NCBI RefSeq assembly: GCF_040802235.1
Contig: NC_133169.1
Span: 43,283,034 to 43,347,033 of the forward strand
From: Manis javanica
Lineage: Eukaryota > Chordata > Mammalia > Pholidota > Manidae
Reading direction: 5' to 3'
DNA length: 64,000 nt
Under the pieces are notes generated by a model. That model saw only the letters and a program-made list of their open reading frames with translations. It was not told the DNA's origin and ran no database searches. The translations under genes were made by a program, and so were the position numbers. Below, one piece after another: positions 1-64,000 of this stretch (its first letter is position 1; each line of letters starts with the position of its first letter).

Positions 1-960
1 CTGAAAGTCTCAAAATCATCACAATTAATGGCTAATGCAATAACGTTGAAAATTGGAAGCCACAGAATGAGAAAGGAAACTTGCTATTACAGCACGATTT
101 AAGCTTCTAATCTAATGCTTAGGACAGTGTCTGATGGCTGACCCATGACGAGTTCTAATAAAAAATGATGAACAGACAAAAATGTCACAAAGTGATAGAA
201 ATCTATGAGATAAATTCAGGGAAAATAAGGTCACTGTGTGGAAAAGGACATAGGAGAGGGACTCCAGTGACTCCCTGATCAGGGGAGATGAAGCAAAGTG
301 ACTAATGTCCCCAAGCAGAGCAGTGAAGGGAAGAAAGCTTCATTGAAAGATGTGCGGGGTTCAGGAGAAGATCCCCCTTCTTGAATTAATGTGAGGATGA
401 GTTCCCAGGCCCATACAGGTTGTGAGTCTTGGTTTTTCCAAACAACAAAACTGAAGAATTCATTTTAGATTGTTTTATATGCAGTAAGGGCTTGGACCAA
501 TATTTTAAAATAACTAGACCAACACTGAACATTGCTTCAGAGCAGCCTAACAAGTCACAGCAACAAGTACAAAGCAGGTTCAAAATAATTGCCTGTATCC
601 CAGAAAAATTCTGAAGTCTGTTCATAGGAATACAAATATATCCAGGACATGAAAATAAAAAGGAATAATTTCTGGAATCCAATATAACAGGAATGCAGTA
701 AAGCAACAAAACACCACACGTAAAGGAAATAATCAAGCTAAATGAATAAAGAGTTAACACAGTTGTTTCTATTAGAAGCCCAGGCACAAAAATTGTATTG
801 TATAGGTACCCCATGTTCCCAAGTTAAGGATACTGGTCATAGCAGCATAGCTGTTTGATACTGCCTGTTGGGAAGCACATGAGACATATATAGAACATCA
901 CATCAAGCAGAGACATAGTACAAAATCTTCTCAAGCACACATAGAATAAATCATTGGTTA
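1..960. other. AT-rich intergenic DNA, no gene seen
   Basis: I find no exon structure, RNA gene or clear repeat border here. The longest open frames (386-814 minus, 429-614 plus) have low-complexity, hydrophobic or lysine-rich translations with no family resemblance and are best read as chance. Old interspersed repeat sequence is possible but I could not name it. Confidence 0.4.
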
Positions 961-2790
961 AGTACCTTCTAGGATAAATAATATATTAATTACAAAACAA
1001 TTCTTAGGAAAATAAAGAAGACTAAAATAATACCAAGTATCTTTTTCAAACAGTGGAATGAAACTACAGTAAATAACAGGAAGAAAACTGGAAAATTCAA
1101 AAGTCAATGAAAAACAAATGCAACATTCCTGAACACAAAATAGACCAAGGAAGGAATCAAAATAGAATAAACATATTTTGAGACAAATGAAAATGGAAAT
1201 ACAATATACTAAAACTCATAGGATGGTGCAAAAGCAGATCTACCAAGGAACTTAACAGAAATAATTTCATAGATAGAGAAAAAAATCAAATAAACAAACT
1301 TTATATAACAAATAAAAAAGATTTTTAAAATTAATTGAAGGAAGGCAATAAATATTAGAGCAGACATAAATTCAGGACAGGAAAAGAAAACAGGAAAGGT
1401 TAACAAAACAGTTGGATCTTGAGAAGGTATACCGAAATAACTAAAGTACATTAACCTAGAAAAATAGACAAGAAAAAATATGTAAAATTCAAATAAATGA
1501 GAAATTGTAAGTGATACTATAGAAATAGGATCGTGACACTTCTATGAATAACTATTTATGACAAGAAATTAAAGAACCTACAAAAATGGAAAAATCCTAG
1601 AAATACATAATCTACCAACAATTAACCATGAAGTAATAGGGAATCTGAACAGATCCATGAGTAAAAGTAATAAAAACTTGCCAATAATGAAAACCCAGGA
1701 ATAAATAGTTTCACTGGTGAATTCAACCAAACAGTTAAAAAAGAAATAATATCAATTCTTCTTAAAATCTTTCAAAAAATTAAAAGGAGGGAAAGCTTCC
1801 AATGTCATTTTATGAAGCCAGGGTTACTGTGTTAAGAACACTACTATAAAAAAAAATAAAAGTGAATTTCTCAGATAAATATGCATGCAAAAATTCTCCA
1901 AAATTTATTAGCAGACTAATTCAATAACATATTAAAATGATCATACACCAGGAGCAATTAGGTTTGAACCCTAGGGTGTAAGAATTACTAAAATACAGAA
2001 ATCAGTAAATGTGATACATTGTATTGGAGGAGTAAAACATAAAATCTTATGATCATCTCAACAGATGCAGTAAAAAATCACTTTATAAAAGACAAGATTC
2101 ATCCATTATAAAACTACTAATAATGAAATAGAAAAGAAATGTACCTCAACATAATAAATACCATCTACGACAAGCCCCAACTAAAATAATAATCAGTGGG
2201 GAAAGTTGAAGCTTTTCCTCTAAGATCAAGAACAATAAAAGGATGTCCGCTTTCTCCACCATTATTCATGATAGTAATGGATGCCCTAGTCAGAGCAAGC
2301 TGGAAAGAAGGAAGAAAGGAATTTAAATCAGAAAAAAAGACAGGTAAAATTGTCTTTGTTTTCAGGTGACATGATTTTATATACAGAAAAGCCTAATGAC
2401 TCTTCCACAAAAGTGTTTATCTAATCAAGTAATAGAGTAAAATAGAAAGATATAAACCATTCAATTAAATCACATTTCTGTATATCAACAATGAATTATC
2501 TGATAAAGAAAACTACCCCCACTGTCCATAATAAGAAAAATCATAAAATATTTGGAAATTAACCTAGTAGGTCTGCCACTCTCATATATTACATATAATT
2601 TATTTATTGTATGTAATAATTTATATATAAATAAATTATAAATTATTTATTATAGACAATAAGTTTAGTATACACAGGACAGGGATGATGGTATGTTATA
2701 CACTGAAGAATGTAGTACCGGAACCTGAAGGCATATGAATAGAAACTACACAAAATAAGACATAAATCATTTAGGAAACTAGAAAAATGT
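960..2790 (+). mobile_element. Old L1 fragment, ORF2 region, plus strand
   Basis: The plus strand reads as decayed L1 ORF2. 1,150-1,260 resembles the segment between endonuclease and reverse transcriptase, 1,640-1,830 the start of the RT block, 1,930-2,110 the palm, and 2,340-2,400 the position where ORF2p carries the F-A-D-D motif (here F-S-G-D). Stops occur in every frame, so nothing is expressed as protein. Divergence is much higher than in the L1 copies at 28.6-33.4 kb and 55-61 kb, so this is an older family. An AT-rich stretch at 2,580-2,660 interrupts it. Borders are approximate. Confidence 0.7.
2594..2640. repeat. AT-only inverted repeat (13-bp arms)
   Basis: The arm at 2594-2606 is the exact reverse complement of the arm at 2628-2640, with a 21-base spacer. 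All paired bases are A or T. It lies inside decayed L1 sequence. It could form a hairpin or cruciform, but AT-rich DNA produces such arms by chance fairly often. Confidence 0.6.
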
Positions 2791-2800
2791 CAACTGAATG

Positions 2801-2895
2801 AAGATATATAGTTATATATGTATGTATATATATATGTGTGTGTGTGTGTGTGTATATATAGATATATAGACATATCATTGTATATAGATATGTAA
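2801..2895. repeat. Compound microsatellite (TA)n/(TG)n
   Basis: Alternating TA/TATG units, then an uninterrupted TG run (about 2836-2853), then TA and GATA-like units. This is a simple dinucleotide repeat of the kind that is polymorphic in length. No coding role; the open frame across it on the minus strand is an artefact of the repeat. Confidence 0.9.
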
Positions 2896-4340
2896 ATCTG
2901 TAGTTCAAAAAAAAGAAGAGTAAAGAATAATGGCAGAGATATATTTGAAAAATAATGGACAGATTTATACAAATGTGATTATGTTAAATTCACATTTCTA
3001 AGAACAATGCATTGCAAACACTAGAAACATGAAGAAAATTTCACCAATTCAAAAAATAATGAAATGATTCAAAACAAGTAATAAAGGGAAAATCTAAAAG
3101 AGAAAAGACACAAATAGAAGAAAAAAGAAACTGCTATACATATAGAATAAATATAGAAGGCAAAATATATTTCTCATTAAAATAATACAAGCTAGAAGAT
3201 AATTCTTTCATAAGAATTTTGTATTTTTACATATCTTCACAGTAGATAAATAAGTAAAAATTATCCCTGGAAATATATCATGAAAAATATAAAGCAAAAA
3301 CTATATCATGGAAGACATTAGAGTGAAGAGCCCCAGGAGTCAGTCCCTCCACCAAAGAATAAATATTCAGCTAAAGGCGTTTGTTAGAAATAAACTATTT
3401 CCAAGCACCAGACCCTAGTCGACCACTTGCGGCATTCTGGAACATACATGAGGAAGAACAAGGCTGGTAAGTTTTGGTGAGTTTCATTTTTTACATGGGG
3501 GCAATCAACCCCAATTCCCCATCCTATATCAGATATACATGGAAATATGATGCATGTTCCTACTGTAGGCTGTAGATGCCAAATTAGGTAATAAGGACTG
3601 TTCCATTCAAGAAACATGAATGTATGCTTTGTTTGACATTTGTGGTTCACTAGTGGACAAGCTTGGTGTAACCACTGTTTTAATAACTACTCTTAAATAG
3701 CTTCTTGGCCAGCATGTGATGAAAAATGTGCTTAACTTCACCAATCCAGTGAGAAACAAGGAACATTATTCTGGAGTCAATACAGTACAATGTTCAAAAT
3801 ATTCAGATTTCAACAAAACATTATAAACATTATCAATCACAGTCAGAAATGTACACCTTAGTCACAAGAAGTACAAAACATGGTCCTTCCTGGTAGAGGT
3901 ACATCTTTGGATTCTTTTTTTAGTACAAAAGCTAGTATTATTTTGTTGACTTATAATACATTATTTGTGTCCTATATTATTTAAATGACAAAAGCATAAA
4001 GCAATTGCAATAAATGTATGTTAATGACTATACAGTGTGTAAAGTTTACTTAAGACAGTAATAACACAATTATGGGAAGAAGGAGCTGGATAAGAAGATA
4101 ATTAATTCATGCTATTGAACCTGTTGATATAAATTCAAACTTCCTTGGTATAAATTTAAGACATTATTTGTAATCCCCTTTGTAAACATTAGTGAACAAT
4201 TTGAAAATATGCAGAATGGAAAATGAAAAGGAAAGAATAAAAATAGTATACTAAAAAATTTATGAAACACAAGAAAGGCAGTATTGGAGGACTCAAGGGG
4301 GAGAAGGCATAACAAGTACAGACAACAAGTAGCAAAATAA
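2896..4340. other. AT-rich DNA without recognised gene
   Basis: No splice-consistent exon or RNA gene is visible. 3,300-3,660 is slightly less AT-rich and contains a minus-strand open frame (3384-3650) whose translation resembles nothing I know; it may be a remnant of an old repeat 5' end. The rest is probably decayed interspersed repeat. Confidence 0.35.
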
Positions 4341-5455
4341 TAGAAGTAAATTCATCTCTATTGAAAATTATTTTAAGTATAAAAGAATTAAGCTACACAA
4401 TCAAGACAGAAATTGGAATAATAAAAAGTTAAAAATAACAGGAACTAACCATTCACAGTTTATAAGAGATTCACTTTAGACCTAAAGATACAAATAGGTT
4501 GAAAACCAATGGATAGAATAAGATATACTTTGAAAATAGTAACCAAAATTGAACCTGAAAGTCAATACTAATATCAAATAGAATCAAAGTAAAATTGTTA
4601 TGAGAGAAAACAGTAAATGAAATGTTGATAACATTTTAATTCATCAAGATATGAAGATTATAAACTTTTCTGCACCACATAACAGAGCCTAGAAAAGAAT
4701 GAAACAAGTATTCACAGAGCTAAAAGGAGAAATAGACGGCTGTACGTGAAAGTTGGATATTTCAATATACTATTCTCAAAAGTGGATAGAACACCTAAAT
4801 AGAAAATCAACAAAGAAATAGAGGGCTTGAACAATATTATAAATGAACTAGACATGAGTAATATAGACATAACTTTCCATCTCCAAATAGAATACTTCTT
4901 TTTCTCATGAACATGGGACATTTTACATGATTTATCATATTTTATACATTAAAACAACTTCAATATTTAAATATTATTTTTGAAAGTACCTTCTCAGATG
5001 ACAATAGGATAAAATTAGAAAGAAAAAAGAAGTAAATCTCAAATATTTATAAATATATGACAATTAACTACACTCTCAGGAAAACCAGTGTCAGAGAAGA
5101 AATTACTAGTGAAATTAGAGAATAATTTTATAAAAATGAAACTAAACAGCCTGTCATACTCATGGGATTCACTTAAAGCAAAGCTCAGAGAGAAAATTAC
5201 AGCTTTCAAGAACTATATTAAAAAGACAAGAGATCTTTTATCAATAAACTGAAGTTATACCTTGGAAACTAGGGAAAAGAAAGAAACAAATAGAGCTTAA
5301 AGCCAGAAGAAGAAAATAACAAAGATTAAAGAAAAGATAAAATAGTGAATTGAACAATAGAGAAAAATCAGTAAGACTAAAAGTTGATTATATACAAAAA
5401 TTTTTCTAAAAATTGTGAAAAACATAAATATAGAATCTAAAAATATTTTTTAAAT
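4340..5455 (+). mobile_element. Old L1 fragment, endonuclease side of ORF2 (outer element, 5' part)
   Basis: Plus-strand sequence follows L1 ORF2 order from the endonuclease region (4,440-4,960) towards the linker before RT (5,040-5,420), with stops in all frames. The homology halts near 5,455 and the expected next segment of the same ORF reappears at about 6,555, so this is the 5' half of an L1 split by a later insertion. Confidence 0.6.
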
Positions 5456-6555
5456 TCTCTTCAAAAAATGCCAAAACCTTAATGGCAATGTCTTTGACAT
5501 TGGCAATGATTTGTGGAAAATGACATCAAGGCAAGGACAACAAAGAAAAAAAATCCACAAATAAGACTTCATGAAAAATTTTTAAATTTTGCACATGGAA
5601 GAGAATGACAGCAGAGTAAAAAGGCAAGTGACAAAATGGGAGAAAATATTTGCAAATCAATATCTGACAAGGGATTAATGCTTAGAATATGTAGATACTT
5701 CCAAAAGTGTACAACAGAAAGAACTCAGTCAAAAATGGGCAAGGGATTTGAAGAGCCTTTTCTTCAAGAATATAAACAAATATAAGTAACAGAAAAGATA
5801 CCCAACATCACTTGCCATTAAAGAATTACAAGTCAAAGTGATAATGAGCCATCAAAGCAAAAATTACATAATATTGACTGTTGATGAGGCTGTGGAGAAA
5901 TAAGGAAATATATCCTGTTAGCAGGAACATAAAATGGCACAAACACCATGGAAAACAGTGCAAGACTTTATCAAAGGTTATTTATTTTTTTAACAAAAAT
6001 ACAAAAATAGAATTACCATATGATGGAACAATTCCCCTTCTGGGCATGTATCTAAACAATGGAAAGCCGGGTCATGAAGAGAGATCTGTGTGCATGTTTT
6101 CACCAGCATTATCCACAACAGCTGAAACATGGAAATGTCATGTGTCCCACAGATGAGTGTATTAAAAAATGTGGCACATAACTAAAATGGAATACTCTGT
6201 AACAGTAAAAATGGAGGAAATTATGTCATAGAGTACGACATGGATAAACCTCGAGAATGTGATTCCAAGGGAAATAAGTCAGTAACAAAAACACACACTA
6301 CATGAATCCACTTATACGAGATACTGACAGTAGTAAAATCACAGACAGAAAGTAGGCTGATGATCGTCAGTGGTCAGGGCCAAAGCATGGGAGTCAGGGC
6401 TGAATGGGTTTTCAGTTTTCCCAGATGATAAACGTAATGGGATGGATGGTGATGGTTTCCCTGCAGTAGGAACGTTGTAGGAACTCTGACCTATGCAGTT
6501 AAAAATGGTTAAGATATTAAATTTAGTTATGTGAATTTTACTACATTAAAAAATG
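5456..6555 (+). mobile_element. L1 3' end nested in an older L1
   Basis: This block carries the C-terminal part of ORF2 (5,520-6,180, including the segment downstream of the cysteine-rich region and the frame open at 5881-6156) followed by an L1-type 3' UTR that ends at about 6,550 in a short A-rich run. It sits between two halves of another L1 (4,340-5,455 and 6,556-7,360), which are adjacent in an intact ORF2. It is therefore the later insertion. No long open frame remains. Confidence 0.6.
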
Positions 6556-7360
6556 AACAGATCAACAAAGTTGACAAACTCTAATTGGACTGACTAAAAA
6601 AGGAGAGAGAAGATGCAAATAACAGCAAAAAAGAAATTGGGGGCACTATTGCAAGTGGGCGGGAAATTAGAGAAATTCAATGATTACAAGAGAATGCGAT
6701 GAACACACAACTGCCAACACATTTGATAATTTAGATGAAATGGACAAATTCCCCCAAAAATGTATATTACTACTATAGGCACAAGAAGACTTATAAAATA
6801 TTAGTGAAAAAAAAAATATTAGTGGACATATAACACAAGAGATTGAGTTAGTACTTAAAAACCTCTCTACCAAACTAGTGCAAATCAGATATCTTTGCTG
6901 GCATAGTCTAACCAATATTTCAGAATTAAGATCAATGGTGCTCTACATCATCAAAAAGAAAAGAAAAAACAAAAGATTGACAAGAACTCTTCCTAGTTCT
7001 TTGTACAATGCCTGAATTACACTGACAATAAAGATAGAAAATGGTATCAAGAGAAAAGAACACAGCAAAGTAATATGTTTTATGAATGTTAATATGAAAA
7101 TGCTCAAAAAATACAAGTGTTTGAACCCAAGAGTATACACCATAAGACAATGTTTAGGGATTTAGTTTAGGATTGCAAAGGTTTTTCAAGGCATTAAATC
7201 AGTCAATGTAAAACACAAAAACAGAATGAAGGGAAAAAAAATTCCAACAGATTAAAAAAATGAATTATATAAAATTACACACTATAATAAAAATAGTCAA
7301 TAAGCTAGAACTAGAAAGCAAGTTCTTTAAAACAATACAAGACATTTAATATACCCAAGG
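6556..7360 (+). mobile_element. Old L1 fragment, continuation of the split outer element
   Basis: The sequence resumes ORF2 just downstream of where the 4,340-5,455 fragment stops, running through the linker into the RT start (6,560-6,900) and beyond. The same orientation and collinear content support one original element interrupted by the 5,456-6,555 insertion. It is heavily decayed. Confidence 0.55.
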
Positions 7361-7369
7361 CAAATTTTT

Positions 7370-10300
7370 TATAGTATTTCTAATTTTATTTTGTATTTTT
7401 ATTGAAATATAGTTGATATACAATCTTATATTGTTCTCAAGTGTAAAACACACTCATTCAGTAGTTACCCATATTATTAAATCCTCACACCAACTAGTGA
7501 ATTTACTGTTTGTCAACATAGGAAGATGTTACACAATCAATGACTATATTCTTCATGCTGTACTACCAACCCTGTGATCAGCTTTTGATCAAGAATGTTT
7601 GCGCTCTTCAGCCCCCTCACCTTCCCCACCCACCCATCCAAATCCTTCCACACACAGTAACCACCAGTCATTTATCAGTGTCTATGAATCTACTGCTATT
7701 TTGTTCCTTTTTTGTTGTGTTTTTAGATTCCACAAATAAGTTAAATCAGAAGGTATTTGCCTTTCTCTACCTGGTATATTTCACATAGCATAATTACCTC
7801 TAGATTCATTAATATTATCTCAAATGGCAGGAATTCTCTCTTTCTTGGCTAAATAATATTCCATGGTGTATATGTACCGCCTCTTCTTTATCCATTCATC
7901 TGCTATTGACACTTTGGTTGCTTCCATATTTTGGCTATTGTAAATAATGCAGTGATAAACATAGGGGTGCATATATCTTTTTGAAATAAAGATTGTTTTC
8001 CTCCTGTAAATTCCTAGAAGTGGAGTTACTGGGTTATATGGTATTTCTATTTTTAATTTTATGAGGAACTTACATACTGCTTTCTACAGTGGATGCACCA
8101 ATTTACATTCTCACCAGTGTCATAAGAGGGTGTGCTTTTCTCCACATGCTCACAAATGTATGTTTTTTCTTGTCTTTTAGATAGCAGTTACTCTACCTTG
8201 TGTGAGGAAATATCTCATTGTGGTTTTCATTTGCATTTTCCTGATAATTAGCAATGTTGAGCGTCTTTTATGTGTCCGTTGTCAATCTGTTTTTCTTCTT
8301 TGGAGAAATGTATTCAGATTCTCTGCCAATTTTCTAATTGCTTTATTTTTTTAGGTGTTGAATTATATGCATTCTTTATATATTTTGGAAGATAACCCCT
8401 TATTGGATAAATCATTTATGAATATATTCTGCCATAATGCAGGTTATTTTATTGTTCTGTTGATGGTGTCCTTTGCTGTACAGAAGATTTTCAGTGTGCT
8501 GCAGTCCACTTGTTCCTTTCTGATTTTACTTCCCTTGCCCAGAGAGTTATGTCCAGAAAGAGAATGTGCATGCTTATGTTGTCTTTCAAGAGTTTGTTGG
8601 TTTCATCTCTCACATTTAGGTTTTTAATAAAATTTAAGTTTACCTTTGTGTGTGGTGTTAGACAGTAAACCCAGTTTCATTTTCATACAATGTAGCCCTC
8701 CAAATTTCCGAAGCCAAGTTATTTAAGAGACTGTCTTTTCTCATACATTCATGGGTGGTTTATCATATACTGATTGAACACATATTCATGAGTTTATATC
8801 TGGGCTCTCTATTCTGTTCCATTCATCTATGGGTCTGCGCTGGTACAAAATTGTTTTGATTATTGTGACTTTGTAGTAGAGCTTGAAGTTGGATAGCATA
8901 ATCCTCCTAGCTTTGTTCTTCTTTTTCAGGATTGCTTTGGCTCTTGGGTCTTTTCTAGTTTCATATGAATTAATGTTTATTTGCTCTAGTTCATTGAAAA
9001 ATTTCATTGGTATTTTGATAGGGATTGCATTGAATCTGTAAATGCATTGGATGGAATGGCCATTCTGACAATATTTACTTCTTTCTATGCATTAGCATTC
9101 AACAGATTCCCATTAGCTTGTGTCTTCTTTAATTTATCTCATGAGTGTTTTATATTTTCCATATTATATATAGGTCTTTTACCTCCTTGGTTAGGTTTAT
9201 TCCAAAGTATTTTATTCTTTGTTATGTAATTGTAAATGGAATTGTTTTCTTGATTTCTTTTTCTGCTACTTCATTCTTAATACATAGGACTAGAACAGGT
9301 TTCTGCATATTAATTTTGTATCCTGTAACTTTGATGAATGCAGTTATTAGTTCTAATAGTATTTTGGAGAAGTCTTTAGAGTTTTCTCTATGTAGTATCA
9401 TGTCTTCTGCAAATAGTGACAGTTTTACTTCTTCCTTAGCAATCTGGATGCCTTTTAGTTCTTTGTGTTGTATGATTGCCATGACTAGAACCTCCAGTAC
9501 TATGTTGGATAAAAGTGGTGAGAATGGAATCCCTGTCTTGCTCCTGATCTTAGAGGAAAAGTCTTAAGCATTTTACCTTTGAGTATAATGCTATCTGTGG
9601 GTTTGTAAAAAAGGCAATCTATATTATTTTAAGGTACATTCCCTCAATACCCATTTTGTTGAATTTTTTTCATGAGTGGATGCTGAATTTTTTTGTATGC
9701 TTTTTCAGCATCAATTGAGTGATCATATGCCTTTATCCTTCTTTTTGTTAATGTTCTGTATCATAGTAATTGATTTACAAATATCATACAATCCTTGCAT
9801 CCCTGGAATGAATTCCATTTGGTCATGGTGGATGATCCTTTTGATGTGTTTTTGAATTTGCTTTACTCATATTTTGTTGATTATTTTTTTATCCAATGTT
9901 CATTTGGGATATTGATCTATAATTTTCCATTTTTAGGGTATTTGTCTGGTTTTAGTAATAGAGTGATGCTGGCCTCACTGAATGAGTTTGGGTGTATTCT
10001 CTTCTACTTTTTGGAATGCTTTAAGAATAACGGGCATTTTTCTCTTTAAATGTTTGATGGAATTCAGCTTGGTAGCCATAAGTTCCTGGAATTTTGTTTG
10101 TTGGGATTTATTTGATTATTAATTCAATTTTGTTTATTGGTAGTTGTTTTGCTCAGAGTTTGTCTTTTTTCCTGGGACAGTCTTCAGAAGGTTATTGTTT
10201 TATAGGAATTTGCTCATTTCTTCTGAGTTCTCCATTTTATTGGCATATATTTTTTCATAGAATTCTCTATTTCTTTGTATTTCTGCATTCAGTTTTGCTT

Positions 10301-10680
10301 TTTTTTGTTTCTGATTTTGTTTATTTGTGTTTTTCTTTTTTATTGATGTGTTTGGCTAGGGGTTTCTATATTTTGTTTATGTTTTCAAAGAATCAGTTCT
10401 TTGTTTCACTGCTTTTTTCTGTTGTTTTATTAGTCTCTACTCAATTTCTTTCTTCTCTGATATGTCCCTCCTTCTAACTTTGGGCTCCATTTCTTCCTGT
10501 TTTTTTTTTTTTTTTAGTTTATGTTGTTGTGAGTTTAGACTGTTTATTTGGGATTGTTCTTGTTTTCTGAGGCAGGCCTCTACTCTAAGTACTTTCCTTT
10601 TAGTACCATTGTGGCAGCATCCCACAAAATTTCCCACAGTTATATTTTCATAAACTCTCACCAATTTATCTGAATTAAAC
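7370..10680 (-). mobile_element. 5'-truncated L1, minus strand (3' UTR through ORF2)
   Basis: Read on the minus strand, this is an L1 whose 3' UTR lies at about 7,370-7,800. The ORF2 C-terminus follows at 7,800-9,050; the frame 8786-9007 contains the F-N-E-L-E-Q block typical of ORF2p. The RT region is at 9,050-10,100, where frame 9222-9482 shows L-F-A-E-D at the catalytic position normally occupied by F-A-D-D. The pre-RT linker extends to about 10,680. It is broken by many stops. The catalytic second Asp is replaced, so even locally this copy is dead. It is younger than the plus-strand L1s to its left. Confidence 0.75.
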
Positions 10681-11200
10681 AAATAAATAATCAAATTTGT
10701 TTTATAGTAACATTTATTAAAATTAACAGAAGACAAAAACACATACAAACAGCCACATTCAATATGAATAAATGTAATTATTATATTTGAAGTAGAATTT
10801 CTTGTGTGTTTTTCCTATGTGGTGCCTCAAATCATGAGGGTTACAGTTGATCCTTAATGAACATGGTTTTAAACTCCAAAGGTGTTACTCCGAGGGGAAA
10901 GTCTCGAGGCAAAATATCTTTGAAACTGAAATCAGTCAAAGGGAGAAATAAAGTGGGAGAAACCCATTTATTAGTAATAAGCAGTCATCCTCTCTGCTTG
11001 CCAGTGTCTCTTGTAGCAAGATATTCCTCACTCCACCTTGTAATTACCTACTGATATGGAGATGGACTACTACTTGGAAACACCTTTTGGTATGGAGATG
11101 CACTACTACGACCAGGCAAGATATTCTGGAAATATTGCAGTTTTACCCACAACTTATGTGAAGATTTCTTTCAGTAAATAAAATGGAAAATACTTTTGAC
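10681..11200. other. Unassigned stretch, possible old LTR
   Basis: No gene found. 10,860-11,190 is less L1-like than its surroundings. Two similar segments of about 15 bases (near 11,055 and 11,093) contain ATGGAGATG followed by actactac-type sequence, and AATAAA occurs at about 11,177. This could be an old LTR, but neither terminal motifs nor target duplication are evident. Confidence 0.3.
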
Positions 11201-12700
11201 TTTCATATCAATTGGATTTTTTTCTTTTCTCTAGCATACTTTACTGTAAGAATACATATATAACACATATAATACAAAATCTGTGCTAATTGACTTCACT
11301 GTTACTGTCTAAATTGGTAAGTCTTTGGGTCAACAGTAAGATAATAGTTAAGTTTTCAGGGAGTCAAAAGTTATGCACTGATTTTTCGATCAGCACCATT
11401 AACTTACATTGTTCACATAATTTTTTCAGTTTTCTAGGGATACAATTCATAGGATATTGTTTAAGGTTCACAATATGTTGATTGATGCATTTATATATTT
11501 TTAAATCATTGCCACCATAACATTCACAAACACCTCCAATCCATTTCATAATTATCATTATTTCTTTGATGAGACCATTATTATTAGCTGCAATCACCAT
11601 GATGTACATTACATGTGCAGAATTTGTTATAGATGGAAAGTGCATACCCTTTAAACAATATCTGCCCATTTCCCTTCCCCTGAGCTCTGTTAACCACCAC
11701 TCTATCAGTTCAGCATTTTTCAATTCCACACATAGGTGATATAGAAAATGTTTATCTTTCTCTGACTTAGCATAGTGCCCTCACATTACATCAAAGTTAT
11801 TGCAAATGGCAGAATTTCCTTCATCTCATAGCTGAGTAATAATCCATTATACATGTATTGTTTATCCATTCATCTGCTGACGGACATTTAGGCTGTTTCC
11901 ATGTAGTTTTTATTGTGAAAATACTGCACTGAGTATGGGGGTGTGGATATTCTTTGGGTTCCTCAAGAGTGGGACTGCATGATCATTTAGATCTATTTTT
12001 AATTTTTGTGGAAATTCCATACTGTTATCTGTAGTGTCTACTAATTTGAATTCCGATGAGCAGCACACAATGGCCCCTTTTCCCCTCACCTGGGCCCACA
12101 TTGGTCACCTCTTATAGCTGTGAGATGGCCCTTCTGACAAGCGTGAGGTGACGGCAGCAGGTGGTCCTGTTTGCATGTCCATCATGGCTAATGATGCCGA
12201 GTACCTGTTCATGGATCTGTGGGCTACTATAACTGTGGCAAAACATGTCTATTCAGTGGTTCTGTCCTTTTTGTCCTGAAGTACAATTGATGTACAATCT
12301 TGTGTTAGTTTCAAACATACAGCACAGTGGTTCCCCCATTACCATATTGTTATATCCTCACCCCAACTCATGCAGTTACTATCTGTCAACAGAAAAATGT
12401 TGAAAGTGGGAGTATTGACGTCTCCTACTATTATTATTGCTTGCCTTTCCCTTTCTGATCTGTTACTATTTTCTTTATATGTTTGAGTGCTGTGATGTTG
12501 AGGTCATACATATTACCTTGTTATCTGTTATGTCAATCACTTATACTTATTTCAGTAGGTTTTCTTTTATGGTAAATTACCTTGTTTTTGTTTTGACATA
12601 TATTCCCTAATGCGTTCATTTTCCCTTACTCATTGTTTTTCTTTTTGTGCATTAAAAAGAGCCAACTCTCCCTGCCTTGAATGTTAGCATGGTTTAGGAT
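11200..12700 (-). mobile_element. L1 fragments, minus strand
   Basis: Three minus-strand pieces. 11,470-12,270 is an L1 3' UTR and ORF2 C-terminus. 12,275-12,370 starts again at an L1 3' end, so it is a second copy. 12,385-12,660 resembles the endonuclease region. The restart of 3'-UTR sequence shows at least two insertions or a rearranged copy. No usable open frame remains. Confidence 0.6.
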
Positions 12701-12968
12701 AAACTTCACCATTCAGCCTGGCCCAAGATTATAGGTACCTATGAAATTTGGCATATGTCCAAACCGTTTTCTCCTTTTTTAAGCAGTTCCCAGGAGATTA
12801 GGATGTGCAAAAGCCTGTCAGTGCTCAGAAGCAGCATAAATACCTATACATCCATTCAGGTTCCAGAAGGTGTGGTAGTGGCCTGCTCCATGGGCTCCCT
12901 GATGCAGGCTGATTAGAACTCTGATGGTGGACAGCCACTGGGAAATTCAAGATGTTAGGGTCCACTCT
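12700..12968 (+). mobile_element. Left part of a MaLR-type internal region (ERV target)
   Basis: This 270-base stretch is non-L1 and moderately GC-rich, and it is collinear with the sequence that resumes at 20,999. Its character matches the degenerate units at 21,000-22,960 that I assign, by eye, to MLT/MST/THE1-type internal sequence. The last six bases (12963-12968, CACTCT) are the target-site duplication of the provirus. Confidence 0.4.
12963..12968. repeat. Target-site duplication, left copy (CACTCT)
   Basis: CACTCT immediately precedes the TG of the 5' LTR and is repeated exactly at 20993-20998 after the CA of the 3' LTR. A 6-bp duplication is usual for class II retroviral integrases. 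Intact, matching copies show that the two LTRs belong to the same insertion and have not recombined with another locus. Confidence 0.93.
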
Positions 12969-13302
12969 TGTTGGCAGCCGCACTCAGAAAATAGCGCCCA
13001 ATGCAGGGGAGCCGGAAGGCCCCGAACTTCCTAATGACAAATCATCCCACACCACTAAACTACATGCTAATTGCGCCTTGGCATAAGGACCAATGAGACC
13101 CACCAAATTGCTATGCTAATAAGGCATATGGAGCCGCACCAACCAGGTCAGAGCATGAGAACTATATAAGCAAGCCTCTCCTTCCCCTCTGGGTCCTGCC
13201 CAACTCATTTGTTTCACAAAGAGCTGAAGAATAAAGCTTTCTGCAGAAGAATCCTGCTGTTGTTGCATGCTGTTCTTGCCGGCGAGGACGGGGCACGCGA
13301 CA
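12969..13302 (+). repeat. 5' LTR of the provirus
   Basis: 334 bp, starting TGTTGGCAGCCGC and ending CACGCGACA. It contains a CCAAT box (13090-13094), a TATA box (tatataa, 13163-13169) and an AATAAA polyadenylation signal (13230-13235), so the U3-R-U5 order is readable. The transcription start is expected about 25-30 bases after the TATA box. It differs from the 3' LTR at six single positions, three of which are CpG/TpG or CpG/CpA pairs, as expected of methylated-CpG decay. The promoter motifs are unmutated between the two copies. Confidence 0.96.
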
Positions 13303-13304
13303 AG

Positions 13305-13322
13305 TGGTGCCGAAACCCGGGA
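13305..13322 (+). other. Primer binding site, tRNA-Phe
   Basis: TGGTGCCGAAACCCGGGA lies two bases after the 5' LTR. It is the exact complement of the last 18 bases of mammalian tRNA-Phe including CCA. Most betaretroviruses use a lysine tRNA; phenylalanine is the primer of rodent IAP elements and, among gamma-type ERVs, of HERV-F. The exact match indicates that reverse-transcription priming was functional at insertion. Confidence 0.95.
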
Positions 13323-13399
13323 ACCAGAACATCACTGGCACAGGGAGGACCCTTCAGACATCTGGAGAGGATTCAGAACTGCAGGTCAGAAGAAAATCC

Positions 13400-13412
13400 G
13401 GAGGGGTAAGTT
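13400..13412 (+). promoter_or_regulatory. Major splice donor of the provirus
   Basis: GAGGG|GTAAGTT with the cut after 13405 matches the mammalian donor consensus and sits in the untranslated leader between primer site and gag, the normal place for a retroviral major donor. It pairs logically with the acceptor at 18475 to make a subgenomic env mRNA. Confidence 0.75.
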
Positions 13413-13472
13413 CCGAGAGGCCCCTGCTTTTTAGGATGATGGTTGATGGTTCTCTGTAAATAAGGAGGCACC

Positions 13473-15228
13473 ATGGGGAATGCACCATCATTAGTCACGG
13501 CGCTGCAGACAGCTCTCAAAGAGCGAAACTTGAAGGTCTCCAGCAAAGTCTTAGGATCTTTTGTGAAGGAGATAGACCGTGTGGCCCCCTGGTTCATTTG
13601 TTCAGGGTCCCTCTCAATCCCGAGCTGGGACAAACTGGGGAAAGATCTTGATAGAGAGGAGGAAGAAGGCAGCCTGAGGGGAGGCACCAGGCCCATCTGG
13701 AAACTGATTAGAGCTTGTCTGCAAAATGAGAGATGTGAAAAGGTAATAAAAGAAGGTCAGAGAGCATTGACAGATATCCAAGAGAGCATGTCAGAAACGG
13801 AATGGGAAACAGAGAGCGCGCGCGGCCGAAAAAAGGCCACAAAAACGAAAGTAAAGAAACCCCAGAGTGAGGGAGAAAGCCCGCCTAGGGCAAAAGCGAA
13901 AGAGCCCCGAGAAGCGAGTGACGATCGCCTCGGAGAAAATAGTAAATACCCCTGGAAAGAGTTGAGGGACCTCCAACTCTCCAATAGGGAATCTGAGGAG
14001 GAATTAACGTCCGCAGAGGAAGGGGAAGAAAATAAAACCGCAGAGTGCAAAAGTAAGGGAACCAGCAAAGTTGAAAAGCGGACCAAGGAAAAAATGAAAG
14101 TAGGGTGTCCCCCGACGCCCGTTGCCCCGCCACCTTACGTGAGTGGCACACTCTCCTTTTGCCACCCAGATACTCTTCAGGCAATTAGACAAATGTTTCC
14201 TGTATTTGAGGATAATGGCGTACGCTCTCACCAGCCCGAGCCATAAAGAAGTTAAGGAGTTAGCAGAATCCGTTCGGGCTTATGGAGTCAGTGCTAACTA
14301 TACCATAGCACAAATTGAAAGACTAACAGAGACAGCCATGACACCCGCAGACTGGCAATATGTAACTAAGGCATGCCTTTCTAGTATGGGGCAATACATA
14401 GAATGGAAGGCATTGTGGCATGATATCAGTATGACCCAGGCACGCGCAAACGCGGCCGAAGGACAGCCTGCGTGGTCATATGATATGCTGACGGGCCAAG
14501 GACAGTGGGTAGCCAACCAGACCGCCTTCCCCTTACAGGTATACGAACAAATAAACATGTGCGCCGCCAAGGCATGGAAAGCCCTCACCAACAAAGGAGA
14601 AGTATCAGGCAATTTGACAAAAATTATTCAGGGGCCGAGCGAGCCATTTTCTGACTTTGTCGCTCGTATGATGGAGGCCGCAGGCAGAATATTTGGAGAT
14701 CAGGAACAAGCAATGCTCCTAGTGGAGCAATTAGTATTTGAACAATGTACCAAGGAATGCAGACAGGCGATAACACCCTGGAAACAAAAAGGGATACACG
14801 CCTGGTTGAAAGCCTGTAGAGAAATAGGAGGGCCACTCACCAATGCGGGCCTAGCCGCGGCCATATTACAGAGCCACAAACAAGCCAGGATCACTAACAG
14901 AAGTATCAAATGCTTTCAATGCGGGAAATTAGGACATATAAAGAGAGAGTGTAGGAGCCCAGCTTCAGAACAAACAACCCAAAAGACCCCTGGGTTATGC
15001 CCTAAGTGTAAGAAAGGCAGGCATTGGGCCAATGAGTGCCGGTCTATTAAAGATATAGAAGGGAAACCCTTAGAACTGCCAAAAAACGCCCAGAGGGGCC
15101 CCCGTCACCAGGGCCCGCAAATATATGGGGCAACCAGCACGCAAGTGTCATTCAGGAACAACCAGGCCCCCCAAGGAGAGCCACTTCAGGTTCCGCGGGA
15201 TTGGACATCCGTGCCACCACCAGAATAG
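13473..15228 (+). pseudogene. gag: gag polyprotein, one frameshift
   Basis: Gag makes the particle core. The first frame (13473-14246) starts in a good Kozak context (accATGg) with M-G-N, a myristoylation signal. Residues 1 to about 95 are a betaretroviral p10-type matrix domain. A highly charged Lys/Glu linker follows, then a P-P-P-Y late motif at about residue 219, which in retroviruses recruits Nedd4-type ligases for budding. Capsid starts in this frame, which hits a stop at 14244-14246. Capsid continues one frame over (open 14143-15228), so an indel lies within roughly 14,205-14,245. The second frame holds the major homology region (from 14629, Q-G...E...R) and two C-X2-C-X4-H-X4-C zinc knuckles (14911-14952, 14998-15039). 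No programmed signal is seen at the break, so I take it as a mutation. Confidence 0.93.
15081..15116 (+). promoter_or_regulatory. gag-pro -1 ribosomal frameshift signal
   Basis: A AAA AAC at 15081-15087 is in exactly the phase required to move ribosomes from the gag frame into the pro frame. Eight bases later, GGGCCC (15096-15101) can pair with GGGCCC (15111-15116) across a 9-base loop, giving the downstream structure such sites need. A AAA AAC is the classical heptamer of MMTV gag-pro. Whether the structure is a simple hairpin or a pseudoknot cannot be decided by eye. Confidence 0.85.
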
Positions 15229-16001
15229 TGTTGACTCCACAGATGGGAGTTCAGCCTATCCTTTCAGACTTTAAAGGCCCCCTACCACCAAATACTGTTG
15301 GGTTGCTCTTAGGGTGCTCTTCTGCTGCCTTGAAAGGCCTGACAGTCCATCCCGGAGTTATAGATCAAGATTATGAAGGACAGGTAAAAATCATGTGTTC
15401 GGCTCCCAGAGGAATCTATCCTATATCTCCGGGAGACCGCATAGCCCAGCTCTTAGTTTTACCTAGTCTCCACGCCAATTATCCTGCTACCAACACGGAG
15501 AGGGGAGAAAGGAGCTTCGGCTCCTCTGACTGGGATTCAGCCTTCATAGTATTAGATTTAGCAGACAGACCAAAATTAACTCTTCAAATAGAGGGAAAGA
15601 GCTTTGAGGGAATCCTAGACACTGGAGCAGATAAAAGTATTATCTCTGCAACCTGGTGGCCCTCCAAGTGACCTGTGACCCAATCCTCACATTCATTACA
15701 AGGTTTAGGATATGAGTCAAGCCCTTCAATTAGTGCCAAACCATTGAAATGGCGAGCCCCTGAAGGACAAGAGGGTACAGTCACCCCTTATGTACTCCCT
15801 CTACCAGTCAATTTATGGGGGAGGGATGTCATGAGAGACTTAGGCCTCAAACTCATTAATGAATACTCCACCCCCGCCCAAGGCATGATGATGGACATGG
15901 GATACATCCCTGGCAAGGGGCTGGGGAAACACCAACAGGGACGCATAGAGCCCATCCTGCCCAAAGTAAAGAATGACCGTCACGGCCTGGGTTTTTCATA
16001 G
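15087..16001 (+). pseudogene. pro: pro: dUTPase-protease, one in-frame stop
   Basis: Translated by -1 frameshift from gag, so the ATG at 15201 is not a needed start. dUTPase (15189 to about 15,500) removes dUTP. Its motif 1 is S-A-G-L-D-I, motif 3 is G-V-I-D-Q-D-Y-E-G (15354-15380) and motif 4 includes G-D-R-I-A-Q-L. Motif 2 reads G-C-S-S (15312-15323) where the family normally has Arg after Gly, possibly a CpG-decay change that would weaken phosphate binding. The aspartic protease active site L-D-T-G-A-D is at 15615-15632. A TGA at 15669-15671 interrupts the protease about 13 codons after the active site; the same frame then stays open to 16001. The tail (about 15,880-15,960) is a glycine-rich G-patch, typical of class II protease C-termini. 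Confidence 0.92.
15989..15995 (+). promoter_or_regulatory. Candidate pro-pol -1 frameshift heptamer (GGGTTTT)
   Basis: G GGT TTT fits X XXY YYZ and lies in pro phase six codon positions or fewer before the pro stop at 15999-16001. A -1 slip here enters the pol frame, open from 15995 onward. No other heptamer with the right phase stands out in the short pro/pol overlap. The downstream stimulatory structure was not resolved by eye. Confidence 0.65.
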
Positions 16002-18628
16002 GGGTCATTGAAGATGCCATGCCCATACCTTGGCTCACAGAGGAGGCCGTATGGGTTCCTCAGTGGCCCCTATCCTCTGAAAAATTAGAAGCAGCTCATT
16101 GCTTAGTGCAAGAGCAGCTCCAAGTGGGACACCTAGAACCCTCTGTGTCCCCATGGAACACACCCATATTTGTAATCAGGAAAAAGTCAGGATCATGGAG
16201 GTTGCTTCATGATCTGAGAGCAGTAAATGCTCAAATGAAAATGCTTGGACCCGTACAACGGGGACTGCCACTCCTCTCCGCCTTACCCAGAGAATGGAAG
16301 GTGCTCATAATAGATATTAAGGATTGTTTCTTTTCCATACCCCTAAGCTCCAAGGACAGAGAAAGATTTTCTTTCACTCTGCCAGCTATTAACCATGAAC
16401 AACCCGATGCCAGATTTCAGTGGAAGGTCCTCCCTCAAGGAATGGCAAATAGCCCCACCATATGTCAACTGTACGTTCAGCGAGCGCTAGACCCAATTCG
16501 TAAGACCTATCCCACGCTAAAGATCATCCATTACATGGATGACATCCTTCTTTGCTCCCCACAACCAGCGGAAATAGAAGAAGCATATATAGATCTCACT
16601 AGATCCCTAGAAAATTGGAGACTGAATATAGCAAGCGAGAAGGTCCAAAAATCTAGTGTTAGCAAATTCCTAGGAGCAACCATTTACACAGATGTAATTT
16701 GCCCCCAAAAGCTTGAGATAAGACATAATCAATTGCAAAATTTGAATGACTTCCAAAAACTCCTAGGGGATATTAATTGGTTGCGCCCATACTTAAAGAT
16801 ACCCACCACTGAGTTGACACCACTGTTTAAAATCCTAGAAGGAGACCCACAACTAACGTCACCGCGCTCCCTCACACCTGAGGCATTACAAGCCATTCGC
16901 AAAGTAGAACAGGCTTTGATGACAGCACAATTAAATAGAGTGCAATCGAATGAACCCTTTGAGTTGTGTGTCCTTCCCACCCCAGAGCTGCCAACAGCAG
17001 TCTTATGGCAGCACGGCCCACTGATCTGGATCCATCCCCAAGCCTCTCAGGCTAGAACAATAGAGTATTATCCGGCAGCCGTGGCCAAACTTGCTTTGAG
17101 AGGAGTAAAAACCTCCATGACTCATTTCGGAGAGGCTCCAGCTAAAATTATAACCCCTTACAGCGTAGAACAGATACAAGTATTATGTGCTATGAACGAT
17201 GATTGGGCCATACTTGCTTATAGTTTCTCAGGAACCTTTGATAATCATTTCCCTAAACATCCCCTCATCAACTTTGCCAAAAATCATCTCCTAGTATTCC
17301 CTCGGGTCACTAGCCTAACCCTGCTGCCTCATGGAAAAACAGTTTACACGGACGGGTCTAAGACAGGCACAGGTGCCTATGTCCATGATGGCAAAGTTGT
17401 GACAAAAGGCTACACGCCTGACACTCCACAAATAGTGGAATGTCGCATAGTCTTAGAGGTCCTACAAATCTTTCCTGAACCTTTAAATATTGTGTCTGAC
17501 TCCTGTTATGTAGTTAATGCAGTCAAATCTCTAGAAGTGGCCGGGCTAATCAAAGCGTCCAGCCCAGTAGCCACTTTGTTCAAACAGATACAATCAGCAC
17601 TACTTCATAGACAATCTCCTTTGTATATAACTCATATCAGAGCACATTCAGGCCTTCCCGGGCCTATGACTCAAGGCAACCACTTGGCAGACCTCGCAAC
17701 CAGAAGCATAGCTTTTCCCCTGCTAGACCCTATCACCACAGCTTCAAAATTCCATACACAATTTCATGTCACTGCCGAAACACTGCGCAAGCGGTTTAGC
17801 ATAACCAGGGCCGAAGCTAGGAACATTGTCCTTAGCTGCCAACATTGCTGCAGCTTCCTTCCCACACCTCATGTTGGGATCAACCCCAGAGGTATTAGGC
17901 CTTTACAAGTTTGGCAAATGGATGTGACGCATATTTCACCTTTTGGGAAACTTAAATACGTACACGTATCCGTGGATACTTGTTCAGGAGTCATCTTTGC
18001 CTCCCCATTGTCAGGAGAGAAAGCTTCCCATGTCATCCAGCACTGCCTTGAAGCTTGGAGCGCATGGGGGTTACCACAGATTCTGAAAACAGACAATGGC
18101 CCAGCCTATACCTCTACAAAATTTGCTCAATTTTCTCATCACATGGGGATAAAACATATCACTGGCCTTCCCTACAACCCACAGGGTCAAGGGATTGTGG
18201 AACGCGCGAACCGCACGCTCAAATCCTATTTACTTAAACAAAAAGGGGGAATTGAAGATATACCCCCCACACCAAAAACTGCCATAGCCCTAGCACTTTT
18301 CACTATAAATTTTTTTAATCTGGATGCTCAAGGCTATACAGCAGCGGATCGCCATAATCAGTGGCCAAAAGACCCACAAGAACTAGTAAAATGGAAGGAC
18401 GTGTTATCTAACCAATGGAAGGGCCTGGATCCAATCATAATCAGATCCAGGGGAGCTGTGTGTGTTTTCCCCCAGGGTGAAGAAAATACCTTCTGGATCC
18501 CGGAGCGCCTAACGAGGAAAGTCCTAAACAAAGGAGATGACTTCGCTGTACCTCCTGACCCTGCTCCTGACACTGGAGACCCCGACTCAGGGAGTATTGA
18601 GATGGGGAATCCTGTCTGCCTTTCCTAA
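15995..18628 (+). CDS. pol: Pol: reverse transcriptase-RNase H-integrase, intact frame
   Basis: Open for more than 870 codons. Numbering from the internal ATG at 16019: RT about residues 1-280 with active site Y-M-D-D at 172-175; connection domain; RNase H with T-D-G-S (D445) and D-S-C-Y (D494); integrase with a zinc-binding H...C-X2-C region ending about residue 615, then catalytic D635 (D-V-T-H), D692 (T-D-N-G) and E728 (V-E-R), spaced D,D-35-E. The C-terminal integrase region (about residues 790-840) is present. All catalytic residues I can identify are conserved and no stop or frameshift occurs. The real start is the -1 frameshift from pro, not an ATG. The 3' end overlaps env by 92 bases. 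Intact pol in an ERV with broken gag/pro suggests youth rather than host use. Whether it is transcribed is unknown. Confidence 0.96.
18460..18476 (+). promoter_or_regulatory. Splice acceptor for env mRNA
   Basis: A pyrimidine-rich tract ending in TTTTCCCCCAG (AG at 18474-18475) precedes the env start. The first ATG downstream is the env ATG at 18537, 61 bases on, so a transcript spliced from 13405 to 18476 would translate env directly. This is the expected arrangement for a simple retrovirus. Confidence 0.65.
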
Positions 18629-20312
18629 GCCTATGCCTGTCCGTTTCAATGCAGCCGTTTTTCCCCGCTTTTTCACCACCAACTCTAGTATGAACTTGCC
18701 CTACCTAGAAAAGGACACCCTAACAGCCCCGTTGGGAGAAAACCGATCCTTCGTAACTAATGGGTCATTATGCTTCACCACTCAGAATCTAGCTGGCTGT
18801 ATCTCCCTGAAATGGAGGAAATACGGATGGTTCAGTGACATAATTCTAGAGGCCAGTGGCCTCCCCGTTATGTCAGCTAAATTTGAAGGGCCTAATAAGG
18901 AAGGGAGCCCGCCCTATAAGAACATGACTATCCACCAGATGGTTCTCTGGATCAATGGCACATTTGTACACTCTCCCAGGAACAATTCCACCGACAGGCC
19001 TCGTCAACCCAAATATGCCTCCCATTGTGTGGGCGACTATGAGGGAGAGCTGTGGCCCTGGACTGATTGTCAGTCAACTGTAGTAACGTGGGCAACTGAG
19101 AGGCAGGAGTTTACCATCTCCCCAGATATGGAGGGACGGCCAGCCAATGAGGCTTGGTGGCCAGTAAAGGTGCTCGAAGGCGAGTTTCGTCAGCAGCTGA
19201 GCATGAACCCCTTCCATAAATGGATGCTGTGTGGAGTCAATGGCTCGTGTACCGACCTCTCCCCCTTTTCCGCCCTCCAGGGTGGGGGAATCGGTGTAAA
19301 AAATATCACCTTTTGGTGCGAGAACAACCACACGCGCGCACACTGGAACATGACCATGACCCATAACAACGAGAACTACACGTGTTCAGCAAAATCAGGT
19401 CCAGAGTCACCTAATTCCCTTTTCCCACCTTCTCCAGTATGCGTATACCCCCCATTTCTGTTTATCTTATCCAATAGTAGCTTTGACTCCTGCTCCAATG
19501 AAACCTGCTTTCTGTCTCAGTGTTGGGATGCGCGTAACTTTACCAATGCTTTGATAGTCCGCATCCCCCGTTGGGTCCCTGTTCCCGTAGACGCCCCTAA
19601 CACCATGACTCTGTTTCGAGAAAGGCGCGATTTTGGCGTTACAGCCGCCATAGTGCTCCTGATCTCCGCGACCGCGGTCGCAGCCACCGCCGCTGGTATA
19701 GCTTTAGACACCTCCATCAAATCGGCTACAGAGCTCAATAACCTTGTAGCCTCAGTAGCTTCTGCCCTGGACCAACAGTCCACACTTGATGGCAAACTGA
19801 TAGGAGGAATAATGATCCTCAATCAACGCATAGATCTCATGGAGGAACAAATGGAGGTGCTCTAGCAAATGGCCCAATTGGGATGTGAGCGGAAATATCG
19901 TGCCCTCTGCATCACTAGCATTCAATATGAAAATTTTACACGGGCAGCTAATCTGTCACGAGACCTGTCCCAGTATCTTTCAGGAAACTGGTCCCAAGAC
20001 TTCGATGGGACACTAGAAGAGCTGCGGCGAGAAATTATCCACATCAACTCCACCCGTCTAGATATCTCCGTAGCGGAAGGACTCTCTTCCTGGTTCCTCA
20101 GAGCTCTCTCCCACGTCAAGGAGTGGGCGGGCATGGCTGGGATGGGCGTGTTCCTGCTTGGAGGTCTCATGCTCTTACTCTGGTTGTTATGCAGACTCCG
20201 CAACCAACATAAGCAGGACAAGGTGATCCTTGCTCAAGCCCTAATGGCGATAGACATTGGCGCCTCTCCCCAAGTGTGGCTCAACATGCTTAAGAAGGAA
20301 GCTCGGCTTTAG
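18537..20312 (+). pseudogene. env: env glycoprotein, one in-frame stop in TM
   Basis: Env mediates receptor binding and fusion. The frame spans 592 codons but carries TAG at 19863-19865 (codon 443). Residues 1-19 form a signal peptide (leucine-rich core). SU has about fourteen N-X-S/T sequons and paired cysteines. A furin-type R-E-R-R site is at residues 361-364 (19617-19628), followed by an Ala/Val-rich fusion peptide (about 365-392) and the first heptad region. After the stop, the same frame continues through the rest of the TM ectodomain, a membrane anchor (about 20,130-20,196) and a short cytoplasmic tail. I see no CX6CC, consistent with class II rather than gamma-type TM. The truncated 442-residue product would lack the anchor. 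The reading frame is otherwise undamaged. Confidence 0.93.
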
Positions 20313-20644
20313 CTTGAGGTAGCTCTTGCACCCTGAGCCCATGTGGCACTGCACCAGGCCCGAGTACCTCATTGCTTAATCACAGCTTTCTCTAAGAAGC
20401 TCATGGTGCAAGAGGGTTGAGAAAAAAGGTCCAAACCCTTTGTACCAAGCGGTCCCAACGCCAGCCAGAGGATGCGAGGCAAAGCACTGCAAGAGGTCTT
20501 GGACCCCTCTGAGAGGCATGCCTGACTGCATAGGGGTAGATGCCCAGAACCCCTCTCCAAAAAGGGGGCATCAGGAAGTATGATGGAGGTCAGGCCTCTG
20601 TCTCCGCCTCTGCTGGCAAGTTCCGCCTTGAGCTTCTGTTAGAC
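20313..20644 (+). other. Proviral 3' untranslated region with possible RNA hairpin
   Basis: No open frame of note lies between env and the polypurine tract. TCTTGCACC (20324-20332) and GGTGCAAGA (20405-20413) are exact reverse complements, enclosing a further weaker stem near 20,380-20,400. A folded element here could serve unspliced-RNA export, as constitutive transport elements do in some simple class II viruses, but this is only a position-based suggestion. Confidence 0.4.
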
Positions 20645-20658
20645 AAAAAAGGGGGAGA
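20645..20658 (+). other. Polypurine tract
   Basis: AAAAAAGGGGGAGA directly abuts the TG of the 3' LTR. This uninterrupted purine run is the plus-strand primer for reverse transcription and fixes the LTR boundary. Confidence 0.95.
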
Positions 20659-20992
20659 TGTTGGCAGCCGCGCTCAGAAAATAGCGCCCAATGCAGGGCA
20701 GCCGGAAGGCCCCGAACTTCCTAATGACAAATCATCCCACACCACTAAACTACATGCTAATTGTGCCTTGGCATAAGGACCAATGAGACCCACCAAATTG
20801 TTATGCTAATAAGGCATATGGAGCCGCACCAACCAGGTCAGAGCATTAGAACTATATAAGCAAGCCTCTCCTTCCCCTCTGGGTCCTGCCCAACTCATTT
20901 GTTTCACAAAGAGCTGAAGAATAAAGCTTTCTGCAGAAGAATCCTGCTGTTGTTGCGTGCTGTTCTTGCCGGCGAGGACGGGGCACGCGACA
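20659..20992 (+). repeat. 3' LTR of the provirus
   Basis: 334 bp, same length as the 5' LTR with no indels. TATA box 20853-20859, AATAAA 20920-20925. The six differences from the 5' LTR are at LTR positions in the first 40 bases (two), near 20,764, near 20,802, near 20,847 and near 20,957. CA at 20991-20992 is followed by the duplicated target CACTCT. Confidence 0.96.
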
Positions 20993-20998
20993 CACTCT
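20993..20998. repeat. Target-site duplication, right copy (CACTCT)
   Basis: Identical to 12963-12968. Removing the provirus and one copy joins the left and right halves of the older repeat without loss. Confidence 0.93.
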
Positions 20999-22960
20999 TG
21001 CTCCCAATGTGAGATGCTATGAGCTAGGTGATTTTGGCTACTCATTCTGTACCGATCTATGGGAATAGCCCCTACGAGCGCTTGTGCACCCATATAAAAC
21101 CACCTCCTTGTTCTCTGTGGTCTTGGAGTCTCATGAATGCTGAGCACCATCAGCTGGTTAAGATTGGGGATACAGGATACAGGATCCAGTCTTTGGTTTG
21201 TGGCCATTAAGGCTGGTTGGTAGGTGTTGGACAAGTTCATTTCAAGGAGAATATGGAGACTTTATTGCTGGGTGACCTGGAAGGAAGCTCCCACACAGTG
21301 GACCAAGTTCCTGGAGAAATAATTATATGCCCCATCACTCCCAGGTGCAGTTTAGTTAGAAACTTACAATCATGCATCAGCTTGGAAAGTGTGCAGCTAA
21401 TCCTCATCCAGGGAGAAATTGTTGGCCTTATGTTTTTGCAGCTATTTCTCTGTGGAGATGGAGAATAACTGTACAAGTTGTTCGTACTTCTCTTTTATTG
21501 CTATCATTAATGTACAATTACATGAACAATATTATGGTTAACAGACTCCCCCTACCATCAAGTCACCACCACATACCCCATTATAGTCACTGTCCATCAG
21601 TGTAGTAAGATGCTATAGAATCAGTACTTGTCTTTTCTGTGTTATACTTCCTTCCCCGTGCCCCCACACCTACATCATACATAACACTTCTCTTTGAGAC
21701 TGCCTCATATTTTGATGTGGTCCCAGGGCACTTGCAATTTCAGGACCCACATTCAGCCTCAGGAATTGGTGATTTGGAACCCATTTCCTCAGGTGACAGC
21801 CATAAAATTGGAGCACTAGCTGTGTAGACAAGCTCCTTTCCTTGGAAACTTCTGTTTTTATCCGCAGAGCATGCCAGTAGAAGGAAGTTTGGAGAAATTT
21901 CCACAGGCCTCCAAGGTTCCTAGAGGAGCCCAGTAACCTCTTCCATATGGGCTGTAGAACTGTCTCCCTCTGGGACACCTGGGAAAGTAGGCAGTCAAAA
22001 CCCTTTGAGGGAGAAGCTGGGGGCTGGGCTTTTTACCTCCTATCCTTCTGAACAGTGCCTGTGAGGACATCTAAGGGAAGTGCCTGCACTTCTGCTAACA
22101 AGGGCCTCTTTGTAGAAGGTAGTCCTGGGACACTCAAGAATGCCAAGCCCATTGGCTCTTGGAGCTGGATGGTAAGGTGGCAGCTATAAAGGTTGGGCTT
22201 CTTGATATTCGGACATGCTCGTTTAAGGGAGAAGCTTTGACTTGGTTTTGCTGTTGGAATAGTCCTGGATGAGGAGGCCTGAGAAGATATCACAACCCTT
22301 TATGGCTCCAAGGAGGATTGCAGTCAGCTTCAGAATGCAAGATAATTAGAAACCGACCCTCAGGAAGTAACTGGGATAGTAAGCCATCTAACTTGTCCTA
22401 GGGAGAAACTGGGAGCTGAGCATTTTTGCCTGCTCCCTCTGCACTGAGGCCAGGACGGTAGCCGCAGGATGTGTTTCCATGCGTATTTAAAGACATCCCT
22501 TTTTATTGTGGTCTTTGGGGCTCATGAGTGCAAAAATACTCGGCTCTTAAAGCTATGGGATTTGGAAGCCATTCCTTTCATGTGTAACTACATAAGTAGG
22601 GACACTGACTGTGCTGTCCTCAGGGAGAGTCGGAAGATGACAGTTCCCTCTGACTATAATGTGCTCGCTGTTTGGCATGATTATGCCTCAGATTTTCCCA
22701 CCCATTTTTATACTGGTATTTTCTCATTTGCTGAAAGTGTGAGGGTCCCTCAACTAGAGTCTGGGTTTATCTCAGAAATAACAGATCTTTGTGTCACTGT
22801 ATATTTAGTGCATCTCTACGAGGAAGGAGGCGGGAGGCCCCTTTCTACCATCTTGCAGGTGTTACAACCACTTAATTTTATTGTGGTTTTCTGTAGGGTC
22901 ATCCTTGAGTGAGGTGGCTGAGGACATCCTAGGCTGTGTTGTCTGTGTGATATGCAGGCT
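20999..22960 (+). mobile_element. MaLR-type internal region with degenerate tandem units
   Basis: The segment repeats itself loosely. A phrase like GGGAGAAGCT/GGGAGAAACT recurs near 22,008, 22,228 and 22,401. A phrase resembling TGGTCTT-GG-G-CTCATGA recurs near 21,119 and 22,509. A GATTTGGAA-CCATT phrase recurs near 21,772 and 22,559. Such internal repetition is a known trait of non-coding MaLR (MLT/MST/THE1) internal sequences, which I recall having similar wording. The plus-strand open frames here (for example 22469-22912) are not conserved proteins. An L1 3' fragment (21,476-21,715) interrupts it. Confidence 0.5.
21476..21715 (-). mobile_element. L1 3'-end fragment, minus strand
   Basis: The sequence closely parallels the L1 3' end at 28,625-28,830 on the same strand, including the phrases around CCCACATACCCC-like text, the CACTGTCCATCAG block and the following TTGTCTT-rich part. 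It is a short, 5'-truncated insertion into the MaLR-type region. Confidence 0.75.
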
Positions 22961-23059
22961 AATGAATGAGATAGAATGCAGAACAGATATATTTATATCC
23001 TAGAAAGATGTGATTATAATATTGTTTTGTTTCAATCGGCAATTTTATTTTTATTTTTT

Positions 23060-23850
23060 AACTTTCTGAATTATATTATTTCCATTATATTATAAAAGTA
23101 AAAATTTTTGTTTTAGAATTATTTTTATATTGACTCATGTTTTGACTCGTGTAATACACTCATGTAACCTTCACCCAAATCAAGATTTCACCCATTCTCA
23201 TTCATTTTCCCCCTTTCAAGATTTAATACATCCCCCCTCATGGCAACCACATTCTGTCCTTTATGTGAGACTATTCCTGTCTTATTTATTGATTTGTTTT
23301 AACAGTTCACATATAAGTGAAATCAAATAGTAATTTATGTTTCTGTCTTTTTTAAGTTAGATTAATACCTTCTAGGTCACTCCATGTTGTTGCAAATGGC
23401 AAGGTTTCATTCTTTTTTATGACTGAGTAATTTTCTATTGTATATATGTTCCACATCTTTCTCCATTCATCTATTGATGGACATTTAGGTTTAGGTTGCT
23501 TTGTATTTTTGTACAAATACAAAAGTATTTTGTACTATTGTAAGTAACACTGCAATGAACATAGGAGTACATATCACTTTTGAAATTAGGGATTACCTCC
23601 TCAGGTCTATTCTCAGTGGTGGAATTGGTGGATGGGGGATCATATCATATATGTAGTTTGTGTTTTTTGAGAAACTTTCCACTGTTTTCACCCATGTGCA
23701 TTCTCACCTGCAGGGTACAAGGATTCCATTTCCTCAACATCCTTTCCAGCATGTTATGTTGTGTGTTGGTGGTGGTAGCCGCTCTGACTGGTGTGGTCAT
23801 ATCTCACTGTGCAGTTGGCCTTTTGTGATCACATGGACGGACCCAGATTA
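23060..23850 (-). mobile_element. L1 3' region, minus strand
   Basis: Minus-strand L1 3' UTR and ORF2 C-terminus: the order runs from a T-rich start through the phrase region around 23,300-23,480 (encoding on the minus strand the W-E-Q/ N-M-W-Y part typical of ORF2p ends). It is moderately diverged. Open frames at 23580-24007 are by-products. Confidence 0.65.
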
Positions 23851-24505
23851 TATTATGCTAATTAGAGTAAGTCACACAAAGAAAGACAAACACCACAAGA
23901 TTTCACCTATATGTGAATCTCAAAAAGAAAGAAATGAGCAAACACAACAGAAAGAGGCTCAGAGACATAGAGAACACATAGGTGTTTGCCATTGGGTAGC
24001 TGAGTGAGGGAATGGGTGTTAAAGGTGAAGGAGGAAACAATTCAGTGAGATTATTTCATATCTTGATCTTGGGGATGGTCACATGAATGTCCTCACATAG
24101 AAACGTTCACTGAGCAATGCACTGAGATTCATGCATCTTTTTGTATTTAACACGGAAACAAAAATGACATAAATAAGTACCAGAAAATCTTTTTGACAAA
24201 ATTTTTATCAGTAAATGAAATATGTAAACTCACATGAAATAAGCCTTCATACAAAAATTAATTGCATCTTTATACACTGATAATGAACTATGTATAAGAG
24301 AAATGGTTCCATTTATAGGAGCCTCAAAAATATATTTAGAATACATTTAACCAAGGAGGTGTAAAACCAGTACACTGAAAATTATAAGATTGCAATGAAT
24401 GACATGCAAAAGGACACCAATAAATGTAAAAATATCCAATGTTCATAGACTGGAAGAATTCATATTGTTAGAATGCCCAGACTACCTAAAGCCATCTATA
24501 GATTT
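23851..24505 (+). mobile_element. L1 fragments, plus strand, facing the previous copy
   Basis: 23,851-24,180 matches an L1 ORF2 end and 3' UTR on the plus strand. 24,200-24,505 is an ORF2 segment (post-RT region) of an L1. Together with 23,060-23,850 they make an inverted L1 pair. The 24,200-24,505 piece seems to continue at about 25,318, so something has been inserted between. Confidence 0.55.
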
Positions 24506-24900
24506 CTTCTGTTGAAAGTATTTTATCTTTTAAAATTTACTCTTTATGAAAATAATAACAGATGAGGTGAGGTAGTAAGGAATAGAAAGAAGGAAAGATG
24601 ATGGAGAAATGGAGATTAAGAAAGGAGAATAAGAAACATAAATCAAAGAAAAGAAAGGTGGAGGGGAAATATGTAACGAGTTAAAAAACTGGAAATTTAG
24701 GAACAGGGTCTAAAATTTTTTTAACAACAAACCAATGAACCTGTTGGTAGTTTTACCAATTTTCCTATAAAACCACATATGATAGATATCTGTTATTTTC
24801 CAACATGAATTATCTTGGTAACATTAAATTCATCTGAGATTCTCCCATGGAGATTTATTCATAAATCTGGTTGGCATCCCGGCACTTACTGGGCTAAAGC
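24506..24900. other. AT-rich DNA between L1 segments
   Basis: Purine-rich at 24,560-24,680 (GAAAGAAGGAAAG-like), then unremarkable AT-rich sequence. No gene or named repeat found. Confidence 0.4.
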
Positions 24901-25317
24901 TTATACCTGTAGAGGGTGTGTGGAAAGATGGTGGAGTTGAAAAGTACGGCAGAAACACCCCTGCATGCACACTCCAAGGAGGCAACTGCGAAAGATACAA
25001 CTAAACTGAGAAATGACCTGAAGACCGCAGAAGCCGTCGTCTACCTCCAGTGAGGAGGAGAGGACCGCACTGCAAAGGGCAAAGGGCCAAAAAGGGACGG
25101 ACGGAGAGTGACGGGCCGGGAAGTCCCCGCGGGGTCGTGCTCACCGCCGCCGCCGCGGCCAGCGGGCTCCACGATGACGTCCAGGGCGGCGCCGCCGCGC
25201 CTGCCGCCCCAGCTCGGGGGGAGCGAGAACCGCGCTACCGGCCCCGCGGCGCTGAGTCGCCCGCCCCCGGCCGCCCCAGGCGCGCAGACTGGCCACCCTT
25301 TACTTCACTCTTCTTTA
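24901..25317 (+). promoter_or_regulatory. CpG-dense block, probable L1-type 5' UTR/promoter
   Basis: The only strongly GC-rich, CpG-dense stretch of the window; 25,040-25,290 contains dozens of CpGs. It opens with an AAGATGGTGGA motif near 24,928 and runs through a segment resembling L1 5' UTRs into Gly/Pro/Arg-coding-like GC sequence. It is followed at once by L1 ORF2 C-terminal sequence (25,318 on). Likely an L1 internal promoter, but a fragment of a host CpG island is not excluded. The open frames across it (25050-25394, 25108-25335) lack recognisable domains. Confidence 0.45.
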
Positions 25318-25625
25318 CCTCAAACTATATTATGAAGCTATATTATGCAAAAGAGTGTGGTACCAGCCAACAAAACCTTATAATAGACACATAGACCCAT
25401 GGAATAGAATTAAAAGCCAGAAGTAAACATACATATATGGGCAGCTAATACATATAAGGCAGCCAAGAAACACAGTGGAGAAAGGATAGTGTCATAAAAT
25501 AGAGGTGGTAGATGTGTTAACCAACCTTATGGTGTCAAATATTTTGTAACAAATATATCAAACTATCATTTTGCACACCAAAACTTATACAACATTATAT
25601 GTCAACTCTATCTCAGTAATGGTGG
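25318..25625 (+). mobile_element. L1 ORF2 C-terminal and 3' end fragment, plus strand
   Basis: 25,325-25,440 corresponds to the ORF2 block downstream of that at 24,200-24,505. 25,500-25,625 reads as an L1 3' tail with the typical ending around TCTCAGTAAT. It may be the continuation of the 24,200-24,505 copy. Confidence 0.55.
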
Positions 25626-26415
25626 TGAAAATGAAACAATTATAAATTATGTGTGTCCATTTCTCCATAATAGTTACTATATCTAAATGAGAGACTAGTT
25701 TCAGGGATTTTAGTCCCTGTAGCTGGAGAATACTGATACTAAAAATACACAGCAACTGATAAGGAGTGTTTGTGGTTTGTGTATGTGTGTGTGTGTCTGT
25801 GTTAGAAAATGGTGCTTTCAATTTTGATCATGTTGAGAGTAAGATGAGAGTACTTTACTGAACTAAATTAGATAACCAAATCAGAGATAAACAAGTCCTC
25901 TCTTTGGAGAGACAGGTAGGTCTAAGAATGTATAGGGTCACAGAAAGAGGGAGAAAAGCAGATAAATACATAGTAAGTAGAAGCAAAAAAAAAAGACAGA
26001 ATGAGCAAAAGCATAATTTTACGGAGAGAGCACAGGCATTCAATCACATGAGGAAAAGAAGAAAAACAAAGATCTATGACAAGACATTTAGATATAGATG
26101 TAAATGTAGATATAAAATAGATAGTATAGGTTTAGCTATGGATATGGATATGGCTATGAACATAAATTCTAATTACCTTAAAAGATAGGCTCAGTTTATC
26201 CTTATATTACTGTAACTAGTATTCTCTGCTACTCATGAAAAGGTTTATTTTGGGGTTATATACTTTAAGTTCCCCTTGGATTGAGATACAACATATGCAT
26301 ATATAGATATGTAGGCTTTCAGATAAACTAAAATCATGTGTATGTTTGCATGTTTATAAATTTCAGTGTGCATAAGTGTATTCTATGTGTCAAAATTATT
26401 GTCTATGAATTCTCC
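25626..26415. other. Intergenic DNA with a GT microsatellite
   Basis: A (TG)n run lies at about 25,776-25,802 and an A-run at 25,987-25,996. Repeated GATATAGAT-type words occur at 26,090-26,160. No exon or RNA gene seen. Open frames here are lysine-rich low-complexity translations. Confidence 0.4.
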
Positions 26416-27405
26416 TTATAAATGTGTTCTAAAATGAGTATGGACTTTTTCTGTTTTACTCTTACACTCAGTGTAAACATGCTCAGTGACATAAGTCCCT
26501 GCAGAGGCCCCTTTCACCTCTGTGTTCCTCAAGCTGTAGGTCGTGGGGTTTAGCACTGGGGTGATAACCCCGTAGAGCATGGCAATGAGTCTGTCCCTGT
26601 CTGGGGAGTGGTGACTTGAAGACGAATGTAGGTGAAGATGGCTGTGCCATAGAACAAACAGACCACCAGGAGGCGGGAGGCACATGTGGAGAAGGCTTTG
26701 TGCTTCCCTTCCACCGACTGGATCTTTAGGATGGTGGATATGACGGAAACGTAAGAGATGAAGGCACCAATTCCCGAGACACCTCCTGCCACTAAAACAA
26801 GCATTTCTGCTATGTAGGTGGATGAGCAGGAGAGGGCCACCAGTGGGGGGTCGTCACAGTAGTACTGGTTAACACTATTGGACTTGCAGAAAGACAGGCA
26901 GAAGGTGGACACTGTGTGGAGGAAGGAATGGAGAAACCCTGCTGCCAGCTGGGCACAGCGAACCTTTGTCATGATGAGGGTGTAATGGAGGGGGAAGCAG
27001 ATGGCCACGTACCGGTCATAAGCCATGGCAGCGAGAAGGATGACCTCAGTCCCCGCCAGGGTCACCAGGAAATAAAGCTGCAAAGCACATCCCAGGAAGG
27101 AAATCTGTGATTCCCAGTCAGGAGGTTGTCCAGCATCTTGGGGATAGTAGCTGATGGGCAGAACATGTCTAAGAGGGACAGACTAGCCAGAAAGTAATAC
27201 ACGGTGTGTGCAGCTTCTTCTCCATCCAGATGGCCAAGAGAATGGCCCCGTTTCCCACCAAGGTGACCTGGTAGGTGATGGCAAAGACCACAAAGAGAGG
27301 ATAGTGCACCTCGGGGAGGTCAGAGAGCCTCGTGAGGATAAAGTGAGTCACGGGGGTGAGATTGTAGCCATCCACCCCTCTCTCCACATGATACTCAGCT
27401 CCCAT
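26416..27405 (-). pseudogene. Olfactory receptor pseudogene (class II type)
   Basis: Seven-transmembrane odorant receptor, single-exon as usual, broken by three frameshifts. N-terminus 27405-27205: a start Met, an N-L-T glycosylation site and TM1 with the G-N motif. The frame shifts near 27,200, after which TM2 (L-A-S-L-S-L-L-D) and the P-K-M-L-D block read in another frame. A second shift occurs near 27,105. The central piece (27083 to about 26,630) holds TM3 with M-A-Y-D-R-Y-V-A-I, loop cysteines and TM6 with K-A-F-S-T-C-A-S. A third shift near 26,625 restores P-V-L-N-P in TM7 and the S-L-R-N tail (the normal end is around 26,490). Tetrapod class II wording; I cannot name the subfamily. No other receptor is within the window. 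Confidence 0.92.
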
Positions 27406-27419
27406 TCTCCTTAAAATAA

Positions 27420-28050
27420 ATATTTCAACGTGTCTAATTGTTCAAAGAAATTTGAGATCACAAAAATTAGGTGTGATGGAAGCTCTTGGCCATTGTAACT
27501 CCTTTAATTTTTAAATTACATTTGTATGTATTTTAAGTCCTCATAATCATGTTGAAAACTATTTAATAAAGAAACCTAGCTGAAGGTCTAAAAATCAGTA
27601 CTTCTATGGATGGTTCTGTCATATTGAAAACTACTTTTTTAAAATATTGAATGTGTATGACAGAGAGGGAGATGATTAGCTAATAAAATATAACCATCAT
27701 TTCAGTGCTTCTGCCTCCACATTTATTTTGTCTACTGGAAATTACTGATGATATATTGGCTCAGATAAAATATACAAATAATGCAAATTTATATATAATG
27801 ATTTATTTTTACAAATGGAATAAAATTTTCTACCACCTTTCTTTAATGCAATATTTCATTATTTCCTTCTTATCCGTCTTCTGATTTATTTGTTTCTTTT
27901 TGTCCTTCCTTCCACCCATTTGTCTGTCTTTTGAAAACTACAGAAAACATTCAGTTGACAAATTTTTCTATTTTATTATTTCTATTATGTTTCATTAAAC
28001 TAATAAACTCTTGAATATCTTCCTGAGGGCTACTACCCTTAACTTTAATT
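27420..28050. other. AT-rich intergenic DNA
   Basis: Upstream of the receptor pseudogene. No promoter, exon or named repeat was recognised; 27,850-27,920 is pyrimidine-rich (TTCC/TTTC words). Confidence 0.4.
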
Positions 28051-28330
28051 GAAATAAATTTAATTGAAATATAGTTAACGTACATATTATACTGGTCTCA
28101 GTGTACAACATAGTGATTTGAGAATTATACACTTTGCTAAATGCTCACCATGATAAATGTAGATAGCTGTAGATAATATCATACAAATATTCCACAATAT
28201 TATTGACTATATTCCCAGTGCTGTGCTTTCATCCCTGTGGCTACTTTATTTTATAATGGGAAGCCTGTACCTCTTTGACCCCTCCTCTCACTTAGGCCAT
28301 CCTCCCATCCCTCTTCTCCATGTGATGTAT
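28050..28330 (-). mobile_element. L1 3' UTR fragment, minus strand
   Basis: The phrase around 28,060-28,120 (AATATAGTTAACGTACA-like) and the block to 28,330 are the minus-strand 3' UTR found in laurasiatherian L1s. It is short, truncated and separate from the younger L1 that starts at about 28,620. Confidence 0.7.
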
Positions 28331-28619
28331 ATTTAAGCAAGAATCACTGATGTTACTTGGATTATTTTATCTTTTATATTTGCAAACCACCCCGGGTCTG
28401 TATCATGCTTTGGAGGAAAAGACAATGCATTTTTGTGATATTAAAGTCATAATATTTAGGAAAGAAAATTACAATACAGACCAGAAAGTGTTTGGATATA
28501 ATTCAATTAGCAGATGTTTAGTGAGCAAATGAAAATGACTGAACAAAAACATCCACCTTCTTAAATATCAAGGTTCTGTAAAGCTGCACAATTTCAGTTC
28601 TCTACATCTTTATACATTT

Positions 28620-31600
28620 ACTTTTTTGGTTTCATTAATCTACAATTACATGAAGGACATTATGCTTACTAGGCTCCCCCCTTCAGCAAGTTCCCCCCCA
28701 CATACCCCTTCACAGTCACTGTCCATCAGTGTAGTCAGATGCCACAGAGTCACTATTTGCCTTCTCTGTACTTCACTGTTCTCCCTGTGATCCCCCACAC
28801 CATGAGTACTAAACATAATACCCCTCAAACCCCTTCTCCCTCCCTCCCCACCCATCCTACCACACCCCTCCCCTTTGGTAACCACTAGTCCCTTCTTGGA
28901 GTCTCTGAGACTGCTGCTGTTTTGTTCCTTCAGTTTTGTTTCATTGTTATACTCCACAAATGAGGGAAATCACTTGGCACTTGTCTTTCTCTGCCTGGCT
29001 TATTCCACTGAGAATATTGTCCTCAAGCTCCATCCATGTTGTTGCAAATGGTAGGATTTGTTTCTTTCTTATGGCTGAATAGTATTCCATTGTATGTATG
29101 TACCACATCTTCTTTATTTATTCATCTACTGATGAACACAAGTTGCTTCCATATCTTGGCTACTGTAAAAAGTGCTGCAATAAACATAGGGGTGCATATG
29201 TCTTTTTGAATCTGAGAAGTTGTATTCTTTGGGTTAATTCCAAGGAGTGGGATTTCAGGGTCAAATGGTATTTCTATTTTTAGTTTTTTTAGGAACCTCC
29301 ATATTGCTTTCCAAAATGATTGAATTAGTTGACATTCCCACCAGCTGTGTAGGAGGGCTCCCCTTTCTTCGAATCCTTGCCAGCATTTGTTGTTCTTAGT
29401 ATTTTTGATTCTGGCCATCCTTACAGGTGTGAGATGATATCTCATTGGAGCTTTAATTTGCATTTCCCTGATGATTAGTGATGTGGAGCATCTTTTCATG
29501 TGCTTTTGGCCATCTGAATTTCTTCTTTGGAAGAAATGTCTCTTCATATCTCTGCCCATTTTTTAATTGGGTTATTTGCTTTGCTTTTCAGGTGTTGAGG
29601 TGTGTAAGTTCTTTATATATTTTGGATATTAACCCCTTGTCGGATATGTCATTTACAAGTATATTCTCCCTTACTGTAGTATGTCTTTTTGTCTGTTGAT
29701 GGTGTCCTTTGCCGTACAGAAGCTTTTTAGTTTGATGTATTCCCATAAGTTCATTTTTTGCTTTTGTTTCCCTTGCTCAAGGAGATGCATTCAGGAAGAA
29801 GTTGCTCATGATTATATTCAGGAGATTTTTGCCTGTTTTCTTCTAAGAGTTTTATGGTTTCATGACTTAAATTCAGGTTTTTGATCCATTTTGAGTTTAC
29901 TTTGTGTATGATGTTAAGCAATGAATCAGTTTCATTCTCTTGCATGTAGCTGTCCAGTTTTGCCAACACCAGCTGTTGAAGAGGCTGTCATCTCCCCATT
30001 GTATATCCATGGTTCCTTTATCCTATATTAATTGAGCACATATGCTTGGGTTAATATCTGGACTCTATTCTGTTCCTCTGGTCTATGGGTCTGTTCTTTT
30101 GCCAATACCAAATTGTCTTGATTACTGTGGCTTTGTAGTAGAGCTTGAAGTCAGGGGGCATACTTTACCCTACTTTATTCTTCCTTCTCATGATTGCTTT
30201 GTCTATTCGGGGTCTTTTGTGGTTGCATATGAATTTTAGAACTATTTGCTTTAGTTCGTTGAAGAATGCTTTTGGTATTTTGATAGGAATTGCACTGAAT
30301 CTGTAGATTGCTTTGGGCAGGATGACAACTTTGACAGTATTAATTCTTCCTATCTATGAGCACAGGATGTGAACCATTTATTGGTATCTTCTTTAATTTC
30401 TCTCATGAGTGTCTTACAGTTTTCAGGGTATAGGTCTTTCACTTCCTTTGTTAAGTTTATTCCTCTGTATTTTATTCTTTTTGATGCAATTGTGAATGGA
30501 ATTGTTTTCCTGATACCGCTTTCTGCTAGTTCATTATTAGTATATGGGAGTGCAACAGATTTCTATGTGTTAATTTTGTATCCTGCAACATTGCTGAATT
30601 CAGATATTTGATTTAGTGGTTTTGGGGTAGATTCTTTAGGGTTTTTTGTGTGTATATGATATATTCTTGAAAATGTTTCATGTTCAGTTGAGAAGAATGT
30701 GTGCCCTGTTGCTTTTGTGTGGAGTGTTCTGTAGATGTCTGTTAGGTCCATCTGTTGTAATGTGTTGTTCAGTGCCTCTGTCTCCTTACTTATTTTCTGT
30801 CTGGTTGGTCTGTCCTTTGGAGAGAGTGATGTGTTGAAGTCTCCTAAAATGAATGCATCACAATCTATTTCCCTCTTTAATTATGTTAGTACTTGCTTCA
30901 CATTTTTGAGTGCTTCTTTGTTAAGTACACAGATATTTATAATGGTTATATCCTCTTGTTGGACTGACCCCTTTATCATTATCTAATGTTTTCTTTGTCT
31001 TGTCACTTTGTTTCTGAAGTCTATTTTGTTGAATACAAGTACTGCAATGCCTGCTTTTTTCTCCATTAGTTGCATGAAATATCTTTTTCCATAAGTTCAG
31101 TTTTAGTCTGTTTATGTCTTTGGGTTTGAACTGAGTCTCTTGTAGGCATTATATAGGTGGGTCTTATTTTTTGTCCCTTCAGTGACTCTATGTATTTTGA
31201 TTGATTCCTTCAGACCATTTACATTTAGGGTGATTATCAATATGTATGTACTTATTGCCATTGCAGGCTTTAGATTTGCGGTTACCAAAGGTTCAAGGGT
31301 AACTTTCTTTCTATCTCATAGTCTAACTTAACTCATGTAATGCTATTACAAACACAATCTAAACGTTATTTTTTTCCTCTCCTCTTATTCCTCCTCCAGA
31401 TTTAGTATATTAGGTGTCATAATCTGTACTCTTTGTCTATTCCTTGTCTGACTTTGGGGTAGTTGATTTAATTTTGCATTTGTTTAGTAATTAATTGTTC
31501 CACTTTCTTTACTATGGTTTTGTTTGTTCCTGTAACAGCTATTTAGCCTTAGGAACAATGTGGAGACAGTTTGTGGAAGAAGGTAAATTCTCTCAATTTT

Positions 31601-33365
31601 TGCTTATGTGGAAATTGTTTAATCCCTTCTTCAAATTTAAATGATAATCGTTCTGAGTAGAGTATTGTTGGTTCAAGACCCTTCTATTTCATTACATTAA
31701 ATATATCCTGCCACTCCCTTCTGGCCTGTAACATTTTTGTTGAGAAGTCTGATGATAACCTGATGGGTTTACCTTTGTATGTGATCCTTTTTCTCTCTCT
31801 GGCTGCTTTTAATATTCTGTCCCCATTCTTGATCTTTGCCATTTCAAATATTGTATGTCCTGGTGTTATCTTCCTTCGGTCCTTTTTGTTGGGAGATCTG
31901 TGCTCTTCCATGGCCTCTGTGACTTTCCTTCCCCAGATTTGGGACGTTTTCAATGATTATTTCATCAGAGACCCTCTTTATCCCTTTTCCTCTCTCTTCT
32001 GCTGGTATCTTTATAATGTGAATATTGTTCCTTTTGGATTGGTCACATGGCTCTCTTAATATTTTTTCATTTCTAGAGATCAGTTTTTCTCTCTCTGCCT
32101 CAGCTTCTCTGTGTTCCTGTTCTGTAATTTGTATTCCATTGAGTCTCCTGTCATTCTTCTAATCTGCTTTTATATCCTTCCATTGTATGGTTCAGTTCAG
32201 CTATTGTATTTTTCAAAGTCTCTATGTCTGTCTTGAACTGTCCCTGAGATCTTGAATATGTTTTTGTAGCTCTGTGAGCATGTTTATGATTTTTACTTTG
32301 AAATCTTTATTGAGAAGATTGGTTATCTTGGTTTCACTCTCCTCTCTGGTGTTTTAGGGATTTTGGATTGAGCCAGGTTCTTTTGACATTTCTTCCCTAC
32401 TTGAATCCTATGAAATGATAACTTTGTGTAATTCACTCCCCTCTAGTGGCCAGGATCTTTACTCTCTGGGGTGTTCACACTGGTTGCAGGTATGTGGCAC
32501 TGGTGCCTGCCAGGATCACGGAGCTCTTTCCTGATTCATGGCCACAGTGTCTGCCTGAACTGCTAGGGCCAGTTAGTCAAGCATGCAGGGAGCAGCCTCT
32601 GCATTACACCCCTTTAGCTACTGTACTGGGTGCTGTCCTCCTGCTGACGTGGTGCCATGGAGGGGGTAGCAGCTTTGTGAGCAGGTGCTGGCCAGGAGGG
32701 AGTGGCTGGCTGCTTATGGTGGTGGGAGTGTCTCAAGGCTGCATTGACAGCCAGGGGGATGGAGCTCCTGAAACTCCTGAAAGTTCCCATTTTGACAGGC
32801 TGAGTGTGCTGGGACAATTTTGTCTACTTATCCTTCCTCCTTAGCAGCAAGCTCTGTGTAATCCTTGCCCCTTTAGCAGCCCTCTCACTGTTGGAAAGTC
32901 TTTCAATGCATCTGCCTTTGTCTTGCCCTGTAGTGGCTGCTTTTGGGTACTTGTTCTATATAAGTGGCTGGAATCTCAGTCTGCCCAAGTGTTCCACCTG
33001 TCCCTGCTTTCCAACCCCTTTAATTTCCAGAGCACCATGCAATGTGGTTTCGTGGTCCTAGAGTAGATCTTCAGGGCTGGGTATTTAGCAGTCCTGGGCT
33101 TCTACTTCTTCCCTCCTCCATTACTGTTCCTCCTGCCTGTGTGCTGGGTTTGGGGAGAGGGCTTGGGTTCTGCCCAGTTGTGGCTTTACTACTTTACCCT
33201 TTTCCTTGAGGTCTTCTATTTTCCCCAGATGCAATGTCTGTTGCTGTTTCCTTCTGGTCACTCTTTCAAGATTAGTTGTATTTGCTGTGTTTTCATGCTA
33301 TATGTGGTTTTGGAGATTATTTCTACTTCACTTCTCATGCTACCATCTTTCCTGCTCTCCTGAAG
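28620..33365 (-). mobile_element. Young-family L1, minus strand, internally deleted ORF2
   Basis: Nearly full-length layout on the minus strand. The 3' UTR is at 28,620-29,100, the ORF2 C-terminus at 29,100-30,350 and the end of RT at 30,350-30,650. The endonuclease region is at 30,660-31,500. ORF1 has its C-terminal RNA-binding part at 31684-31953, including G-K-P-I-R-L and A-R-R-E-W, and its N-terminal part to about 32,400. The 5' UTR runs to about 33,365. Compared with the plus-strand copy at 55-61 kb, about 1.5 kb is missing: the frame 30563-30751 joins endonuclease residues (T-F-S-R-I) directly to a segment lying after the RT active site. The catalytic RT core is therefore gone. Several frameshifts and stops occur elsewhere. 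Confidence 0.85.
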
Positions 33366-33419
33366 GGTATTGTTTTTATAACCACTGAATACCATCATCA
33401 TATCAAAGAAATATAATAA

Positions 33420-34080
33420 TATCATCTATTTCTATATTTAAATTTTCCCACTTGTCTTCATAATTTTTTTTTGTAGCAGATTTATTTTTTGGTCCAAAAG
33501 CCTAGAAAATAATCATGCATTACATTTGCTTGTCATTTCCTTAGTCCCCTTTAATCTAAAACAGTTTTTGCTACCTCTTCTTAAAAAAATTCAAGAGTCC
33601 AGTTCTGTAGCATGTCTCATTTTCTGGATTTGTGTGATTATTTAATTATCATTGGATTCAAGTTAAATGCCATTACCAATTTTGGTAATGGCATTGTATA
33701 GATGATGTTCTTTCCCATTTTGTCATATCAGAGGGCTCATAGTGCCAGTTTGCCATATTGTTGGTGATACCAACCACGTCTGATTACTTGGTTAAGGTGA
33801 TAGGTAATCTATATGATGATACTCTATATTTTGACTCTAATAATTTATCCTTGCCCCCTTTTACTTGGAATTCTTGCCTGAATTAATGAATATATTATCT
33901 GTTATTATCATTATTTTAAATGCTCAAATTTTCTCAAATTTGGCTAGTTGAAATTTCTTTAGTGCCCTGACCACTCCATGTTTGAATACCTCCTTGCTCT
34001 TTATAAACACAATTATAGGTCACCCTGTGCTTCTCCCCAGCCCTGTACTCAGCTTTTTCTCCAAGGATCACTGTTTCCTG
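33420..34080 (-). mobile_element. Old L1 3' UTR-like fragment, minus strand (approximate)
   Basis: The wording at 33,500-33,800 (for example around CTTGTCATTTCCTTAGTC and CTTGGTTAAGGTG) resembles the 3' UTR of old L1M-type families. It is highly diverged and the assignment is by eye. Confidence 0.4.
33666..33695. repeat. Perfect 13-bp inverted repeat, 4-base loop
   Basis: AATGCCATTACCA (33666-33678) and TGGTAATGGCATT (33683-33695) are exact complements around ATTT. Such a tight palindrome can extrude as a hairpin. It sits inside an old repeat and no function is evident. Confidence 0.85.
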
Positions 34081-34188
34081 TTAGTGAGAAATAATATATT
34101 TAGGAAGGAAGTTTATTGATACTGGAGAGTCATAACTTCTAGATTTTTTCAATGGACAGATTTTGGAAACCATCATCAGTCACTCCAT

Positions 34189-34271
34189 ACATCCATCTAT
34201 CTATCCTTCCTTCCATCCATCCATCCATCCATCCATCCATCCATCCATCCACCCACCCATCCATCTATCCA
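34189..34271. repeat. (ATCC)n microsatellite
   Basis: About 17-20 CATC/ATCC tetranucleotide units with a few CTATC and CACC variants at both ends. Likely length-polymorphic. Confidence 0.95.
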
Positions 34272-34274
34272 CAG

Positions 34275-35520
34275 AGTTCATACTGATGTTTTGTTATTTT
34301 TAAAAAATTGGTATTTTTGAAGCTTTATTTACTGTATAGAAGAAAATTAGAATACCACTTTAGGTCTTTAAAAATATTCTAATAGTGGAAAAAATTAAAG
34401 TAGCTGGAGGTAGATAACTTTTCTTGGTGACTCAGGTATATAACTTTGTTATTTGGTGAGCACTTATCTCTGTTGTTAATGTAATTTTGGGCAAATGCCG
34501 TGACAGCATTGAGTCAAAAAAGCTGCCTGTCACTGAAGAGGAGCAGATTTACCCTTGGGACACATGTGCAGCTGTTCATGGTGTGAGGCTTTCATTATTA
34601 AAGCATTATTTTAAGAATGTAAGTACTCTTTTTTTCACATGTATTTTTTTCTGAAAAATTAATGGTTATTTCTCTCCAGAGTGTTATTCTATATTTTTTC
34701 TTCTACAAAATATTCTAATTTGGAATCTAGATGTTTGTTAGAAAAAAACAATGTGTGGATTGTAAGGAAATAGAAATCTTTAAAAAGTAAAAGAAATGGA
34801 TTGTAAACAATAAATAAAAATTTCAAGTTATAGGTGTTATACCTTTATTTTAAGCATTATTTATTATGAGGCATACAAATTCAGTTCAATGGAATGTAAA
34901 TATTTATAAAATCTTTCGATATACCAATATTTTATGAAGATTTTTGCCTCCTTTTACTTTTATTTAAAGATACACAGTATACTGTCATTATGATACTTCT
35001 AAAATACAAAGTAGGGTCAGATTTAATTCATGCCTTTCTGGTTTCTTGTGAACTTGTTTTTTTTTTTCCAGCTCTTTGCACCTAGGGGCTCTAGCACTCA
35101 GGCATCCTAAACCTCGGAAGATCAACTTTATTTATTTAGTAGCAATAGCATTGTTAACTTCTTTGTAAAATTTCCATACCACTTCTAATGTTTCCTGAGT
35201 AGATTATCAAATGAAGTGTTCTTTCACCTGTTTTTTTTTTTTGGATCTACTGTGTTTTGAATTAAGTAAACATACAATAACAACTTAAAATGCTTAAAAT
35301 ACAAAGTGCAACATTATTTTTGATTAGCTAATGAGATTCGTGCTCATAATACACTAGATTAATTATAAGAAAGTAGTAGTACAGGTTGAAGAAAGATTAC
35401 TTAATCAGATAACCAGGAATTGGCCTAGTGATGTTAACAGTCAGAGTAGTACGGTTCAGTTGGGTGGACAGAGGAGAAAAATTTTGGTGGATTCTTGAGG
35501 AGATGATGTCTCTAGTTACA
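34275..35520. other. Non-repetitive AT-rich DNA
   Basis: No named repeat or gene. 34,470-34,600 is less AT-rich than its surroundings and could be worth a conservation check. T-runs occur at 35,059-35,068 and 35,230-35,243. Confidence 0.4.
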
Positions 35521-35527
35521 GAGGTGT

Positions 35528-35745
35528 CGTATAGATTATAAAGAGTCCCAGATCAGAAAAAGTGGGTTGTCATTCTGATTCTTCCATTTCTTAGCAATAT
35601 GAGCTTGGCTATATAAACACTCAAAGGCTTAATTTCCTTATCTGTAAAATAGGGCATATAGTGGTCTTTGATGCAGTAACCCACCAGGTTAGAAATTTCT
35701 TTAGATCACTTTATACATAATAAAGGTCAGTGTAAATGTAAAGTG
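35528..35745 (+). repeat. MIR-type SINE relic
   Basis: The order 'agagtccc...', a central block around TTCTTAGCAATATGAGCTTGG, then TTTCCTTATCTGTAAAATAGGG at 35,632-35,655 follows the MIR consensus layout in plus orientation. Old, diverged, non-functional. Confidence 0.7.
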
Positions 35746-35900
35746 TTGTTTTTAATATTCAAGGTAGCCCATTTAGGAGGGCTCAGGTTAGGCTTTATAA
35801 TGCAGTTTGGGTTAGGTAATGAGGATTATGCTTCCACGTATTTTCAGAAGCTTTTAAATGAAATTTTCATTATTTTGAAAAAGGATGCCTTTCATACATT

Positions 35901-36343
35901 TGTTACAGGTTGATTTCATTCTCGTGAGTCCTTGACCCCACGTGCAGTAAGAATTGAAAGGTGGAGACACAGTAGCAAAGCAGAGGGCAAGTTTTATTTG
36001 AATATACTCCAAGGGAGGAGTGGGCCAGAGTCAAGGTAGATAAAGGCCTCGACTTGTTAGGTGGGAGGCTTGTCTATTGAATTCTGGTTAGGAGGCACCT
36101 GGTTGACTGGCAAGGTGGGATTATTTGATTTATAGGTCCTTGTATACAGTCACCCCTCTCAGAGAGCATTTTTAGTCTGTTGTGATCTGGTTGGGGAGGG
36201 GAGGAAGTTATCTCCCTGCAAAGCCTTCGCTGTCTCCACACGGGACCCCCTCCCTGGGCAGAGTTTGGGTGGCTTCTTCTTTGAACCTTATCTTCCCCTT
36301 TTCTGGCTGCTTGTGTCTGTCTTTCCACCTAACATTCCTAACA
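35901..36343 (-). mobile_element. Solo LTR, minus strand
   Basis: On the minus strand, a 443-base unit begins TGTTAGGAATG (from 36343) and ends CCTGTAACA (at 35901), with AATAAA at about 35,992-35,997 (seen as TTTATT on the plus strand). There is no matching second LTR or internal retroviral sequence nearby, so it is a solo LTR left by recombination. Flanks (CATT versus CTTT) give only a poor target duplication. It is unrelated in sequence to the provirus at 13-21 kb; family not identified. Confidence 0.6.
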
Positions 36344-37187
36344 CTTTTTTCTTGATTATTCCTTTGAATTTTTGAAAGCTTATATATTCAGACACTAACA
36401 GATATCTTCATTTTAAAGATAATTGTACAGTTGTGCTAAGTTCTGCTTTTGCAGAAATTTACTACAACTTTCATTTAGATTTTAGCGTCCTGCCACAACA
36501 CTAGTTTTAGTTTTATCATTTGGAATAACTTTAGAGTCAATGAGTAAAAATGAATCCTTAAGCCAAATAGAAAGAAAAATAAGTTGATTCAATCAAAATA
36601 TGATCCAGACCTAGGAGTGAAATAATTTTGAGGGAAGGAGTGATCTAATAACAGAGAGAAAAAGTAGTATCCTTTTTTGCTTCAAGGATAGTTACTCATT
36701 TTTAGAAAAAAATATCTTTTGTAAAAAGGCTCTGAACTTGTCTGATTCTCTGTTGTATTTCTGCTAGTGATTGTGAGAGTCTATTCTTGTATTAATACTT
36801 TTATGTACTTTCATAATGGTTATTGTATGTATACATGGTGTGCTCCCTGGACTATATACCTCTGGACATTTAGGGCCATATCTTATATTGGTTTTATATT
36901 CCATTCAGAGAGTAGCATATGCCAAGTGTGTTATAAATGCTTACTGGCTATCTTCCTGAATTACTCTAGCATAGATTACCAGAGTTTTGTAGCCAGAGAT
37001 ACTGCTCAGAGCAGAAAAGAGTACAGAGCAGTACCAAAGGGCACTGGTACTGATTATGGGATTACACTGTGTAGATTCTGCTTTCCTCTGATCAAATTTT
37101 ACAAAGTTGACATGTAGAATTTTAGTCATGTAAGACTGTGAATTTATGGTCGACACTAGAAGCATTTTATATGAAAGAGGTGACGCA
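36344..37187. other. Intergenic or intronic DNA without recognised feature
   Basis: Contains a plus-strand open frame (36767-37117) with a Cys/Tyr-rich translation matching nothing I know. No convincing flanking splice sites, so I do not call it a gene. Confidence 0.35.
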
Positions 37188-37380
37188 TTAGCAAGGGAAC
37201 CTGAACTTTAGAGTCAGAAAGACTTGGGTTTGAAGTTGGTCTCTATCACTTATAACTGAGTGATCTTGATAAACTTTTCTTTCCTTTTTTGGAAACAAGG
37301 ATAATACCACAAGGATTTAATAAATATTGAGGTTGTGAAGATGTAGTGTTAAGCAGTTAGCACAGCAACAGTTGGGCATA
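37188..37380 (+). repeat. MIR SINE, plus strand
   Basis: The full MIR layout is recognisable: 'ttagagtcagaaagacttgggtt' region at 37,209-37,231, CACTTATAACTGAGTGATCTTG at 37,248-37,269, then the 'ggataata' and 'gttgtgaagatg' blocks up to about 37,380. It is a clear mammal-wide relic. Confidence 0.85.
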
Positions 37381-38330
37381 TCATTGAAATCTTCCTAAAA
37401 TATTTGTCTCATGTTTGTTAGTAAGTGTTTTCATGCTTTTTTTGACCCTAGCAGATTTCAAATAAGAAATCTGAAGCTGCATAGATGAATGACATTGTAT
37501 TTTCAGTTTTAGAAGCTAACTACCTTAATTAAAAAGATTAATTACATTTTCATAAGACATTGTCAAAGAGAACAGCTTGTTTATTAACTGACTACCAACT
37601 TTTCTAAAATGAACTAATACCAGTATCTGCTTCTACTTCAAGCAGCTCCGAAGAATAAAGCAGAGATGAGCAGGTCTCCTGTTGTTTTTCTGATTTTTAA
37701 CATTAAAAGCTAGCCCACCTGCTGTGAGGATTTGATTTCTGTGGCTGGACATCTCTAAATCAGCCAGGAATGCATTTTGCACTGTGTAATTTCAACTTTC
37801 AGATGCTTATGAAGAGTCTTGATTTAATGTTGGAACTTTGTTTACTATTGTTTAAAGATGATTTGGTCATCTTTAACCATATGTTCCTTTTCAACATAAA
37901 AGGTTACCATATGTTCCTTTTCAACATAAAAATAAAATATAAAGGTTTACTCAGTTTTGATGGCTCTCAAATCTTTCTTCATATGCGGTCTCATGTCAGA
38001 CCATGGGCCTAATGCTGCTCTGGCTTGGCCATGTATGTACTACAGACTCAGGGAGGTGAAGTCAAGTTCAGGCCCAAATGCTGTTTGACGGAGGCTAAAG
38101 TAAAATTCAAAGAAAATTATTTTAGGAAGAAAAGTTTTAGCCTATTTATAGGTTTAAAGGGAAGGAATTAGCAGGGAAGGAGGAGAAGGCAATTAACTCT
38201 CAAAAGGCTATGTATTTTGCTTACATAATCTTGGTTTCCTTTTTGTGCATATTATATGAAACCCTTGTTAATGTTAAGATATTTTTTAGGGTTATTCTTA
38301 TGAGCACATATTTACTTTAGAAAGATGTGT
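37381..38330. other. Unassigned DNA with a short tandem duplication
   Basis: No gene recognised. It holds the 30-base-period duplication described separately (37876-37931). The plus open frame 37770-38012 is partly made by that duplication. Confidence 0.35.
37876..37931. repeat. Two-copy tandem duplication, period 30
   Basis: ACCATATGTTCC... occupies 37876-37901 and recurs identically for 26 bases at 37906-37931, separated by four bases. The lack of mismatches indicates a recent local duplication. Confidence 0.9.
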
Positions 38331-38990
38331 GAAGGACACATCATGGAGATCAGAAATTAGAGTCAAGGAGACCAGTTAAGGAACTTTATTTTAAAGAACT
38401 CCCTCCCCCACAACAAATGATACAGACTTGAATGTTATAGTGGGAATGAAGAGAGGTCAAAATCTGTGGCATGAGAACTAATACATATAGTTGTACTAGT
38501 GTAAGGAAAGGATGTGATTATAGAAAATAATTCTTAGTTTTCTGATTTGGTGACTTAATAGATTGTAGAGTTTTTAAACCAAAAGGAAAAGAAAGATGCA
38601 TGGAGAAAATGACAAGTTTTTGACCCACTGATTTTATATTTTCTGAGGAACATCAGAGTGGAGATTTCTGGTTGGCAGCTGAGTTTTTTTTTGAGTTCTG
38701 GAGAGATCTAGGCTTGGAAGATAGTTACATTTACTGATTGAATCACTCAGGGAAAATAGTTTGAAGAAGAAGGGAGCAGCACTAAGAATAGAACTTTGAG
38801 GAATATAAACATTGAAGGGGCAAAGAAAGAGTCTTAAAAGGAGGTGTAAACTAAATGGTTAAAGAAATTGGAGAGAAGCCAAGAGAGCAGCACTGCAGAA
38901 GCCAGAGGGAAACAGGCAGGCAAAGGAAGCCTTTCGTGTCAGCGGCTGTAGAGAGGTGAGTACCCTGTAGGCCATGCCAAGTGACCAGCA
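38330..38990 (+). repeat. Ancient mammal-wide repeat relic (L2-like, tentative)
   Basis: The wording at 38,655-38,760 and 38,860-38,960 resembles an ancient dispersed repeat and is similar in style to 41,100-42,600. A good donor-like GAG|GTGAGT at 38955/38956 lies inside it and is probably fortuitous. Confidence 0.3.
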
Positions 38991-39267
38991 GCAGCATAGT
39001 CCACACTGAGCTGTGGTATAACATTGGGAGCTTGTATTTTATGCGGTGGAGAAAGACTAATTCAAAATTTTTCTTTCATTATGTAGAGAGATATTTGGAA
39101 GCTAAAACTTCATGAAGTTTCAAGTTTAAAGATACTGGCTTAGGGCTGTCAAGTCAAGTGTTCTGTCACAAAAATACAAAGTTCACAGTAGTATAATAAA
39201 AAATCATTCAGAGGTTTATGTGGGTATATTTAGGTTTGTTTAAACTTCTTTAAAATTAATTGTATTT

Positions 39268-39310
39268 TTCTTTTTTCTTTTTCTTTCTTTCTTTCTTTTT
39301 TTTTTTTAAG
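39268..39310. repeat. Pyrimidine-rich (TTTC)n tract
   Basis: TTTC/TTTTC units merging into a T-run. Low complexity only. Confidence 0.85.
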
Positions 39311-39949
39311 AGTTCTTGTCTCTTGGCAGTATCAGTTGGCTGGTAAGGAAGTGTTTATGTACAGACCTGTGGCCACACATTGCATATAGATTGTCATAAA
39401 TCTTACATAGAATCTTTACGGGTAAGTAGAGTGAAACATTTCTGGTGGTATGTATCTTTCTAGATATTAGATATTTTTACAGCAAATACATCCCATTTCC
39501 ACTTGAGTGATTTTTCACTGTTTGAACCAACCAGCTGAGAGTACCTTGCCTCTACAACTTCAGGGATTTCAATTTTTTACTTCACTTTTGCAACTGACTT
39601 CCGTAACTATAATTTTAGACTTTGCTACTCTAGCTTTGAAATACTGTTTTAATACCCTACCACATCCTCTTATTATATGATTATTCTTCACATTCTCATT
39701 TTCACTGTCAAATGTTTGTTTTGCTTCTGACATGAAGCTCTCTAGTCCTTTAAACCCCTTTGCATTTTTCCTAGCATTAGCTGTTCCCTAAACTTACTTT
39801 CTTGTACTATCCCCATCTTGTTCTTAATACTGATCATTCCATCTACCTTCTTTGATTCTAGACCCAGGCAGCTAGTCCTGCTAGTAAAATTATAAAACTA
39901 GGTGAACTGGTACCTCTACAAGTTTGTAGTTTCCTATAATAGTAGCTTA

Positions 39950-40990
39950 GACTAGGATCCTGGCCTGTAGATACTACTTATCAATTCATTTGCCTGTCTT
40001 TGATCAGTTCTCTCTTCTATTTCCTCAGCAGTTATTGTAAACCTTTCCCTCCCTCATCCCAGAGTCTTTGCCTAAACCCCAGGAGAGATTGTTGTCTCTC
40101 ACATACTACCTCAGCTTCTTGCCTTATTTTTCTGTTCTTGATAAATGTCCCTGCATCCCAACCAAACCTTTCCTTTTTACTCCTTGAGGCAGTATTCCTT
40201 CTTCTGTTCAGGAATAATTTTTCTGCTAATGCTTTACTACTACTTTTTCCCCATCACCTCAGAGGCCTTGATCTGTCAATAGGTAACCTATTTTTCTTCT
40301 GTATGTCCAGTTTCTGCCTACTCTGTCCCTTCTTTTCAGCTCATAAAGACACTCATGTCCCTGCTATTCAAAATTCCTTTGCTTGACCTTACATTCCCTT
40401 GTAGCTGCAGTCTTTCTCCTTCTCTCAGATCATCTTCTTAACAGCATTGTCTACTCTGATCTTAGATCCCTAACTCAGAAACAGTGAATTTCTGCTTTTC
40501 CCTCCCTATTTCTTACCTCTCAGATTCAGTCACTTACCAAATTCTACTGATTCTATCTCCTAAATTTTACTTGATTATATCATGCCTTTGTTATCCCCAC
40601 TTAGGCTTTTTGTATATGCCTTCATCTCTCATTTTGACTTTTGCAATTGCTTTCTTACCAGTTTCTTTACTCCAAATCTAATTTATTCACTACATTAGAT
40701 CTTTCTAAGATGTAAATCTGATGACACGTCATTGGCTTAAAAATCCTTCGCTGACTTCTTCCTGACACAATAAAAGTTCACTCTTCTCTGAAAGACATTC
40801 TCAGCACTCCATGATCTGGGCTTACCTATTGCTTTACCTTTATCTTCCTTCAGCTCAGCATTAATAAGCTAATTAATAGCTCACTAAGCACATTATGCAT
40901 TTTTCATGCCTTTGTATCCAATTTGTTCATTTAACAAATATTTATTCAGTGCCTGCCGTGTTCCAGATACCATGATAGACACTGGGAATA
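39950..40990. repeat. Ancient L2-like relic (tentative)
   Basis: 40,725-40,870 carries wording typical of L2 (for example around CTCCATGATCTGGGCTTACC). 40,920-40,990 resembles the L2/MIR-type 3' end with AACAAATATTTATTCAGTGC. The Leu/Phe/Ser-rich frame at 40000-40386 is part of this pyrimidine-rich stretch and not a convincing protein. Confidence 0.45.
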
Positions 40991-42790
40991 CAGCAGTGAA
41001 AAGAGAGTTTCTTCCTTAAAGTAGTTTAGTATGTATTACATGAGACAGAAATAAACAGTTGCAGTGTATGTGTTAGGTATTATGAAGTGTGCACAGGGTC
41101 TTATTAGAACATCTGCAAGTGTTGGAACCTTTGATGAAGTAAGGTGGTTGAGTGATGAGAGAGAAGATGGGGGAAGTAAGTAGGGGTCATATTGTAAAGG
41201 GCCTTGAGGTCCCTGTAAAGAATTTGGAATTCAGACAGACTATTTACAGAGAGCTATTAAAGACTCTTAAGCATAAATAAGATGTGTTCAGAAAGGCCAT
41301 TGCGGCAGTTGTATAGATTGCAGGGGTTGTTGTGGGACTGCAGGAGAATAAACAGAATGTGGTGATATCACTTACAAGATAAGAGGTGTTGGTGGCTCTG
41401 GTTTAGTCAAGGCAGTGGAGATAGTGAAGGGGTTAGAGATTTGAAATATATTCAACAGTAGAGTCTTCTGGACTTGGTGAGAGAATGCATGTGGAGCATA
41501 AGAAGAAAAAGTAGTTACTGTGAGAGACAATGGTGATCCTTGAAAAACTGTGATTAGGAAAAAGAGTCTCACATTACATAGATCATATTAGCAGTTGTAT
41601 GGTTGGGAGACTAGTTAGGAGACAACCAGCAAAGGGGGTAGAAAGAAAAAAGTGGATGGAAGGGCTGATGGGTTTGATTAACTTGATATTTGAGGAATCT
41701 GAAGGAGTTACATGACTTTGTTCTTTCTGAGGTGGGAAATGTATCTTTATTCAAGTAAAAATGGGCAAGGCTTGGGTAGGTGAAGGCACTTGACAAGTCA
41801 AGTGGTTGGAAATGTTGATTAGAGAGTGCTTCAGAAGATGTAAGGAGAGATTGCCAGGCAGTATTCATGGCTTAGTTGAGGACTGAAACAGGTTATAACA
41901 AGAAGTTATTTCAATTTTCTCCAACAGCACTCAGTTCACATGCAGAACTAAAGTCATACATTGGATTAATGCTGTGTGAAGGTTTAGTTAGATACATGTG
42001 ATTAAGGGACATATGGATGGGGAATGAGAAGCATTAACGAGAGTTTTTGAAATAATAAATCATGTTGTGTAGGCAGGATAGGAAAGTACTGATAAACTGG
42101 GAGAAAAGGAGGGACTACAGGTGATAGGGGGAGTTGGCAATCAGAATGTAAGATGTTTGCATTTTGTATTTCCAGATATGGACAATTTGGGGCCATTGCA
42201 GGACAAGGGGATGGTCATGGTAATAGGTCCTGGAGTAGGAAGCCAAAGCTATAGAATTTGGTGAGGTCAAAGAGCTGACTGACTAAGATACAAGACTGAT
42301 TGACTACATACAGACATACATACATGCACAGGAGGATGGCAGGTCTTGGAGTGAACAGGAAAACTGATCTAGGCACCAAAGTCTTCAGCAATTGAGGGCA
42401 ATGGATTTCAGTGAAAATGAAGGAAAAGTGTGGTATCATTAAATAAAATGAGCCGCAAAGACAGAAGAACGCAAGAGTAATAATCTCCAGCCTGCACTGG
42501 AGATGAGAAGGGCACTCAGGTGTAACAGATGTGGGGGAGTGAGTAATGCCTAGTTGAGAGGGCTTGTGGGGAGGCTTTAGGAAACAACTTCGTGTCAATC
42601 AAGGCAAAGAGGAGGATCTAGCCTTCTTTAAAATTAAGGCCCTACGGAAGCTTAACACAGAATGTCCTTCAGTGACCAGGATCCTTGCCCCAACCTTCTA
42701 AAAACACTCTTCTTGTGTATTTTTAAAACTTAGCTCACAAGTCTCCTTCTCTGGGAAGCTTTCTCTGTTGTATTTATTACACTCTTATTA
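40991..42790. repeat. Ancient repeat relics (L2-like and others, tentative)
   Basis: A long purine-rich plus strand (41,100-42,600) with wording such as GGGCCTTGAGGTCC and GACCAGTTA-like phrases recalls a mammal-wide ancient repeat. 42,690-42,785 resembles an L2 segment (CTTAGCTCACAAGTCTCC...). Minus-strand open frames 41611-41868 and 42215-42598 arise from this strand bias. Confidence 0.4.
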
Positions 42791-44128
42791 AAATATTTTT
42801 GTTTCTGTTTGCTTTTAATTGGTTGATACTTTAAATGAAGATGTGTCTTCCCTTTTTATGTCATCACTGCATTTGACACATGAAAGGAGCTTAGTAAATG
42901 TTTGTAGAAGTGGATTTAAAAAGACATGGTGTCACATTTTTAAAGATTTGAAAAAATGTCAAAAGGTAAAAAAAAATAGAATTCAGTTCTTTTTAGTCAA
43001 AGTTTTTGAAATCCAAAATATAGTCAAGTGAGCACCTAGTTAAGAGGTGGGAAACCTAAGTTCATCCTGATGTCATTAACTACCTTTGTAACCATAGGCA
43101 CTAAATGCATTTTCTTTTCTTTGTATCACTTTCTCTCATTATTTTTGTCTTGTTAGTAATGCTCATATTGTAGGATTCATACATATACATTAGTGCATTA
43201 AATACAAATTTTGAGATAAAGCATTGGGCTAGTGGTAAAATAAGAGACAGACTACTGGGAAAAGATTAATATAGTAGTTAGGACTACACAATAGCAATAT
43301 TCTTAAATTGCAAAGTAGACCTGGGGTGGTGTCAAGCAAAAGAAAGGAACAGATGTAGCAGGCAGAATTCCTGCCTTAAGTTGTCTGTTTAGTCAGCATA
43401 TATTGCCATCTCTTATGAGCAAGAGTTTCCTCCTAAGTGTGTGCACATTATATATCTGTTTAAAAAATTATTTTTCTTCCTCTTCCTATCAGAAGCATCT
43501 GAAGTAGAAGTATTAAATTAATTCACCTCCTATCACACTTATGTTCTGAGTAATTTAACTAAATCTTCCCCCTATCAATTAAACCTAAACCCACTGCATA
43601 AAATCCAGTCAGTTTTGTTCAGCAATTAGACACCTTAAATGACACAGCACATTGTTTAGCCTTAATTTACTCTCAAAAACTGTCTATCCTTTATCAAAGA
43701 ATATGGGTCCTGGGAGAATCTTCCCAGTAGTGATTACAGACTGTGAAAACAGGGGCATGTAGTAAGAGGAAAGAGATCCACTTTAATGTGGCCTACTTTT
43801 TGACTTATTCTTTATCTAAAATCCACATTTCAGATTGATTGCATGATGATTTGAATGTCTTATCCTGAATGAAGAGCAACTAAATAAGAGACTTTGTGTT
43901 TTTATGACATATATTCGAGGTATCTTTTTTTGTGTGATTCATTTTATTTACTATAAAAGATAGTAGTGTCAATTTTGTTTGTGGAATGGTGTTCATCTTA
44001 TATCTGTATGTTTATTTCATTTTTTAGAATGACCAGGTTCTCCAGGGCTTCTCAGTGGACAAAGGAGAATTCACGTGTCCTCTCTATAGGTAGTTTGCTA
44101 ACAGTGTCCTTCCTTGTTGTCCTGGAAG
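42791..44128. other. Probable intronic or upstream DNA
   Basis: No repeat of known type and no strong exon recognised. The open frames at 42819-43031 and 43966-44187 are short; the latter overlaps candidate exon A in a different frame. Confidence 0.35.
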
Positions 44129-44228
44129 CAATGTGGAAAATAACCTTTGGAAACGTCCTAGTAACAAAAGCATCCAAGATCTCATAAAGGAAGTGGAGGA
44201 GCTGCAGGGACGGCCGGGAGCCTTCCCA
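44129..44228 (+). CDS. Candidate coding exon A of an unrecognised gene
   Basis: A pyrimidine-rich acceptor (TCCTTCCTTGTTGTCCTGGAAG, AG at 44127-44128) and a donor CCA|GTAAGC (44228/44229) bracket 100 bases. One frame is open (codons from 44130) and encodes a polar, helix-prone peptide with I-Q-D-L-I-K-E-V-E-E-L-Q, coiled-coil-like. An in-frame TAG at 44091 lies upstream of the acceptor, which supports a boundary there. The exon ends on a codon boundary, and exon B at 45469 continues in that phase. I do not recognise the protein. A chance exon-like stretch is possible. Confidence 0.4.
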
Positions 44229-45468
44229 GTAAGCATCAGTGTGAGGCCGAAATATCCTGGTTGACTCAGCTCTGCTTTACAGCTTTCATTTCCGTTCTGT
44301 TTCTAAATTACTGCAGAACTTTGTACATTTAGTAGAAATTGCTTTTAGGGGCTTTTCTCCTCTGTTTGTGGTTATTAAAAACAAAAATAAGAGTAACAGA
44401 ACAAATTATAGAACCGAAGCCATTAGAACTAAAGGATGTACTTTTCCATAGTCTGAATTGTTATAGTTTTAATATGTATCTTCCAGATCATAAAATCCTA
44501 TCAGCTTAGATATGGTTACACTCTTTTAAGATGTTGAAATATTTAACAACAAAGCCAAACAAACAAATTACATATATGTATCTTGCAATGTAAAGCACAA
44601 TCTAAATACATAAAAATATACTAATTAGGCACATTAGATTTAGATGATATATTTCCACACACATGCATACTTTATGTGTGGGCAATTATAGATTTACACA
44701 CGTGTGAGTGGATATCTTTGTATTTGAGAAATAATTGTATACTTGATTGAACCATTCACCATAAGTCAGTCAATTTTACTGTGGGATTTGGTGTAAGTGA
44801 ACTCCTCTTTAATCTCATCCACTGATTTGTTTATTTGATTTAAATTCTTAAATATTTCACCTTCATTATAGATCTATGATATGGTCCCTGAGAGAAGTGA
44901 CAGCTGTGTCTGTTCTATGGAGTAAATTTATGAAAGCTATGAATATTTGACTTTTGAAACAGAAATTCATCATTGAAATCTGCTCAGAAAGCTTTCTCTC
45001 CTGGCAGTTCCTTTTCTCAGTTGAAGACTGTTCTTAGAGTGTGTGTGATTTTTTTCTTTATAAACTGAAATTTTTGTGTTAATAATAGGCTTAAATTAAG
45101 GGATATTGATATTAGTCTTTGAAAAATGTATTCAAATGAAAGTCCAGTTTTTTATAAATATGGAAACTGTTCTAAAATATATTTTTAAAGACATCCACTT
45201 ATTTGTTTAGGATATAAATTTATGTGGTTAGTTCATGGTTGGATTATAGTGTTACCAATCACAATGTAGAATTATAATGAAAGATCTCTAAAATTAGAGA
45301 AAATGTTTCTTGATCCGTTTTACCTTTGTGCACTAAATATAGTAGATAGCTAATGTACATTTGACTTTTTAATTTCCTAGTGTGTTCATATGATAAACAT
45401 TATACTATTAAACTATTAGAGAAAATGAATATAAATAAACTTTACATGTATGTTTGCATTTTTTGCAG

Positions 45469-45605
45469 TCAGAAACCAGCGTAAGTAAAGAAATGGAATC
45501 TGTAATGAAAGACATCAAAAATACCACTCAGAAGAAATACAGAAACTATAGCAAGACCCCAGGCTCATCAGACAATGATTTTCTCTTTAAGTATTCTGTT
45601 GCTAG
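45469..45605 (+). CDS. Candidate coding exon B of an unrecognised gene
   Basis: A strong acceptor (TTTTTTGCAG, AG at 45467-45468) and a donor GCTAG|GTAGGT (45605/45606) enclose 137 bases open in the phase inherited from exon A. The translation is polar and Lys/Ser-rich (K-E-M-E-S-V-M-K-D-I-K, then S-S-D-N-D-F-L-F). The exon leaves two bases of a split codon, which exon C completes. A second good donor motif (GTAAGT at 45481) occurs inside and would make a very short exon; the longer form keeps the frame open. Confidence 0.45.
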
Positions 45606-46399
45606 GTAGGTAATAATAGTATACATGTCTGTATTTAGTTATTAGAAGTAATTGATTTTATTATTGTTATTCATATTTATTTGAAGAAAGGATGCCTTTT
45701 TTAAATGTTAGTTGACATTATGGCTAGTTTTAAAACCTCCTAAAAGTATGAAAGTGTAGTCTTCCTTCATTTTCTGAAGTTTTTATTTTAATGAACTATT
45801 AGGTTAAGCTTTATTAAACATTATATGATATGTGGGAAAAAATATATTAGTAGCATTTGGGGACAGATACCTACCTCAATGCATGTGAATATTATATATA
45901 CAGCATGTTGTTAAGAAATCCCTATTGAAGTACTGCCCAAAAGTGGTAATACTGAGAATTGAAAGATTGTAATATGTAAACCACTTTAATTTATTTATAA
46001 AACAAAATAAGAAGATCTTACTTTGTTTCATTTAAGCTAGTGAAAGATCTAGTAATATCCAAAAATACTACAGGTAGTTTAGAAAATCAGGTAAGGGAGA
46101 AAAGCAAGAGAACTGGCATGTTCTAAGCCTCTGTTAGTGGCCAGCAGCAGGCTCAAGAAAACAGAGGTGAGTACTTTTCATTTTTCAGATCCAGTAGGAT
46201 TAGTCTGATTGACTGAATATGTGTTCAGTACCTAAGAAACAGTTCCAAATAGGAATTTTAGAAAACTTAATTGAATGAGAACCATAACAAAAATGAAACT
46301 AGGGAGAAGTAGGCACAAAATTAAGAACTTAAAAACACATTCTGCCAGCATCAGCATTGTAGACCCTGGATATCTCTAGATACATACTTTATGTTTTGC

Positions 46400-46515
46400 C
46401 CAAGTACTATTTATTACATAATAGGTAAAATGTAGAGAGATAATGTGATTTGAAGTCATGCAGCAAATTACTGGCAGAATAGGACTGGAATTCAAATCTT
46501 GAATAAAGGTCTAGT
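46400..46515 (+). repeat. MIR-type relic
   Basis: The segment around AGAGAGATAATGTGATTTGAAGTCATGCAGCAAATTACTGGCAGA shows the 'no-detection' order of the MIR/MIR3 core: a pulled 'aggt' block, 'catgcagc', then 'aggactggaattcaaat'. Old and diverged. Confidence 0.5.
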
Positions 46516-48012
46516 TTTCTTTCAGTTACTATCCTTTTTCCTCTCCTGTGTTCAGCTTTTTATAGGTCACATGCATGCAATTCATCATGGCCATTCTCTG
46601 CCTTATTCCCGGAACAGAGGGTAACAAAGGAGTAGATAAACTATATATACGTAGTCTTTAGAACCCAGGAAAAATGGAATCAGACTTAGTGAAATTGCAG
46701 CAAGAAAGTTACAGCTCAGCATAAGGAAACATTAACTTTTTGTCTAAGAATGTGAATGTTGGATACAGATTGATGTAAAAGGATCTAATGGATGGGAAAA
46801 TAACTTTCCAGTCTGCCATTCCTGGACTATTGTTTTTATTGTAAATAAATAAGAACAATATTTGGGGAAACATGTACTGGTTAATTTAACATTTTGTTTC
46901 CAGAGAGTTACCAGTTGCATACTTGGAACAAAATATACCTAATGTGAAAACTAAATTGAATATAATTTAATTTTGCCAAGGTTTCAAGTTGTACAAAATT
47001 TATGTACAGTATTATGGTAATGTTATAGAAGATTTTCAGATGACTGAAGACTACCTCAGTTATGCTATACACGTTACACGCACACACATTTATGTTGCTT
47101 ATGTATTTATGCCTTTAATTTTATTAAGATTGACCTTTTATTAAGATTGACCTTATAAGAAAATCCTGGTTGAGTGGGAATGATCTGTGCATGGAATTTT
47201 TCTATAGCATGATATATCAAATAATTTGATTTAAATTTAGTTTAGTGGAAGTTCCTGTTTCTTGGTTTAAATATATATTTTATAGAAGAAAGCGTGTTGT
47301 GGTAATGGGAGACTTTGATTCAGCATGTTTCAGTTTTTCTTTTATAGAAAAGCAGGGACAGATATCAAATGTCATTTACTATGGGTGTATGTAGAGAAAC
47401 AAAATGTGTTCTCCCCTCTCCCATTCTTCTCTGATCCCTAATGATAAAGTCTAAAGCAGCAACACAATGAGTCTAAAAGAGAAAGTTTAAAACCCTTAAA
47501 AACCTCATTATCCGTTGGTTAAAATTAAAATTACCAAGACCATTCATTGCAAGGTCCTCACAGTGAGATTGTGCGCCTTCTCTTAAGTTTTCCTTAGTCA
47601 TTAAAAAGAAAACAAAAAGCAAACTGACTGAAGAGTTAACAAAAACATGAATTGAAAGCAAAAAGTATGTGTATCCTATTTGAATAGGATGTAGTTTTTT
47701 CAAGCTAGGTAACCAGGTGTTTATTTTATGCCTAGCATATAACCTTATTTCATAAAATATTATGATTACAGATCATGATTATATAAAATATTCTGAAAAG
47801 AACTTAATTTTAACTATTTAACTTTTGAACTAAATATGACTCTTAAAATGTACTTCATTAGATGTGTGTGTATTTGTATTTGATATTAGTAATTTGAATG
47901 GAATACAACCCTGGTTTCCCAGAACTGAAAACTCCAAACTGAATAAATAATTTTGTTTGCTCTTTCAGAGCTAAATTCTTTGATGTTTAGAAACCAAATA
48001 TTTCTATTGGGT

Positions 48013-48090
48013 AACTAGCCTGTAAAACTGTTTTCTTCAGTGATTGTTTTAAACTAGCCTGTAAAGCTGTTTTCGTCAGTGATTGTTTTA
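48013..48090. repeat. Two-copy tandem duplication, period 39
   Basis: The unit beginning AACTAGCCTGTAAA spans 48013-48051 and repeats at 48052-48090 with two substitutions and no gap. A local duplication in the presumed intron. Confidence 0.9.
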
Positions 48091-51000
48091 GAGCTGTTTT
48101 TTTTTTTTTTTTGTAGGACAATATGTATCTCTATCTCATTTTATTTGCATGCTGAAGCCTTGGAAGATTTTCTGAGGGTAGCAGAGAAGAATTTGTTGGA
48201 ATGATATCTTTTTGTGGTATAAAAATTAATTAAAATCATTATGTTCAAGTTTTAACATATTTCTAAAAAACCTTCTGTTGCAAATATGTGTCATTCAAAT
48301 GGATTATGGAAAGTTAATTTTAGAGTAGAAAGTGTTCCTTACTCCAATGCCAATTCAGTTTTTCATTATGGAAAGAAAGAATGACACTGATTTTTCCAAG
48401 GGTTTTGTATGAAAGTTACATATAGCCTAGAGGTATTGGTGACTAGCACTTGGCCTTCATATAGTCAGAAATATGGAAATGGAAAGAAAATAAAACATAA
48501 GTAGCTGAGATGTAGATAGGGAAACATCTTTAGATCACAGTGGGTGAACTACTCAGTAGAATGAATGGACCTTGCTTTATACATTAATTAAATTGTAAGT
48601 TTAAACTATGTGTGAAATAAAAGGAATGCTAGCTAGAATAACAAATTATGAATCCTTTTTAAAACTAAAAAATTATTTTGTAAAAACAAATGATCTCCCC
48701 CTGCTCCCCACCCACCTTGTTGGTTCACCGCTGGGTTTAAGGGAATGGAAGGAAGGATCATGAAAAGAAAAAATGAACTGGAGACTAAGGAGAATCTTAT
48801 CATTGGTTACATATCAAAAGAAAGAGGTTGTTGTCAGTTCCTAAGAATTTTTTGAACAATTTGCTAGTTACCATCAGGGATTTAGAAGCTGTTACCTGAA
48901 ATTGTCTCTGCTCTCTGGGAGTTTATATTTGGTTGGACAGACAAAACTAATGAACACCAATCTGTGTAAAATGGAATATAGTTTTTTGAAATACTATATC
49001 ATATTGAAAAAGTGCTGAAGAAGCAAAAATGAGCAAATTGAAATATAAAATATGTGGAAGTTCTTCTTTCCTGTCCTAAGAAGAAGGGCTTAGTTCTTGC
49101 TTACTCCTGAAGGAGTTAGCTTGAGCTGAGTCTTGTATGGATGAAGATATTTTTTTCTCTGAAAACCAGTAACTTGTTCAGACAGTAGGCAGTAAGCTCA
49201 GGCCTTGAATAGATACTATACCAGTATGTGTTTGAGTGTCTCTCTGTGTGTGTACGTATATATACCCATTTCTTTTTCAAATTATAGCTCTAAAAATAGA
49301 AGTTAGTGCTGACATGGGGTAGAAGGGAAAAGCAGACCCTGGTCATGTAAATAGAAGCTGGGACATGGAGGAGTTTTTGTCTGGGATTTCCAGGAGGCCA
49401 CTATGGGAATCTGTAAGCAGTCCTTCTCATCATTCTTTCCAGTGTAGAGATTTTCTCTTTTTTCCTCTTCCAAACTAATTTAAAGGTATTTGTGTTAGAA
49501 AATACAGAAAGTAGAGTCTGTTTTTCTCTGAGAACAAAAAGACCCAGAAAACTCCTGCTCCCAGGGCATCTTATTTTTACAGCATCCATTCAGGGGGACG
49601 GGAGCAGAACACTGTGCTGGGATTTTCAGCAGTGAGGGAAAATCAGACGTGGGGCATGTGCTGCAGTTGTGTTGTTTCTTTCCTCCAGGAAGTGTCAAAG
49701 GAACAATTTTGATGAAATGAAATATGGGCAGGCTGATGGTTAGGGCCTCTGACATACGGATTTTTATCCTTTGGATAGGTAGTTTTTGTGTTTTTAACTC
49801 ACGTGAAAAGTCGTGTTGGAGATCTTCCAAACATAATCAGAAATGATTACATTTAGTAGTTTTCTTTCAGTTGTTCTTTAAAATAAAATTCTTGGTAACA
49901 TGTTTGTCATCCTTTAAAATATCTTACTTGATGATTAAATAAACAGAATTGTTCTTGTATTTATATTTTAATGAATATTTTTGCAAAGTATGTTGAAATA
50001 AAGGTTGGCATTCTGGTTTGGACATTCATTTATAGTAATTGATCATGTTTCTGTAGCTCTTTTAAAAGTACTATCTAGGAAATCTTAGTTTTAATAAGAG
50101 AATGTAGCCATTACTTTTTTTCTACAGATTAGGCAACAGAAGATTTGTGAAAACAAAATATATTTATCTCATTTATATTCCCCTTGATGAAGGAACACAT
50201 GCTGGTCTCCGCCCACTTTCTGTCCACTGATATGAAATCCTTGTCCCTGCTTCCTTGCTGGTAGGTTTTTAGAAGTTCAGAGAGCAATGCAAATCGCCTG
50301 AAGGGTGGAAAATTCCCTAGTCACACAGATGCCCTTATCGGCAGCAACCAGATGGAACTCTGAGCAGGAAGATTATCAATATTAAATTGTCCCCCCCACC
50401 CAGTACAGAGCATTAAAGCATTCCTTCAGAAATGGGTGGCAAACATACAGACTTAGGAATATTATTTTTAACAGTTTGTATTTTTAAGTAAATATATGAA
50501 AATAACATTTCAGACATTCTGTGTTCAAAATAAAATGAAAACAGTTCAAAATATTTTGTTTTAAATCAAATAAGGTACCTTTCTTGAATTCACTTGCCAA
50601 GTGCAAGCTTGAAACTTTGCCCTTTTTGTTGTTAAGATGGGGGAAGTCTAACCACTAGTGTTAAATGCATATCTTCGATATAAACTAGCTTATTCATCTT
50701 TAATTGTGGCAACTAAATGTGTGTTTTTTATTAGTTGAAGTAAAAATACAACTTATGTTTCTGAATTTTCATTTATTTTGGCAAAATTGGCTATTTTACT
50801 GTTACTGTTTTTGCATAAATCTGTGAATTCTGCATCAATTTGATTTTTGAAATGTCAATTTAACAATTATTTCTATCCTGTAAGCTAATAATCACTAAGT
50901 ACTATAAATTCATATCTGTATGAACGGTACTGATGTTTAGCAGTGTTAATAGTTACACAAAATATATATTAATTAAACTGTAATATTAGAAGTCCATAAA

Positions 51001-51542
51001 AGAGACTGCCGTTAATTAAATGTGTTGTTCATAGCTGCTTTAGCGTTAGTGATTTTGTTTCTTAATACTGATTTCTAGACACCATCTAAGCTTCAACGAG
51101 TGACAACCATTTCTCTGCTAGGAAAATTGGTATGCCTTTGTGTCTTATATGACAGAAAAGACCTAATTAGTGGTTAACAGTTGGAGTGCAAATGCTTTCA
51201 TCAGATTCATATGCAGGTTTATGAAATGTGTTACACTATTTTTCTTAAGGCCTACATTCTAGTATTTGCCAACAGTTGAGGTTTTGCAACAATTACACCA
51301 TAATGTGTGCAGTTATGCAGGTGGAAATATGAACATGTAAGTAAGGATAGATGAACTGTTTCCCTTTTTAGTTTTAAATACATAAAACATGATTATTACT
51401 GATATTGCATATACTATACTTCAGCAAATAATAAAGTTGAAGAACTTTACTATTTGGGTTGATTCAGACATATCAATAAAATAATTTTTAAAATATTGCT
51501 TCAGCCTAATGACTAAGATACATTTTAATGTTTTACTTACAG

Positions 51543-51627
51543 AACCAATTTGGAACTTGAATTAATTCATCGAGGAGGCAATTTGTGCTCAACTGGTGCA
51601 AGGAAAGCTGGCAAAAGGTCTTGTTAA
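51543..51627 (+). CDS. Candidate 3' coding exon C of an unrecognised gene
   Basis: The acceptor TTTTACTTACAG (AG at 51541-51542) is followed by sequence open only in the phase donated by exon B. It encodes a Leu/Glu then Gly/Lys/Arg-rich tail (E-L-I-H-R-G-G, then K-A-G-K-R) and ends at TAA 51625-51627. Oddly, the stop is followed at once by GTAAGC, a good donor, so this may be an internal exon in an alternative transcript or the true terminal exon. The 5.9-kb gap from exon B would be an intron. Product unknown. Confidence 0.4.
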
Positions 51628-54180
51628 GTAAGCATTAAAGAGAGCTACCTTCTTAAAATGTCTAGTTACATCATTTTTGAAGTATATACAGGCAAAGTTT
51701 TTGTTTTGGTTTATTTTCAACTTACCTTTATGTTATAATCAGTTTTACTAGTGATTCTATGCTCTAAATGGTTAATCTTGTACTTAAAAGAGTCATATGA
51801 ATATTTAGCTCTTTCTATTCTATGATTACTCAGTAAATTGATGTCATACTAACTAATCAGATTTACATTGGTTCAAAACAAAAAATAATGTAGCATTCTC
51901 AGCTGTAATTGTCCTCAAACTTAAGTTCTTTTGAAGAATTTTTAAATTGTGTGGATTTAAGAATATCTTTTTATAAAGACAATTTCTGTTCCCTAAAAAT
52001 TCCTGTAGATATAGCTGCTGTTAATTAATGAAAGTGTACTGTATTTTGATGTGCACATTAAAATATATTAAAATTGTGCATGTTTGCTTTTGTTTATGAG
52101 TATATATGATAAAATAAGCATGATGATTCAATACTTTTTGTAAGGGTAAATTTGAGAGAAATGTCATTTAGTACTTGAAGTAGATTTTTCATGAGTGTGG
52201 TTTTGATAATATCACTATTCATTGTTTAGAGAACTAGTGTGAACACTAGGAGTAATGTTATTCCATGTCCTATACAGCTAATTACTGGTCTCAAATCACT
52301 GACATTAAAATATTACCTAATGCGACTGGTATAGGATATAAAAATTATTTAAAACAAATAATGTATTCTTTCTAAAAATTGAATGTTTTCTTAAGTATTA
52401 AATTACTAGTTATTAAATATTAGTAATACTTTTTTAAATTAGTATATTTTTAGAAGATGTATATCTTTTAAATTTTGGAATGATTTCAAAGCAAAAGACT
52501 GATCAAAAACAGCTTGCATTTTCTAACATAAAGATACAGACTTCTGTGCGATTTCAAGTGAGTTACTTGAAAATATTTAATCAGTTGTATTAGATTTTGA
52601 TATTTTATTCGGGGTTATCACTTGATTCCTACAAGTTTAAGGTTTTGGAAGTTATTTTTTACTGAGTATTCAGTATTTTTTGATCCTTTGATGAATACAC
52701 TTAAACTCTGCTTAATCAGTGATTTAGTATTATTTTTTAAATAAAGGGGAAGGTGCTGACTGCTAAGGGCTTTAGCTTCAAAGTCTGTTTGAATTAGCTG
52801 AAACTGTCATTGCACTTACATAAATTATTCTTTCTTGTTGATTTATTCATACCTGATGTTTTGCACTGGATGAAAATATTCCAGAAAATGTTACATGAGG
52901 AAGCATTTAGTAAGGGAATTTCAGTTTTATATTCAAACACTCTTTCATATTTATTTTCTCTGAAGTATTCAAATTTACTCAGAGGCTTGTAAATTATTAA
53001 TTTATTCAGAATCCTAAAGTAGTAGTAAAATTCTAGCAGCAGCCACTTCAGTCATCATCCTCAATTTTTAATTTAAATTATTAAATTGATAGTTATTTTC
53101 AGATTTCTTCTTTTTATTTTCCCCTTAGGTAATAAGAGATTACAATGTACCAATATAGAAAAAGTAGTGATGAAGCTCATTCTAAATATAAGCTAATACT
53201 GTTTTTAGTTTTCTTTTCATTTCTTATTAACTAATACTAGTTCTTTTTTTCCCCCAACTTTGCTGAGGTATGATGGACAAAGAAAAGTTTATGTCTTTAG
53301 GTTTCACAACATAATGTTTTCTTTCATTTTCATCTGATTTGTTTTTCAATAGTTCATGTGTTATTTATCCTAATATTATAAAAGCAATCAGGTATGTAGA
53401 ATATATTGTATAAAATCCCACTATTTTTTTGCAAGTGTATAAACTTAAGCACTTGTTTTTCATTCATGCTTAACTCAAACCTCATTTACGTTGAACACCA
53501 GAACTTAAATGGATGGTGTTCCATAGGATGCTAGGTCAAATATCTATTTTTTTTCATCTTCCAGTAGAACTTTAATGATATTATTAAACAAAAATTTCTG
53601 TCTTTTCTCTAGAGATTCCTCACATGTCCGTATTTTCCTTTTCCCATTCATTGCTCTCCATTACCTTTTATTAAATATCTCATTTTAAAAGTGATTTTTT
53701 AAATTTCATAATATTTTGAGGAAAGACTGAAAATGATCCACTAACTAAACAAATGAAAGGGAACTTAGATTTTTTGAATACTCCACAACTTTTGATGAAA
53801 TTGAAGATTAGTTTAGTCAAGGTAAGATTTAATAAATTTTGTCTGGAATGGCTTCAGAGGCCTGACAGGTAATTAGTAGACACACACACACATGTCCACA
53901 GGGATGGGGTGGCGAGGGGCCAGAGGTGGACAGGAGATCGAGGCTTGTTCTTTCTACACAATAAAAGCAGAAAATATAATAGCTAAATTCATACTGAGAA
54001 ATCAAATAATATTATAGTGGAACAATACCCTTGAACACATTTATATTCAAATAGATTTTTTAAGTTTTATGGTAAAATGATCACTATCCAATCATAATGA
54101 AAGTTCATTCCTAAATATGGGTCTGCAAAATTTTCCACACTAAAAAAATGAGCAAAATTAATTTACACAGCAGAATACTA
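51628..54180. other. DNA downstream of candidate exon C
   Basis: AT-rich, with no recognised gene or major repeat. A short CA run is at 53,880-53,892. If exon C is terminal, the 3' UTR would start here, but I cannot fix a polyadenylation site. Confidence 0.35.
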
Positions 54181-54184
54181 TGGT

Positions 54185-54400
54185 ATTTTAATAATACCTT
54201 ACATTTGTATTCTTAAAGTTGTAAAGTACTTTCACATAAATTATTTATTCTTTAGAATGACCATGTGAACAGGTGTTAATCTCTTTTTTGTAGAAAAGGA
54301 ACCTGAAGTTCAGAGTGATGCCTTGCCAAGTCATACAGCTAGAAAATGTCAAGCTCATACTTCACCCCAGCTTTTCTGACTCTAAATTCAGTTTTGTAAG
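54185..54400 (+). repeat. MIR-family relic, plus strand
   Basis: Contains the recognisable order 'ttattctttagaatgacc', 'aaaggaacctgaagttcagag', 'ccaagtcatacagctag' and 'tctgactctaaattc', as in MIR-type elements. Old SINE remnant. Confidence 0.75.
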
Positions 54401-55074
54401 ACATATTCCTTCCCCTTAAGTGTTCCAAAGGATGCAGAACATTTAGGGCCTTAGCCAATGGGCTTGGTCAAGGACTGAGCTACACTGTTGCCATGGGATC
54501 TTTCCAGGCTCTGCCATGCTAACCCTCCTATAACCTTCTCTGTTTACTCTTACCAACCTTTCTCTGTGGATCCTATTTTGAGTTGGGCCAGATATTTTCT
54601 CAAGTACTGATTCCTTCTTCCCTGAATACTAGTTTGTTCTTCCTTATTTTTCACCAGTTTGGTGACTGGTTCTTCCTCACTTCTGCTGTGCACCGTCTGT
54701 GTCAGTTCCGACATATAGCTCTGCTACTGAGTCCTGCTTCAGAGGCCTAGACCTACTGTTTATCCACTCGAAGATCAGATTTAAGGACCTTGGGTTCAGC
54801 AGATAACACTGGTTCTAGATCCTTTCTTATAAGGTAGAAAGTGTTAAGTGCTAAAGAGGGATATGCATAAAGTTCTAGGAAATTTGGAGGCTTGGGATCA
54901 TATCTAGCTGGTAAAATGAGTTAAGATTATGGTAGACATAGGATATGAACAAGACTTTGAAATATAAGTGAATTTAGAGTTTTTGTTAAATATTGGTGTA
55001 TATGCTGGTAAGTACTACCAACATGGTTAGCAACTGATATAGGACAAAGGGACAGAAAAACTGAAGGCAAAATT
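54401..55074. other. Unassigned DNA left of the plus-strand L1
   Basis: No gene recognised. 54,440-54,800 is closer to average GC than its surroundings. The minus frame 54927-55163 runs into the L1. Confidence 0.35.
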
Positions 55075-58000
55075 TTTATTAAGAATAATGTCTTATGGGG
55101 ATTAAACAAGACAGCTGCATGAGAAGTGAGGTACAAACCTCCTCCCAAAGCCACGTATAACACGAAAATACAGCAAATATAACTAATCCTGAAAGAGCGA
55201 TCAGAAAGAAGAATGCAACAGACAGCTTACATCTGGGGAAAAGAGAAGACCTCATGGAGAGGGTAAAGAAACCTGTGATCCTGTGTGACACAAGCCCTCT
55301 CCCACCGAAGCTCATGAGTGGGAGGAAGAGAAATGGAGGCGGGAGAGAGTAGAAGCCAAGGACTGCTAAATACCCACCCCTGGAGATCTGCTCTGGGAGC
55401 AGGAACCCACATTACATGATTCTCTGGAGATTATAGGGGTTGGAAAGCAAAGACAGGCAGAATACTCAGAAAGACTAGATTTTAGCTACTTTTGGAAAAC
55501 AGGCCCCCACAACTGGCTACGCTGGGACAAAAGAAAGGCAGGCACTTTGAAAGACTTCCTAACAGTGAGAGGGCTGCTAAAGAGACAAGGATTATACAGA
55601 GCTTGCTGCCAGGAGAAAAGACAGGTGCACAAAATCATCCTGGCACACTCAGCAGAGCAGATTGGGAACTTTGAGAAGCTCCATGCACTTCATCCCCCCA
55701 GCTGGCAATGCAGTGTCAAGGCCTACCCAGTGCAATATGCAGCCTGTGGCTCCTTCTTCCCAGCCAGCATCAGTTCACAAACCTCCTGACCCCAACATCA
55801 TCCCAGGCCAGCCAGAGGCAGACCCACCTACAGCACCAACAAGGGTGTAGTGTAGAGAATCCATCTTGCACCCTTGCCCACTGGCCCTGGCATTTGAGGC
55901 AGGCACAGTGGCCAGGAAGATCGGAAAGTGCTCTTTCTTCCCAGAAGGCACTGGCCCTGCGCACCTGTGACTCCCGCCTTTGCTCCAGGGGCTGGGAAGC
56001 TCTAGAGATTAGAGCTTCTGGGCACTAGAGGACACTGCCTACATAAAGTTATTATTCAGTAGGATTCATTAGAGATATGAAATGGCAAGAAACCTGGTAC
56101 AAACCAAAATCCCTCAAACAGCAGAAAGAAGGCTAAGTGAAACTGAATCACCAATCTTTCTGATTAAGATTTCAAAATAATAATCATAAACATGCTCATA
56201 GAGCTACAGAAAAATTTTCAAGACCTCAGGGATGTTTTCAACAAAGACACACAAACTTTGAAAAATATAGCATCTAAATGAAACATACAATGGAGGGATA
56301 TAAATAGCAGATAAGATGAGGTAAAGGAGATGATTAATGAAATAGAAATTAGGGAACAGAAATACAAAGAACCTGAGGTGGAGAGACAAAAAAGGATCTC
56401 TAAGAATGAAAGGGTATTAAAAGAAATGTGTAACCAATCCAAAAGGAGCAATGTTCATATTACAGGGGTACCAGAAGGAGAGAAAGAAAAGTAAAAATGT
56501 ACAGAAAGTGTCTTTGAGGAAATATTTGCTGAAAACACCCCAATATAGGGAAGGAAATGTTCTCTCAGGCCATGGAGGTGCACATATCTGCCAACACACA
56601 AGGAACCCAAGGAAGATAGCACAAAGACACATAATAATAAAAATGGCAAAGATCAAGGACAAGGACAGAGTATTCAGAGCATCCAGAGAGAGAAAAAAGA
56701 CTAGATACAAAGGAAAACCCATCAGGCTGTCATCAGACTTGTCAGCCAAAACCTTAAAGGCCAGAAGGGAGTAGCATGATACATTTAATGCAATGAAACA
56801 AAAGGGCCTCAGATGAAGAATACTCTACCTGAAAGACTTTCATTTAAATTTTATGGAAGTATTAAACTATTTCCAGAAATGCAGAAGTTGAGGGAATTTA
56901 CCTCCCAGAAACCAAACCATCTCTCTGGTGCATTTCAGAAGGACTGCTCTAGATGGGAGTTCTCCAAAGGCTAAATAGCTGTCACCACAGAAAATAAAAC
57001 CACAGTAAAGAAAGTAGACCAATTAATTGCTAAGCAAATGGGAAATTAAATCAACTACCCTCAAAATCAGTGAAGGGATACAAAAAGAGGATAGAATATG
57101 ACACCTAGTATATAAAGAGAGGAGGAGGAAGAAAATGGAGGAAAAAATTCTTTAAATTGTGTTTGAAATAGCATGATAAGCAAGTTAAATTAGACTGTTA
57201 GATACTAAAGAAGATGCCCTTGGACCTTTGGTAACCACAAATCTAAAGCCTGCAATGGCAAAGTACATATCTATCGATAATAACCCTAAATGTAAGGACT
57301 GAATGCACCAAACAAAAGACACAGTGTTACAGAAGGGATAAAAAAAACAAGACCCATACATATGTTGCCCACAAGAGTCTCACTTCAAACCCAAAGACCT
57401 ACACAGATTAAAAATCAAGGGGTGGAAAAAGATATCCCATGGAGCTAAATAGGGAGAAAAAAGCAGGAGTTGCAGTACTTGTATCAGATAAAAAAAGACT
57501 TCAAAACAAAGGAAGTCAGAGGAGCAAACAAAAGAAGGACATTACATAATGATGAAGGGGTCAGTCCAACAAGAGGATGTAACCATTAGAAATGTCCGTG
57601 CACCAAACATAGAGCACCCAAAAATGTGAAAAAATGCTCACAGAATTGAAAGGGGAAATAGAATGCAATGCATTCATTTTAGGGGACTTGAACTCACCAC
57701 TCAATACAAGGACAGATCAACCAGACAGAAAATAAGTAAGGAGACAGAGGCACTGAACAACACTTTAGAACAGATGGACCTGAGAGACGTCTATAGAACA
57801 TGCCACCAGAAAGCAACAGGATACACATTCTTCTCAAGTGCACATGGAACATTTTCAAGAATAGATCATATACTAGGCCACAAAAAGAACCTTGGTAAAT
57901 TTAAAAAGATTGAAATTGTACCAAACAGCTCTTCAGACCCCAAAGGTATGAAATTAAAAATAAATCCTGCAAAGAAAACAAAAAATCGCACAAACATATG

Positions 58001-61000
58001 GAGGCTTCACAACATGCCCCTAAATAACCAATGGATCAATAACCAAATAAAAACAGAGATCAAGCAGTATATGGAGGCAATGAAAACAATAATTCAGAAC
58101 CCCAAAATCTGTGGAATGCAGGGAAAGCCACGCTAAGAGGGAAGTATATTGCAATACAGGACCACCTCAGCTTACCTCAGGAGAGAAGAACAATCCCATA
58201 TGAACAGTCCAAACTTGCAGTTAACGAAACTAGAAAAAGAAGAACAAAGGAGAGACAACTTCAGTAGAAGGAGGGGCATAATAAAGATTAAAGCATGAAT
58301 AAATAAAATCGAGAAGAATAAAACAATACAAAGAATCAATGAAAGCAATAGCCTGTTGTTTGAGAAAATAAATCAAATAGATAAACCCCAAGTCAGACTT
58401 ATCCTTAAGAAAAGAGTCTACACACATAAATAGAATCAAAAATGAGAAAGGAAAATTCCCGAAGGACACCAAAGGAATACAAAGAATTATCAGATTGCAA
58501 TGCAAAATAACATGCTAAAAAACTGCATAATCTAGAAGAAATGGACAACACCTTCAAAGGCTGAACCACAAGGAAACAAAATCTGAACAGACCAATTACC
58601 AGCAACGAGATTGAATTGGTAATCAAAAAAACTACCTAAGAAGAAAATCCCTGGACCAGATGGCTTCACCGCTGAATTTTAATCAAACATTTACTGAGGA
58701 CATAATAACCATCCTCCTTAAAGTTTTCCAAAAAGTAGAAGAGGAGGGAATACTTCCAAACTAATTCTATGAGTCCAGCATCACTCCAATACCAAAACCA
58801 GGCAAAGACACCACAAAAAAGGAAAATTACAGATCCATATCCCTGATGAATCTAAGTGCAAAAGTACTCAACAAAATATTAGCAAGCCGATTTAAAAAAT
58901 ACATCAAAAACATCATCCACCATGACCAAGTAGGATATATTCCGGGGATACAAGGATGGTAGAATATTTGAAAATCCATCATCAGCCACCACATCAACAA
59001 AAAGAAGGACAAAAACCACATGATCATCTCCATAGATGCCTAAAAAGCATTCGACAAAATTCAACATCCATTCGTGATAAAAACTCTCAACAAAATGGGT
59101 ATAGAGGGCAAGTGCCTCAACATAATAAAGGCCATATATGACAACCCACAGCCAACATCATACTTAACAGCAAGAAGCTGAAAGCCTTTTTGTTAAGTGC
59201 AGGAACAGGACAAGGACGTCCCCTCTCTGCACTTTTATTCAACCAGTTCTGGAGGTCCTCTCTACAGCAATTAAACAACACAAAAATAAAGGGCATACAG
59301 ATTGGTAAGGAAGAAGTTAAACTGTCACTGTTTGCAGATGACCTGATACTGTACCTAAAAAACTCTAAGGAATCTACACCAAAAATACTAGATCTAATAT
59401 CTGAATTTAGCAAAGTTGCAGGATAGAAAACTAATACACAGAAATCTGTTGCATTCCTGTACTCTAACCATGAACTATCAGTAAGAGATATCAGAAAAAC
59501 AATTCCATTCACAATTGCATCAAAAAGAGTAAAATACCTAGGAATAAACCTAACCAAGGAAGTGAAAAACCTGTACTCTGGAAACTACAAGACACTCATG
59601 AGAGAAATTAAAGAAGATACCAATAAATGGAAACACATCCTGTGCTCATGGATAGGAAGAATTAATATTGTCAAAATGGCCATCCTGCCTAAAGCAATCT
59701 ACAGATTCAATGCAATCCCTATCAAAATACCAACAGCATTCTTCAACGAACTAGAGCAAATAGTTCTAAAGTTCATATGTAACCACAAAAGACCCCGAAT
59801 AGCCAAAGCAATCCTGATAAGGAAGACTAAAGCTGGGAGAATTACACTCCCTGACTTCAAGCTCTATCCCAAAGCCACAGTAATCAAGACAACTTGGTAC
59901 TGGCACAAGAACAGACACACAGACCAATGGAACAGACTATACAGCCTAGATATAAACCCAACCATATATGGTCATTTAATATACGATAAAGGAGCAATGG
60001 ACATACAATGGGGAAATAACAGCCTCTTCAACAAATGGTGTTGGCAAAACTGGACAGCTACATGCAAGAGAATGAAACTGGATTATTGTTTAACTGCATA
60101 CACAAAAGTAAATTTGAAATGGATCAGCAACTTGAATGTAAGCCATGAAACCATAAAACTCTTAGAAGGCAACATAAGCAAACATCTCCTGAATATAAAT
60201 ATGAGCAACTTCTTTTTGAACCCATCTCCTCAAGAAAGGGAAACAAAAGCAAAAATGAACTTGTGGGACTATATCAAACTAAAAAGTTTCTGTAAGGCCA
60301 AAGTCATTATCAACAGAACCAAAGGCATTGTGCTGTATGGGAGAATATGTTTTTGAACATCATATCTGACAAGGGGTTAACATCCAAAATATATAGGAAA
60401 CTCACGTCTCAACACCCAAAAACAAATAACCCTATGAAAAAATGGGCAGAGGATATGAACATGCAATTCTCCAAAGAAGAAGTTCAGAGGGCCAACAGGT
60501 ACTTGAAAAGATTCTCCACATCACTAATCATCAGTGAAATGCAAATTAAAACCACAATGAGATATCACCTCACACCACTAAGGATCACCACCATCCAAAA
60601 GACAAACAACAACCAATGTTAGCGAGGATGTGGAGAAAGGGGAACCCTCCTACACTGCTGGTGGAAATGTAAGCTAGTTCAATTATTGTGGAAAGCAATA
60701 TGGAGGTTCCTCAAAAAACTGAAAATAGAAATACCATTTGATCCTGGAATCCCATTCCTAGGTATTTACCCAAAGAATACAAGTTCTCAGATTCAAAAGG
60801 ACATATGCACTGTATGTTTATTGGAGCACTATTTACAATAGCCAAGAAATGGAAGCAACGTAAGTGTCCATCAGTAGATGAATGGATAAAGAAGAGGTGG
60901 TACATATACACAATGGAATACTATTTGGCCATAAGAATAAAACAAATCCTACCATTTGCCAGAACATGAATGGAGCTGGAGGATATTATGCTCAGTGAAA

Positions 61001-61395
61001 TAAGCCAGGTGGAGAAAGACAAGTGCCAAATGATTTCCCTCATTTGTGGAGTATTACAAAGAAGCAAAACTGAATGAACAAAAAAGCAGCAGTCTCGGAC
61101 CTCCAAGAAAGGACTAGCAGTTACCAAAGGGGAGGGATGTGGGAGGGCAGGTCAGGAGGGACACAGAAGGGGATTGAGGGGGAAATGTTTAGTACACATT
61201 GTGTGTGGGGTCACAGGGAAGGCAGTGTAGCACAGAGAAGGCGAATAGCAAATCTGTGGCATCTTGCTACACTGATGGACAGTGACTGCAATGGGGTATG
61301 GGTGAGGACTTGATGAATGGATGAATGTAGTAACCACATTGTTTTCTCATGTGAAATATTCATAAGAGTGCATATCAATAATACCTTAATGAGAA
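55075..61395 (+). mobile_element. Near full-length L1, plus strand
   Basis: About 6.3 kb. The 5' UTR (about 55,075-56,050) is similar on the opposite strand to 32,400-33,365. The ORF1 region is about 56,100-56,900; the frame 56451-56774 holds the RNA-binding part with G-K-P-I-R-L-S. ORF2 endonuclease is 57,250-58,140 (frame 57663-58136 with S-R-I-D-H). RT is 58,600-59,430, with an intact L-F-A-D-D motif in frame 59190-59426. The C-terminal region is 59562-60356 and beyond, and the 3' UTR is 61,050-61,395. Several stops and frameshifts split both ORFs, so it cannot retrotranspose. It ends without a clear A-tail, abutting another L1. Confidence 0.88.
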
Positions 61396-62990
61396 GAATT
61401 TAATATGGAACGACAAAAGACCCTGAATCGCCAAGCAATCCTGAGAAGGAAGAATAAAGATAGGGAAGTTACGCTCCCTGAGTTCAAGCTCTACTACAAA
61501 GCTACAGTAATCAACACAATTTGGTACTGGCCATAGATCGATGTAACAGGATATACAGTGCAGATATATACCTAATCATATGTGATCAATTAATATACAA
61601 AAAACGAGCCATGTATATACAATGGGGACATGACAGCCTCTTAAAGAACTGGTGTTGGCAAAACTGGACAGCTACATGTAAGAGAATGAAACTGGATTAT
61701 TGTCTCACCTCAGACACAAAAGTAAACTTGAAATGGATCAAAGACCTGAATGTAAGTCATGAAACCATAAAATTCTTGGAAGAAAGCATAGTAAAAAATC
61801 TCTTTAATATAAACGTGAGCAAATTTTTCATGATCATATCTTCTTCGGCAAGGGAAACAAAAGCAAAAATGAGTAAATGGGACTACATCAAGCTAAAAAG
61901 CTTCCATTCAGCAAAGGACACCATCAGTAGAACAAAAAGGCATCCTACAGTATAGAGGATATATTTGCAAATGATGTACCTGTAAGGGGTTAACTTCCAA
62001 AATTTATAAAGAACTCACATGCTTCAACACCCAAAAAGCAAGTAAACTGATTAAAAATAGGCAGAGGATCTAAATAGACAATTCTCCAAAGAAAAAATTT
62101 ACATGGGCAACAGGCACATGAAAAGATGCTCCACATCGCTAATTATCAGGAAAATGCAAATTAAAATCACACCGGATGGCCACCATCCAAAAGACAAGGA
62201 ACAACAAATGCTGGTGAGCAGGTGGAGAATGGAGAAGCATCCTACTATTGGTGGGAATGTAAATTAGTTCAATGGTTGTGGAAAGCAATATGGAGGTGCA
62301 TCAGAAAACTAAAAATAGAAATACCATTTGGCCCAGGAATTCCACTCCTAGGAATTTACATGAAGAAAAAGGATCCCAGATTCATAAAAACATATGCACC
62401 CCTGTTTATCACAGCACTATTTACTGTAGCCAAGATCTGGAAGCAACCTAAGTTTCCATTAGTAGATGAATGGATAAAGAATATGTGGTACATAATACAC
62501 AATGGATATTATTGCGACATAAAAAGACAAGAAATCCTACCATTTGCAATAACGTGGATATATCTAGATGGTATTATGCTCAGTGAAATAAGCCAAGTGG
62601 AGAAAGACAAGCACCAAATGATTTCACTTATTTGTGGACCATAACAATGAAGCGAAACTGAAGACATGAAGCAGCAGCAGACTCACAGACTCCAAGAAGG
62701 GTCTAGTGGTTACCAAGGGGAAGGGGGTGGGAAGGGTGAGTGGAGAGGGATAGAGAAGTGGATTAAGCGATATTATAATTAGCATACATAGTGTCGTTGG
62801 GTCACGGGGAAGGCAGTGCACCACAGAGAGAACAAGTAGTGAATCTCGCATCTTACTATGCTGATGGACAGTGACTGCAATTGCGTTTGTGTGGAGGGGG
62901 ACTTAATAATATGGGTGAATTTAATAACCACAATGCTGGTCATGTTAAATTTTGTAAGATTGTATATCAACGATACCTTAAAAAAAGGAA
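61396..62990 (+). mobile_element. 5'-truncated L1, plus strand
   Basis: It begins inside the ORF2 C-terminal region (61,400-61,550 parallels 59,790-59,940), continues through frames 61521-61955 and 62222-62644, and ends in a 3' UTR matching that of the preceding copy (ACTGATGGACAGTGACTG-like text near 62,862). An A-rich tail follows at about 62,978-62,985. It is the same family as the 55-61 kb copy but a separate, broken insertion. Confidence 0.85.
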
Positions 62991-64000
62991 TATCTTATTA
63001 AAATTCCTCAGTTAATTTCTTCATTCAAGTAATTTGAACGTAGACATGAAACTCCATAGATTTGTAGGCTTTCAACACTTTTTTGCTATAACATTCTTAG
63101 TGTATTTCTCATGAAGTAATTGTTGAAACCAGTGGCTGGAGGGAAGATATGTCATTTGGTAAATTATTAACATTAAAGGATAAGTTTTAAAACGTTATCT
63201 TTAGGTAAAAATACATCTTTGCACATGGTTGGGTGAGACTTTCTGCTTACTACTGTAGTTTTAAGAAGTCTCAATTTGTATCACAAATGGATTTCATGAT
63301 TTTATGCAGAGATTTAAAAATGAAACTTTAGTTAAGAGAGAGTAAGCAAACCCTCTCTTTGACATTTTCATTTGAGGAGTTCTAACTTATTTGTGATATA
63401 ATTTACAGTCTTATCAAGAAATGATGCAAATATGAAAAACCGACCCCTGTATTTGTTTTTCATTGAATGCAATCCATCTTAAATGTGTGCAGGCAAGTTA
63501 AAGTAGCTTTACTTGCTCAAGGAGTGAATTTTTTGTGAGTTCAGAGTATGGAAGATTATTTTGATGTTAATTTCACCCTGCAGTAAGGCTGTATAAAGGT
63601 CTTGTTGAGTAAAATCCCAAAATTGCTCTTAAGTAGTCTGACTTTATTCTTGAACATTGGTAAAATTCTGGTATATATGGTTTACTAAGTTTTTATTTTC
63701 AGATTTAAAAATTATGAATTCTGTAAATATGTTTAATCACAACTTCTGTTCTTTTTGTTATCCCATAACTAGTGGAGAGTTTGTCCCCCAAATTTTATAA
63801 GTCAGTGTGCATAAATTAATAGAAAAATGTGGAGTTTGCCTCCTGACACCGTTATTTATGGTAGACATGGTTTAGGTGCGAGCTTTTTCACCTCATCGAT
63901 TCTGTTCCTCAAGGTCCCCAACCCAGAAGATCGTTATATAAGACCTCAATTTTACAGTGTATATTTAAGTCTTCATAGATTGTAATCTCGACCATTACTA
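62991..64000. other. Intergenic or intronic DNA, nothing recognised
   Basis: AT-rich sequence without named repeat, RNA gene or convincing exon. It runs to the window edge. Confidence 0.4.

What the first reader, a model, noticed from the sequence alone, without database searches (positions are those of the whole stretch)
12969..20992. Recently inserted IAP/IAPE-like provirus with all genes and cis signals present
Seen directly: both LTRs, matched 6-bp target duplication, primer site, polypurine tract, splice sites, gag-pro-pol-env, and only 6 LTR differences in 334 bases, three at CpG-type sites. At ordinary mammalian neutral rates that implies a few million years, so the family was probably active recently in this host and may include intact copies elsewhere. 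An env-bearing IAP-like group outside rodents would be of interest.
Basis: partly seen in the sequence, partly recalled or inferred. Interest (0 to 1): 0.75.

Follow-up and report, generated by a model that had tools for sequence, protein, structure and literature searches.

The report
Defective envelope-bearing IAP-like pangolin provirus
This is a fairly young but broken retrovirus copy, most likely in a pangolin genome, that belongs to the same group as the mouse's intracisternal A-particle elements and still carries an envelope gene.

Summary
The provirus is real: two 334-bp LTRs with 6 differences (three at CpG sites), a 6-bp target duplication, primer site, polypurine tract, gag, dUTPase-protease, pol and env. 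It is defective: gag changes frame, protease and env each hold a stop; only pol is open. Its env is 97% identical to Manis javanica proteins, so the host is most likely a pangolin (no host evidence independent of the provirus). Pol belongs with IAPs: integrase 69% to mouse IAP, 48% to MMTV, 30% to RSV; RT 61% to mouse IAP, 46% to HERV-K. Gag starts MGN and env is beta-type, which resembles infectious IAPE rather than env-less IAP. LTR age is about 4.1 My (1.5-8.9), with a caveat. IAP-like genes in Malayan pangolin are already in print (PMC10776870), and I infer that 'ERV-Alpha-Mpen' of Chinese pangolin (PMC12584738) is this group misfiled. Added here: pangolin env proteins form one clade of several lineages whose surface part is 50-65% identical while the transmembrane part is 76-93%, and gag nests among mainly rodent sequences (RT undecided). 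New member of a known kind, modest interest.

The parts
12963..12968 (+). 5' copy of the 6-bp target site duplication CACTCT
12969..13302 (+). 5' LTR, 334 bp; TATA-like site at 13163, AATAAA at 13230
13305..13322 (+). primer binding site, tRNA-Phe type (the tRNA letters are recalled)
   Evidence: IAP and IAPE use tRNA-Phe by PMC7472051
13406..13411 (+). splice-donor-like GTAAGT
   Evidence: consensus match only
13473..14246 (+). gag, first piece: starts MGNAPS, matrix domain (Gag_p10); frame is lost near its end
14143..15228 (+). gag, second piece in another frame: capsid and two zinc knuckles
15081..15087 (+). slippery heptamer AAAAAAC in the gag frame (gag-pro, -1)
   Evidence: use inferred; no unusual fold after it
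15051..15671 (+). dUTPase and first part of the protease domain; ends in a stop inside the protease
15672..16001 (+). rest of the protease domain and G-patch, same frame
15989..15995 (+). slippery heptamer GGGTTTT in the pro frame (pro-pol, -1), followed by a strong RNA stem
15977..18628 (+). pol: RT, thumb, RNase H, integrase; open over 883 codons
18537..19865 (+). env from its first ATG: SU, furin-like site (cut about 19628), start of TM; ends in a stop in the TM ectodomain
19866..20312 (+). rest of env TM, with CX7C motif
20645..20658 (+). polypurine tract
20659..20992 (+). 3' LTR, 334 bp
20993..20998 (+). 3' copy of the target site duplication

Best explanation
A defective provirus of an envelope-bearing IAP lineage (IAPE type) in a pangolin, most likely Manis javanica, inserted roughly 4 million years ago by LTR divergence. 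Inferred cycle of its parent: LTR-driven RNA (motifs seen); two -1 frameshifts give Gag, Gag-Pro and Gag-Pro-Pol (heptamers seen in register, use inferred); Gag is myristoylated and assembles at the plasma membrane (inferred from the MGN start); a spliced RNA gives a beta-type SU/TM spike (cleavage site and CX7C seen, splicing inferred); tRNA-Phe primes reverse transcription (site seen); new germline copies arise by re-infection rather than purely inside the cell (inferred from the retained env and matrix type). This copy itself can no longer do so.
For: LTRs, target duplication, primer site, polypurine tract. Domains. Integrase 69% and RT 61% to mouse IAP against 48% MMTV, 30% RSV, 46% HERV-K. 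Integrase tree: 26-row clade 100/98 with mouse IAP; RT trees place it beside the mouse and hamster IAP clade. Env 97% to two M. javanica proteins and inside a 14-row clade (100/100) that holds all 7 rows named Manis. MGN start in the window and in 4 of its 5 closest gag relatives, the fifth beginning inside gag. GP41 family match for the 97% env relative P0121.
Against: Host evidence comes only from the provirus; the genome could not be searched. The window's own env pieces gave no significant Pfam match, and the HERV-K TM structure match was weak (E 0.017). The forks that put its RT next to mouse and hamster IAP are not starred (92; 94/90). MG starts also occur in several rodent and other rows, so they do not single out pangolins. 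No mouse IAPE env was identified by name among the hits, so direct identity to IAPE env was not measured.
Confidence: 0.82

Rival explanations
1. A betaretrovirus of the MMTV/MPMV/HERV-K kind rather than an IAP.
For: dUTPase, G-patch, two -1 frameshifts and a beta-type TM are betaretroviral.
Against: Integrase 48% to MMTV but 69% to mouse IAP; RT 46% to HERV-K but 61% to mouse IAP. A proteins with dUTPase or G-patch joined to IAP-like pol also occur among the pol hits (P0023, P0047), so these domains do not argue against IAP.
Confidence: 0.04
2. A mammalian alpharetrovirus, as the similar pangolin element ERV-Alpha-Mpen was classified in print.
For: PMC12584738 puts ERV-Alpha-Mpen with Alpharetrovirus in its RT tree, and that element shares dUTPase and G-patch with this one.
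Against: Integrase only 30% identical to RSV, 69% to mouse IAP. IAP does not occur in the main text of that paper.
Confidence: 0.03
3. An IAPE-type provirus as above, but older than its LTRs suggest, because gene conversion or a slow pangolin rate kept the LTRs alike.
For: Three lesions in gag, pro and env. PMC12584738 reports a shared ERV-Alpha insertion in two pangolins although LTR ages are 1.41-3.47 My and the split is put at about 16.4 My.
Against: Gag, pol and env are 98%, 99% and 97% identical to relatives, so the whole element is close to its kin.
Confidence: 0.15
4. The parent family spread mainly inside the cell like mouse IAP, and env is a passenger.
For: The closest gag capsid outside the pangolin clade is a Rattus gag with a hydrophobic, ER-type start (P0164).
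Against: The window and its close relatives have an MGN start; env is open in P0121 (591 aa) and TM is conserved while SU varies.
Confidence: 0.12

Closest known systems
Mouse IAPE (IAP element with an envelope)
   Same: tRNA-Phe primer (PMC7472051), IAP-group pol, an env, called beta-type for IAPE in PMC3758190; gag type without ER leader (recalled for IAPE)
   Different: Host most likely a pangolin; no mouse IAPE env or gag was among the named hits, so direct identity was not measured
Mouse IAP and hamster CHIAP34 (env-less IAP)
   Same: RT 61-62% and integrase 69-73% identical (the CHIAP34 integrase match covers 158 residues)
   Different: This element has env and an MGN gag start; the nearest Rattus gag has a hydrophobic start
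ERV-Alpha-Mpen of Manis pentadactyla (PMC12584738)
   Same: dUTPase, G-patch, recent LTR ages (1.41-3.47 My), a Phe primer site if the paper's wording is read in order, a counterpart in M. javanica
   Different: Classed there with Alpharetrovirus; listed as an exception to having the Cys-His box and PPPY motif; sequences not compared here, so identity is an inference
IAP-like ERV genes of the Malayan pangolin (PMC10776870)
   Same: Counted as most similar to mouse and hamster IAP, 11% in the genome
   Different: Similarity counts only in the passages seen; no provirus anatomy there

Membership tests
IAP group of class II ERVs | pol closer to IAP than to MMTV, HERV-K or RSV | tested here: met
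   identities; trees. MPMV not available
IAP group of class II ERVs | tRNA-Phe primer site | tested here: met
   site at 13305-13322; match to tRNA-Phe recalled; IAP/IAPE use of tRNA-Phe from PMC7472051
IAPE | beta-type env gene present | tested here: met
   env homologs, CX7C and not CX6CC, GP41 family in the 97% relative P0121; the window's own broken pieces gave no GP41 match
IAPE | plasma-membrane gag (MG start) rather than ER leader | tested here: met
   MGNAPS at 13473; myristoylation and budding site not testable here
IAPE | env related to mouse IAPE env | tested here: inconclusive
   clade next to rodent env rows, but no row is named as mouse IAPE
env-less IAP | env lost, ER-targeted gag | tested here: not met
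Alpharetrovirus | pol closest to RSV | tested here: not met
   integrase 30% to RSV; RT of RSV not tested
MMTV/HERV-K-type betaretroviruses | pol closest to MMTV or HERV-K | tested here: not met
Recent, lineage-specific insertion | empty site in the sister species | not tested
   genome search unanswered

The most novel reading that the evidence does not exclude
Pangolins host their own radiation of IAPE retroviruses, which entered from murid rodents and kept going by repeated germline re-infection, the surface subunit diversifying in blocks on a conserved gag-TM backbone; some members may still have every gene open.
Probability: 0.33. Interest if true: 0.6.

Novelty: new member of a known kind. 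Interest (0 to 1): 0.4.

Why it matters
Classical IAPs are known mainly as env-less rodent retrotransposons. An env-bearing relative with several env lineages in pangolins gives a case outside rodents for asking how IAPs moved between mammalian orders and how spread by re-infection differs from spread inside the cell. It also suggests that a published 'alpharetrovirus' of a mammal is an IAP relative, which would remove a claimed widening of the alpharetrovirus host range.

Tried and rejected
Rejected: MMTV/HERV-K-type betaretrovirus and alpharetrovirus; gamma-type env (CX7C, no CX6CC). Led nowhere: tRNA and Rfam scans of the window (no match); relatives in viral contigs by pol, env and gag (none) and in prokaryote genomes (none); unusual RNA fold after the gag-pro slip site (z -0.51); a relative of the empty site inside the window (flanks matched themselves, plus a repeat in the 3' flank). 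Undecided: whether the pangolin pol lies inside or beside the IAP rows. RT did not reject 'beside' (p-AU 0.35), gag did (1.9e-5; 1.7e-5); those groups were named after a tree had been seen, and many rows have no host name.

Change on checking: the 'older than it looks' rival went from 0.10 to 0.15, the best explanation from about 0.85 to 0.82 and the novel case from 0.35 to 0.33, because I had passed over the shared ERV-Alpha insertion reported in PMC12584738 and the MG-type gag starts in other rodent rows.

Full report
What is there. Bases 12969-20992 hold a full-length provirus: 334-bp LTRs that differ at 6 sites (4 transitions, 2 transversions; three at CpG dinucleotides), flanked by CACTCT on both sides. 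The Kimura distance 0.0182 gives 4.1 million years at 2.2e-9 per site per year, the rate used in PMC12584738; the Poisson range for 6 events is about 1.5 to 8.9 million years. Between the LTRs lie a primer site, a splice-donor-like site, gag, dUTPase-protease-G-patch, pol, env and a polypurine tract. Gag to pro and pro to pol are each -1 steps, with AAAAAAC at 15081 in the gag frame and GGGTTTT at 15989 in the pro frame (positions, register worked out from them). The 85 bases after the second heptamer fold at -39.2 kcal/mol, better than all 200 shuffles (z -3.76); the 83 bases after the first do not stand out (z -0.51, 62 of 200 shuffles as good).

What is broken. Gag loses its frame near 14.2 kb, between matrix and capsid; the protease ends in a stop within its domain, upstream of pol in the frameshift series; env ends in a stop in the TM ectodomain before CX7C. 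Pol is open over 883 codons. Uninterrupted relatives of single genes are in the database: gag P0159 (98%, 585 aa, no host name), pol P0001 (99%, 869 aa, no host name) and env P0121 (97%, 591 aa, Manis javanica). One copy with all genes open was not seen.

Host. Of 38 env proteins found, the two closest are both named Manis javanica (97%); the five named M. pentadactyla are at 51-61%. Two gag proteins named M. pentadactyla are 93% identical in the capsid part. A pangolin is therefore the likely host, probably M. javanica, but this rests on the provirus alone, and database clusters at 90% could hide copies from other species.

Group. Integrase identity: mouse IAP 69%, rabbit protein 56%, MMTV 48%, RSV 30%. 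RT: mouse IAP 61%, hamster CHIAP34 62%, HERV-K 46%. Integrase tree: 91 rows passed a length filter and were thinned to 54; the window and P0001 fall in a 26-row clade (100/98) with mouse IAP and Nannospalax. RT trees on chosen subsets (47 and 27 rows of the 120 listed plus references) place them beside the clade of mouse and hamster IAP, with support 92 and 94/90, neither starred. IAP and IAPE of the mouse use tRNA-Phe (PMC7472051, figure legend among the passages seen).

IAPE rather than IAP. The window's gag starts MGNAPS, as do P0159, P0160 and P0169 (M. pentadactyla); P0162 starts MGNVPS and P0161 begins inside gag. The closest named full gag outside the pangolin clade, Rattus P0164, has a hydrophobic start, as have P0165, P0168, P0170 and P0171 by a crude rule; but MG starts also occur in other rodent, lemur, colugo and whale rows, so the trait marks the IAPE-like type and not pangolins. 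Mouse IAPE is reported as infectious and as progenitor of IAP through loss of env and relocalisation of particles (PMC3197615, abstract and passages). The TM has CX7C, and P0121 matches GP41 above its cut-off, while the window's own broken pieces do not match it.

Env lineages. In a tree of 39 env rows (all 38 hits and the window's first env piece), 14 form one clade (100/100): the window, all 7 rows named Manis and 6 without a name; the other 11 named rows are all rodents. The clade holds four supported lineages and one single row. Among five full-length rows of the clade (P0121, P0128 and the unnamed P0123, P0124, P0131; P0127 was set aside because its last part is not env) all 10 pairs have SU identity 0.50-0.65 and TM identity 0.76-0.93. 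The 4 other pairs listed, with TM of about 0.70 or more, have SU 0.55-0.73 and TM 0.70-0.78. Within SU the change sits in blocks near residues 81-130, 181-220 and 241-280 of P0121, with conserved ends. This looks like diversification of exposed parts of one env and not a swap for an unrelated env. It fits re-infection but does not prove it: no DNA of relatives was at hand for a selection test, and the compared sets differ in depth.

Cross-order history. Gag tree: 61 of the 120 listed gag proteins plus the window. A pangolin clade of 6 (window, two named M. pentadactyla, three unnamed; 100/99) lies in a 19-row group (97/96) with a Rattus pair and a long-branched subgroup of 11 (rodents, two colugo rows, unnamed rows), inside a 26-row group whose other named rows are rodents and colugo. 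Holding the non-pangolin rows together is rejected (p-AU 1.9e-5; 1.7e-5 without the long-branched subgroup). RT does not reject it (p 0.35). Entry from rodents is thus suggested by gag only.

Literature. PMC10776870 (passages) counts IAP-like genes in the Malayan pangolin. PMC12584738 (abstract, passages, and Results, Methods and Discussion in full) describes ERV-Alpha-Mpen: up to 13 copies, dUTPase and G-patch, LTR ages 1.41-3.47 My, a shared insertion in M. javanica, RT near Alpharetrovirus; the words IAP and intracisternal are absent from its main text. I infer that it is this group. Against: it is listed among the exceptions to having the Cys-His box, and no sequence was compared. PMC3758190 (passages) says that IAPs are prevalent in various mammals. 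PMC4643047 and PMC8297934 were seen in passages; the latter names M. javanica ERVs among relatives of some cetacean ERVs. The searches for pangolin with intracisternal, 'pangolin endogenous retrovirus', Manis javanica with betaretrovirus and IAP with Pholidota listed six different papers; four were opened in the parts named, two (PMC9604959, PMC11341202) were seen as listings only. None of what I saw describes an env-bearing IAP provirus of a pangolin as such.

Noticed in passing
window 26550-27182, minus strand: Olfactory receptor fragment, 210 aa (PF13853, E 9.1e-25).
   Followed up: no
window 28600-33160 and 55290-62945: Long repeats on opposite strands, 73-89% alike, and a stretch repeated about 1.6 kb apart at 59918-62684; they look like L1 pieces (label recalled).
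   Followed up: no
window 15996-16080: Strong RNA stem just after the pro-pol slip site, better than all 200 shuffles.
   Followed up: partly
window 48013-48090 and 34184-34271: Two copies of a 39-bp unit, and a TCCA microsatellite of 22 copies.
   Followed up: no
P0088, P0140, P0161, P0163: IAP-like proteins under misleading labels: a Trypanosoma congolense protein, an anaphase-promoting complex subunit of Jaculus, and 'igE-binding protein-like' for gag in many mammals.
   Followed up: no
P0160 and P0123; P0161 and P0127: Gag and env hits whose longest contigs have the same length (7671; 66628983), perhaps the same elements: gag 87-93% but env only 60-66% identical to the window's.
   Followed up: partly
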